A stretch of 64,000 nt of DNA from assembly GCA_951799425.1 (NCBI GenBank), contig OX637396.1:40725901-40789900 (forward strand), written 5' to 3'. Below the pieces are notes generated by a model. That model did no database searches. It saw only the letters and a program-made list of their open reading frames with translations, and was not told where the DNA came from. Of the stretch, positions 1 through 64,000 are shown piece by piece (position 1 is the first letter of the stretch; each line of letters begins with the position of its first letter). The translations under genes were made by a program, and so were the position numbers. This DNA is from Ilex aquifolium (lineage: Eukaryota > Streptophyta > Magnoliopsida > Aquifoliales > Aquifoliaceae).

Positions 1-1015
1 GTTCAAAATATCATATATACCTAGTGATTTAAAACTAAATATTGTTCTTTCATTTTTTGGAATATTAATTATGTGTTTTCAAGTGAACATGGGTGAGTGT
101 ACAAGCCAAAAAAAAAAAAAAAATTTACGCGGGACTGAACAAGAATTTTATCTTGAGGGAGACCAAATTCATATTCATAATCTCACACCAACGACGTGAA
201 TTATACCTATTTTACGGATTCAAATTTACAATGTATAAAATATATTACACAAATAAATATACATACATGAATATTTTTTTTATTAAATACCCAATCAATC
301 ATCTATCAAAGTGGTACTCAACATTTTTTTTTCCATCACGTGAACGATTTGTGATTGAATTCGAAACAAATTTTTTATCAATTTTTTTTTATATACGCAA
401 TAAAAAAAGGTTGTTAGAAAATCATCATCCATCTTGCTTCGAAGTTTAGTTTTCATAACATTCTGACCAATAAAGTACAATATGAAGTGGAAACAATAGT
501 AGAAAGTGCATGTATAAATATCTATAGTGAAAAAAAAAATAGGCACAAGTCTAGCAAATTACCAAAAAAGATCTAGGAAGTTAGACTATAGTGCATAAAA
601 GTTCTATTTCAGTAATATAGTCTTATTCTATAGTCATAGGATATTATTTTATAGATGGTGCTTGTAGTAGTTGTATGGAAAGACTAAAAGCACTTATCAT
701 TGAAATTTTCCTGAGAGCAATATCTTGGCACAATGGACCTCCTTCGTAGATCAAGTAATAGAAGAGAGTACAATTTATCCAAAACATGATTTGCATTACA
801 ACTTATACCATAATAGTGCTTATAAATCACCCTTACGCTATAAAAGGCAGAATTTTTTAGATAGTAAACCAGTTCAATATTCCACTGTTAAATTTACTTG
901 ACCTTATGGGAGGCTATATGATTCACATATAAACCTACCAGTAAGGCCAAAACGAATATAATAGTAGATGATTGAATTTTATTAAATTTGAAATTCTAAA
1001 TTACCATCTAGTCTT
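1..1015. repeat. 3' flank of BBE-like gene 1 (duplicated block)
   Basis: Non-coding sequence downstream of the minus-strand gene at 1016-2602. It closely matches the 3' flanks of the other BBE-like copies (about 25266-26607, 34217-35238, 44979-46034 and, reversed, 60510-61400). It therefore belongs to the segment duplicated with the gene. No gene seen. The block is cut by the left window edge. Confidence 0.8.
978..983 (-). promoter_or_regulatory. candidate poly(A) signal of BBE-like gene 1
   Basis: An AATAAA hexamer on the minus strand lies about 33 nt past the stop codon of gene 1. The same hexamer is kept at 35201-35206 behind gene 3, but is altered behind gene 2. Position and sequence fit a plant near-upstream polyadenylation element; use is inferred. 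Confidence 0.4.
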
Positions 1016-2602
1016 CTACATCTTGAGAGATGGAATACTCTGCTCATTTTTGAAGAAATTATTGGGATCAACTAAGGTCTTCACATGCACCAATCTATTG
1101 AAGTTGTTCTTGAAGTATTTCCTACCCCAAATGCTTGCTTGTGCATAACTCGTCTTGGCGTCATTTACTCCTATATCCGTATCCCTATAATTGATATAGG
1201 CTTCTCTCGGATTCTTTGAAACATAGGGAGTCATATACTCATAAAGCCTTCGGAGCCAATTCATATGCGTTTCTCCTCTTTCCATCCAAATCAACCGATA
1301 TTCAATTTGGTATAGGTTCCCAGCTCTGTGGGGAAAAGGGGTTGCAGATTCTGAAATCTCGCTCATTTTTCCACCATACGGAGTCAACTGCATATAAGGA
1401 ACGCCAACTTCTTCTTCCTTAAACCTTTCCCATATTCCTTCAAGGGCACTTTCAGAAAGGGGCGTCTTCACGTAATCTGTTTTTACTTTATAATTTCCTT
1501 GAAAGCTGTAAGTTCTATTCAACAATATTTCAAGTGGACTGGTAGCATTACCTTCGAAAAAGAGGAATGCTTCGATCCAAGTCACTTCCCCACAGGTTCC
1601 TTTCGCCAAACCAAACTCTACAAACGCTTCTCCTGTCAAAGAAAGTAATCTATCAACGCCACCAAGAAATAATGAAAGGAACACAGCCTCTACTGTTTTG
1701 TTTCCAACTTGACTAGAATTGGCGAGCCTAAAGAAGACTCTCATAAAAAGATTTTCGTCAACCTTGTCAGCTACAGATTGCCATTGATGCACAACCTTGG
1801 ATGCATTGTTTTCCAATGTTCTAGTTGTCCTGCAAAGAGTTACATTCTCTGGAACAGTAACTAAGTTTAGTTTCCATGCAAAAATGATGCCAAAACTAGC
1901 ACCTCCGCCTCCTCTTATAGCCCAGAAGAGGTCTTCCCCCATTGATTTTCTATCAAGAATTTTACCATTGACATCAACTATTCGAGCATCAATAACATTG
2001 TCAGAAGCAAGGCCAAATTTACGTTGGAGTATACCAGATCCTCCCCCACTAATGTGGCCACCGACACCAATGGAAGCGATAGCGACTGCTGGAAAGGAAA
2101 GTGTTTTGCTCTTGTTTAAAATATTGGAATAAAGTTCACCTAGAGTTGCGCCAGCTTGAACCCACGCTGTTTTTTCTTCAACATTGACGCTGATTGATCG
2201 CAAGTTAAATAGATCAAGGACGACAAATGGTACCTTAGCAACGTAAGAAAAACCTTCATAGTCATGTCCACCGCTGCGAACTCTTATCTCTATATCATGT
2301 TCTCGACAACAGTAAATAGCTTCTTGAACATGAGACTCATTCAATGGTGTGATTATGGCTAAAGGTTTTGGAGTGCTGGGTGTAGCAAATCTTAGGTTTT
2401 GTATGGAAAACTTCAAAATGGGTAAGTAGGAAGGACTTGTTGGCGTGTAAACAACTTGAGTGGAGTTATTTATCTGACTTGAGAGACACTGAAGAAAAGC
2501 TATAGTGGTATCAGGTGATGAAGTTGCTGATGATAAAATTGAGAAGAGAAAAACGAAAGCAAGTGAAAGGCAAGAAGCCATTGGGCTAATCATCTTCTTC
2601 AT
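1016..2602 (-). CDS. berberine bridge enzyme-like FAD oxidase, copy 1
   Basis: Single-exon, secreted FAD-dependent oxidase of the plant BBE-like/reticuline-oxidase-like family. Numbering is from an upstream in-frame ATG at 2635 (539 residues, usual family length). A hydrophobic signal peptide covers about residues 19-40. A PCMH-type FAD-binding domain covers about 80-255, with SGGHDYEG holding the FAD-linking His124. LYQIEY places Glu445 at the position of the catalytic base of Eschscholzia BBE. NYRDTDIG (Tyr483) and [13 protein letters not shown] form the C-terminal BBE domain. Several N-glycosylation sequons are present. The second FAD anchor (Cys in the bicovalent enzymes) is Ile186, so FAD is probably bound only through His. 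The start was set at Met12 (2602) because a TATA box at 2650-2657 would place transcription start downstream of the ATG at 2635; Met19 is also possible. One residue shorter than its paralogues and the most divergent copy. Substrate unknown. Confidence 0.9.
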   Translation of the reverse strand: MKKMISPMASCLSLAFVFLFSILSSATSSPDTTIAFLQCLSSQINNSTQVVYTPTSPSYLPILKFSIQNLRFATPSTPKPLAIITPLNESHVQEAIYCCREHDIEIRVRSGGHDYEGFSYVAKVPFVVLDLFNLRSISVNVEEKTAWVQAGATLGELYSNILNKSKTLSFPAVAIASIGVGGHISGGGSGILQRKFGLASDNVIDARIVDVNGKILDRKSMGEDLFWAIRGGGGASFGIIFAWKLNLVTVPENVTLCRTTRTLENNASKVVHQWQSVADKVDENLFMRVFFRLANSSQVGNKTVEAVFLSLFLGGVDRLLSLTGEAFVEFGLAKGTCGEVTWIEAFLFFEGNATSPLEILLNRTYSFQGNYKVKTDYVKTPLSESALEGIWERFKEEEVGVPYMQLTPYGGKMSEISESATPFPHRAGNLYQIEYRLIWMERGETHMNWLRRLYEYMTPYVSKNPREAYINYRDTDIGVNDAKTSYAQASIWGRKYFKNNFNRLVHVKTLVDPNNFFKNEQSIPSLKM

Positions 2603-2649
2603 TACTCTTGTTATTGGTTTTTGTGTGTAGAACATGAGAAAACGTCGGC

Positions 2650-2657
2650 TATTTATA
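2650..2657 (-). promoter_or_regulatory. TATA box of BBE-like gene 1
   Basis: A perfect TATAAATA on the minus strand, 48 nt upstream of the chosen ATG. The three other complete copies and the orphan promoter at 50094-50101 have G or C in place of the first T, so gene 1 alone keeps the canonical box. Function is inferred from sequence and spacing. Confidence 0.65.
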
Positions 2658-2711
2658 CTACTTTAAGTACTGCTCCCTTAGTCTTACTCAAAAGATTACT
2701 TAGTTTAAGAG

Positions 2712-3262
2712 CCGGGGCGAAGCTAGAAATTTTGTCCAGTGGGAGCAACTTAAACCATATGAATATTAAAATTATTAATGTTCACAAAAATATAATTTCA
2801 TTAATAGAACGCCATTTAAAATAACAACTCATATACATGAGCGTTATATAAAAGAGACAAAAAAAGTTCACGATATATTTATCTATAAGACCTAATCACC
2901 TAACAAAAAATTTTGAATCAAAAAATTTGGTTCAAATTATGACTGTTTTATTAAACTAAACTTTGGTATAAGAATTACTTAACCAATCACAATAAAACTA
3001 TTAAAAACACCAAATCAAAATAATTTAATTTAACACATAATTGAGGCATTTAGCCTTTCAAAGGAATTTTTTTGACATTTATAAGTGACCCATATATTTG
3101 TCAAAAATATCATAACTACCTATAAATCTTTTAAAAAAAATTCAGTGGGGGCAAATCTCTAATAAATTTTAAAATTTTTAAAATTATACTTACTCCCCAA
3201 AAATTTTTAAAATTCGAGTGGGGGCAGCTGCCCTCACTGCCCCCACTGTGGATCTGCCACTG
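2712..3262. mobile_element. non-autonomous hAT-type element in the BBE gene 1 promoter region
   Basis: This 551-bp insertion is flanked by a perfect 8-bp duplication TTTAAGAG (2704-2711 and 3263-3270). The paralogous promoters of genes 2 and 3 have one similar site (TTTAAGGG) and no insert, so the empty site is visible. Ends start CCGGGGCGAAGC and finish ATCTGCCACTG, imperfect inverted termini of the hAT CAGGGGCGGA type. AT-rich interior without coding capacity. It begins about 55 bp beyond the TATA box. Confidence 0.8.
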
Positions 3263-3270
3263 TTTAAGAG

Positions 3271-4085
3271 GCTATTGAAATTTTCATGGTTGACATTTCT
3301 TGTTCGGACATGTGGTGATTGAGTCAAATAGATAGAATCCCATTGAAACTCATATAGTCCCTGAAATATGCAATTTTTTTTAATTTGACTTTCTCATTCA
3401 AATTTGTTGTTAACTTAGACGAAAACTCTCGCATGCACATCACGGAAACCCTCACTTGCAAATCATGCACATGAGGTTATCGACGAATTTGGACGCAAGG
3501 GCTAAATTTAGTCAAATTAAATAGTTCAGGGATTAAATTGGTACAAAACATAGTTCAAAAACTTGTCATATCATTGTCGTAGAAATAGACTATTAATCGA
3601 ATTACGTAAATTATTCGTATCTTATATGATTGTTGTTTTTTTTTTTTTCCTCACTTTATTATAGGTGTGATAAATATCGATCTTAATTTGATTGTTGAGT
3701 AATCTACTCAACACTTGAATGGTTCTCTGAAAACCAGAGATGTTGACTTTGTGGTTACTTGAACAGATATATGCATGGAAGCACATGCATGGTTTGCCAG
3801 CTGCCTCAATCAATGCAATCAAAAGAAGCAAAAGGAAGGCCAATCTATTTCAAAGTGTAAACACAATAATAAACAATCGTCGCCTACTGCGTCAATCAAA
3901 GAAAGAGTGACAGGGTCATTAGCCTTTGAACCTGTGAAAGGACAAAAGTAATTTCAACATTATCTAAATGACTCAAACAACACGCATCACCAACCGCGTC
4001 GATTCTTTAAGGGGAAGTCAAAGCCAGGTTGTCCATATCTGGTCGACATGTTACGTGCTACAATATGCTCTCGACCGACATGTCC
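3271..4085. other. upstream flank of BBE gene 1, no gene seen
   Basis: About the first 60 bp continue the promoter shared with the other copies. The rest is largely specific to this copy. Around 3590-3720 it resembles the copia LTR-like sequence at 24840-24990 and 29090-29220. A 73-codon minus-strand reading frame here has no recognisable domain and was not called. Confidence 0.5.
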
Positions 4086-4526
4086 TTTTAGGGAATGTTT
4101 GGTATTTTTTTTTGGAAAGAGTTTAAATTGGCTGCTTCAAATCTTTTCAAACCTAAAGATGAGATTCAAATATGGGATTCGATATTTAATGTTGTTCATA
4201 CCCATGTTTAATATGCGCAGGAATATATGACTATTATAATAATATATTTGTATATAAATGACTATTGTGCCCCTTAACTAATTTAATCCAAACATAGGTA
4301 TGAATATATGAGAAGTATAAATGTCATTTGAATGTGAAACCCCCAAACCCACATATGAAACCCACCCCCCATGGGTTTCATGAAGCCCATGAACTTGAGT
4401 TTCATGATCGGGCCGGATTTCAAACCCTAGACTACATGCGTAGTTACCAAACATGGGTTTAAGGGGGTTTAGTCCCCAACCCATGTTCCAAAACCCCCCC
4501 AAACCCACATACCAAATAGCCCCTTA
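4086..4526. mobile_element. small terminal-inverted-repeat element (MITE-like)
   Basis: The left end reads about TAGGGAATGTTTGGTAT, and the reverse complement of the right end about AGGGGCTATTTGGTATG. Imperfect inverted termini thus bound about 440 bp. A second internal inverted motif built on CCCAAACCCACAT sits near the right end. No target duplication could be fixed and no coding capacity is present. The family is uncertain, perhaps hAT-like. Confidence 0.4.
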
Positions 4527-5213
4527 ATGAATGAAAGAATGATAGGTTCATCATATTGTTTGATAATACCAATTAACGAAAACGAAAAATTTCTGGTCCA
4601 TAGTCTAAGTTTTTTTCAACTCCCATTCCGCGTTTACCCAAACTTCATTACATATGGTCTTAAGTATATTTATGTACATTATAATATGGTGTAATTTTAA
4701 TCTTTTTAAGTTCTTGGAGATTAGAAAACGAACTATATATATCATAATTTTTATGTGCCATATTATGTACAAAATATCATACCTAGTGATTCAAAATTTA
4801 ATATAGTTCCTTTGTTTGTTTGGTATATTATCCGTTTTCAAGTGAAAATGAGTGAGTGTTCAAGCAATGCTTATATGGTAACTTATTAATGAGTTTGTGT
4901 GGTACAACTTAATGACACAAGTATATCAACTAATAAAAGAAAGTACAATTTATTCAAAATATCATTTGCATTCCAACTTATTCCAGAATAGTACTTCTAA
5001 GTTACCATTATGCTCTAAAATCTAGAAACTTTTTGATTCTAAACATGTTCAATATTCCACTGTTAAGTTCACTTGGCCTTATGGCACTCTATATGATTCA
5101 CTTAGAAACCCACCAGTAAGGCCAAAATGAATATAATAGTAGATGATTGAATTTTATTAAATTTGAAAATGATCCTAAATTACCACTCCATCTTGAAAGT
5201 GATTATTAATTCC
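4527..5213. repeat. second, partial copy of the BBE 3' flank
   Basis: From about 4660 the sequence follows the BBE 3' flank seen at 25170-26600, with an internal deletion. It leads into the C-terminal BBE relic at 5214-5368, so a former BBE gene stood here. No gene of its own. Confidence 0.65.
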
Positions 5214-5368
5214 CTAGATGACATATGGAATACTCTGCACATTTTTGAAGAAATTATTGGGATCAACTAAGGTTTTCACATGCACCAATCTATGGAAGTT
5301 GTTCTTGAAGTATTTCTTATCCCAAATGCTTGCTCGTGCATAACTTGCCTTGTCGTCATTTATTCTTA
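5214..5368 (-). pseudogene. BBE-like relic, last ~50 codons
   Basis: The minus-strand reading gives the family C-terminus ([20 protein letters not shown], then DPNNFFKN and QSIP). Upstream coding sequence is absent: homology stops abruptly at 5368, where a Helitron-like 3' end begins. The relic at 31360-34216 is interrupted at the equivalent codon, also by a Helitron-like end. Not functional. Confidence 0.8.
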
Positions 5369-5420
5369 TTAGCAATGCACCACGTGCGTTGTACATGAAT
5401 AATTTTTGTACATAAAAATT
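5369..5420 (-). mobile_element. Helitron-like 3' terminus
   Basis: Read on the minus strand the sequence ends ...GCATTGCTAA followed by host T, fitting the Helitron CTRR|T rule. A short hairpin (GCAC/GTGC around a 3-nt loop, 5377-5387) lies 8 nt inside the end. The 5' end was not located, and the BBE relic does not resume to the right. The element is therefore partial or its far side was deleted. Confidence 0.5.
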
Positions 5421-5509
5421 GATATAATATATTAGTATATGTTTATTTGAATTAAATATTATCTCAAATTTATCAAACTTAATGTTTCATTGCTCATATT
5501 CTATTATAA

Positions 5510-5609
5510 GATTATAAAAACTTTGAGCATGTTACTGTTTGATGTTATTATTTTTTTGTTGAGTGTGTTACTGTTTGATATTACTATTTTTTTGTTGAGT
5601 ATGTTACTA

Positions 5610-5670
<61 letters not shown>

Positions 5671-5892
5671 AAAAACATAATTTTAATACTAACACAATTT
5701 TCAAGTTAGGAGTTGTTAATACTAATACAATTTCCAATTTAAGAGTTATTAGTTTTTTTCAAATAAGTTTTGATTAAATATAACTATTGAGGATATTTTG
5801 GACAATGAATATAAAAATGTACTTATCTCCAAACAAGTTTTTTGAGTGTACTTAAATCCAAATAAGTCTTCAAAAAAGGACCGGCCTCCAAA
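5510..5892. mobile_element. fragment of a MULE of the 10452-19793 family
   Basis: The right end carries GGACCGGCCTCCAAA preceded by TCCAAATAAGTC-type sequence, as in the right terminus of the 9.3 kb MULE. The interior repeats GTTACTATTTTTTTGTTGAG, found inside the short relatives at 38316-38740 and 57410-57490. No matching left terminus was found, so it is treated as a fragment. It encloses a TA microsatellite. Confidence 0.5.
5613..5668. repeat. (TA)n microsatellite
   Basis: About 28 uninterrupted TA dinucleotides. They create a meaningless Tyr-Ile reading frame on the minus strand. Confidence 0.95.
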
Positions 5893-6224
5893 GAACCCTA
5901 ATTTTAAGTGATAGTACCTAACTCAAATTATGTATCCAAACTTGGGAATGAATGAGATAACTAAGGTGGGCTAATTTAATCCAAATCTAAAGGAGGGGCA
6001 TATCGACTCTTTGCCATTTTCGAATTTTTCAATATGTTTGCCTTCTCAAATAATGTATCATAATCCATTTTTTTAGGATCATTTCATGTTTTGAACTTGT
6101 CATTCTTGTGCACGAGTCATGCTATTTTTTTTCAATATCATTTCAATTTTAAGAGACAAATATACTTGTTTCAAATTTTAGGTTGAAGATACGGTTTCGC
6201 TCGAAGGCAAAAGTTATCGTTTAT

Positions 6225-6600
6225 GATTTTTTAGCAAAATACTTCTACGCATTATGTTTCTCACTCTAGTATCGAAGCAGACTATGATCACTGGGCTTAT
6301 ATAGCTGCTGAAATTTCATGATTGCAATAACTTTTTTCACAATCTTCAAATTTTATTATCATCAACTATTAATATCAGTTTCATCTCTATTACTTCTAAT
6401 CTTACATTTCATTCTTGAACAAAATATCTTAAGGTTGACTATCATTATCTCCGCAATCAATGCAATGAAGATTTGATTGTCGATATTGTTATCAAAGAAT
6501 TATCAACTTCTTATAATGGTTCGTCATTGACCCAACATTTTGTGGGGTGTATTAGACCATCAAATTATATACCTATAATAAGCCCACCATGTAAACTGAT
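6225..6600 (+). mobile_element. Ty1/copia fossil: RNase H end of pol
   Basis: Translation shows the copia RNase H tail (SRSSIEAD-type start, then the IxKELSTSYNGSS-type end). It is a broken fragment with several lesions. Homologous fragments lie at about 30240-30612, 43345-43715 and, inverted, 47536-47906, one per BBE module. It therefore predates at least part of the duplications. Confidence 0.75.
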
Positions 6601-6839
6601 GATTTAAAAGATCTAATAATTGAACAGCCAACCACCACAACTAAAGGATGCCGACAAGCATGCATGAGTTTCTCCTTTATCTACACTAACAGTAACAACC
6701 TACATATGGTCCACATTTAATGTTGATAGCTGAGGGCCAACTTGTTGATTTCATCGTGAAGAAACATGACAGATGATAAAGGGGACCAGACAACGTACCG
6801 AAATAGAAAATAGAATATTTCAGTATGATATAGAAAAAT
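6601..6839. other. no gene seen between copia fossil and AT-rich repeat region
   Basis: The start resembles sequence downstream of the other copia fragments (AAGCCCACCATG). The rest is unique within the window. Nothing coding recognised. Confidence 0.4.
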
Positions 6840-9242
6840 TGCGATTAAGTTAATTCATGGCAAAATTATAATATTAGTGATAAATTTATAATAATAATTG
6901 ACAAAATTATAACATTAGTGAAAAATTTATATTAGTAGTGAGCAAAATTATAACATTAGTGAAAAATTTACAATAATAGTGGGTAAAATTATAACATCAA
7001 TGGACAATTTATTACAATAATGAGCAAAATTATTACAATAGTGAGCAAACTTTTACCACCATTTGAAGTACAAGAACTATATTATGTGAGTTTGTGATTG
7101 ATCATTAATATTAACTGATCAATCAAATAGTTGCACATTGAGGGCAAAATTGCAACATTAATGAAAAATTTACAACAATAGTGAACAAAATTACAACATT
7201 AATGAAACATTTACAATAGTAGTGGATAAAATTACCACAATAGTGGCAAAAATTACAACATCAGTGAAAAATTTATAACATTAGTGAAAAATGTGCAACA
7301 GTAATGGACAAAATTACAACATCAATGAAAATTTTACAACAATAGTGATAAAAATTACAACATTAATTAAAAATTTACTACAATAATGAGCAAAATTACT
7401 ACAATAGTGGACAAACTTTAACCACCATTTGAAGTACTAGAACTATATTCAGTGAGTTTGTGATCGATCACTAATATTGACTGATCGATCAAGTAGTTGC
7501 ACATTAAAGACAAAATTACGACATCAGTGAAAAATTTACTACAGTAATATACAAAATTACAACATTAGTGAAAAATTTACAACAATAGTGACAAAATTAC
7601 AATATCAGTGGAAAATTTACAACAATAGTGGACAAGATTACAACATCAATAAAATTTAATCAATATGCTAGTAAAACTTTAACCAATATTGGTAAACATT
7701 CGCAATATTAATCAGAACAGTCGTAAATTAACCTCAAAACTTGTAAATTTGTCCATAATTATTGTAAATTGACCCCTCAAAAGTGGTAAATCTGCCCTCA
7801 ATTGTGGTAAATTGCCCACAATTTTGTAAATCTCACTCTATTGACTTGTGATTGATCACAAATTTACTGTTTTTCAAAAAGTTTTGGGGGAGATTACTCC
7901 AACCGTGCGGTAGATCGCAAATATTTTGGAGATAAAAAAATAATATTTTTTGATATATTCCTAATAATAATTTTGATATATTCTAAAAATAATAATAATT
8001 GCGATATATTCCAAATAATAATAATTGGGATAGATCGCAAAATTCACTTTCACCAAATTAAAAAAATCATCTTTAATTTTATTTCTAAACTTTGATTTCA
8101 TAAAATTAACACCAAATTGACCACCTATTTTATTAAATAAATATTAAAATTCATGAATTTAATGACTATCAATTTTATCAAATTAACATTGAAATTCCAA
8201 AATTTAAAATTTAATTTCATCCAAATAAACACCAAAGTAACATTTGACGAAATTAAATTTTAAATTTGATTTCTACCTTTAACTTTCCAAATTTGAATGA
8301 GGAAAACCACTTTTCGGGGTAGTCAAATTCAGTAGAATTGAAGGTTAAATTACGAAATTTGGTGATAATTTGATGAATTGAATATTAGTTGGATTAAATT
8401 TAATGTATAATATATGAATTAGAATTTGATGCAATTGAATGTCAAATTGATTACTTAATTGTTAATGGGATGGAATTGAACATGAATCTAATGTTAGTTT
8501 GGTGAATTGAATATAATTGGATGTTAATGTGATGTCAATTTGATGAATTTAATGTTAGGTAGTTGAATTTGGATGTTAATTTTATATCAATTTTGATGAA
8601 TTAAATGTTAATTGAATGAAATTGGATGTTAATTTGATATTGGTTTAATGAACTTAGTGTTTATTGGAAGATTTTTAATGTTAATTTGATGAATTGAATT
8701 CTAATTTGATGATAAATTAAGTGTTAATTTGATGATCTGAATTTTAATCGGATAAAATTGAATGTTAATTTGGTGGAATTAAATTGTAAATTGTTGAAAT
8801 TAAATATTATTTTGATAAAATTAAAGGTCAATTTGATACTAATCCTAATCTATTGAGAGAGATTACAAAAAATATAGTATTATGATCGATCGCAAAAACA
8901 TAGGATCGATTGCAATTTTTCTTCTTAGAACAAAAAATTGGGATGAAGTATAATGATCTATCGTTTCACTCTATGATCGATCACAATCTTTCTAGTCAAC
9001 AAAAAATTCTAATACTTTTATCCATTAGTATTGTAAATATGACCTTAATTATAGTACCAAAAAAATACTTTTAATTGGCATGAATTTTAATCACTAAAAA
9101 AATATAAATTCAATCGACTAAACGATCAAATTTTTATATCGATCGATTACAACCCTACACTAAATAATTTTGCTACTTCAACTATTAAATCTGCAACTAC
9201 TTGATTGATCATCAATATTAGTGATCGATCACAAACCCACAT
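6840..9242. repeat. AT-rich degenerate repeat region, left part
   Basis: Built from drifting short units such as AAATTTACAACAATAGTG and ACAAAATTACAACATCAGTG. GATCGATCACAAA-type motifs follow, then a stretch of TTGATGAATTGAATGTTAAT-like units. The same units occur in opposite orientation in 19803-24430. For example, 7867-7893 pairs with 22930-22956 around a shared CAAAACTT/AAGTTTTG core. Longer direct repeats are also present (7060-7130, 7430-7500 and 20140-20210). No coding potential. It could be one very large foldback-type non-autonomous element later split by the MULE at 10452-19793; its own termini were not resolved. Confidence 0.6.
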
Positions 9243-9988
9243 TTTTTTTTTGGTGAACCTTGACGGTACGAGGAAATTTTATTAATTTGAATTACACATA
9301 GCCAGGGTGGGACGTATGTACCTTATCGCTCGATATAATCTAATTACATAAAAATAAGTACAGAAAAGCAAAAATGCATGTTTTCATTTTAGGTTGCAGA
9401 TTTTATTCAAAGAGATCTTCTCCAGCTCAACATGCAGATTTTTCAGCTAGTTTGTGTCTGCTGGACTTTTCTTTCGGCTGGAGTCTTCCTCTAGTTCAGC
9501 TGGGCTCTTTTAATTACACTCCTAGTGCATCTTTCAGCTGGTCTTTCCAGCTGTTTGTTTGACTACTGCTAGGAGGTCCATTCGGTGAAGAGGCAGCAAG
9601 TATCTCACTGTTCACGTTACTATTCATCTGGAACTGCAGCTGGACTGTTTTCGTGGATAACAGCTGCTGTTTTCCAGGACATCTCTTTTGGCAGTTAGGC
9701 TTCATGTTCAGCTGGAATGTCTCCAATTCAGCTGGAATGCTTGGACAACTATAGCTAGCTGAATCATGCTTAACTAGCTATAGCTAGTTAGTTAAGAAGG
9801 CAGCATGCTTAGGGTAAATTTATTTTATTATTTATTGTACTAAGCATGCATATTTTGCTTTCTTTTATTTGTTTCATTATTCCATGTAACTAGATTGCAT
9901 CAAGGGGTAAGCGTTTCCCCCTAGCTAGGTGTAATTTTATTTGAGATCAATAAAACTCCCTCGTGCCGTCGAGGTTCAAAAAAAAAAA
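9242..9988. mobile_element. two head-to-head poly(A)-ended retroposon-like copies
   Basis: The right end reads CAATAAAACTCCCTCGTGCCGTCGAGGTTC then a run of A (9978-9988). The left end is the reverse complement of nearly the same sequence and begins with a run of T (9242-9251). Each has AATAAA-like sequence about 25 nt before the A run. This suggests two retroposed copies of one transcript in opposite orientation, or one inverted duplicate. The AGCTGG-rich interior was not assigned to a family. Confidence 0.45.
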
Positions 9989-10082
9989 AGTAAAAAAATA
10001 AATAAAAAGTTAAACATCCTAAACATGCAACTTTTTAAATTCCTAAGTGATCAGCTGATAGAGGATAGGCCAGTTAAATAAG

Positions 10083-10370
10083 AGTCCAGCTGAATTAAAA
10101 GAGCTGAGGCAGGCTTAAGCAGCTGAGAGCGATAAGACTCCTAGTAACAACCTTTAAACCAGCAAGTACAGTCCAAAGAGAAGCCCAGCTGAAAGAGTCC
10201 AGCTGAAGGAGAATTCGAAAAGGCCAGCTTGTTAAGAGATCAGTTGAAGTAGAGGAAGACTCCAGCCGAAAGAAAAGTCCAGCAGACAGAAACCACCTGA
10301 AAAGTCTGCATGTTGAGCTGGAGATCATATCTTTGAATAAAATCTGCAACCTGTAATCAAATTTGAAAGA
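10083..10370. repeat. inverted partner of 9385-9680
   Basis: The reverse complement matches 9385-9560 almost continuously through CAGCTCAACATGCAGA and TTTCTTTCGGCTGGAGTC, then more loosely. With the pair at 9242-9988 this is a third copy of the same AGCTG-rich unit. A minus-strand 104-codon reading frame here is shared repeat sequence, not a recognised protein. Confidence 0.6.
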
Positions 10371-10442
10371 CTCCCTTGCAGTGTTCAACTGCAGTGATGA
10401 CAAACTCACAAAATATAGTTCCGGTACTTCAAATGAAGGATA

Positions 10443-10451
10443 AATTTATTA
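10443..10451. repeat. left target-site duplication of the 9.3 kb MULE
   Basis: AATTTATTA, repeated exactly at 19794-19802. Nine bases is the length made by Mutator-like transposases. Confidence 0.85.
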
Positions 10452-11572
10452 GTGAAAATTGAGGGTGAGTCCCCCTACATGGATTTGTTTGGACATAAGT
10501 CCTACAAGAAAACTTATAAGGGGTTAAGTCCACTTTTAAAATTATATATAATAACTTAAGTCCACTTTTTTTTTTTTATCTCAAAAATACTCCTAACGGT
10601 GTTAACATTGGACAATGATGGGAAGTTATATGTTATATATTTTGAGATATATACGGTAACAGTTATATTCAGTTTTTTATGGAATAGAATATATCATATT
10701 CGGCTGCATGATTTACGTCAAAATTAATGGGCTAGTTCAATTTTTCCATTAGCAGATTCAAATTCAAATTTCAATTTCTGAATCACAGGAATTTCGTTAT
10801 CCGTTACGTCAAGCTTCTTTCTCATCGGCAATTCGAACGACGAATTTTTTCCAGGAAGCAGGCGGTGTCCTTCTTCTTCACACGATACCACTACGTCATT
10901 TTGGTTTGGTAAGATTTTCGAAAGTGATACAAGCATCAATTGAGAGTTCGAATTTGCTATGATTACTGGTTAACTTACTGGTTTTTTACTTCCTGATATA
11001 TATTTTCGAAGGTTATACAAGCATCATTTTGGCGTTCGAATTTCCTGTGTTTGCAGGATAACTTACTGGTTCTTTATTTCATGATATATGTTCATTGTAA
11101 TTGTCTGATTTACTTAGTTTGATTAACTATTATCTGCTGAGGTATTTTCATTGTAATTTGCTGATTTACATAATATGAATACCAGTGTTGTTTTGGATTT
11201 TTTTGCGTAAATTGATATTCATTTGCCGGAATTTCTATGTTACTTACCGGAAATTCGTATTGCAACCTGTTCATCATAATTTTTTTTTTTTTTGAAATTA
11301 GGTACTAAGTATGTTTTTCAATTTACTGTTCGTGATTTTATCGGAATTATAATTGCTTATTTTCGTTTTTTTTCATCCTTTGTTATTGCCGAAATACAAT
11401 GTTACTTTCTGGTATTCGTATCGCGATGTTCCTTATCGAAGTTTTTTTTTTTTGAATTAGGTTCTAGGTTTTTTTTTATCATGTTACTGGTAGTGATTTA
11501 TTGGAATTAGAATTTGTTATGTTTGGAGATACTATATTTTCCAATTTATTTTTATTTTATTGGTTATAACAG

Positions 11573-13815
11573 ATGGAGGATAACATATTGGTTAGTTGCA
11601 AGTATTCTTCTGAGACTGTTGTCCTAAGAATTTCAATGCATTCCACAATTGATGATGTGTTACATGGTGTTTGTGACAATTGGAATGGTTTGGGTGTCAA
11701 TTGTGTTGTCCTGTCGTACGCTATTCCTGGACATCCGATGTGTGCTTTGCAAAATGATCATGATGTGAGGACATGTTTTTAATTGCACGATCTGTTCAAT
11801 TGAATTTTGTTGATGTTACTGTTGGTGTTAAAGGGAATGAGGTTCGTGATGTTGAGGGTGGGGAATTAGTGGAAAGTTCTGAATTAAATGTTGACCCTAT
11901 TGGTCGCGAGGATGATCTTCTCCCTAGTTTTTGTTCTCACAATGAGAAGGTTTTGTTGACTGATGGATGGTCAAATGGAATAGTAGAGGTTGGTCAGAAG
12001 TTTGAGGGTGGAGTAGCTGATTTTCGGAATGCTTTATGCAAATATGCAATTGAGGTTGGATTTCAGTTTAATTATGTGAAGAATGAAAAAACAAGGGTAA
12101 AAGCTGAATGTGTCATGAAATATTCTGCTGGGTGTGAGTGGTTTGTTGTTGCTACACTCCAGCGGATAAATAGATGGTTTTACATTAAGAAGTTAAACAA
12201 TGAGCACACGTGTGGTGTGGCTGCATGTACGACAAAGAACAAAAGATTGATTTCTAAGTTGGTTGGAGGTCTAATTGTTGACAACGTCCGACAAAAACCT
12301 GACATACGACCTGTTGATGTGAAAAGTATGTTTCATACAGATTATGGTTTGACAATATCGTATGATCAAGCTTGGATGGGTGTCGAAAAAGCAAGGGGTA
12401 TGCTGTTTGGGGATCATTCGTTGTCATACCAACAATTACGGTGGTATGTACAGGCTGCTAGTGAAAGCAATCCAGGTAGTCATTTTGTGTTGGAAGGTGA
12501 TTCGGACACGCAGCGTTTTAGTAGGTTGTTCATGTCATTTAAGGCATGTATACATGGATTTAAGTATTGTCAACTCATATTGTTCATTGATGGTACATTT
12601 TTAAAGGGACGGTATAAAGGCATTATTTTGTTTGCAATTGCAAAAGATGGCAACCAAGGTGATTTTTTTGCTTGTTTAATTTGGTGTTACTGATTTTATT
12701 TAACTGTTACTTTTTAATATTTTCTTCTTTCATGTTACTGGTTTTTATGTTACTGTTGTGTTGTTTTATGTATTGCAGGTTTGTTCCCATTGACTTTTGC
12801 TGTTGTTGATTCGGAGAATGAGTGTAATTGGTGTTGGTTTTTAGAACAATTATCTGAGATTGTAGATAATACTAGGTACCTTACTATTATGTCTGATCGC
12901 AATGTTGGCTTGATGGAAGCAATGCCAAAGGTGTTCCCAACGGTGCACCATTCGTTCTGCTTACAACACCTAAAAGCAAATTTGAGAGATAAGTATAGTG
13001 GTGGTCGCTTTACCCATGTGTTTCGCGAGTGTATGGTTTTTTTTTTTACATTGTGTGCTTATGCTCCGATAGAGGCATTTTTTAATGAAAAGCTTGATGC
13101 ATTTCGACGTGAAGGAGGAGCCGTTGCTATTAAGTTCTTGGAAAATCTTCCATTTGAGAAATGGGCAAATGTTTTTTTCAAGGGGAAAGGTTATGGGGAG
13201 ATGTCTTCAAATGCTGCTGAGTCATTCAATGCTTGGATCACGAAGTCACGTCACCTACCTGTCACAAGCATGGTTGACACAATAAGGAGGCAGATCATGA
13301 ACCAAATGGGCTGCCGCTTGAATATATCGTCACAGTGGAACGGTATTAATTGTCCAAATATTGAAACCAAACTTCAAGCTGCTTTCGCTGAGTGTCGTTC
13401 CTGGTTTGTTAGGGTGTCATCAAGTCATGTTTTCGAGGTTAATTCAAATCCTTCAGTGACGGTTGACATTGACAGTTGCACGTGCTCATGCCACCAATAG
13501 CAGATCAATGGTTTACCATGTGGCCATGTTGTGGCTGCAATTCAAAAGAGTGGTAGGAATATCAATGAGTTTGTTGATTACTATTATCAGGTTACTACTT
13601 ACAGACTTTGTTATTCTGAGGCTATACACCTTATTCCAACACTCGGTCGTCCTGACTTTTCAGCGGTTGATATTGATATGTTGCCACCATTGTCAAAAAA
13701 ACAATCAGGCCGTCCAAGGAAGCGTAGATTTAGATCTAGAGGTGAGCTTGTTAGGAAAATTCATTGTGGTCGTTTAGGCAGTCATAATAAGAAGACTTGT
13801 AACGAGCCATTGTAA
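11573..13815 (+). pseudogene. MuDR-type MULE transposase, slightly damaged
   Basis: Likely DDE transposase. An N-terminal segment begins MEDNILVSCKY. The MuDR zinc-binding region follows (VGQKFEGGVADFRNALCKYA, then C-W and H-C pairs near 12100-12220). The MULE catalytic core has FIDGTFLKGRY (first Asp) at the end of one exon and IMSDRNVGL (second Asp) with HHSFCLQHL in the next. An intron 12660-12778 (GT...AG) joins GNQG to LFPLTF correctly. A SWIM zinc finger (CTCSCH...GLPCGHV) and a basic RPRKRR tail follow. Two lesions are visible: a one-base frame change near 11773, between HDVRT and FLIARSV, and a TAG at 13498 inside the SWIM finger, where relatives have Trp. The terminal CCHC knuckle is also incomplete. 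Probably not active as it stands. Confidence 0.85.
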
Positions 13816-14486
13816 TATTCCGTATGTCTTTTTGGAATAAGATGTTACTTTTATTTTTTTCAGCTCATTTGGTTTCTCATGTTACACATTGGGAATATCA
13901 TGGGTTATCCGGTGTGATAAGTGAATAGTGTAGTATTATTATCTCATGGTTTATATGTTTGATGTTACTGTTAAGGTGACACCAATCTTACTATTTAATG
14001 CTCATGTTAGAGAGTAAACAATGTTATTATGTAAAACGGATTTTTTGTGATTAATTATTTTGGAGGAAATTTAAATCATGTTACTTTGTTTGGGTACGAA
14101 TGAAAGAGTTTTCAACTGTTTTACAAAAACATTATACAAACAATTCTCAGTCATGTGGGTAACAACATTTACATACACTAAGAACTTCATTTCAGCATTA
14201 TAGAATAAAATAGGATTTGTAATTTGGAATAAGTTTTTAAACATGTTACTATTTGTGTTACATTAGAATAACAATCTGGATAGAGTTTCCTTTGTTTCTC
14301 AAACTTTCCATTACAATCAAATATCAACCTGCCGACAATTACAATTGATTTCTAACCAAATATCAACCACCCAACAAATACAACTAGTTTCTAACCAAAT
14401 ATCAACCACCCAACAATTACAACCAATTTCTAACCCATCCTACAATTAGCCTAAAAATGAATAGTTTTCCCACACAGTAGTACTTC
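13816..14486. other. intergenic space between convergent MULE genes
   Basis: Contains scattered GTTACT and a short tandem region 14330-14430 (AACCAAATATCAACCACCCA units). No gene seen; probably the two 3' untranslated regions. Confidence 0.55.
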
Positions 14487-17400
14487 CTATTTGCCTTTGT
14501 ATCTCTTTCTCAATCTTGCTCTTGTCTTGTAATCTTCAACAGTCCATGCATTCCTATGGTTTATGAATGTAGAGACCATATCGATCCGAAGAGCGTTCAG
14601 TTGAGCTAGTTTCAATTTCTCTTCTATTTGTTGTCCACGAGCAAGCTGCTGCATTAAGTAACACACGTACAATCCGCAGTCGACCCTGCATTCATGTATT
14701 TTTGTTAATGATATTTAATTGAATGTACTAAAATGTATACTATATTATTATTTACATACGTGTCATCTCGTTGTTGCGGGCATTTCTCATATGAAGATAT
14801 TGGACATTTGATGTTTTGTGTGCTGACTACAATTTCATCATTTGTCTTCAATGATTCCCTTTGTCCTTCTTTGGATGCCCACTCCACATAGTCTTTCTGC
14901 CATAATTAAATGTTGTTAATGTTGTACATTGAAAATATATCAAATAGTGTGGGTTGTTTAGATGTATTAACTTACCAATATTTTTGCATCCTTAAAAAAC
15001 TTGTCCACAATTCCACTTCGTGGTTTCAAAGAGTTGTAGTTGATCCATTCCCCTGCTTCTGTATCCAATACAAGCAAGGTCCAATGGAATTGCATGGACT
15101 GGGTGTGCTGCGCATATGAATTCATAGGGAACACAAGGAATGACCAAACCTGCCCCATGTTCAGATTGTTGTCTATCTCTACCTGCCGTGAGTGTTCTTG
15201 CCCCTCAACCGTTACGAATGTCTACATGTTAATCAATAGTAACCCATAAATATTAGAGACTGAAACAATGTCAATGTAAAACAGTAACATGCATATTACT
15301 ATATTTAACACATACATAGCAGTGCTACTATGGTTCAATTCATAGTAACACGCATGTTACTGTATATGTATTACTATAGTAACATGAATATTACTACACC
15401 CATGTCAATAATCAAATACTCCAGCATTCAAGAATTCAATGTATGTTACACAATTTCAAGCAGCACATACTGTTGATATCAATGTTACTATATTAACACA
15501 AACAAATCAGTGTTACAATCGATCCAGTCATAGTAACACGAATGTTACTATATATGTGTTACTATAGTAACATGCATGTTACTATACTCATGTTACTCCA
15601 GCAATCAATAATTCAACAAAGATTGCACAAACTCACCCAACACAGACTGTTGAAAAAGAAACATTTGCAATTTGCATTTTCCATCAGTATTTCTCCCCAA
15701 CAATCAATTACCTGAGTAATAACACCACTTTGTTAAATAACAAATATTCAAGTACTCCATTAGTTATTTAAATTGACAAGACGCATGGTACATTACATTG
15801 TTGTGTAGCTCTTCACCATCCATGAATTTCAAAACATCATCAATATCAATGATATTTCCATACTTTTGTCCACTCCATAAAGTTGCCCTTTTAATTAAAA
15901 ACAGTACAGGTTAATAATTTTGGTGGAGTATGTGGGAACCTTTGAGGTAGTTCATAACGGTCATTAAGTTACTTACTTTTTTCCTTCAGCTTTATGCATT
16001 TGAACCAATTTGTCGTAGACATCTGGTCCTAATTTCTTGCAGGCTTTCCATCGTCGGGTTTCTACTCTCTTGCTTTCAGGCTTCTTACTTGGCATCACAA
16101 TTTCCAAATCATCAACGTCAATGCAACTATCGGGTACCTTTTCTTTCCCTTTTTTTTTTTCGACTTGTTCCTCATTTTCAACTTGATTCAAAATTTTCTT
16201 TTCTCTTTTTTTTTTCTTACTGTACTCAAATTTGTCATCCCTCTTTCTTTTTCTTTTTTTCTCTTTGATTTTTCTCACCATGGATGTTTGTTCTTTACCT
16301 TTGGAGGGTCCAGATTTTGGTGGAGTATGTGGGAACCTTTGAGTAACTGCATGCACGGCCATGTCAGCAACAACATCATGCAATGAACTGTTCTCTTCTT
16401 CTAATTCGGACACTCTTGATGTGAGAGTTTTAATTTGATCTTCTTGTGTTTCCTTGTTTTTCTCCAGGAGATCAACTAAAACTTTCAATTCTGAAATTTG
16501 GTTGTCCCTGTCAACTAGTTTCATCGCATATTCTTCAATCTCTGTCAAATCTTCCTCCCTTTGGTTGCCCCCAATATTCTTGATGACCGTTCGAAGTGCT
16601 TCGTTCTCAACAGTCAGCATTTGGATAGTAAATTTTTGCACCTCATTCTCAACAATAAATCCGAACTCACTTTCAGTGTCATGGGAAGGTTGTTGTGACT
16701 TTTGCTCTCGAGTTACCATTTCATCTGGTTCCATTAATGCAGATTCTCGGATGACCACATCAACAAACACATCAAACGGTTCGACGTTTTGAGTCTCCTT
16801 TTGGACAGGATGATCGTTTGTAGGAACTGTTACTGCATCATCACTTTCATGGACATCTTCATTAACAACAATATGATCATCATCAGCCAGATTAGGTTCA
16901 TCACCTCCATATTTCAATTCATAATTTAAAGCACTCTTGCTGGCAACAGTGCTTTGTTGTGGAACCTCCACACTATGTTGTACATCCTTGGAATTTTTCC
17001 TATTTCCTTTCAGTAACCTCTTCTCAGTAAGTGTTTTCTTCAGTCTCTTTCGATCAACCTGTCAACACCATTAGTAACCTTTAAAAAATGTATTCAAAAA
17101 TTGTTCACATTTAATTGAATAAAATGACTGTGAATTACACAGTACAACCAAAGTAACATCCATTTAACTACAGTAACATTCACAGTAACATCTAATTTTT
17201 ACCTGCAAAATCAATAGTAACATCAATTTGACATAGTAACATCGTCATGCAATTAACCAATTGGCCAAAATAATAGACATACAAAAAAACAAATTATTTT
17301 AATAACACCTGATCAGCTGCTATGTCGGACAATGTGTTGTTTGATAGAGCCGCCCAAATTTTTCTTAAGTCCTATTTCATCCACCTTGGAATGCATCTGC

Positions 17401-18198
17401 ATTATCGGCCACAACAAGGGTTGTGTGTTCACATATCCAATACTGCAAATTAGATTAAGTTACATTAGTTAGAACAGTTAATGTTTAATTATTATAAAAA
17501 ATAATTCAATTAAATTAGCAATAAAAAACTTACAGGTAACAGTAGTACATAACTGGTTACTGCACTCGGTGTATCAATCGTCAGCCGTATAGAATTAATC
17601 ACTGCATCAATTGTTGCTTGACACCAATCATAACTTTTGATTTCATCCAAATTTTCAACGTATGACACATACCCCCATCCAATTGTTTGCCCCATATTTG
17701 TAATTAGTAATATCACTAAGACATATAAAGAGAATAACCTAGCAAAATCTTTACAATCTTCCTTACCATCACCCAGTGCAGCATCCTCTAACCTACTTCT
17801 AATAATTGGTGCATTCAATCTTTTTGTGTTATTGAATCTCCTCCTTACAAAAGGTGACATTTTCTTTGCACTTTGGGAGGAAACAATTGGATCCACACCA
17901 TCTTCTATACCAAAAATGAGGGATACATCAGTCTTCCGTATCTTTAATTTTTTTCCACCAACTCTAAATCTGGATGTTTCAACATCAAACATGGTAATTT
18001 GTCCACAATACATTTGTCGTTCTTCTTGAACCATTCCTTATCCACTTCAGCTGTGGAAATTGTGTGATACAAATACCAAAATGGTGTTCTCTTCAACTGT
18101 TCCTTGTGAACATCCTTAATGTTTATGTCACTAATAACCTTCACCACTGGCAGCAAGTTAGACCTGAATTGGTGAAATGAAGATGTTTTTGGAGCCAT
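14487..18198 (-). pseudogene. MULE-borne Ulp1-like (C48) cysteine protease gene, multi-exon
   Basis: Convergent to the transposase. The 5' part (about 18198-17533) resembles the plant DUF1985/mobile-domain region found in front of transposon-borne Ulp1 proteases (VSLIFGIEDG; DFARLFSLYVLVILL). A long exon (about 17059-15974) encodes an acidic, coiled-coil-prone segment, then a Lys-rich basic stretch. Short exons follow at about 15898-15800 (ATLWSGQKYG), 15715 and 15235-14990. The last of these holds QFHWTLLVLDTEAGEWINYN (catalytic His). The exons around 14898-14757 and 14688-14487 splice to give PQQRDDTVDCGLYVCY, with the oxyanion Gln and nucleophile Cys. The usual triad Asp is Asn here (INYNSL). 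Damage: a frame change near 18000 and a stop near 17384. Exon limits are approximate. Role in transposition unknown. Confidence 0.75.
15270..15610. repeat. AGTAAC/GTTACT-dense intron of the MULE
   Basis: The hexamer AGTAAC or its complement recurs many times, often as inverted pairs such as GTTACTATAGTAAC. The same density is seen at 17140-18990 and in the short MULE relatives. It lies between protease exons. Confidence 0.7.
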
Positions 18199-19793
18199 CT
18201 ACCTGTAACATTACATTTACTTATCTTCTCCTTATAACAAATAATAACATGACACACAATTCACTTAACTTAATGGATATACACCAATTTACAAAAAACA
18301 TGTGTTCACTGTAACATGAACAGTACTATTGACTCAGTAACGCATCAGTTAGGTACCAATGACTGACACTTGAATCAGTACTCTTGAACAAATGGTTTCC
18401 ATATTTCTTGAACAACGAAGAAAGCAACAAACAAAATTTACACATCTAAGTATATAACACATTGATTAAGTAACAGTAACAAATAAATCTCAATTTGATC
18501 ATAGTAACACTAACTAATAAACTGAATCCTAACATCAAACAAACACAATTCAGTAACTTCATTTTTCAATATACGATTGATTACATTTCAAATTCAATGA
18601 GTTCCCATTATACATTTAAAATCAAACAACAACCCATACACTTTTGATAAACAACATATGCTGCATTAATAGTTAAAAATCACAAAGGGTTTGAACAGTA
18701 ACATTTTTACAGTAACACCAAGATATTAGTAACATCCACAGTACCCAAGCACATCCATTCATTGAAAATATTAAATCAATTTTTTAGTTATCACACAGTA
18801 ACCTGAACAGTTTCAATGTACTCTTGAACCAGTGATTTTTGAATTTATTGAACAACCAATAAAGCAACAAAAAATATACACATCTAATTATATAACATAT
18901 TGAGTAAGTAACAGTAACATAAACATATCCATAACCAATGTCATATTGTGCACAGTAACATCGAATTTCAAAATATTGATAGTTAAAAAACAATTTAAAA
19001 ATTGATGTTATTGTCATGAACTAATGGTAACACAATGTTAATGGTTGATTTAGGACACTCAATACATATCAATAACATCAAGATTTTAAACATTAAGATA
19101 ATAAATTTTGAACATTGCTCTCACAGTAACATTAAAAATTCCAAATGAACCACACCAATCAATTTCGAATGTATAACACAATGAAAAAAAAAAAAACAAA
19201 ATCATAATACCAAACTCTTTTATATAGTAAAACGAAATGACAAAGTTACTTTCGAAATTTTTTTTTTAAAAAAATTGCAAATTATTCACGATATAGGGTG
19301 TAAATGTTGTTTTAAAATCCTATAACAAACATCAAAGTTCATGTAAAATCACATACCTCTCGAATTTTTAAAGAATCCAAAAGCTTTCTGAAGATTTCAA
19401 GAATGTCGACACCAACTGCAGATTTTCGCCATTGAAACTTGAAAAGGAAAACCGATTTTCGGTTTGAAACAAGTTTGAAATTTGAAATAATTTCGGTTTG
19501 GGTAATGGCGGTATATGTTTTCGGAGAAGTAGAATGAGAAAGATTTGAAAAATTTTCCGGATTCGTAGCCTGGAATGAAGGGGCAGTTATTGGGTTACAC
19601 ACCAAGAGACAAACGGCAACGAAAGGTTTTTCGGCTTGTTAACAAACGGCAAGTTACACGCCGTTTAGAGTTTTCTAATAAATAAGGGTATATTTGTAAA
19701 AGTAGCAAAAAGTGGACTTCAAACCAAATAAGTTTCCTTGTAGGACTTATCTCCAAATAAATCCATGTAGGGGGACCGGCCTCCAAATTTCCC
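18199..19793. other. right-hand noncoding part and terminus of the MULE
   Basis: Upstream of the protease gene: many AGTAAC motifs, then a less repetitive block (19360-19600) resembling 57570-57720 in the short relative. The terminal inverted repeat ends at 19793. Probably holds the protease gene promoter; no clear TATA box was assigned. Confidence 0.55.
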
Positions 19794-19802
19794 AATTTAT
19801 TA
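19794..19802. repeat. right target-site duplication of the 9.3 kb MULE
   Basis: AATTTATTA, identical to 10443-10451. Confidence 0.85.
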
Positions 19803-22800
19803 TAACTGTGGTAACATTACAACGATAAAGTATACTACAGTAGATGTGAAATTTACAACAAATGAAATAAGAGTACTACTTATTATAGTAAGGTTACCAG
19901 CATTGTGGGTAAAGTTACCACATTTAAAGGTCACATTACAAGGATTATGAGTTAATTTATGACATAAACTGAGTTAACCATTGCAGACAAATTTACAACA
20001 ACTTTGGTAAAACTATAGTGGATAAATTTACAACAATAATGGAAAATTTAAAACAAAAGTGAGTAAAATTACAACATCAACGAAAAATTTACTACAATAA
20101 TGGGCAAAATTATTACAATAGGGGGCAAAGTTTAACAACCACTTGAAGTATCAGAAGTATATTCAGTAGGTTTGTGATAGATCATTAATATTGACTGATC
20201 GATCAGTAGAAAAATTATAATATCAATAGAAAAATTTACAACAGTAGTAGACAAATTTAAAACATCAATGACAAATTTACAACAATAGTGGATAAAATTA
20301 CTACACCAGTGGATAAAATTACAATAATAGTGAGCAAATTTTAACCAATACAGTAGTTTAAGTACGATTGATACTTTTAATCACATTTGACGAGTTAATA
20401 CAATAGTGGAGGTATATTTACAACAAATGAAGTAAAGTTACTACCTATTAGGGTAAGGTTACCACCATTATGGGTAAAGTTACCACATTTAAAGGCCAAA
20501 TTACGAAGATTGTGGATAAATTTACAGCAGAAATGAATTAATTTACAATAGAAATGAGTAACATTACCCGAATAGTGGTAAATTCACCTTAAATCATGGT
20601 AAATTCACCAAAATAATTGAAATATTATTACAAACGATGGTATTTTCGATATAAAATATCATTCAATTCATCAAATCAACATTTAAATTCTTCAAATTAA
20701 CATTTAATTAATCAAATTAACACTTAATTAACATTAAATTCATCTAATTAACATTAAAATTCATCCAATTAATATCCAATTTTATCAAACTAACATTTAA
20801 TTCATCCAATTAATATTCAAATTCATCTAATTAATGTCTCAAATTAACATCTCAAATCATCCAATAAACATTCAATTTATTAAATCAACACCAAAGGACA
20901 ATACAATTTCATCCGATTAACACTCAATTACATTCAATTAATATTCAGTTCATCAAATTCACACAAAATTATCATTCAATTCATCAAATTAATATTCAAA
21001 TTCAACTGGTTAACATTAAATTTATCAAATGAACATTCAATTCATCCAATTGATATTTTATTCATCAAATTAAAACCAAATTAACATTCAACTTATTCAA
21101 TTTATATTTAAATTCATTACATTAACACTCAATTTATCAAATCAGCATAAAAATCATCCAATAAACATTCAAGTCATCAAACCAACGCCAAAGTAATGCA
21201 ATTTCATCAAATTTATATCAAATTAACATCAAAGTTTCCCAATTCAAGGTCACCTAATTAATATTCAATCCACCAAATTAATAATAAATTGACATTCAAT
21301 TAATATATTTTTTTTGTAAAAAAAACAAACAATTAACATTCAATTCCTTAAATTAACATAAAATTTACATTCAATTCATTAAATTAACATTCAAATTCAA
21401 TTGTTTAACATCAAATTTATATTCATTTTCATCCAATTAATACCAAATTAATATTCAATTCATCCAATTTATATTCAAATTCCTCTAATTAACAATCAAT
21501 TCATCAAATTAACATCCAAAACCATCCAATAAATATTTAATTCATCAAATTAAAACTAAAGTAACATGCAATTTCATCCAATTAACATTTAATTCATCAA
21601 ATTGATATCCAATATCATCCAATTAATATTTAGTTCATCCAAACACATTAATATTCAGTTTATCAAATTAATATTCAATTTCATCTAAATACATTCAATT
21701 TATCAAATTAACAACAAAAAAATATTCTAATTCTTCAAATTGATTTCAATTTCATCAAATTAAAATTAAAATTCAATTAAATGACATTAAATTCATCAAA
21801 TTAAAATCAATATTAATATTTAATTTTATTAATTTAATCATTTATTTACACTAAATTGACCTTCAATTTCATTCAATTAAGATTCAATATCATCAATTAA
21901 AAATTTAATTTCATCAATTTAACGTTCTAGTGCATTTACATATTTAATTTCATCCAATTGTTATGAAATTTGCCTTCAATTTTACCAAACTAATATTTAA
22001 GTTAATCAATTTAAAATTTTAATTTCATCAAATTAATAACAAATTGGTCTTCAATTTTAATTTAATAAATTTAATGTTAACTTTTGAATTTGAATGTTAT
22101 TTTGATGAATAAATTTTTTATATATTAAAATTTCAGTTGATTAAAAATCGTACATATTAAAATTTGAGGCAATTAAAATTCGATTCGAGTTGAAATTTTA
22201 TTTTTTTATTTATTAAAATTCGAGTTGATTTGAGCTCAACCTGAGCTACTAGCGCCGATTAAAATTCGATTCGAATCGATTGAAGTTGTATTTTTTTATT
22301 TATTAAAATTCGTGTCAATTAAAATTCGATTCAAGTTGATTAAAATTTTTTTTTTACGTATTAAAATTTGAGTCAACTAAAATTTATATATTTTTAATGT
22401 ATCAAAATCCAGGTCGATTAAAATTCATTGCAAGTTGATTAAAATTTGATGAGAGCCAATTAAAAATAAATTTTGATAAGCTCGAATTAAATTTTAATTT
22501 ATTCAAATTTTAATAAGTAGAAAAAACTAATTTTTAATCGAATCAAATTTTAATACGGAAAAAATAAATTTTAATTAGCTTGAATTAAATTTTGATCAAC
22601 TCGAATTTTTATAAGTAAACGAATATAAATTCAATCGACTCGAATCGAATTTTAATCGGCGCGAATTGCTAGCAACTCATGTTGGGATCAAATCGGAGCA
22701 AATTTTAGTACGTAAAAAAATAATAAGGTGATTTTTTTTTATTAATTTGGCAAAAGTGAATTTTGTGATTTATCCCAATTTTTTTTGAATATATCGTAAT

Positions 22801-24430
22801 TATTATTATTTTTTAGAATATATTGAAATTATTATTTGGAATATATCGAATTTTTTTTTTATTTTTATCTCCAAAATGTTTGCGATCTATCCAAAGAGCT
22901 TGAGATCTATCGTAAGGTTGCAATAGACTCCCCCAAAACTTATTGAAAAACAGTAAGTTTGGGATCGATCATAAATGTTTATCATCGATCACAAATCACT
23001 AAAACTTTGTGAAATTAAAATTTGTGAATGTTTGCGATCTATCACAAGAACTTGCGATCTATCACAAAGTTACTGTTGTCTTAACCAAATGTGGTTTTCT
23101 CACCAAAATTTGGTAATGTACACCTAATTTTATTTAAAAATGGTACATTACCAAATTTTTGCGATCGATCCTATGTTTTTTGCGATCGATTATAGTACTA
23201 TATTTTTTGTGATCTATTCCAATAGATTAAGATCTATCGCAAAGGTTTAGAATATATCTTAAAATGTTAAAATAATATTTGAGATCGATCCCAACTATTT
23301 GGGATCGATCAGAGTTATCCTGACTTAATTTTTTTTTGAAAAAATGTAAGTTTGAGATTGATCACAAATGTCTATGATCTATCACAAGGTTACTGGAGTG
23401 AGATTTAGCAAAACTGTGGGCAATTTACCACAATTAAGGGCAGATTTACCACATTTGAGGGTCAGCTTACAACAATTGTGGATAAATTTATAAGTTTAGA
23501 GGTTAATTTACGACTGTTTGTATTAATATTACAGCTATTTGGGTTAATATTACGATAATTCTGGGTAACATTATGAGAATTAAGTGTAAATTTACGACAA
23601 AAAAGAGGTTAAGTGAATAAATTTACCACAATTGGGGAAATGTAATGACATCAAAGGGAAAAATTTACTATAATTCAGGGTTAAATACAATGATTATGGA
23701 TAAAATTACTAGTATATAAGACAATTTTACCATTAATTAGGGTAACATTACAACATCAAAAGAAAAATTTATTATAGCTTAAAGTTAACTTAGAATGATT
23801 GTAGATAATGTTATTAGTATATAGACTAATTTTACTTTTTTATTTTTGGTAAATATTACGATAACCGTGAATAATAATACAAACTTAAAGGTAAATATAC
23901 TACATCAGTGGGATGCACTAGTGTCATATTTACGACAAATGTAGTTAAATGTGTTAATCATATTTTTTACACTATAATGGTTAAAATTTGTCCACTAATT
24001 TAGTAATTTTAACCATTACTGTTGTAAATTTTTTACTGATGTTGTAATTTTGTCTACTACTGTCATAATTTTTTTCACTACTGTTGTAATTTTATTCATT
24101 ACTGTAGTAAATTTTCTACTACTATTGTAAATTTTTATTGATATTGCAATTTTGTCAACTATTATGATAATTTTGTTCACTACTATTGTAAAGTTGCCAC
24201 TGATATTGTAATTTTGATTACTATTGTGGTAATTTTGGCAACAACTGTTGTAAACTTAGAATGATTGAGGATAAGGTTACTAGTGTATAGACCAATTTTA
24301 CAACAATAGTGGGTAAACTTTTACTAGTAATTTTGGCTACAATTTTACTATAATAAGGTTACTACTGTTGTAATTTTATCTACTATTGTTATAATTTTAT
24401 TCACTATTATTATATGAATTTTGTAAAATG
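19803..24430. repeat. AT-rich degenerate repeat region, right part
   Basis: Begins with ACAACAATAGTGG-type units in the same sense as the left part (19800-20630). A long block of CATCAAATTAACATTCAATT-like units follows (20640-22080), opposite in sense to 8340-8830. Next come TTAAAATTCGA repeats (22130-22680) and GATCGATC/GCGATCTATC motifs (22890-23400). It ends with ACTACTGTTGTAATTTT units (23990-24420), the reverse complement of the left region. No open gene. Confidence 0.6.
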
Positions 24431-24431
24431 A

Positions 24432-25000
24432 GAGCGTGAATTCACAGAGAATTTACTCCCAAAGCGCAAATTCGCAAGCGGAATGCCGGAGCGTTAAGTG
24501 TTTTAAAAGAATTATGTGAATGATGGTGATTGCACATGGAGCTAAAAGAGACTGCAACACATGGGCCAGCCATTTTGCAAAGAAAACATGGGCTACTGCC
24601 TGATGGTTTGTCATTTTGCCAAGGATTTTTCCCTATAAAAGGGGTTGTACAGGGCAAGGCAGAGGCATCCAAGTCTTTTGAGTGAATTCAAGCATTGGGA
24701 TGCTTTAAAATCATCCGAGTGTGAGGATTTTGTGACAGATAACATATCAGACTGATCTTCTTCTCTTGGAGTGAGTATTTGTGAGGCGGAATAATTGTTT
24801 TTGTACTCTTGCTTTTATTTTATATTAAAACTCTCAAATCGTTGTTGTTGTAGACATAGGCCATTAGTTGAATTACGTAAATTACTTGTGTCTTGTGTGA
24901 TTAATTTTTTATTTTTTGACTGTACTGGATGTGTTAATATCAATCTTGATTGAATTGTCGAGTAATTTATGCAACATTTCAATATTTCTCCAGTAGACAA
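24432..25000 (+). mobile_element. probable copia LTR fossil
   Basis: Resembles an LTR with a TATA box (CCTATAAAAGG near 24630). An R/U5-like tail contains GAATTACGTAAATTACTTGTG, a copia-LTR style sequence. Shorter related pieces lie near 3590-3720, 29020-29220, 39703-39900, 49260-49390 and 58060-58230. Internal genes are absent. Boundaries are approximate. Confidence 0.45.
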
Positions 25001-25149
25001 GACTATGAAAAAAAAAAAGTATCGCACATTTAATTTTTTTTTCTTTTTGGTGGGTTTTGATACAAGTTTTGGAGTTTGTTTACAATAAAAAAATTTATAA
25101 ACTTTTTAGTCAATTATAATGGATGGGAATGTAGATTCCAAATATTATC

Positions 25150-26607
25150 TTTACATTGCGGCACTTTATATTTATGTACCTTGTAAAATTGTGTAATTTT
25201 AATATTTTTAAGTTCTTGGAGATTAGAAAACGGACTATACATCATAATTTAATTTTTGCATGCCATATTATGTTCAAAATATCATATATACCTAGTGATT
25301 TAAAACTAAATATTGTTCTTTCGTTTTTTGGTATATTAATTATGCGTTTTCAAGTGACCATGAGTGTACAAGCAAAAAGAAGTATAATTTTTTATGGCTG
25401 CACATCCTTACATATATGTTAACATACTTCGAGAGAGGCATGGACGAAACTAGAATTTTATATTGAAGGGGCCAAAATCCATATTCATAAACTCGAACCA
25501 ACGACGTGAACTATACCCATATTTTACAGATTCAAATTTGCAATGCATAACATATATTACCCAAATAAATATACATACATGAATATTATTTTATTAAATA
25601 CCCTATCAATCATCTATCAAAGTGGACCTCAACATTTTTTTTCTATCACATGGCCGATCTATGAGTGAATCCGAAATAATTTTTTTTTTATCAACTTCCT
25701 TTTTTATGTATGCAATAAAAAAAGGTTGTTAGGCAATCGTCACCCATCTTACTTCGAAGTTTAGTTTTCCTAACATTCATGATCAATAAAGTATAATATG
25801 AAATGAAAACAATAGTAGAAAGTGCATCTATAAATATCTACAGTGAAAAAAAAAAATTAGGCACAAGTCTAGAAAATTACCAAAAAAAAGAGTGTAGGTT
25901 TTCCTAATTTACCCACGAAGTTTTTAATGGAATAATCAAAATGAATGATAACATAGTAGGGATAAAAGTAAGACTATAGTGCTGAAAGGTTATATTTAAG
26001 TGATATAGTCTTATTCTGTAGTCATAGGAGACTATTTTATAGATGGTGCCTGGAGTAGTTGTATGGAAAGATTAAAAGCACTTATCATAGAAATTTTCCT
26101 GAGAGCAATATCGTAGTACAATGGACCTCCTTCCTCAAGTAATATTACTGCAGATATATACAAAAGTTCTGAAAAGTGCCCGCCGGGGGGGGGGGGGGGG
26201 GGGCTAGGCCCTGTCCTAGTTGGACAGACAGATTGCTCCAACTCATGCTTATATGATGGGTTATATATTCAACTCTCCTCTCCTCTCACCTCTCCAAAAA
26301 AGATAATGAGTTTGTATGGTAACTCTTCATGACACAAGTAGATCAAGTAATAGAAGAGAGTACAATTTATCCAAAACATCATTTGCATTACAACTTATGC
26401 AATAATAGTACTTGAAAGTCACCCTTATGCTATAAAATACAGAATCTTTTAGATTGTAAACAAGTTTAATATTTCATTGTTAAATTCACTTGGGCTTATG
26501 GGAGGCTATATGATTCACATAGAAACCTACCAGTAAGGCCATAACGAATATAATAGTAGATGATTGAATTTTATAAAATTTGAAATTCTAAATTACCATC
26601 TAGTCTT
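25150..26607. repeat. 3' flank of BBE-like gene 2
   Basis: Longest version of the shared BBE 3' flank, matching 1-1015, 34217-35238, 44979-46034 and, reversed, 60510-61689. No gene. Contains a poly-G tract at about 26182-26201. Confidence 0.8.
26182..26201. repeat. poly-G tract
   Basis: About 20 consecutive G within a GCCCGCC...CTAGGCCC context. Homologous flanks hold shorter G/C blocks near 34731, 45515 and 60970, so length varies between copies. Assembled lengths may be unreliable. Confidence 0.85.
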
Positions 26608-28197
26608 CTACATCTTAAGAGATGGAATACTTTGCTCATCTCTGAAGAAGTTATTGGGGTCAACTAAGGTCTTCACATCCACCAATCTATTGAAGTTGTT
26701 CTTGAAGTATTTTCTACCCCAAATGCTTGCTCGCGCATAACTCGCCTTCTTATCATTTACTCCTATATCTATATCCCTATAATTGATATAGGCTTCTCTC
26801 GGATTCTTTGAAACATAGGGAGTCATATACTTGCAAAGCCTTTGGAGCCATTTCATATGCCTTTCTCCTCCTTCCGTCCAAAATAACCGATATTCAATTT
26901 GGTATAGGTTCCCGGCTCTGTGGGGGAAAGGGGTTGCAAATTCTGAAATCTCGCTCATTTTTCCACCATATGGAGTCAACACCAGAAAAGGAACATCAAC
27001 TTCTTCTTCCTTCATCCTTTCCCATATTCCTTCGAGTGCACTTTCAGAAAGGGGCGTCTTCACGTAATCTGATTTTACTTTATAGTCTCCTTGAAACATA
27101 TAAGTTCTGTTCAGCAATATTTCAAGTGGACTTGAAACATTACCTTCGAAAAAGAGGAATGCTTGGATCCAGGTCACTTCCCCACAAGTTTCTCTCGCCA
27201 AACCAAACTGCGCAAACTGTTCTCCTGTCAAAGAAAGTAATTTATCAACGCCACCAAGGAATAATGAAAGGAACACAGACTCTACTGTTTTGTTCCCAAT
27301 TACTTGACTAGAATTGTCGACCCTAAGGGTGACTCTTATATAAAGATTTTCGTCAACCTTGTCGGCTACAGATTGCCATTGATGCACAACCTTGGATGCA
27401 TTATTTTCCAATGTTCTACCTATCCTGCAAAAAGTTACATTCTCTGGAACGGTAACTAAATTTAGTTTCCATGCAAAAATGACGCCAAAACTAGCACCTC
27501 CACCTCCTCTTATAGCCCAGAAGAGGTCTTCCCCCATTGATTTTCTATCAAGAATTTTACCATTGACAGCAACTATTCGAGCATCAATAACATTGTCAGA
27601 AGCAAGACCAAATTTACGTTGGAGTATACCAGATCCTCCCCCACTAATGTGGCCACCGACACCAATGGAAGCGACACCAGCTGCTGGAAAGGAAAGTGTT
27701 TTGCTCTTCTTTAGAATATTGTAATAAAGTTCACCTATAGTTGCGCCAGCTTGAACCCATGCCGTTTTTTCTTCAACATTGACGCTGATTGATCGCAAGT
27801 TAAATAGATCAAGGACGACATATGGTACCTTAGCAACGTAAGAAAAACCTTCATAGTCATGTCCACCGCTGCGAACTCTTATCTCTATATCATGTTCTCG
27901 ACAACAGCAAATAGCTGCTTGAACATGAGACTCATGCAATGGTGTGATTATGGCTAAAGGTTTTGGAGTGCTGGGTGTAGCGAATCTTAGGTTTTGTATG
28001 GAAAACTTCAAAATGGGTAAATAGGAAGGGCTTGATGATGTGTAAACAACTTGAGTGGAGTTATGTATCTGACTAGAGAGACATTGAAGAAAAGCTTTAG
28101 TGGTATCAGGTGATGAAGCTGCTGATGATAAAATTGAGAAGAGAAAAACTAAAGCAAGTGAAAGGCAAGAAGCCATTGGTCTAATCATCTTCTTCAT
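26608..28197 (-). CDS. berberine bridge enzyme-like FAD oxidase, copy 2
   Basis: Intact single-exon paralogue (540 residues from the upstream ATG at 28230; start set at Met12 as for copy 1). Signal peptide about residues 19-40. Conserved cysteines CLSS (50) and CCC (108-110) probably include the disulfide of the family. FAD-linking His124 in SGGHDYEG; Val186 at the position of the missing second FAD anchor. Glu446 in LYQIEY and Tyr484 in NYRDIDIG are retained, as is [13 protein letters not shown]. Very close to copies 3 and 5. The promoter lacks the T of TATAAATA. Downstream, the AATAAA kept by copies 1 and 3 is changed. Substrate unknown; oxidation of an alcohol, sugar or alkaloid is typical of the family. 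Confidence 0.9.
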   Translation of the reverse strand: MKKMIRPMASCLSLALVFLFSILSSAASSPDTTKAFLQCLSSQIHNSTQVVYTSSSPSYLPILKFSIQNLRFATPSTPKPLAIITPLHESHVQAAICCCREHDIEIRVRSGGHDYEGFSYVAKVPYVVLDLFNLRSISVNVEEKTAWVQAGATIGELYYNILKKSKTLSFPAAGVASIGVGGHISGGGSGILQRKFGLASDNVIDARIVAVNGKILDRKSMGEDLFWAIRGGGGASFGVIFAWKLNLVTVPENVTFCRIGRTLENNASKVVHQWQSVADKVDENLYIRVTLRVDNSSQVIGNKTVESVFLSLFLGGVDKLLSLTGEQFAQFGLARETCGEVTWIQAFLFFEGNVSSPLEILLNRTYMFQGDYKVKSDYVKTPLSESALEGIWERMKEEEVDVPFLVLTPYGGKMSEISEFATPFPHRAGNLYQIEYRLFWTEGGERHMKWLQRLCKYMTPYVSKNPREAYINYRDIDIGVNDKKASYARASIWGRKYFKNNFNRLVDVKTLVDPNNFFRDEQSIPSLKM

Positions 28198-28244
28198 GAC
28201 TCTTGTTTTTGGTTTTTGTGTGTAGAACATGAGAAAACATCGGC

Positions 28245-28252
28245 TATTTATC
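28245..28252 (-). promoter_or_regulatory. altered TATA box of BBE-like gene 2
   Basis: GATAAATA in the place where copy 1 has TATAAATA; flanking bases are otherwise the same. May weaken the promoter. Confidence 0.5.
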
Positions 28253-29220
28253 CTACTTTAAGTATTGCTCCCCCAGTAAAACCCAAAGATTACTTAGTTT
28301 AAGGGGCTATTGAAATTTTCATGGTTGCCATTTCTTGTTCTGATAGGTGGTGACTGAATCAGATAGATAGCGTCCAACTGAAACACATTTTCAAATATAT
28401 ATTTGTGGGTTTGGTAAAAAGTTTTGCCAAATTATATGGATTTGGTACAAAGTTCTGGAAATATGCAACTAGAGCATAGAATCTAGAAGCAGACAGGTTC
28501 TTTATATATGTTAATTAATGGTATAATTTGTGGCTACGTACCTGCATGTGAGGGGTTATTCTTTAATGGGTGCGCATATGTGGGATAAATGATAGTGGTT
28601 GCAGATGGAGCAGAGCCGCCCAATATTAAATAGGGCCTAAAACAAAAATTTAAATGAGAACTTTTATTTTTAAATAATATGAATAATATTTTATAATTAT
28701 TTAAATCCCATAATTTATTTATTAAAAATTATATTATTGACTTTTGAGATAAAAAATTAGGCTTAGTTAAATTTGGGTCCTAAAAATAAAAAAGGGGCTT
28801 ACTTCAACATGAATTTTAAATTTTTTATTCGGGATCTAAGAATAAAATTAGGTTTAATGGAACAATTTTTGTTCAAACCCTAAAAATAGAATTAGATTTA
28901 ATTTTTTTGAGCCTTAATTAAATTTAATTAAACCTCCTAAAAATGGGGCCACCAAAAATTCCGAGGCTCAAAGCGGCGGCTTCAGTGGCCTAGCCATTGA
29001 GTCGGCCTTTATATGGAGTGAAAACAGACCGCAACAAAATTGTTCTTATACTCTTATTTTTACTTAGTAAAATTCTCTAACCGCTATCATCATTAACGTA
29101 AGCTATTAGTTAGATTGAGTAAATTGCTTATGTATTGTATAATTCTTTTTTTTTTTACTTTGTTATGAGTGTTAATATTAATTTCGATTCGTTTCTTACC
29201 CAACACTTGAATGTTTCTTA
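28253..29220. repeat. shared upstream block of BBE gene 2
   Basis: Promoter-proximal sequence to about 28420 is shared with copies 3 and 5 and with 49900-50131. From about 28612 to 29000 comes a GGGCCTAAA...AGCGGCGGCTTCAGTGGCC segment repeated at 37150-37560, 49400-49810 and 58230-58610. It is probably a transposon relic inserted in the copia-LTR-like sequence that follows (29020-29220). No gene. Confidence 0.6.
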
Positions 29221-30239
29221 CCTCTAGCGCACGTGATCAAAATAAGAAAAGGTACAATAAACAATAAGGAGTGACCAAGTAAGCCCCTGAACTAGTAAAA
29301 GAGGACTTGATAAAAAATAAAAACTAGTAAAAGAACAAAAATAATTTCAATTTTATCTAGGAAAGTCGTCGTTAAATTTGGCCTTTGATAATTTAAAATT
29401 TTCAGGTTCAGTATTTCTCATATTTGTTAAGGGTCAATCACCATTGTTTCTTAGATGACATGTTTTAAATTCACTCGAGTTATGATAGCCAGTATCCGAG
29501 TTCGATGAAGTAGTCAGCGCAAATCTAGACACTTTGTAACAACAACAAAAAAAAATGCCAACTAATGAGCTACTCAAGCCCACTTCTAAAATTATGTTTA
29601 CCCACCTCGAGTTTTCAAAATAAGTTTTATACCTTTAGAATGATGTTTTGATTTTATTTTACATGGCCCTCTATAGTTTTAAATTTATACTTTATACCTT
29701 TACAATTTGATCTTAATTTTCTTTTATGCACTGACTATTAATTTGAACACATTTGTTAAACATTTTTGTAATATATAGAAAAATTATGAAATTTAGTTCT
29801 ACTAGAATAATTATGAGATAAAAAATTTAGCTTAAATTGTTGATTGTTTGATGAATTGATCTCAAATTGATTTACATCTAATCTTGATAAGTTTAAATTA
29901 TTTTTTTAATATTTTATTAAAATAAATATTTATATAACGTATTGTGTAAAGGTTGATTTTTGCAAATTCTATATAATTAATAATTTAGCAAAATGATTGC
30001 TCTGGAATAATGATAGATCATTAAAAAATAGACTAATACCATTAGGTAAATTTTTAAAATTTAAGGGGGGGGGGGGGGGGGGGGAGGGGCAAATATATTA
30101 CTTCGAATAATATTTTGGGGTCCTCATCAAAAGTAAACCAAAAGTGAGAGGGGGCAAGTGCCCACCATGAACCAATGTTGCTCCACCCTTGACTACTAAC
30201 TATTGGTTTGTTGTCAAGCGTATCCTATTATATAGTAAA
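29221..30239. other. intergenic AT-rich sequence, no gene seen
   Basis: Matches 39960-40860 of the next module, with a poly-G tract at about 30064-30083. No coding potential recognised. Confidence 0.6.
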
Positions 30240-30612
30240 GAAACTTTTCATCATGGAATATGAAGAAGCAATTAATCACATCTCGCTCTAGTATCAAAGC
30301 AAAATATGATCAATGGGCTTATACAGCTGCTGAAATTTCAGGATTGCGATCACTTTTTCATGATCTTCAAATTTTATTATTAACAATTATTATTTGATGT
30401 GATAATTATCAGTTTCATCTCTCTTGCCTCCAATCCAACCTTTTTTTTTCGAACAAAACATCTTGATGTTGACTATTACTATGTCCGCGAAAAAGTGATT
30501 TTCAAAGAATTGAACGTTTGTTATGAAAATCTAATTGTCAATATTTTTACCAAAGAATTATCAACTTCTTATAATGGTTCGTCCTCCACCCAACATTTTT
30601 TGGGGTATTAGT
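30240..30612 (+). mobile_element. Ty1/copia fossil: RNase H end of pol
   Basis: Shows SRSSIKAKYDQWAYTAAEIS-like and FRTKHLDVDYYYVREKV sequence, typical of the copia RNase H tail. Broken, with a few lesions. Homologous to 6225-6600, 43345-43715 and 47536-47906. Confidence 0.8.
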
Positions 30613-31110
30613 CCGTCCAATTGTGTCCTTAGATAAGCCCACCATGATGACATGTAAATGGAGAACGAAAGGCAAGATCTGATATGATCCAAACATGATG
30701 TCTTGATAAAAAAATATATGCACATATGTACCAATTTCTCTCAACGAATTATGTGTCAACACAATTTTGTTATTAAACTCGACTAGTCTGGTGGATTCAC
30801 CCAGTAACACTAAAATATGTTGTCTTTACCGTTATTATTTGAATCGTTCAAGTAAAGAATCATTCTGTCCCGACGGTACTTGATTCGCATGAACCGAGTG
30901 ATCATGGCTAATCGCACGGGCTGAATCTCTTTTATAAAATGAAAATAAATGGCACTAAAAAATAGTTTCTCTCTATGTCATATCTCTCTCTTCCTCTCTC
31001 ATCTCTTTCACTCGTAGTCGCAGTCGCACGAAGAAAGCCAAGTAATTGTTTAGAGATTCAACTGGATTTTTGAGTCTCTACAATCAGACTACTACATCTA
31101 TGTGTGTACA
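30613..31110 (+). mobile_element. possible copia 3' LTR fossil
   Basis: Directly follows the pol fragment in two modules (also about 43716-44170). It has a TATAAAA-like sequence near 30934 and a GAGTCTCTACAATCAGAC-like tail, the layout of an LTR. Only one end is recognisable; the family is inferred from position. Confidence 0.4.
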
Positions 31111-31515
31111 TGTGGATATGTGTGAAAGTTATTCAAAACATCATTTGCGTTACAACTTATTTCATATGCTCTAAAGAATCTTTTAGAGTGTAATCAAATT
31201 CAATATCCCACTATTAAAATCACTTGGCCTTATGGGAGGGCTAGCTGTAGGATTCACATAGAAACCTACTAGTAAGGCCAAAATGAATATATTAATAGAT
31301 TAGAAATGATTCTCAATTACCATATACTCTTCTTCACATTAAAAGTGATTATCAATTCTCTAGATGACAGATGGAATACTCTGCCCATTTTTGAAGAAAT
31401 TATTGGGATTAACTAAGGTCTTTACATACACCAATCTATTGAAGTTGTTCTTGAAGTATTTTCTTATCCCAAATCCTTGCTCGGGCATAACTCCTCTTGT
31501 TGTCATTTACTCCTA

Positions 31516-33815
31516 CTAATTAGTGCATACGTGCATGGCACGTGAACCATTTTAAAATAAATTATATATTGCACCTAAGTAAACATTGACGATTAAACAA
31601 TGGAATGAGCCTTATATCCTGGCCCATATTAGCAGTTAACCAACTCCTGTGAGTCTATCACATCTAAATGGTTTGTGTTCCACAATTTCGCCATCTTCTC
31701 ATTCTATTGCTGCCAGAGTACATATCCTCTTCGAAAAAAGTCTAATATTAGGTGTTAAAGACCACATGTGTTTATGATAAAATATGAAGATTTTTGTGGT
31801 TGCTTTGTTTTTTCATGCATTCTGTTAAACAAGTAAAAAATCTGAAGCTATATTTTCCTTGGATTTTTTTCTGAACTTTATTTGCAATCTAGCATCCTGA
31901 CACACACTACAATCAAAGCAGACGACTTTGATGAGTTGGATTAAAAAAAGAGGAAAAAATCAATGCCAAACCAAGTGTCTTAGAATACATGACAACTTAT
32001 AATTCCCGAAGTCCCCTGCATTACACTCAAATGAGTGTGTATATGATTTTCAACGAAAATGCAGCCAATCATGAAGAATGAGGGGGGGGGGGGGGGGGGG
32101 GGGGGAGAGAGAGAGAGAGAGAGAGAGTAGGAAGTTTTTTAAATTGAAAATAATTAAACTGTCAATCAAATTAAGCTCATTATTTTTTACATCCTAAATT
32201 GTGTATTGAATACAAATAGTATATCTTGTGACCAAATGGATAACCTATAGCCGAAAAAAAAAATACAAAAATGAAGTACAACATGAATAATAGCCTATAA
32301 AACTCTCTGATATTTAACCTAAACATAAACTAATAAATGAATTCACGAAGCAATTTATGTTTTTTAGTTTAAAACAAAAGAAAATTAAATAATCCAGGGT
32401 TTGATAGTCATTGTGGTCCAAAAATGCAACATTTTAAGCAACCACTTGTGATGGCAACGTTGCTTGACTGCAAACACCCCACACCATATTACACTGCACA
32501 CACGAAAAACTACACAACAGGATAGCATAAGAATTTTTTGATAAAAGGCTTCTAAATGTACAAACACTACTACAGAATGATGGTTCCTTACCATACTATA
32601 AGTGCCTTGCAAAAGTTTGTGTTATCAACCATCGATTGCTAAATATTTGAGAACAGGGAAGGCCAAGAATAGCAAAAAACGTTCAAGAACCTCAAAGAAA
32701 ATACATAAATAAAATTAATATGGTTAGAATGTCAGAAGTCATTATAACAAACCTCAAAGCAATTAGTCGTTCAATTAAAAAGTCAGTCGATAGAGTTGAA
32801 AATCACCTTCTTTCTTTACCCTCAATCTTACAATAGGGAAAAAAGATGGGGATTGAGCACATCAAAAGATAGAGATAAAGGCAATTACTTTGTAATTATT
32901 CAAATTCCCAAAAAAGATGTATCGTTAAGATGTTATCTTGGTTTTTCTCCACACTTGATTTTCCAATGTAGTTACATACATTACCTTTGGCCTTTCCTCA
33001 TTCAAGTCTTTGTGAGTGTTGATTTTGCATGCTCCCTCTTTTAGTGTTCCGCCCAAAGACATTCCACAATAATAACTAAAAATATTAGCGGTTGAATCTC
33101 AATGCCAGTGGAGATTTGTTATTTATAACCAAGAGGAAGAAAAACATTGTAGAAGAAAGAGACTAAAAAAACTTAATTGATAAAATGATTGGTGGATGTC
33201 AACAACGTTGACAGGGAGAAGAGAATAGGGGCCCTGTGCTTTGTAGCAAGAAGAAGAACGAAGGAGAAGACGAAATAAAAGAGAGGAAGAGAGAGAAAAG
33301 ATAGCTTATCAGTTGGTTGAGTAGTGCAGAAGAAAATAGGAAAATGAAGAGGCATATTAGGTGGGGTTTGTTCATAGAGTTTTATTTAACAATTTTGTTT
33401 ATATATTTAATGCATCTAATGATGTCAATAACTAATGTTGGAATAGCAAAAGTTCAAATAGTTACAGAGTAGCTTTAGTGCCTGAAAACTATTGAGATGA
33501 TTTTCGGTTACATTCATAACATGATCTAAAGTTCACTTTATAACTTCATGCCAAGGAAGATTGGTTAAGGAATTAGTTTTTTTTATTAAGATTATTGTAG
33601 TCAATCAAAATCACATTTAGGTCATATTTATAATATTTATAAAGAAGATAATCAAAAGACAAACAATGAATTTATTAGTTGAATTAATGTAACCAATAAA
33701 TATATGAGAACTCTTGAAACAAGGATAAAGTAGACATTATAGAATTATTAAAGGGCAAATAAGAAAATTAAAGGTTTTCTCTTTAAGCCACTTTTAGAAG
33801 TAGTATATATATAGA
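31516..33815 (-). mobile_element. non-autonomous Helitron inside a BBE relic
   Basis: On the minus strand the insert starts TCTATATATATACTAC directly after host A, and ends near ...GCACTAATTAG before host T. A hairpin (ACGTGC/GCACGT, 3-nt loop, about 31526-31540) lies a few bases inside. The uninterrupted host sequence survives at 44570-44580 (CTCCTATATCCGT), so the A|T insertion point is visible. The exact 3' end is ambiguous by 4 nt (CTAA or the following TTAG). About 2.3 kb, no Rep/helicase seen; a poly-G/GA tract lies inside. Confidence 0.75.
32082..32128. repeat. (G)n(GA)n tract
   Basis: About 24 G followed by a run of GA. Lies inside the Helitron. Confidence 0.9.
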
Positions 33816-34216
33816 TATCCGTATCCCTATAATTGATATGGGCTTCTCTCGGATTCTTTGAAACATAGGGAGCCACATACTTGTAAAACCTTCGGAACCA
33901 ATTCATATGCCCTTCCCCTCATTCCATCCAAAGCAATCGGTATTCAAATTGGTAGTGGAGGAAAGGGGTTACAGATTCTAAAATCTCGTTCATTTTTCCA
34001 ACATAAGGACTCAACTCCAGAAAAGGAACGCTAACTTCTTCCTCCTTCAACTTTTCCCATATTCTTTTTAGTGCACTTTCAAAAAATGGTGTTTTCACAT
34101 AATCTGTTTTCACTTTAAAGTTTCTTTTATAGATGAAAGTCCAGTTCAACAATATTTCAAGTGAGTTGGCAACTATACCTTCGTAAAAGAGGAATGCATC
34201 AATCCATCTCACTTCT

Positions 34217-35238
34217 TATCACGTGACCGATGTGTGAATGAATCCGAAACAAAGTTTTTATCAACTTCTTCTTTATGTATACAATAAAAAAAAAAGTTGT
34301 TAGAAAATCATCATCCATATTGGTTCGAAGTTTAGTTTTCATAGCATTCATGACCAATGAAGTAAAATATGAAGTGGAAACAATAGTAGAAAGTGCATGT
34401 ATAAATATCTATAGTGAAAAAAAATTAGGCACCAGTCTAGAATTTACCAAAAAAAGGGGGTGGGTTTTCCTAATTTATCCATGAAGTTTTTGAAGGAATA
34501 ATCAAAATGGATGATAACAAAGTAGGAGGAATAACAGTTAGACTATAGTGCTGAAAAGTTATATTTAAGTAATATAGTCTTATTCTATAGTCATAGGAGA
34601 CTATTTTACAGATGGTGCATGGAGTAGTTGTATGGAAAGATTAATATCTTAGCACAATGGGCCACCTTTCTCAAGTAATATTACAGCACAGATATATACA
34701 AAGGTTCTGAAAACTGAAAAGTGCAAAAGAGGGGGGGGTTCATGCCCCCCCTAGGCCCTATCCTAGTTCCGTCATTGGACAAAGGTATTCAATCTTAAAC
34801 CATGCTTCTGCTCCTTTTTTTCCCTCTCTTTGTCTGGGAAATATTGCTCCAACTCATTCTTATATGATGGGTTATATATTCAACTCTCCTCTCCCCTCCT
34901 CTCCTCTCCTCTTCTCCCCCCTCCCCTCTCCAAAAAAGATAATGAGTTTGTATGGTAACTCTTCATGACACAAGTAGATCAAGTAATAGAAGAGACAACA
35001 ATTTATCCAAAACATCATTAGCATTACAACTTATTTCGTAATAGTACTTATAAGTCACCCTTACAAAATACAGAATCTTTTAAATTGTAAACAAGTTCAA
35101 TATTCCACTGTTAAATTCACTTGGCCTTATGGGAGACTATATGATTCACATAGAAACCTACCAGTAAGGCCAAAACAAATATAATCGTAGATGATTGAAT
35201 TTTATTAAATTTGAAATTCTAAATTACCATCTAGTCTT
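34217..35238. repeat. 3' flank of BBE-like gene 3
   Basis: Shared BBE 3' flank beginning at a fusion with the relic to its left (34216/34217). Contains TC-rich tracts at 34885-34930 and an AATAAA on the minus strand at 35201-35206. No gene. Confidence 0.8.
35201..35206 (-). promoter_or_regulatory. candidate poly(A) signal of BBE-like gene 3
   Basis: AATAAA on the minus strand about 33 nt past the stop codon, in the same place as for copy 1. Confidence 0.4.
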
Positions 35239-36828
35239 CTACATCTTAAGAGACAGAATACTCTGCTCATCTCTGAAGAAGTTATTGGGGTCAACTAAGG
35301 TCTTCACATCCACCAATCTATTGAAGTTGTTCTTGAAGTATTTTCTACCCCAAATGCTTGCTTGCGCATAACTCGCCTTCTCATCATTTACTCCTATATC
35401 TATATCCCTATAATTGATATAGGCTTCTCTCGGATTCTTTGAAACATAGGGAGTCATATACTTGTAAAGCCTTCGGAGCCATTTCATATGCCTTTCTCCT
35501 CCTTCCGTCCAAAACAACCGATATTCAATTTGGTATAAGTTCCCGGCTCTGTGGGGGAAAGGTGTTGCAAATTCTGAAATCTTGCTCATTTTTCCACCAT
35601 ACGGAGTCAACTCCAGAAAAGGAACGCCAACTTCTTCTTCCTTCAACCTTTCCCATATTCCTTCGAGTGCACTTTCAGAAAGCGGCATCTTCACGTAATC
35701 TGATTTTACTTTATAGTCTCCTTGAAAGCTATAAGTTCTGTTCAGCAATATTTCAAGTGGACTGGCAACACTACTTTCGAAAAAGAGGAATGCTTGGATC
35801 CAGGTCACTTCCCCACAAGTTTCTCTCGCCAAACCAAACTGTGCAAACTGTTCTCCTGTCACAGAAAGTAATCCATCAACGCCACCAAGGAATAATGAAA
35901 GGAGTACAGCCTCTACTGTTTTGTTCCCAATTACTTGACTAGAATTCTCGAGCATAAGGACAATTCTTATATAAAGATTTTCGTCAACCTTGTCGGCTAC
36001 AGATTGCCATTGATGCACAACCTTGGATGCATTGTTTTCCAATGTCCTAGTTATCCTGCAAAAAGTTACATTCTCTGGAACGGTAACTAAGTTTAGTTTC
36101 CATGCAAAAATGACGCCAAAACTAGCACCTCCACCTCCTCTTATAGCCCAAAAGAGGTCTTCCCCCATTGATTTTCTATCAAGAATTTTACCATTGACAT
36201 CAACTATTCGAGCATCAATAACATTATCAGAAGCAAGCCCAAATTTACGTTGGAGTATACCAGATCCTCCCCCACTAATGTGGCCACCGACACCAATGGA
36301 AGCGACACCGGCTGCTGGAAAGGAAAGTGTTTTGCTCTTGTTTAGAATATTGTAATAAAGTTCACCTAGAGTTGCGCCAGCTTGAACCCACGCCGTTTTT
36401 TCTTCAACATTGACACTGATTGATCGCAAATTAAATAGATCCAGGACGACAAATGGTACCTTAGCAACGTAAGAAAAACCTTCATAGTCATGTCCACCGC
36501 TGCGAACTCTTATCTCTATATCATGTTCTCGACAACAGCAAATAGCTACTTGAACGTGAGACTCATTCAATGGTGTGATTATGGCTAAAGGTTTTGGAGT
36601 GCTGAGTGTAGCGAATCTTAGGTTTTGTATGGAAAACTTCAAAATGGGTAAATAGGAAGGGCTTGTTGGTGTGTAAACAACTTGAGTGGAATTCTGTATC
36701 TGACTAGAGAGACACTGAAGAAAAGCTGTAGTGGTATCAGCTGATGAAGTTGCTGATGATAAAATTGAGAAGAGAAAAACGAAAGCAAGTGAAAGGCAAG
36801 AAGCCATTGGGCTAATCATCTTCTTCAT
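35239..36828 (-). CDS. berberine bridge enzyme-like FAD oxidase, copy 3
   Basis: Intact single-exon paralogue (540 residues from the ATG at 36861; start set at Met12, with Met19 possible). Signal peptide, His124 in SGGHDYEG, Val186 in place of the second FAD-binding Cys, Glu446, Tyr484 and the C-terminal [11 protein letters not shown] motif are all present. It differs from copy 2 mainly in the substrate-domain stretch (RIVLMLENSSQV here, RVTLRVDNSSQV in copy 2). Its 5' end lies at the outer limit of the inverted duplication: the arm begins at 36846. The TATA box is CATAAATA. Expected location is the secretory pathway or apoplast. Confidence 0.9.
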   Translation of the reverse strand: MKKMISPMASCLSLAFVFLFSILSSATSSADTTTAFLQCLSSQIQNSTQVVYTPTSPSYLPILKFSIQNLRFATLSTPKPLAIITPLNESHVQVAICCCREHDIEIRVRSGGHDYEGFSYVAKVPFVVLDLFNLRSISVNVEEKTAWVQAGATLGELYYNILNKSKTLSFPAAGVASIGVGGHISGGGSGILQRKFGLASDNVIDARIVDVNGKILDRKSMGEDLFWAIRGGGGASFGVIFAWKLNLVTVPENVTFCRITRTLENNASKVVHQWQSVADKVDENLYIRIVLMLENSSQVIGNKTVEAVLLSLFLGGVDGLLSVTGEQFAQFGLARETCGEVTWIQAFLFFESSVASPLEILLNRTYSFQGDYKVKSDYVKMPLSESALEGIWERLKEEEVGVPFLELTPYGGKMSKISEFATPFPHRAGNLYQIEYRLFWTEGGERHMKWLRRLYKYMTPYVSKNPREAYINYRDIDIGVNDEKASYAQASIWGRKYFKNNFNRLVDVKTLVDPNNFFRDEQSILSLKM

Positions 36829-36875
36829 GACTCTTGTAATTGGTTTTTGTGTGTAGAACATGAGAAAACATCGGC

Positions 36876-36883
36876 TATTTATG
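36876..36883 (-). promoter_or_regulatory. altered TATA box of BBE-like gene 3
   Basis: CATAAATA, one base from the canonical box of copy 1. The same variant is found at 50094-50101 and 58865-58872. Confidence 0.5.
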
Positions 36884-37565
36884 CTACTTTAAGTACTACT
36901 CCCTTAGTAATACTCAAAGATTACTTAGTTTAAGGGGCTATTGAAATTTTCATGGTTGACATTTATTGTTCTGACAGGTGGTAACTGAGTCATATAGATT
37001 GTGTTCAACTGAAACCCATTTTCAAATATATATATGTGGGTTTGGTAAGAAGTTTTGTCAAATTATTTGTGGCTATTGTACATGCATGTGAAGGTCATTC
37101 TTCAATGGGGGCCCATATGGGATAAATGATAGTGGTTGCAGATGGAGCTGAGCTGCCCAACACTAAATGGGGCCTACAACGAAAATTTAAATGACAACTT
37201 TTATGTTTTAAAATAATATGAATAATATTTTATAATTATTTAAATCCCATAATTTATATATTAAAAATTATATTATTGACTTTTGAGATAAAAAATTAGG
37301 CTTAATTAAATTTGGGTCCTAAAATTCCTTTTAGGGTCCTAAAAATAAAAAGGGCCTGACTTCAACATGAATTTTAAAATTTTTATTCAGGATCTAAGAA
37401 CAAAATTAGGTTTAATGGAACAATTTTTTTTCAAACCCTAAAAATAGAATTAGATTTAATTTTTTTGAGCCTTGATTAAATTTAATTGAACCTCCTAAAA
37501 ATGAGGCCTCCAAAAATTTGGAGGCCGAAAGCGACGGCGTCAATGGCCTAGCCATTGAGCCAGCC

Positions 37566-38096
37566 AAGGGCGGAGGGAGGCTAGGGCCAGGGTGGGCACG
37601 TGCCCCCCTCAAAAAAAAAAAATTTTTTAGTTAAGTATATATATTATAAAATTGTATAATATATTATTTGTGCCCACCCAAAATCCAAGATAAAAATATT
37701 AGACCCACATTATTTATCCAAAAAATTTTAAAAATTAAGCCCATTTAAAACAAAAAAAATTGAGTCCACTATTATCTACCCAAACTTATTAAAAAATCAA
37801 ATATTTGACCTATCACAATCCACCCAAACCTATTAAAAAAAGTGAAAATTGGAAGCGAGTCCCCCTAGATGTACTTGTTTGGAGATGAGTCCGGTAAGGA
37901 AACTTATAAGGGACTAAGTCCATGTTTAAAATTATATGTAATGATTTAAGTCCACTTTTTTTTTTAATCTCAAAAATACCCTTCTTTGAAAGGAAGTTAA
38001 ATTAATTTCCTATTTTGGAAATTGTTATCCCTTAATTCAAGGTCAATTAAAATATACCAATAAAATCTTCATCATAAATTTAAAATTCAAATTCAA

Positions 38097-38165
<69 letters not shown>

Positions 38166-38271
38166 ATCTCCATCATAAATTTAAAATTCAAATTCAAAAC
38201 TCTCTTTCTCTCTCTCTCTCTGTATATATATATATCAAATTCAAAACTCTATCTCTCCCTCTATCTCTCTC

Positions 38272-38306
<35 letters not shown>

Positions 38307-39693
38307 AATTCATGTTACTATTTTTTTTATTATGTTACTGTTCATGTTACTACTTTTGTTGAGTATGTTACTATTCATGTTCCTATTATTTTGAGCATGT
38401 TACTGTTTTTGTTAAGCATGTTACTACTATTATTTTACTAAATATTAATATTCAATATTACTATTTGTTTTGTTTTTGAATATTACTATTTTTTGTGTTT
38501 GAATGGTACTATTTTTTGCTTTTGAATTTGAGATAAATAATTATTGTTAAGTATGTTACAATTTTTGTTGAACATGTTACTGTTGTTATTTTTTAAAAAT
38601 ATTAATATTGAATGTTTCAATTTTTTTTTATGTTTAAATGTTACTATTTTTTGTGTTTAAATATATTATTTTTTGTATCCAAATCATAACTTTTTTTGTA
38701 TTTGAATGTTACTATTTTTTATTTTTGATGTTACTATATATATATATGGATATAGATAGATAAGAGAGAGGCAAAATTTTAATGTTAGTCAAACTCTTAA
38801 CCTATATATGGATATAGATAGATATGAGAGAGAAAAGATTTTAATGTTAATCAAACTCCTAAGATTTAGGAGTTTTTAATTTTTAGTTTTATTTCACTTC
38901 TAAAGGGAAGGGATAGTATAGTAAAATTGACAAAAAACGGACTTCATAACAAATAAGTTTCCTTGACGGACTTAAGTCCAAACAAGTCCATATAGGGGGA
39001 CCGGCATCCAAATTTCCCTTAAAAAAACAAAACTTTTAGTCCAACATTAAAAACAAAATTTTTGGCCCAACATTAAAAACAAAACTTTTGGCCCACCCAC
39101 CATTAAAAAACAAATTTTTTGGCTCACTTGACTAAGAGGAGAAAAGAGTATAAAATCCCTAGTCGCAACTAAATAAAGAATAATTTTACTACGGATTTCT
39201 GATTGTGCGCATTGATAGAAAATTAGTGAAAAATTAATTTACATTTAATTCATATACAAAATTTTAGTGATTTTTAAAAATTTTATATTTTATTGAAATA
39301 TATAATTAGGTTAAAAATGTACTAATTTTATTTTTTTTTTTGTCTTTTTGTTAGAATTTTGTTTCGGCTAAATAAAAATTGAATTTACTATTTCACAATA
39401 ATTTTGTTTTGATTCTTATTTTTTTGTTATTCTTGAACTGAATTTTTTTGTATCAATTTCGGCTAAGTATTTTTTTATACCAGTTATATTTTGTCCCCTC
39501 ATAGACATTCATGGTTTCGCCCCTGACAATATATACTTTTTTTTGGACATTTTTTTATGTTAAATGGACTTCATTTATCAAATATAATATAATAAATATA
39601 AATATCTTATATAGTGTGATTGATTAGAAGAAAAAAAATTAGAGTACTTAATTAAAGTGTCCACCCTGACCAAAATTTCTGGCTCCGCCCCTG
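37566..39693. mobile_element. hAT-like 2.1 kb element inserted in arm 1
   Basis: Flanked by GAGCCAGCC on both sides (37557-37565, 39694-39702; the true duplication may be 8 bp). The left end reads AAGGGCGGAGGGAGG, and the right end reversed CAGGGGCGGAGCCAG, so the inverted termini are imperfect. The empty site is seen in arm 2 near 49420. AT-rich interior, no transposase seen, and invaded by the MULE at 37842-39018. Confidence 0.8.
37842..39018 (+). mobile_element. short non-autonomous MULE nested in the hAT-like element
   Basis: An 1177-bp element with the termini of the 9.3 kb MULE (GTGAAAATTGGAAGCGAG at left; right end reversed GGGAAATTTGGATGCCGG). Flanked by TTAAAAAAA on both sides (37833-37841, 39019-39027). 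The interior has CT/TA microsatellites (38100-38163, 38205-38300) and a GTTACT-rich block, with no genes. Confidence 0.85.
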
Positions 39694-39702
39694 GAGCCAG
39701 CC

Positions 39703-41383
39703 CTTATATGGAGTAAAAACAAACCACAACATAATTGTTCTTCGACACTTAATTTTATTTAATAAAATTCTCTAACCATTATCATCGTTAACGTAAGCTA
39801 TTAGTTAGCTTACGAAAATTACTTATGTATTGTTTAATTCTTTTTTTTAACTTTTTTATGAGTTTTAATATTAATTTTAATTTGATTTTTACCTAACACT
39901 AGAATGTTTATCTGACAGATCAGAGATATTGACATGTTACCTACTTGAAGGGATGTACCTCTAGTGCACGTAATCAAAATAAGAAGCAAAAGGTACAATA
40001 TATAATATAAAAGAAGATAGACTTCAATAAGTTCATCCGACAGTTTCAAATAAATTCATGTAACGGCCACCAATATTTTTTTTAAAATCATTTACATTGC
40101 ACCGTACCTTCCGACATGGATTACCCCTAATAAACAATAAAGAGGGACCGAGTAAGCCCTTAAACTAGTAAAAGAGGACTTGATAAAAAATAAAAACTAG
40201 TAAAAGAACAAAAATAACTTCAATTTTATCTAGCAAAGTCGCCGTTAAATTTGGCCTCTGATAATTTAAAATTTTCTAGTTCAGTATTTCTCATATTTTT
40301 TAAGAGTCAACTACCATTGTTTCTTAGATTATATGTTTTAAATTCGCTCGAGTTATAGCCAATATCCGAGTTCGATGGAGTAGCCAGCACAAATCTAAAC
40401 ACTTTGTAACAACAACAACAACAACAAAAAAATGCCAACTAATGAGCTACTCAAGCCCACTTCTAAAATTATGTTTACCCACTTCAAGTTTTGAAAATAA
40501 GTTTTATATTTTTACATGACCCTCTATAGTTTATACCTTTACAATTTGATCTTAATTTTCTTTCATGCATTGACTATTTATTTGAACACAGTTGTTAAAC
40601 TTTTTGTAATATATAGAAAAATGATGAAATTTAGTGCTACTCGAATAATTATGAGATAAAAAAAATTTAGCTTAAATTGTTGATTGTTTGATGAATTGAT
40701 CTCAAATTGCTTTACATCTAATCTTGATAAGTTTAAATTATTTTTAATATTTTATTAAAATAAATATTTATATAACATATTGTGTAAAAGTTGATTTTAG
40801 CAAATTCGATATAATTAATAATTTCGCATAATGATTGCTCTGGAATAATGATAGATCATTAAAAAGAAAATTTTTTGTTATGTCCATATTTGGCCCCCTG
40901 AAGAAATAATTCTGGCACCATTAGGTGTGGCTTAAGACAATTTGAGGCTTAAAGTGAAAACATTAAATAAGGTTTTTTTATTTTATTTTTAGTACTAATT
41001 TTTTTAAAAAAAATTAATTTATTTTTAATTTTTTATGTGAGAGAGAGATAGACGTTAAGTATATAACATCTCAATCTCTTTTAGCTTCTATCCCCATATA
41101 ACATCTCAAGCAATGTATATACATAAATGTAAAATGAAGAAATGAACTAATATAAATGCAAGGAGCAAGCATGAACCACTGGCTACTGGGAAGAAGATGG
41201 CCCCGTCTATGGCACTTCTATTCTTGGTCCCACCCACCAAATCTCGGAGTGTGGTGAGTGTTTTACAATGAGGTTTGTCAATATATGCACTGTCCTACTA
41301 CTATTAAAAAAAAAAAAATTGAGTGCAAGAATACCAAAATAGACGGAGATTCGAAACAGTAACACAATCATGTATTATAATAA
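39703..41383. other. arm 1 upstream block with copia LTR remnant, no gene seen
   Basis: 39703-39900 is the copia-LTR-like tail seen in other modules. 40075-41383 has no partner in arm 2 but partly matches 29221-30060. A GGCTTAAGACAATTTGAGGCTTAAAG-type relic lies near 40930. Nothing coding recognised. Confidence 0.55.
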
Positions 41384-42683
41384 AGGGTTAATTACAAAAT
41401 GCCCCCTCCAAGTTTGGGTCGTATTTCAATCAGCTCCTCGTAGTTTTAATTTCGACAATCTGCCCCCTTCAAGTTTTAACATATTTCAATCACCCCATTG
41501 CCGTTATTCTTGACTGTCTAAATTAATAGAAGTCAACATTAACACCATTAAAAGATATTTATACCCTTCAATCCAAAAACAACCCAACCCTCCGCAAGCA
41601 ACAGTGCAAAAACCCAGTAAAATCCAACTTTCCCTCAATCGATGATTATCCACTCCCTCCCCCTTCGGTGAAACCGAAACCCTCAAAAGCCTCAAAGTTT
41701 CGATCAATCCTAAACTCGGGTGAAAAAATGATGCCAATGGAGAACACCCTAGGCATCGTTCAAAGGTCTATCGATGCAATCGCGACAAGAGCTTCTTCCA
41801 CCACCTCGAGTTTGTTTGGATGACCGGTGAACGAAAAAGCTATAAATGGCAAAGGAACTTCGAACGAGGCATTCGAAACTGTATTACTTGGGTTGCTATT
41901 CACAGAGGGGTGGGCAAGGGTTACTTGGTAGAAGTGGGGATTGGGGGTGTGTGGATAACTTTTAGTTTTTGTTTTTTTCGGAGGTGGGTTTTGGGGTGCT
42001 GTCGGCATTGGGTATGGGGGTTGGACTGCTGGAGCAGGGGGTGGGGGTTCGAGGGAACCGATGGAGCAAGGGTTTGGGGTTGGGGGAACGACGGAGCAAA
42101 AGATGGGGGTTGGGAGACCGCCGGAGCAAGAGGTGGGGGTTGGGGGCACTGTCGAAGTACAGAAAGGGGGTTGGAGGCTCACCAGACCCATTTCGATGTC
42201 AATGGATTCTCTCTCCCATTTGCTATGGGTCTTGGGAATTTTACAGCAACCATGGTGGCTAAGGTTAGTAGATAACATTTGCAGTGGGCTTCTTCTTTCT
42301 TGATTTTCTCTTTTCCTTTTGGTTGGTTGGTAGCTGGTGGGTGTTGCTTGATTTGGTAGTTGTTGCTGGTAGTGGTGGTTGCTTGGTGAAGGATGTGTTG
42401 AGGGCGACGGAGGTGGTGGTAGTTGCTTGGTGAAGGCTGTGTTGGGGGCGGTGGCGTTGGAGCTGGTCGCCGATATGGACAAAGGAAGGAGAAAGAAAAA
42501 AGAAAATGAGTTGGGTGTCAATAAAGTCTTAAGGGTACAAAAGTCATTTTACAAATTTTCTTCAACTAATTATATAATTTAGTTCATTTAAAACTTGAAG
42601 GGGACAAAATGTTGAAATTGAAATCAGAGGGAGTCGATTGCAACATGACCTAAACTTGAAGGGGGCAAATTGTAATTAACCCT
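41384..42683. mobile_element. 1.3 kb TIR element, possibly carrying captured sequence
   Basis: Inverted termini AGGGTTAATTACAAAATGCC and, reversed, AGGGTTAATTACAATTTGCC continue for about 35 bp. A 7-bp duplication ATAATAA flanks it (41377-41383, 42684-42690). The interior is unusually GC-rich for this window. It holds a 253-codon proline-rich minus-strand frame (41760-42521) with no recognised domain, so host-sequence capture is possible. Part of it is repeated in arm 2 (48568-49030), so it predates the inverted duplication. Confidence 0.65.
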
Positions 42684-43344
42684 ATAATAAAATACAATGC
42701 CGTTTAAAATCTTTAAACATTTTTATAATTGATTAATTATAAGTTAGATTTCTCACTAATTTTCTACCAATGCGTACAATCACAGAGTCTGCAATAAAAT
42801 TATTTTTTATATAGTTACAAAATATAGTTGAAATCATTATCGATTTTATCGAGAAATTACATATTTAACATAGCATAAAATGCTTTTGGGTTATAATATG
42901 AAGCTTTTGCATCCAATCATGTTTTATTAGGTATAGACTACAAACAAATCGAAAAATAACAAATTATAACTACAAAAATTATTTTTAAAAGATAGGCAGC
43001 ATTATATTAAATAGAATAGAAATATTATATTTTTTTTAGTATATATAAATAGATCACCATATTTACATCTAATTTACTCAATCCAAAAGTAAAACATTTG
43101 TTTTAGGGGGGCTAATGAGCCACTAATTTTTTTACAAGATCAAAAAAAAAAAAAACGAATAATTTATTGGGAAAAAAAGAGACTAATACCATTAGGTAAA
43201 TTTTTAAAATTTAGAGGGAGGGAGGGGGGGCAAATATATTACATTGAATAATATTTTGGGGTCCTCATCAAAAGTAAACCAAAAGTGAGAGGGGACAAGT
43301 GCCCACCGTAAACCAATGTAGCTCCTACTATATCTTAAAGAAAC

Positions 43345-43715
43345 TTTTCATCATGGAATATGAAGCAATTAATCACATCTCGCTCTAGTATCGAAGCAAA
43401 ATATGATCAATGGGCATATACAGCTGCTGAAATTTCAGGATTGCGATCACTTTTTCATCATCTTCAAATTTTATTATCAACAATTATTATTTGATGTTAT
43501 AATTATCAGGTTCATCTCTCTTGCCTCCAATCCTACCTTCTATTCTCGAACAAAACATCTTGATGTTGACTATTACTATGTCCGCGAAAAAGTGATTTTC
43601 AAAGAATTGAACGTTTGTTATGAAAATCTAATTGTCAATATTTTTACCAAAGAATTATCAATTTCTTATAATGGTTCGTCCTCGACCCAATATTTTATGG
43701 AGTGTATTAGACCAT
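43345..43715 (+). mobile_element. Ty1/copia fossil: RNase H end of pol
   Basis: Same fragment as 30240-30612 (SRTKHLDVDYYYVREKV and the following tail); broken. Sits between the TIR element and the BBE relic. Its inverted twin is 47536-47906. Confidence 0.8.
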
Positions 43716-44421
43716 TCAATTGTGTCCTTATGATAAGTCCAGCATGATGATATGTAAATGGAGAACGAAAGGCAAGATATGATCCAAACACGATATCTCG
43801 ATAAAAAAATATATGCACATATGTACCAATTTCTCTCAACGGATTATGTGCCAATACAAGTTTGTTATTAAACTCGACTGGTCGGGTGGATTTACCCAGT
43901 TACACTGAAATATGTTGTATTTATCGGTATTATTTGAATCATTCAAGTAAAGAACTATTCTGTCCCGACGGTACTTACTAGATTTGCATGAACCGAGTGA
44001 TCGTGGCTAATCGCACGGGCTGAATCTCTTTTATAAAATGAAAATAAATGGCACTAAAAATATCTCTCCCTCTCTCATCTTTTTCACTCGCAGTCGCACA
44101 GAAAGCCAGGTAATTGTTTTGAGATTCAACTGGATTTTTGAGTCCCTACAATCAGACTACTACATCTATATGTGTACATGTGGATATGTGTGAAATTTAT
44201 TCAAAACATCATTTGCGTTACAACTTATTTCATATGCTCTAATGAATCTTTTAGATTCTAGTCAAATTCAATATCCCATGGGAGGATAGCTGTAGGATTC
44301 ACATAGAAACCTACTAGTAAGGCCAAAATGAATATATAATAGATGATTGAATTTTATCAAATTAGAAATGATTCTCAATTACCATATAGTCTTCTCCATA
44401 TTAAAAGTGATTATCAATTCT

Positions 44422-44978
44422 CTAGATGATAGATGGAAAACTCTGCTCATTTTTGAAGAAATTATGGGGATCAACTAAGGTCTTCATATACACCAATCTA
44501 TTGAAGTTGTTCTTGAAGTATTTTTATACCCCAAATTCTGGCTCGTGCATAACTCCTCTTGTTGTCATTTACTCCTATATCCGTATCGCTATAATTGATA
44601 TAGGCTTCTCAAGGATTCTTTGAAACATAAGGAGCCACATACTTGTAAAACCTTTGGAACCAAGTCATATGCCTTTCCCCTCCTTCAGTCCAAAGCAACC
44701 GATATTCAAATTGGTAGTGGAGGAAAGGGGATACAAATTCTAAAATCTCGCTCATTTTTCCAACATAAGGACTCAACTCCAGAAAAGGAACGCCAACTTC
44801 TTCCTCCTTCAACTTTTCCCATATTCCTTTTAGTGCACTTTCAGAAAAGGGTGTCTTCACATAATCTGTTTTCACTTTAAAGTTTCCTTTATAGATGAAA
44901 GTCCCGTTCAACAATATTTCAAGTGAGTTGGCAACTATACCTTCGTAAAAGAGAAATGCATCAATTCATCTCACTTCT
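44422..44978 (-). pseudogene. BBE-like relic, C-terminal third
   Basis: Uninterrupted version of the relic at 31360-34216: KTDYVKTPF, WEKLKEEEVGVPFLELSPYV, PHVSKNP-like and family C-terminal sequence, with frame changes near the C-terminus. It stops at 44978, where the BBE 3' flank of the next unit begins. Positions up to 44802 belong to arm 1 of the inverted duplication. Confidence 0.85.
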
Positions 44979-46034
44979 TATCACGTGACCGATGTGTGAT
45001 TGAATCCGAAACAAATTTTTTATCAACTTTCTTCTTTATGTATACAATAAAAAAAAGTTGTTAGAAAATCATCATCCATATTGGTTCGAAGTTTAGTTTT
45101 CATAACATTCATGACCAATGAAGTAAAATATGAAGTGGAAACAATAGTAGAAAGTGCATGTATAAATATCTATAGTGAAAATAAATTAGGCACAAGTCTA
45201 GAATTTACCAAAAAAAGGGGGTGGGTTTTCCTAATTTACCCATGAAGTTTTTAATGGAATAATCAAAATGGATGATAACAGAGTAGGAATACCAGTTAGA
45301 CTATAGTGCTGAAAAGTTATATTGAAGTAATATAGTCTTATTCTATAGTCATAGGAGACTATTTTATAGATGGTGCCTGGAGTAGTTGTATGGAAAGATT
45401 AAAAGCACTTATCATAGAAATTTTCCTGAGAGTAATATCTTAGCACAATGGACCTCCTTTCTCAAATAATATTACTACAGATATATAAAAGGGTTCTGAA
45501 AACTGAAAAGTGCAGGGGGGGCATGGCCCCCCGGCCCTGTCCTAGTTCCGTCATTGGACAAAGATATTCAATCTTAAACCATGCTTCCGATCCTTTCCCC
45601 CCCCCTTTTCTGGGAAATATTGCTCCAACTCATGCTTATATGATGGGTTATATATTCAACTCTCCTCTCCCCTCCTCTCCTCTCCTCTCCTCTCCTCTCC
45701 TTTTCTCCCCCCTCCCCTCTCCAAAAAAGATAATGAGTTTGTATGGTAACTCTTCATGACACATGTAGATCAAGTAATAGAAGAGAGTACAATTTATCCA
45801 AAACATCATTTGCATTACAACTTATGTCATAATAGTACTTATAAGTCATCCTTATGCTATAAAATACAGAATCTTTTAAATTGTAAACAAGTTCAATATT
45901 CCATTGTTAAATTCACTTGGCCTTATGGGAGGCTATATGATTCACATAGAAACCTACCAGTAAGGCCAAAACAAATATAATAGTAGATGATTGAATTTTA
46001 TTAAATTTGAAATTCTAAATTACCATCTAGTCTT
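44979..46034. repeat. 3' flank of truncated BBE copy 4
   Basis: Shared BBE 3' flank, lying in the spacer between the two inverted arms. TC-rich tract at 45661-45720. No gene. Confidence 0.8.
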
Positions 46035-46428
46035 CTACATCTTAAGAGATGGAATACTCTGCTCATCTCTGAAGAAGTTATTGGGGTCAACTAAGGTCTT
46101 CACATCCACCAATCTATTGAAGTTGTCCTTGAAGTATTTTCTACCCCAAATACTTGCTGGCGCATAACTCGCCTTGTCATCATTTACTCCTATATCTATA
46201 TCCCTATAATTGATATAGGCTTCTCTCGGATTCTTTGAAACATAGGGAGTCATATACTTGTAAAGCCTTCAGAGCCATTTCATATGTCTTTCTCCTCCTT
46301 CCGTCCAAAACAACCGATATTCAATTTGGTATAAGTTCTCAGCTCTATGGGGGAAAGGTGTTGCAAATTCTGAAATCTCGCTCATTTTTCCACCATACGG
46401 AGTCAACTGCATATAAGGAACGCCAACT
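46035..46428 (-). pseudogene. BBE-like copy 4, truncated at the inversion junction
   Basis: Only the last ~131 codons remain, from VPYMQLTPYGGKMSEISE-like sequence to the C-terminus ([17 protein letters not shown]). An in-frame TGA replaces the CGA codon of the paralogues near 46270. The C-terminal part resembles copies 2 and 3. The segment next to the break (GTCAACTGCATATAAGGAAC) matches copy 1, which suggests gene conversion or a mosaic origin. Homology ends at 46428, where filler and then the inverted arm begin. Confidence 0.85.
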
Positions 46429-46448
46429 GCATATATTCATATTATAAT
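46429..46448. other. filler at the inverted-duplication junction
   Basis: About 20 bp between BBE copy 4 and arm 2 belong to neither. The 12-mer CAACTGCATATA spans the break (46424-46435) and also occurs 20 bp earlier (46404-46415), where it is native sequence. This looks like a locally templated insertion. Confidence 0.75.
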
Positions 46449-46829
46449 AAGAAGTTGGTGTTCCTTTTCTGGAGTTGAGTCCTTATGTTGGAAAAATGAG
46501 CGAGATTTTAGAATTTGTATCCCCTTTCCTCCACTACCAATTTGAATATCGGTTGCTTTGGACTGAAGGAGGGGAAAGGCATATGACTTGGTTCCAAAGG
46601 TTTTACAAGTATGTGGCTCCTTATGTTTCAAAGAATCCTTGAGAAGCCTATATCAATTATAGCGATACGGATATAGGAGTAAATGACAACAAGAGGAGTT
46701 ATGCACGAGCCAGAATTTGGGGTATAAAAATACTTCAAGAACAACTTCAATAGATTGGTGTATATGAAGACCTTAGTTGATCCCCATAATTTCTTCAAAA
46801 ATGAGCAGAGTTTTCCATCTATCATCTAG
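46449..46829 (+). pseudogene. BBE-like relic, inverted copy of 44422-44802
   Basis: Plus-strand copy of the relic in arm 1, cut at the junction. Retains SPYVGKMSEIL-like sequence and the C-terminus. Non-functional. Confidence 0.85.
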
Positions 46830-47535
46830 AGAATTGATAATCACTTTTAATATGGAGAAGACTATATGGTAATTGAGAATCATTTCTAATTTGATAAAAT
46901 TCAATCATCTATTATATATTCATTTTGGCCTTACTAGTAGGTTTCTATGTGAATCCTACAGCTATCCTCCCTTGGGATATTGAATTTGACTAGAATCTAA
47001 AAGATTCATTAGAGCATATGAAATAAGTTGTAACGCAAATGATGTTTTGAATAAATTTCACACATATCCACATGTACACATATAGATGTAGTAGTCTGAT
47101 TGTAGGGACTCAAAAATCCAGTTGAATCTCAAAACAATTACCTGGCTTTCTGTGCGACTGCGAGTGAAAAAGATGAGAGAGGGAGAGATATTTTTAGTGC
47201 CATTTATTTTCATTTTATAAAAGAGATTCAGCCCGTGCGATTAGCCACGATCACTCGGTTCATGCAAATCTAGTAAGTACCGTCGGGACAGAATAGTTCT
47301 TTACTTGAATGATTCAAATAATACCGATAAAGACAACATATTTCAGTGTAACTGGGTAAATCCACCCGACCAGTCGAGTTTAATAACAAACTTGTATTGG
47401 CACATAATTCGTTGAGAGAAATTGGTACATATGTGCATATATTTTTTTATCGAGATATCGTGTTTGGATCATATCTTGCCTTTCGTTCTCCATTTACATA
47501 TCATCATGCTGGGCTTATCATAAGGACACAATTGA

Positions 47536-47906
47536 ATGGTCTAATACACTCCATAAAATATTGGGTCGAGGACGAACCATTATAAGAAATTGATAATTCT
47601 TTGGTAAAAATATTGACAATTAGATTTTCATAACAAACGTTCAATTCTTTGAAAATCACTTTTTCGCGAACATAGTAATAGTCAACATCAAGATGTTTTG
47701 TTCGAGAATAGAAGGTAGGATTGGAGGCAAGAGAGATGAACCTGATAATTATAACATCAAATAATAATTGTTGATAATAAAATTTGAAGATGATGAAAAA
47801 GTGATCGCAATCCTGAAATTTCAGCAGCTGTATATGCCCATTGATCATATTTTGCTTCGATACTAGAGCGAGATGTGATTAATTGCTTCATATTCCATGA
47901 TGAAAA
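47536..47906 (-). mobile_element. Ty1/copia fossil, inverted copy
   Basis: Arm 2 twin of 43345-43715; RNase H end of pol, broken. Confidence 0.8.
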
Positions 47907-48567
47907 GTTTCTTTAAGATATAGTAGGAGCTACATTGGTTTACGGTGGGCACTTGTCCCCTCTCACTTTTGGTTTACTTTTGATGAGGACCCCAAAATAT
48001 TATTCAATGTAATATATTTGCCCCCCCTCCCTCCCTCTAAATTTTAAAAATTTACCTAATGGTATTAGTCTCTTTTTTTCCCAATAAATTATTCGTTTTT
48101 TTTTTTTTTGATCTTGTAAAAAAATTAGTGGCTCATTAGCCCCCCTAAAACAAATGTTTTACTTTTGGATTGAGTAAATTAGATGTAAATATGGTGATCT
48201 ATTTATATATACTAAAAAAAATATAATATTTCTATTCTATTTAATATAATGCTGCCTATCTTTTAAAAATAATTTTTGTAGTTATAATTTGTTATTTTTC
48301 GATTTGTTTGTAGTCTATACCTAATAAAACATGATTGGATGCAAAAGCTTCATATTATAACCCAAAAGCATTTTATGCTATGTTAAATATGTAATTTCTC
48401 GATAAAATCGATAATGATTTCAACTATATTTTGTAACTATATAAAAAATAATTTTATTGCAGACTCTGTGATTGTACGCATTGGTAGAAAATTAGTGAGA
48501 AATCTAACTTATAATTAATCAATTATAAAAATGTTTAAAGATTTTAAACGACATTGTATTTTATTAT

Positions 48568-49030
48568 AGGGTTAATTACAATTTGCCCCCTTCAAGTTTA
48601 GGTCATGTTGCAATCGACTCCCTCTGGTTTCAATTTCAACATTTTGTCCCCTTCAAGTTTTAAATGAACTAAATTATATAATTAGTTGAAGAAAATTTGT
48701 AAAATGACTTTTGTACCCTTAAGACTTTATTGACACCCAACTCATTTTCTTTTTTCTTTCTCCTTCCTTTGTCCATATCGGCGACCAGCTCCAACGCCAC
48801 CGCCCCCAACACAGCCTTCACCAAGCAACTACCACCACCTCCGTCGCCCTCAACACATCCTTCACCAAGCAACCACCACTACCACCAACAACTACCAAAT
48901 CAAGCAACACCCACTAGCTACCAACCAACCAAAAGGAAAAGAGAAAATCAAGAAAGAAGAAGCCCACTGCAAATGTTATCTACTAACCTTAGCCACCATG
49001 GTTGCTGTAAAATTCCCAAGACCCATAGCA
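48568..49030 (-). mobile_element. partial TIR element, inverted copy
   Basis: One terminus (AGGGTTAATTACAATTTGCC) and about 460 bp of the element at 41384-42683. Cut at 49030 by the deletion in arm 2. A 101-codon frame here is the truncated twin of the proline-rich frame in arm 1. Confidence 0.75.
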
Positions 49031-50093
49031 AATGAATTTATTGGTGGCCGTTACATGAATTTATTTGAAACTGTCGGATAAATTTATTGAAGTCTATCTT
49101 CTTTTATATTATATATTGTACCTTTTACTTCTTATTTTGATTACGTGCGCTAGAGGTACATCCCTTCAAGTAGGTAACATGTCAATATCTCTGATCTGTC
49201 AGATAAACATTCTAGTGTTAGGTAAAAATCAAATTAAAATTAATATTAAAACTCATAAAAAAGTTAAAAAAAAGAATTAAACAATACATAAGTAATTTAC
49301 GTAATCTAACTAATAGCTTACATTAACGATGATAATGGTTAGAGAATTTTATTAAATAAAATTAAGTGTCGAAGAACAATTATGTTGTGGTTTGTTTTTA
49401 CTCCATATAAGGGCTGGCTCACTGGCTAGGTCATTGACGCCGTCGCTTTCGGCCTCCAAATTTTTGGAGGCCTTATTTTTAGGAGGTTCAATTAAATTTA
49501 ATCAAGGCTCAAAAAAATTAAATCTAATTCTATTTTTAGGGTTTGAAAAAAAATTGTTCCATTAAACCTAATTTTGTTCTTAGATCCTGAATAAAAATTT
49601 TAAAATTCATGTTGAAGTCAGGCCCTTTTTATTTTTAGGACCCTAAAAGGAATTTTAGGACCCAAATTTAATTAAGCCTAATTTTTTATCTCAAAAGTCA
49701 ATAATATAATTTTTAATATATAAATTATGGGATTTAAATAATTATAAAATATTATTCATATAATTTTAAAACATAAAAGTTGTCATTTAAATTTTCGTTG
49801 TAGGCCCCATTTAGTGTTGGGCAGCTCAGCTCCATCTGCAACCACTATCATTTATCCCATATGGGCCCCCATTGAAGAATGACCTTCACATGCATGCACA
49901 ATACCCACAAATAATTTGACAAAACTTCTTACCAAACCCACATATATATATTTGAAAATGGGTTTCAGTTGAACACAATCTATATGACTCAGTTACCACC
50001 GGTCAGAACAATAAATGTCAACCATGAAAATTTCAATAGCCCCTTAAACTAAGTAATCTTTGAGTATTACTAAGGGAGTAGTACTTAAAGTAG
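49031..50093. repeat. arm 2 upstream block, no gene seen
   Basis: Inverted copy of the BBE 3 upstream block: copia-LTR-like tail (49260-49390), the GGCCTAAA-type relic (49400-49810) and promoter-proximal sequence. It joins the TIR element remnant at 49030 through about 5 bp that match neither side (GAATT). Confidence 0.7.
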
Positions 50094-50101
50094 CATAAAT
50101 A
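50094..50101 (+). promoter_or_regulatory. orphan BBE promoter (CATAAATA)
   Basis: A complete copy of the BBE promoter and ATG (50116) with no coding sequence behind it: homology stops at 50131, a few bases into the gene. It points at the Helitron and unrelated DNA to the right. Confidence 0.6.
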
Positions 50102-50132
50102 GCCGATGTTTTCTCATGTTCTACACGCAAAT

Positions 50133-50509
50133 TCTACTTATTAATTATATTTTTATTCACTTCTATCGAGTTTTAATTCATTTTTTGGTCTTCAATTGTC
50201 AAATATTTATTGTAAGATTGTAATTTTTTCCAATCCAAAGTCAATATTCTTGATGAGAATTCTGTTAAGTGTTGCTCACACCATGGTAGACGTAAAATAT
50301 TTGAAATATAAATTTTATAAACAACTAATAAGTAATCAAATCAACGACCTGATGTCTTTCTTTTACATTTTTTCTCTTTTACTTTCTAACTTCACATTTA
50401 TTTTATGTATACATAAAACTACAAATATAGAGATAATGCGAGTAAAAAATAAAAACTAAAATTATAATTCAAAATGGTCCACGTACATCGTACGTGGGCC
50501 ACCAACTAG
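50133..50509 (+). mobile_element. short Helitron at the outer end of arm 2
   Basis: Starts TCTACTTATTAATTAT and ends CCACCAACTAG|T. A perfect 8-bp hairpin (CCACGTAC/GTACGTGG, 3-nt loop, 50479-50497) ends 12 nt before the CTAG, a textbook Helitron 3' end. The base before TC is T rather than the expected A, so the 5' limit may be off by one or two. 377 bp; an 87-codon frame inside was not recognised. Confidence 0.7.
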
Positions 50510-51183
50510 TACAAAAAATTATCTTTGACAATGTAAAATAAAAATTTTAAAATCTTTCAGGATACAAATTATAAGTCTCCCTATTTTTTCAATTGCATGT
50601 AAAATAAATTTGTTCATCAGCCGGCTATGCTCACATCCAAGTCTATGTACACTCAGGATAACACTACCTTTAATTTTTCATATATATTAGTGAATCATTA
50701 TTACAATTAGGGTCTATTTGGATTAAGTATTTTTTTTTTTTTTTTTGGAGATGACAAGATATAGGGTACCATTAGATCAAAGAGTCATCGATATTTGGAT
50801 TAAGTTGGGATTAACCGGATTAGACAACTCCATCCATTTCATATCCATCCAGTTGGAGAAGAAAGTTAAATCTAAAATTCAGGTATTGAAAAATAGTGGG
50901 GTCGCACTTGTCCCATATAACACTTTATTTGATTAGAGTATTAAGTGATGGTATAACCATTAAAATTATAAAAAATCTCCAAATTAGTCCAATCTAGGGT
51001 TTTTTAGGGACAAAAATTTCTTCTATTTCAATAGTCTTCCAATTGAATTTGGTTAACCCATAAAATAGGTGGGTTTAATGTTGGATGATTTCTTGTTTTG
51101 AACTTGCCATTCTTCCGCGCGAGTTATGCTATTCTTTTCTATATCACTTTAATTTTAGGAGACAGATATATTTATTTCAAATT
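50510..51183. other. intergenic, no gene seen
   Basis: AT-rich sequence with a poly-T run at 50731-50746. It is not shared with the BBE modules and so may be the original DNA to the right of the rearrangement. Confidence 0.5.
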
Positions 51184-51812
51184 TCAATTTGCACTCTCAA
51201 ACATTAAAAATCTCAATTTCCACTTTTAATGTTATGAATTTGTAACAATATAAACCTACAACAATGTTATTGAGACCTAATTTACTAACATAATTTGATG
51301 ACCTAATTCACTATGACATTTGGATTGACTGTAGACCACATCAAACATTGGAACTCGGTGTTGATCCAATGATTTCTATGAAGCCAAATCATTATGTCAG
51401 CAAATTAGGTCAAATTGTTAGGTCCAAATAGCATTACTCATAAACCTAACCCAGACTACTATTTAGTTTTCCTTCATAAAAGTGAAGTACGTGAGGTGCA
51501 AGTATTTCGGGCATGAGATATGTCTACTACTGCATATCTTCGTTTGTGATCAAATTGATACCATTTTATGTATCGAAAATAAGGTTTCATTAACCAAATA
51601 GAGGTTAACTCTATCATGTGTAACTTACACGAGGCGTGAATAGAATGTAAATTTATACATAAGTCCACGTCCGAAACACTTCTAATTCGCATGCTTCAAT
51701 CTACGACGAAAAAACTGAACTATAATCTAGACGAGATCCACATTGCTATCAATTCATAACATTGAGGGTGCAACTTAAAATTTTTAATGTTTGATAGTAC
51801 CAATTGAGAGTC
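51184..51812. mobile_element. ~0.63 kb TIR element
   Basis: The left 51184-51240 and reversed right 51750-51812 ends match imperfectly over about 55 bp through CAAACATTAAAAAT and AATGTTATGAATT. No genes. Boundaries and family uncertain. Confidence 0.55.
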
Positions 51813-52944
51813 GAAGTATCTTTCAAAGTAGAAAATGATATTAGCCAATTTATTTAATTCTCAACTTATAAAAGGACAACAATGGTTAAGATTGATATAA
51901 TTTTCACTTATTTTGATCCAATGAAATAAAATTCATATCAATATTTTTTTTCCGCTCAAAAGCATTATATTTTTTGCACGGCCCCCAATGTCAGACAATT
52001 CAATAAATACACTCTCTAATTGCAAATAACCCCCACTAATCCACGCTTACCACTCTTTTCTATCTCTCTTATTTTCTCTTTGTTTATTTTAATTTTAAAT
52101 TACGTAATTAAAAAATATAAATTGCTATTTAAAATAAAAATATTGTACGATCAATCCTTGATTTTTAATATTGTAAAATATCTTCAGACACAGAATTATT
52201 GTAGTTCTCAAATATGAAGGTTTGGATAAATTTTACTTTCCCTCCTTAACTATCATCTTGAATTTGCTTTATCAATCGACTATTAAATTGAAAACATGTA
52301 TAGCAACATTAAAGCCACCGACAGAAATTTTAAATTCTTTTGCTATACTTTTTCAATTCTTGAAGATTAGGTAATGTTGGGCATCGTATACTCTTGTAGA
52401 AGCGTAGGATTAAAAGCATTTTTTATTCGTTTTAATCCTAAATTTTTTGAAAGATGTTTCACGTATTTTAGAATTTGAAAATCGCCTTTTATTTGATTGT
52501 TCAAGCAGTATGGTGTTGTTATACAAGACGAATCAACATTGTATTTTTACAACACAAAAATCTTTCAACGTTATGTAGGGAGAGAGAGAAAGAGAGTATA
52601 AGAGTTTGCACGTATAGAGAATTTTTATCATCTGTTTTTTTGATCTATTGGTTGTTTTTGAATTTATATAGGCAATTAATAGATGCCTTTGGAGAGACAT
52701 ATATGTTAATGACTTAACAGACACATCTTTTGGGTGTAAATGACTCCTCCAACAATCAAGCTTTTTGGACATTCTCTAATTGGGTCGACCTACCATAGGC
52801 GCCCCGGTTTGGGTCCATGACCCAGACACAATATCTAACATCTCTCACTCGCACATGGTTTAGCCCAAGACAAATTGAGGCCTAGGCAGAAATTATTGGA
52901 TGAGGCCCTATTATATTGTGATGATAATATATGATATTATTTAT
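51813..52944. other. intergenic, no gene seen
   Basis: AT-rich, with a GA-rich patch at 52580-52600. At 52858-52915 a GGCCTAGG...TGAGGCCC sequence resembles the left side of the GGCCTAAA-type relic. A matching right side near 56190-56240 hints at an old element now filled with insertions. Confidence 0.4.
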
Positions 52945-53935
52945 ATAGTTATTTGGTAACGTTTTCGTTTTTATGTTTTTTTTTATAAAAAAAATAGAAC
53001 TAAGTTTTGTTTTTTTTGTGATAAAAATTAAAAATCTAAAACATGTTTGGTAGTCACTCATATTTAAAAAATTGTGAAAACAAAAATAAAAAACATATTT
53101 GGTATTATATCAAAAAATCACCACCCAAAACCACGACCCAACCCCACTGACCACCCAACCCCCACCACCGAAACCCACCCCCTACCCCACTGACCACCCA
53201 ATCCCACCACCGAAACCCACCCCCAATAGCCACCACCGAAACCCACAACCCACCCAGCCACCACCGAAAACCAGCCACCCAACCCACCCCCCCAACCCCG
53301 AAACCCACAACCACCCAACCCCCACCCCCATCCCCATCCCCGAAACCCACAACCACCCAACCCACCCCCCAACCCCGAAACCCACAGCCACCCAACCCCA
53401 CCCCATCCCCGAAATCCACATCCATCCAATCCACCCCCCATCCCCGAAAACCCACCACCACCCAAACCCACCACCACCAACCAACCCCACCACCACTCTC
53501 CAAAATCCATCACCACCACTAAAATAAAGAAGGTTGAGAGAGAGAGTGAGAGCGACAGAGGGAGAGGGGGGGCTGGAGATGGCATCTGGCTTCCCTTCGT
53601 CTTCCTTCGGCTTCGTCTTCAGCAGAGAGAGAGAGAGATAACAGAGATCTGAGAGATGAAAAGAGGGTTGCCATTTATATACTCCAGAAAAAAATTCATA
53701 TTTTGTTGCTAAGGAAGATCGAAGCCCAGACCTCTTTAATTGACTCGCGCGTGTTTGGTTTTTTGATGTTTTCAAAAACATCATTTTAGATGTTTCTATA
53801 TATGGACCTTGTTTTTGAAACAGAGCAATTAAAAAAAAATAAAAACATTCACCAAACATGTTTTTTTTTTTTTTTTGGCCATAAAATGAAAACAAAAACA
53901 AAAAAAAACGAAAACATCAAGTTACCAAACGGGCC
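52945..53935. mobile_element. ~1 kb TIR element with a proline-codon repeat
   Basis: Left end TTTGGTAACGTTTTCG. Right end reversed GGCCCGTTTGGTAACTTG, followed by GATGTTTTCG. Similar MITE/hAT-like termini are common in plants. The subterminal parts are poly-A/T rich. The centre is a CCCACC-type repeat followed by a GAGA-rich segment. No target duplication fixed. Confidence 0.5.
53110..53520. repeat. C-rich degenerate minisatellite (G-rich on the minus strand)
   Basis: Irregular repeats of CCACCACCGAAACCCACC and CAACCCACCCCC. The extreme composition gives long but meaningless frames on both strands (Pro-rich plus, Gly/Trp-rich minus). The minus strand has many GGG runs. Confidence 0.85.
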
Positions 53936-54533
53936 CTTAGATATTAAAATTTATTTTTTTACTAACTGAGATGAAAATTTACTATTTAAAAATATAGGTG
54001 TCATTTTAACTAATAACATTCATTTAAGGGCTATTAGTTGATAAAATAGGAAGAAAATGATTTATTAGATTTTTGTTAGTCTAATTATCGATAATAAAAA
54101 ATTTATTATTTATTAAACTAATTTAACTTAACAAAAGACTATCAAATAATAGAATAATTGGCAAATAAATAATTTTTAAAGTTGATTAGAGTGATTGGAA
54201 ATAGTATATAAAAAAATAATTACATAGTTTTGTTACACATGGTAAGTTCGAAGACAAAAATAGTAATATTATTAAAGAAATAGGTCGGTTTCACATTAGT
54301 ATGTAAAAAATAAAAATAAAAATTGGATTTTATTGAACATAAATCTAAAAGCTTTCCTATCAAACTTTTAGGAGCCCTAAAAATAAAATTGGATTCGATT
54401 AAACATAAATATGAAAATTTTATTTTAGGAGCCTGAAACCCAAAATTAGACTTTAATTAAATCTGAGTTTGAAAATTTTATTTGGAACTCTGAAAATAAA
54501 AGTGGATTTAATTGAACATGGACATAAATATTA
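53936..54533. other. AT-rich intergenic, no gene seen
   Basis: Contains CCTAAAAATAAAATTGGATT-type units also seen at 56090-56190 and in the BBE upstream blocks. These are probably pieces of one older element split by the MULE at 54534. Confidence 0.45.
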
Positions 54534-56066
54534 GGAAAATTTGGAGGCCGGTCCCCATATATGTACTTGTTTGAACTTAAATCCGTCAAGGAAAATTATT
54601 TATTATGAAGTCCGTTTTTTTGTCAACTTTACCAAACTATCCATTTCCTTTAGAAGTGGAGAAAAACTAAAAATTAAAAACTCTTAAATTTTAGGAGTTT
54701 AACTAACATTAAAAAAATTTCTCTCTCATATCTTATCTATACTATATCCATATATAGGTTTTTTTTTTTTTTGGGGGGGGGAGGGGGGGGGGGTAAGGGG
54801 AGGGGGATGGGGGATTGAACCCTTGACCTCAAGAAGACAAAGTTTTTACAAGACAAGGAGTACCATTGGACCAAAGACTCATTATAGGTTAAGATTATAT
54901 ATGTGTGTGTGTGTGTGTGCAACATTAAAAATAAAAAATAGTAACATTCAAATACAAAAAAAAAGTTAATATTTAAACACAAAATAATATCATTTAAACA
55001 CAGAAAAATAGTAACATTTAAATATAAAAAAATAGTAACACGTTCATTCAATATTAATATTTAAAAAAATAACAATAGTAATATGTTCAACAAAAATAGT
55101 AACATACTTAACAAAAATAGTAGCATGCTCAACAAAAACAGTAACATGCTCAACAAAAAAAAAATAGCAATATGAAAATTTGAACAAAATTGAAAATAAA
55201 AATAGTAGCATTCAAACTCATAACCAGAGGAAGAAGCCTCCAAGTTTTCAAAATTTTCATTATTTTTTGCATTCCTAATTTCACAATGTGATTCATTGTT
55301 ACTAAATTAAATGATATAGGTTTCAATTTTTTGGATCTTTTGTTGTGCAATACAATCGAAAAATGCTTGATTGTGTTACTTGTGGGAAAAAGTTGATGTT
55401 ACTATGAGAAAAAAAAAATTCATTTTTACATATTCGATGTCTTGACATTCACAAGTGGTGATGAATGCCCTAATTCAACTGACGATTATGTGTTACTACT
55501 CTAAATAATGTAATTTTTCGATTTGTGGACTGTATTTTATGAAAAGTAAGGGAAAATTATTGTTACTGTGAAGGAAAAAATATTTCATTGATGTTACTGT
55601 GTAAAAAAATATATCGTTAATGTTACTGTGCAACATATATCTTCCTGAGTTTTGTTAAAGTCGTTGTGTTACTGTACATAAAAATTTGATGTTATTGTGA
55701 AGAAAAATATATATGTTACATTACAATTTGTAATTGTTATTGTGAATATTTGCATTTATTATTGAATGAGATGATCTTCTTCTAGAGAGAGAGAGAGAGA
55801 ATATAAATTTCAATTTCAATTTAGAAGTAAATTAAAGGATAATAATTTCTAATTTAAGAAATTAATTTAAAGCTTATTTCAAGATCTTTAAAGTTTCTAT
55901 AATTGAACACAATAACACTGTTAATGATATTTTTGGAATTTAAAAAAATATTGGACTTAAGTACTTATTAGTAAGATAAAAAAACGGACTTATCACAAAA
56001 TAAGTTTTCTTGACGGACTCAAGTCATTAATAAGTACATTCAGGAGGACTCAGTCCCAATTTTCAC
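54534..56066 (-). mobile_element. short non-autonomous MULE
   Basis: 1533 bp, reversed relative to the 9.3 kb element. The left end is GGAAAATTTGGAGGCCGG and the right end reversed is GTGAAAATTGGGACTGAG. Perfect 9-bp duplication TAAATATTA (54525-54533, 56067-56075). The interior has many AGTAAC/GTTACT motifs (54940-55740), a G-rich tract (54772-54815) and a short CA/GT microsatellite near 54900. No genes. Confidence 0.85.
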
Positions 56067-56389
56067 TAAATATTATAACTCGGGCCTTAAAAAAATTGAG
56101 CTAAATTGAGTCTGAGCCTAAAATTTTTTAATTGGAGCCTTTAAAATAAAATTGGACTTAATTAAACATAGATCTAAAAATTTTGTTTGGGCCCTAAGTT
56201 TGGGGCCATAGACAAAGCTTTTAGCTGCTTATGCATTGGGTCGGTTCTGATTCAACCACTGAATCACCCTTAAAAACTTAGTTGATATTGCTTATCAATT
56301 CAACCAGCTTAACAACGACGACTTTGTGCGGGTTTGCTCTTCTTTTAAAGATAGAGCAAGAGGTGATTTGTTGGCAGGTGTCTTTATAA

Positions 56390-57858
56390 GTTAAAATTGA
56401 GAGTGAGTCCCCCTAGATGGACTTATAATGACTTGAGTTCTGAAAGGAAACTTATTTGAGGATAAGTCCATGTTTAAACTTATATGTAGGTACTTAAGTC
56501 TACTTATTTTTTAAATCTCAAAATTACCCCTAACGGTGTTAGTTTTGTCCAGTTTTGGAAAGTCACATAGGTTAGATCATTAAAGTATATATGGAAACCC
56601 TTGATTGAGTTATATATGTAAACCGTTTATTAAATATTATGATAATTAACGGAAGTTTTATATGGAAGTTATATATTCTGATAGTTATATATGGGAAGCT
56701 TAATGTACGAATAAATTGTTGGTATATTAAGTCAAAATCATATCACAAAATTTCCTTAACAACAGTAATGCATAATATAGGGAGGCTGAACAATACCTAG
56801 AAAGTTCAGTAATACGAATGTTAATATATAGTAACATTCATGTTACTATATGATTGAAGTTACAATTAAGTTCGTGTTACTAGTACAGTCGTGTTATTAT
56901 ATTGACACTAATGTTATTATAGTGAATTTTAACATACAATTGCAAACATTGAGATGTATATTATGTAACATACACTTTAATATTCACAGTAACATCAAAA
57001 CTTTGTGCTCAGTAACACATTTAATTTTACAAAATACAAGACAATAGTTTTTTTATAGTAACATCAACTTTCGAATGATTTTAGTAAAAATACGATTTAC
57101 AAATTAAAAATTTACAAAATAACGAGTAGTAACACACAATCGACAGTTGAATTACGACACTCAACACCAATTGTGAACATCAAGACATCGAAATTCTGAA
57201 CTCCATTTTTCGGTCCACGTACAGTAACATGAACTTTTTTCACAGTAACACAACCAAGGAATACTCGATTGTTTTGCGCAACAAAAAAATCAATAAAATT
57301 GAAATCTATAACACTTTAATTTAGTACTAATGTATGAGTTCTCTTGAATCTTGGTTACAAGGTTAATGCCTACTTTGATAGAATTAAATCTCTAATTGTT
57401 ATTACTTTTTTATCATGTTACCATTTTTTTGTGAGCATGTTACTATTTTTTTAGTGACATGTTACTGTCTTTGCTAAGTATATTACTATTATTATTTTTT
57501 AAATATTAAAATTTTAACGATGGAGTCCAAAATAAACTAGAATAGTAAATTAAAATTGTATTTTATGGAACGTAATGAGTTTGAAATTTGAATATGAACG
57601 GTTTTTGGTAAATGTCGGTTTCTTGTTTTTCGGATAAGGAAACATTGTGGCTTGGAAGATTGTAGCCAGATTTGAAGGCAATTATGAAGGAGATGTATAT
57701 GGCTGGTTATTGTGTCCATAAACGTTATTTATAACATTTCTACAGGGAATGGTTACAATAGTAAAATTGACAAAAAACGGACTTAAAACTAAATAAGTTT
57801 CATTGACGGACTTATCTCCAAATAAGTCCATATAGGGGGACCGACCTCCAAATTTCTC
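56390..57858 (+). mobile_element. short non-autonomous MULE
   Basis: 1469 bp with left end GTTAAAATTGAGAGTGAG and right end reversed GAGAAATTTGGAGGTCGG. Flanking TCTTTATAA and TTTTTATAA (56381-56389, 57859-57867) agree at 8 of 9 bases. The interior has AGTAAC/GTTACT motifs (56800-57490) and a block near 57570-57720 like 19440-19600 of the 9.3 kb element. It is therefore probably a deletion derivative of that family. Confidence 0.8.
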
Positions 57859-57867
57859 TTTTTATAA

Positions 57868-58864
57868 TGTTGTTTTAGTGACCTAGTTAAGGATGAAGTT
57901 ATTTTTGTTCTTTTACTATTTTTTTTTTTTTATCAAGTCCTCTTTTACTAGTTCAAGGCCTGACTCGGTCACTCTTTTACTAGTTAAAGAGCTGATTTGC
58001 CAAGATAAACATTCAAAGTGTTAGATAAATTATTTGAGAATCGAATTAAAATTAATATTAAGACTCAAAATAAAGTAAAAAAAAAAAAAAGAATTGAACA
58101 ATACATAAGCAATTTACGTAAGCTAACTAATAGCTTACGTTAACGATGATAAGGATGAAAGAATTTTATCAAGTAAAAATATGTGCACAAGAATAATTCT
58201 ATTGTGGTCTGTTTTGACTCCATCTAGGCTATTGAAGCCGCCGTTTTTGTTGGAGGCCCCATTTTTAGGAGGTTCAATAAAATTTAATTAAGGCTCAGAA
58301 AAATTAAATCTAATTATATTTTTAGGGTTTGAACAAAAATTATTCCATTAAACCTAATTTTATTCTTAGATCCCGAATAAAAATTTTAAAATTTATGTTC
58401 AAGTATACCCTTTTTTATTTTTAGGGTGCTAAAAGGAATTTAGGAACCAAATTTAATTAAGCGTAATTTTTTATCTCAAAAGTCAATAATATAATTTTTA
58501 ATAAATAAATTATGAGATTTAAATAATTATAAATATTATTGATATTATTTTAAAACATAAAAATCCTCATTTAAACTTTCGCTTTAGGCCCATTCGGTGT
58601 TGGGCGGGCTTGCTCCATATACAACCACCATTAATTAACGTGAAGAACCAATCTCCTTCTAAAATCTATGCTCTAGCTGATTATTTACTGAACTTTTTAC
58701 CAAACCCACATATATATATATTTGAAAATGGGTTTCAATTAGACACTTTCTATATAACTCAGTCACCACCTGTCAGACCAAGAAATGGCAACCATGAAAA
58801 TTTCAATAGCCCCTTAAACTAAGTAATCTTTGGGTAATTACTAAGGGAGCAATACTTAAAGTAG
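57868..58864. repeat. shared upstream block of BBE copy 5
   Basis: Reverse-oriented match to 28253-29400: copia-LTR-like tail (58060-58230), GGCCTAAA-type relic (58230-58610) and promoter-proximal sequence. No gene. Confidence 0.7.
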
Positions 58865-58872
58865 CATAAATA
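58865..58872 (+). promoter_or_regulatory. altered TATA box of BBE copy 5
   Basis: CATAAATA, 48 nt upstream of the chosen ATG; the same variant as copy 3. Confidence 0.5.
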
Positions 58873-58919
58873 GCCGACGTTTTCTCATGTTCTACACACA
58901 AAAACCAATAACAAGAGTC

Positions 58920-60509
58920 ATGAAGAAGATGATTAGCCCAATGGCTTCTTGCCTTTCACTTGCTTTCGTTTTTCTCTTCTCAATTTTATCATCAGCAGCT
59001 TCATCACCTCATACCACTAAAGCTTTTCTTCAGTGTCTCTCCAGTCAGATACATAATTCCACTCAAATTGTTTACACACCAACAAGCCCTTCCTATTTAC
59101 CCATTTTGAAGTTTTCCATACAAAACCTAAGATTCGCTACACCCAGAACTCCAAAACCTTTAGCCATAATCACACCATTGCATGAGTCTCATGTTCAAGC
59201 AGCTATTTGTTGTTGTCGAGAACATGATATAGAGATAAGAGTTCGCAGCGGTGGACATGACTATGAAGGTTTTTCTTACGTTGCTAAGGTATCATTTGTC
59301 GTCCTTGATCTATTTAACTTGTGATCCATCAGCGTCAATGTTGAAGAAAAAACAGCATGGGTTCAAGTTGGCGCAACTCTAGGTGAACTTTATTACAATA
59401 TTCTAAACAAGAGCAAAACGCTTTCTTTTCCAGCAGCCGGTGTCGTTTCCATTGGTGTCGGTGGCCACATTAGTGGGGGAGGATCTAGTATACTCCAACG
59501 TAAATTTGGCCTTGCTTCTGACAATGTTACTGATGCTCGAATAGTTGATGCCAATGGTAAAATTCTTGATAGAAAATCAATGGGGGAAGACCTCTTCTGG
59601 GCTATAAGAGGAGGTGGAGGTGCTAGTTTTGGCGTCATTTTTGCATGGAAACTAAACTTAGTTACCGTTCCGGAGAATGTAACTTTTTGCAGGATAACTA
59701 GAACATTGGAAAACAATGCATCCAAGGTTGTGCATCAATGGCAATCTGTAGCCGACAAGGTTGACGAAAATCTTTATATAAGAATCGTCCTTATGCTCGA
59801 GAATTCTAGTCAAGTAATTGGGAACAAAACAGTAGAGGTTGTATTCCTTTCATTATTCCTTGGTGGCATTGATGAATTACTTTCTGTGACAGGAGAACAG
59901 TTTGCACAATTTGGTTTGGCGAGAGAAACCTGTGGGGAAGTGACCTGGATCCAAGCATTCCTCTTTTTCGAAAGTAGTGTTTCTAGTCCACTTGAAATAT
60001 TGCTGAACATAACTTATAGCTTTCAAGAAGACTATAAAGTAAAATCAGATTACATGAAGATGCCTCTTTCTGAAAGTGCACTTGAAGGAATATGGGAAAG
60101 GATGAAGGAAGAAGAAGTTGGTGTTCCTTTTCTGGAGTTGACTCCGTATGGTGGAAAAATGAGAGAGATTTCAGAATTTGCAATCCCTTTCCCCCACAGA
60201 GCGGGGAACCTATACCAAATTGAATACCGGTTGTTTTGGATGGAAGGAGGAGAAAGGCATATGAAATGGCTCCGAATGCTTTACAAGTATATGACTCCCT
60301 ATGTTTCAAAGAATCCAAGAGAAACTTATATCAATTATAGGGATATAGATGTAGGAGTAAATGATGAGAAGGTGAGTTATGCGCGAGCAAGCATTTGGGG
60401 TAGAAAATACTTCAAGAACAACTTCAATAGATTGGTGGATGTGAAGACCGTAGTTGACCCCAATAATTTCTTCAAAAATGAGCAGAGTATTCCATCTCTC
60501 AAGATATAG
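58920..60509 (+). pseudogene. berberine bridge enzyme-like copy 5, one premature stop
   Basis: Full-length paralogue (540 codons from the upstream ATG at 58887) in the opposite orientation to the others. Codon 146 is TGA (59322-59324) where copies 1-3 have CGA (Arg). The rest of the frame is open to the normal C-terminus. Other unusual changes are Gly to Ser after GGGS in the FAD domain and a Thr in SDNVTDAR, consistent with relaxed constraint. His124, Val186, Glu446 and Tyr484 are still encoded. A truncated product of 145 residues would lack most of the FAD domain. It could be a polymorphic null allele rather than a fixed pseudogene. Confidence 0.85.
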
Positions 60510-61689
60510 AAGACTAGATGGTAATTTAAAATTTAATATAATTCAATCATCTACTATTATATTCGTTTTAGACTCACTGGTAGTTTTCTTTGTGAATCAT
60601 ATAGCCTCCCATAAGGCCAAGTGAATTTGACAGTGGAATATTTAACTTGTTTACAATCTAAAAGTTTCTGTATTTTATAGCATAAGGGTGACTTATAAGT
60701 ACTATTATGGCATAATTTGTAATGCAAATGATGTTTTTGGATAAATTGTACTCTCTTCTATTACTTGATCTACTTGTGTCATGAAGAGTTACCATAAAAA
60801 CTCATTATCTTTTCTGGAGAGGTGAGAGGAGAGTTGAATATATAACCCATCATATAAGCATGAGTTTGAGCAATATTGCCCCGAAAAAGGGAGCGACAAA
60901 AAATAGAGCAGAAGCATGGTTTAAGATTGAATACCTCTGTCCAATGACGGAACTAGGACAGGGCCTAGGGGGGCCATTCCCCCCCCCCCCGGGGGGCCCG
61001 GCACTTTTCAGAACCCTTGTATTTATCTGCAGTAATATTACTTGAGGAAGGAGGTCCACTGTGCTAAGATATTGCGCTCAGGAAAATTTCTGTGATAAGT
61101 GCTTTTAATCTTTCCATACAACTACTCCACTGCATATTGATCATGAATGTTATGAAAACTAAACTTCAAATCAAGATGGGTGATGATTGTCTAACAACCT
61201 CTTTTTATTGCATACATAAAACAGAAAGTTGATAAAAAAATTTGTTTCGGATTCAATCACAGATCAGTCATGTGATAGAATGATTGATAGGATATTTAAT
61301 AAAAAAAATATTCATGTATGTATATTTATTTGTGTAATATATTTTATACATTGCAAATTTGAATCCGTAAAATATAGGTACAATTCATGTCGTTGGTGCG
61401 AGTTTATGAATATGGATTTTGGTCCCCTCAAGAGAAAATTCTGGTTCCGTCCATGCCTCTCTCAAAGTGTGTTAACATATATGTAAGGATGTGCAGCCAT
61501 AAAAAATTATGCTTCTTTTTGATTGTACACTCACTCATGTTCACTTGGAAACACATAATTAATATACCAAAAAACGAAAGAACAATATTTAGTTTTAAAT
61601 CACTAGGTATATATGATATTTTGAACATAATATGGCATGCGAAAATTAAATTATGAAATATAGTTCGTTTTCTAATCTCCAAGAACTTT
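60510..61689. repeat. 3' flank of BBE copy 5
   Basis: Reverse-oriented match to 25200-26607. Duplication-derived homology ends near 61689. Contains a C-run/G-run block at 60970-60990. No gene. Confidence 0.75.
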
Positions 61690-61834
61690 TTTTTTTCTTC
61701 AAAGTCACCCAGTGTGGGTGGGGGGTTTGGCAGGACCCCTACCTGTATATATAACTAAAAGGGGAAAAGTATAAGGGAGGAGGACAAAAAGTCAAACCTC
61801 CAGAAGTACAAAGTGGGAGGATCAAAGCAAAAGC
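61690..61834. other. short segment left of the CACTA end, no gene seen
   Basis: Contains GGGTGGGGGGTTTGGCAGG and CCCCTACCTG, a repeat-like sequence not identified further. Confidence 0.35.
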
Positions 61835-62890
61835 CACTACAACAAATTTGTTTTTTAGCGACGAGTTTTGGCGGCGAACAATAAAATTTGTTGTAAAAAA
61901 ATGATTTTCGGCGACAATTTCAAATGTTTGTCGCGGTAAAATTTTTTATGATGTTTTTGGCGACCATTTTTTATAGTCGTTGCCAATAATCTTCGCAAAA
62001 ACTTTCCCTCCAAAAAAAATTGGCGCCAATGTTGGTGCTAAATGATAATTTTATGGGCGACAAAAAAAATTGTCGCAAAATTATTTTTTGGTCGCAAAAT
62101 TTTTGTCAAATTTACGGAAAAAAAAAGAAAAAAAATAATATTTGGCGACAATACATGTTTGTCGCAGAAACAAAAAGTTGGCGACCATTTTTTATAGTCA
62201 TTGCCAATAGTCTTCGCAAAAACGTTCCCTCCAAAAAAAAATTTGGCGCCAATGATAATTTTATGGGCAACAAAAAAATTTGTCGCTAAAATACTTTTTT
62301 GGTCGCAAATTATTTGTCAAATTTACAAAAAAAAAAAAGAAAAAAAATAATACTTGGCGACAATACATGTTTGACGCAGAAAAAAAAAAGTTGGTGACCA
62401 TTTTTTATAGCTGTTGCTAATAGTCTTAGCAAAAACGTTCCCTCCAAAAAAAAATTGGCACCAATGTTGGCGCTAAATGATAATTTTATGGGCGACAAAA
62501 AAAATTGTCGCCAAAATAATTTTTTGGTCGCAAAATTTTTGTCAAATTTACGGAAAATAAAAGAAAAAAAATAATATTTGGCGACAATACATGTTTGTCG
62601 CAGAAAAAAAAAAATTTGGCGACCATTTTTTATAGTCGTTGCCAATAGTTTTCGCAAAAACGTTCCCTCCAAAAAAAATTTGGCACCAATGTTGGTGCTA
62701 AATGATAATTTTATGGGCGACAAAAAAAATTGTCGCCAAAATAATTTTTTTGTTGCAAAATTTTTGCCAAATTTACGGAAAAAAAAAAAGAAAAAAAATA
62801 ATACTTAGCGACAATAAATGTTTGTCGCAGAAATAAAAAGTTAAAATTAATTTTGTTTGGTGACAAATAATTTTTGGTCGCAAAATATGT
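61835..62890. mobile_element. CACTA-type terminus with subterminal tandem array
   Basis: Begins CACTACAACAAATTTG followed by TTTAGCGACGAG, characteristic of plant CACTA (En/Spm) ends. An array of about five 209-228 bp units follows. Unit starts (GGCGACAATACATGTTTGTC-like) lie near 62146, 62355, 62579 and 62807, plus a diverged first unit from about 61910. Each unit contains TGTCGC/GCGACA inverted motifs. No opposite terminus and no transposase seen, so this is one end or a truncated element. Confidence 0.65.
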
Positions 62891-63481
62891 TAAATGAAAT
62901 ATGCACTCTGATGGATTAAAACGGCGTTGTTTTGAAGTTACAAGAATTGGAGAATTACACCCAGACTCCTTGAGATTTGTCACTTAATTACTCAGATCCC
63001 TTGACATTTAAAATATTACACACAGACCCCTTGAAGTTTGTACGCGCGTAACACTTAGACCACTGACGTAAATATATCCGTTAATAAATTACATCTAGGT
63101 CCCTCAAAAGTTTGTAGACATATAATACTTAGACCCCTTAAATTTAAAATATTATACTTAAACTAAAAATACTCTAATCAAAGATAGAATATCAAATATT
63201 TTAAATTTTACAACCAAAATTCATGTTCTATTGTATCATTTACTAAAATAAAATTAAAAATAAAAATTCAATTTTTTCTTAAAAAATAGTATTTAGTATA
63301 AAATTATAATATATATTGGAATAAAACTAAAAAATCAAACAAGGGGTCTAAGTCATTGATAATAGAACATGAATTTTACAATCAAAATTCATGTTTTAAT
63401 ATGTTATTTATTGAAATAAAATAAAAAATAAAAATCTAGTTTTTTAAAAAAAAAATTATAGTTAGTATACAATTATACCAT
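62891..63481. other. AT-rich intergenic with a direct repeat, no gene seen
   Basis: ACACCCAGACTCCTTGAG and CACACAGACCCCTTGAAG units recur at 62950-63130. A ~105-bp segment is directly repeated (about 63206-63310 and 63371-63478). No coding potential. Confidence 0.5.
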
Positions 63482-64000
63482 CTGATGAGCCCAAATCCAA
63501 CCAGGTCAGGCCCAATAAATCAAGTTAGCCCAAATCAGCTACAAGGTAGCCCAAGTTCGGTTCACTAGTCCGACCTAGTCCAAGACCCAAAGATTCCATG
63601 AAAGAATGAGCGCGTGGGGGGAGAGATCATCGGGATGGATACACGAGAATTAATTGTACTTACCTTTTGTAACTATCCTCCCCGAAGAATTAGTACCCTC
63701 ATACTCACGTCACCGCCTTACCATACCTATAAATTGTAAACTCTCTCCACATGGAGAGGCATCTCCCATCACATCTTGGCATCTCACCACACCTCTCTAC
63801 ACACATAGTTTCTCTCTCCTAACTATTGTACCTCTCCCGGAGCTTTCTCTCTCTTACTTTATTCATCAATAAAGACCCCCGGCCACCGCTGCCGTTTCCC
63901 GAGAGTGGAATAGGTCATCCGGACCGAATCACTATATATCTATGTGTTGACCCGATATTTACTGTTTTGTCATTGATTACTTTATTAATTGTCTTATTTA
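63482..64000 (+). mobile_element. probable LTR of an LTR retrotransposon, cut by the window edge
   Basis: Starts TGATGAGCCCAAATCC, has a TATA-like CCTATAAATT near 63727, a CT-rich region, and CAATAAAGACC near 63868. This is the layout of a plant LTR. The superfamily cannot be settled because the 3' end and internal region lie beyond 64000. Confidence 0.5.

Follow-up and report, generated by a model that had tools for sequence, protein, structure and literature searches.

How did a tandem gene array come to carry a nearly identical inverted copy of part of itself, and could the resulting palindrome act on the genes around it? The locus lies in a 64-kb stretch of Ilex aquifolium DNA (the window, with a G+C content of 32.1%), and what we find there looks like a real inverted duplication, recent and of a known kind.

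The array and its inverted duplication

Judged by its predicted gene content, the window holds BBE-like FAD oxidase genes arranged in tandem. Three intact genes, U0 (1016-2635), U1 (26608-28230) and U2 (35239-36861), occupy the minus strand, and Pfam domains PF01565 (FAD_binding_4) and PF08031 (BBE) were found in 3/3 of them. U2 encodes 540 aa and is read leftwards, away from the first arm of the duplication. The only full-length copy on the plus strand, U4 (58887-60509), aligns end to end and has one in-frame stop, at codon 146, ahead of its terminal stop, so that it is either a pseudogene or affected by a sequencing error. U3 (46035-46427, minus strand) is a truncated BBE gene of which the final 131 codons are left; it has 92% identity with the U2 protein and is interrupted by the second arm. 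Smaller BBE pieces lie at 5229-5426, 31366-31516 and 33808-34215, and a relic of the C-terminal part (44428-44977, minus strand) is found at the inner end of the first arm, with an inverted copy at 46451-46823. Elsewhere, ~2.3 kb of sequence (31516-33814) splits a BBE relic whose counterpart in the first arm is unsplit at 44577.

Solved relatives of U2 include MaDS1, cannabinoid synthases and reticuline oxidase, the nearest solved proteins being 8ate and MaDS1. Double covalent attachment of FAD, through a His and a Cys, is a feature of a subset of BBE-like oxidases. The FAD-binding His of the SGGHDY motif is kept in U0, U1 and U2, and the Cys of the second bond is absent: where 8ate and MaDS1 have Cys, U2 aligns with Val, and the same place is Val in U1 and Ile in U0. 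Outside the BBE genes, the window contains pieces of a Mutator-like transposase at 11773-13500 (Pfam DBD_Tnp_Mut, MULE) and two diverged, internally repetitive stretches, 20651-22075 and 8335-8843, that are alike at ~65-77% identity by self-BLAST. An Rfam scan gave 0 matches at gathering thresholds.

The arms were paired by self-BLAST and a repeat search of the window. Arm 1 (36846-44802, plus strand, 7,957 bp) contains a BBE promoter, a hAT-like element, an older insertion and the BBE relic; arm 2 (46449-50131, minus strand) is a ~3.7 kb inverted copy of it that is without the hAT-like element and without a further 2,141 bp. The two match in three ungapped inverted blocks, of 2,586 bp with 10 mismatches (42217-44802/46449-49034, 99.6% identity), 382 bp with 7 mismatches (39694-40075/49039-49420) and 720 bp with 8 mismatches (36846-37565/49412-50131). 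Overall, the blocks are 98.2-99.6% identical and hold 25 mismatches in 3,688 columns, a total into which 9 arm 2 positions (49412-49420) enter twice. An ungapped match of 2.6 kb at 99.6% is far beyond chance. These blocks bear out the original prediction of a large, recent inverted duplication, whose arm coordinates proved exact and which had also held that indels would be almost absent apart from two steps; none occurs inside the blocks. The single constant coordinate sum that it described survives in part, as the sum is constant inside the blocks but takes three values, 91251, 89114 and 86977, each step between them being 2137, as predicted for both differences.

Between the arms lies a spacer of 1,646 bp (44803-46448, plus strand), matching the 1.65 kb expected. 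It continues the array unit, with the end of the relic, the downstream region and a BBE 3' fragment, and closes with 20 nt of filler (46429-46448). Both ends of the duplication fall in BBE sequence, as had been claimed: the outer end is 16 bases into the open reading frame beginning at 36861, and the inner one is in the BBE relic. The far end of arm 2 (49412-50131) carries on the plus strand a BBE promoter and the first 16 bases of the reading frame, pointing rightwards and outward; what would follow of the BBE gene beyond 50131 is missing.

Two equal steps and the donor arm

The outer of the two steps is a hAT-like non-autonomous element of 2,129 bp (37565-39693). It is flanked on both sides by the 8-bp target duplication GAGCCAGC, which is single in arm 2, and the uninterrupted insertion site can be seen both in arm 2 and in unit U1. 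Target site duplications of 8 bp are the rule for hAT elements. The ends of the element read CA(A/G)GGGCGGAG, with short terminal inverted repeats CAAGGGCGGAG / CAGGGGCGGAG, such that it starts with CAAGGGCGGAG and closes with the inverse of CAGGGGCGGAG. Apart from low-complexity frames, no stop-to-stop frame of at least 75 aa was found in 37565-39693; lacking a transposase-like frame, the element would be at most non-autonomous, and we therefore call it hAT-like only. Scattered fragments resembling it occur at 54533-57860, among them an inverted pair (55291-55584/57043-57335), perhaps from a decayed relative.

The inner step is a segment of 2,141 bp (40076-42216) that is lost from arm 2, where 4 nt (49035-49038) stand in its place. 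U1 retains 40129-40865 at 29256-30027, which identifies the difference as a deletion in arm 2. Arm 1 also holds an insertion of unclassified type relative to U1 (40866-43172), and since both arms carry its right part, it is older than the inverted duplication. None of these three features is assigned a strand. We take the exact equality of the two net 2137-bp steps to be a coincidence, because similarity between the two segments is limited to short, weak matches (the best by E-value is 28 nt at 89%, E = 2.6e-5) and they arose differently. The idea that they are copies of one element was rejected on the same matches and on the breakpoints, an 8-bp target duplication in one case versus a deletion with a 4-nt filler in the other.

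Which arm was copied can be read from the surroundings. Arm 1 runs on at both ends into sequence collinear with U1/U2 (the U1 counterpart lies at 28.2-31.5 kb), whereas homology is lost beyond both ends of arm 2, its inner end meeting U3 across 20 nt and its outer end stopping at 50131. Arm 1 is thus the donor and arm 2 the inserted copy. We were able to compare 21/25 arm differences with the other units, the remaining 4 (42336-42700) being without a counterpart there. Ten of the 21 changed in arm 2; another 5 changed in arm 1, and for 6 the outgroups left the direction undecided through conflict, a gap or a third base. The promoter block has 8 differences; arm 2 accounts for 7 and arm 1 for 0, and 1 is unplaced (7/7, p = 0.016, two of the seven being placed by U1 alone). 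Outside this block, where 3 changes fall in arm 2 and 5 in arm 1, there is no arm 2 excess. With 0 of its own changes among those placed, the arm 1 promoter looks conserved, which is consistent with arm 1 serving a working gene.

Divergence also rises outward, from 10/2586 near the centre to 15/1102 in the outer blocks (Fisher p = 0.0018). This unevenness is not accounted for by a single event alone, without later conversion or selection, and later conversion is one possibility for the lower central divergence. A trace of methylation was sought as a C-to-T bias and set aside, since C:G to T:A changes (5/10 in arm 2, 2/5 in arm 1) are too few.

Junctions and a proposed origin

At the inner joint, CAACTGCATATA occurs twice, at 46404 and 46424, as a local direct repeat of 12 nt; corresponding repeats measure 11 nt at the arm 2 deletion and 6 nt at the outer joint. 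As a background, random sites were drawn in two sets, 3,000 from 42-51 kb and 3,000 from the entire window. Repeats of at least 12 nt were found at 0.8% and 1.5% of these sites, respectively, those of at least 11 nt at 1.6% and 2.4%, and those of at least 6 nt at 36% and 39%. By these frequencies, the inner joint and the deletion are unusual, and the 6 nt at the outer joint are no evidence. The inner break falls at homologous BBE positions, 46428 in U3 and 44798-44802 in the relic, beside the shared AAGGAACGCCAACT; the identical stretch next to the break measures 14 nt. That U3 had gained CTGCATATA at the break was considered and discarded: U0 has that variant at the first place, which leaves the second copy, at the joint, as the sole new one.

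The structure probably arose by a recent rearrangement inside the BBE-like tandem array, through fold-back or template switch, then closure, insertion of the hAT-like element and drift. About 5.8 kb of arm 1 (the 7,957 bp minus the hAT-like element) is present again in inverted orientation, less a further 2.1 kb, and is joined into the truncated 3' part of U3. We propose the following order of steps, inferred from one sequence. A break in U3 would have ended near 46428, and the free 3' end may have re-annealed locally, copied GCATATA and folded back. The sequence AAGGAACGCCAACT, common to U3 and the relic, would then have let the strand switch to the relic on the opposite template, from where copying would have run outward to the point at which the U2 gene starts. 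End joining would then have closed the far end. The 2.1 kb gap in arm 2 may stem from the same error-prone event. The hAT-like element would have entered arm 1 afterwards, and the arms would have diverged. Fold-back and template switching are invoked here because they explain the joint repeats and the homologous position of the break together.

Could the palindrome instead be a product of assembly, arm 2 being the other haplotype of arm 1, misjoined in inverted orientation? A divergence of 0.7% and one transposable element present in one copy and absent from the other would also fit two alleles. We nonetheless regard a misjoin as doubtful: an overlap error is expected to leave an exact shared overlap, whereas the inner joint is a 20 nt filler with a 12-nt local repeat; U3 is cut exactly at this joint; and the outer joint enters sequence that is without a match elsewhere in the window. 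A fold-back artefact in a raw read was rejected, as substitutions and two structural changes, but no indels within the blocks, separate the arms. That an inverted fragment made beforehand was inserted by plain end joining at a random point of U3, with no fold-back, is very unlikely, for although fillers of 4 and 20 nt are present here and such short fillers are usual in end joining, the inner break lies within ~4 nt of the homologous relic position, which would be unexpected for a chance site. The duplication looks like an ordinary repair-driven rearrangement.

Hairpins, silencing and known systems

At the centre of the duplication lies a tighter palindrome (45925-46972, no strand assigned), which the original prediction had missed. 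The BBE 3' regions in U3 and in the relic are homologous, and the inverted relic was set directly after U3, so that the BBE 3' fragment 45925-46428 faces the relic copy 46449-46972 across a loop of ~20 nt. RNA of this region is predicted to fold with 451 pairs at -642.5 kcal/mol from the plus strand and with 448 pairs at -627.4 kcal/mol from the minus strand, compared with -238.3 kcal/mol (SD 6.6) for 15 dinucleotide shuffles and -211.4 to -218.3 kcal/mol for three control stretches of equal length. Exact 21-mers of the palindrome occur at 110/1600 positions in U0, 154/1603 in U1, 198/1603 in U2 and 79/1603 in U4. The nested hairpin could yield double-stranded RNA only given transcription across 45925-46972; if any hairpin matters, it is a better candidate than the long arms with their 1.65 kb loop.

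According to the original prediction, long hairpin RNA transcribed from the arms might give rise to small RNAs that target the BBE family. The anatomy does not support this claim, though it does not refute it either. A silencing locus, at which a transcribed inverted repeat gives hairpin RNA and from it small RNAs acting on the family, is unlikely here. Inverted copies homologous to a gene family are present, and the anatomy comes closest to such a locus in the nested hairpin, with its fold of -642.5 versus -238.3 kcal/mol for shuffles and the 21-mers that it shares with intact genes. The arm 2 promoter copy also holds 573/684 of the 21-mers of the U2 promoter, which is arm 1 itself, along with 115/757 for U1, 58/891 for U4 and 9/745 for U0. 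Both BBE promoter copies, however, face outward from the inverted repeat. The one at the left end of arm 1 belongs to U2, a minus-strand gene, and is therefore directed leftwards; its copy at the right end of arm 2 would be directed rightwards. Hairpin RNA would consequently need another, inward-reading promoter. No inward gene was recognised in the lists of intronless, stop-to-stop reading frames; in the 50.1-58 kb flank, the frames of at least 75 aa on the list, which ignores introns, are short or low-complexity, and the longest, 53182-53901, has no Pfam match. This flank contains scattered fragments of the hAT-like element, and U4 reads away from the repeat. Read-through into the repeat from an unrecognised promoter is possible. 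The apparent conservation of the arm 1 promoter, with 0/7 polarised differences being arm 1 changes, also speaks against silencing.

It is likewise unlikely that we are looking at a newborn hairpin-RNA locus in its own target array, damping or methylating members in cis and in trans. If it were so, the 0.5 kb hairpin with its 20-nt loop (BBE 3' coding and downstream sequence) and the inverted U2 promoter would do the silencing, and a silencing locus would have been caught ahead of its decay into a microRNA gene. Our literature search found no paper linking berberine bridge, inverted repeat and small RNA. A young silencing locus is a possible reading of the sequence, and the structure is most likely a by-product without function.

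Rearranged or inverted copies of gene-family members also make up rice LGC1 and Arabidopsis PAI1-PAI4. The soybean CHS inverted repeats are likewise rearranged or inverted gene-family copies; in its treatment of these loci, PMC3608071 suggests that double-stranded RNA arises by read-through transcription at soybean CHS, LGC1 and PAI1-PAI4, and notes that silencing in soybean is lost together with the repeat (PMC3608071). In contrast to these loci, the promoters here face outward and the structure is known from DNA alone. Maize Mu killer, a partial inverted duplication of MuDR whose centre resisted sequencing, likewise brings kilobase inverted pieces of gene and promoter together at one locus (PMC3440606). 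It is set apart by its known transcripts and by the silencing of MuDR in crosses; in the account of it given in PMC3440606, silencing plants have short antisense transcripts from an undefined internal promoter and the long-hairpin model is left unproven. The inverted-duplication origin of plant microRNA genes, as outlined in PMC3237417, likewise starts from a hairpin made of pieces of potential targets; the stem here, by comparison, is ~0.5 kb and known from sequence alone. With regard to mechanism, inverted duplications templated by fold-back at breaks are documented in yeast, in the events that PMC11724301 describes, and there too an inverted copy lies beside the break with short templated repeats. 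Those insertions are mostly 5-34 bp versus kilobases here, a parallel in kind and not in size (PMC11724301). Silencing loci and new microRNA genes have been proposed to grow out of palindromes of this sort, and the holly locus offers a young, readable case of how tandem plant gene arrays breed them: one can still see which copy was the donor, where it was inserted, where a transposon came in later and what scars the junctions kept.
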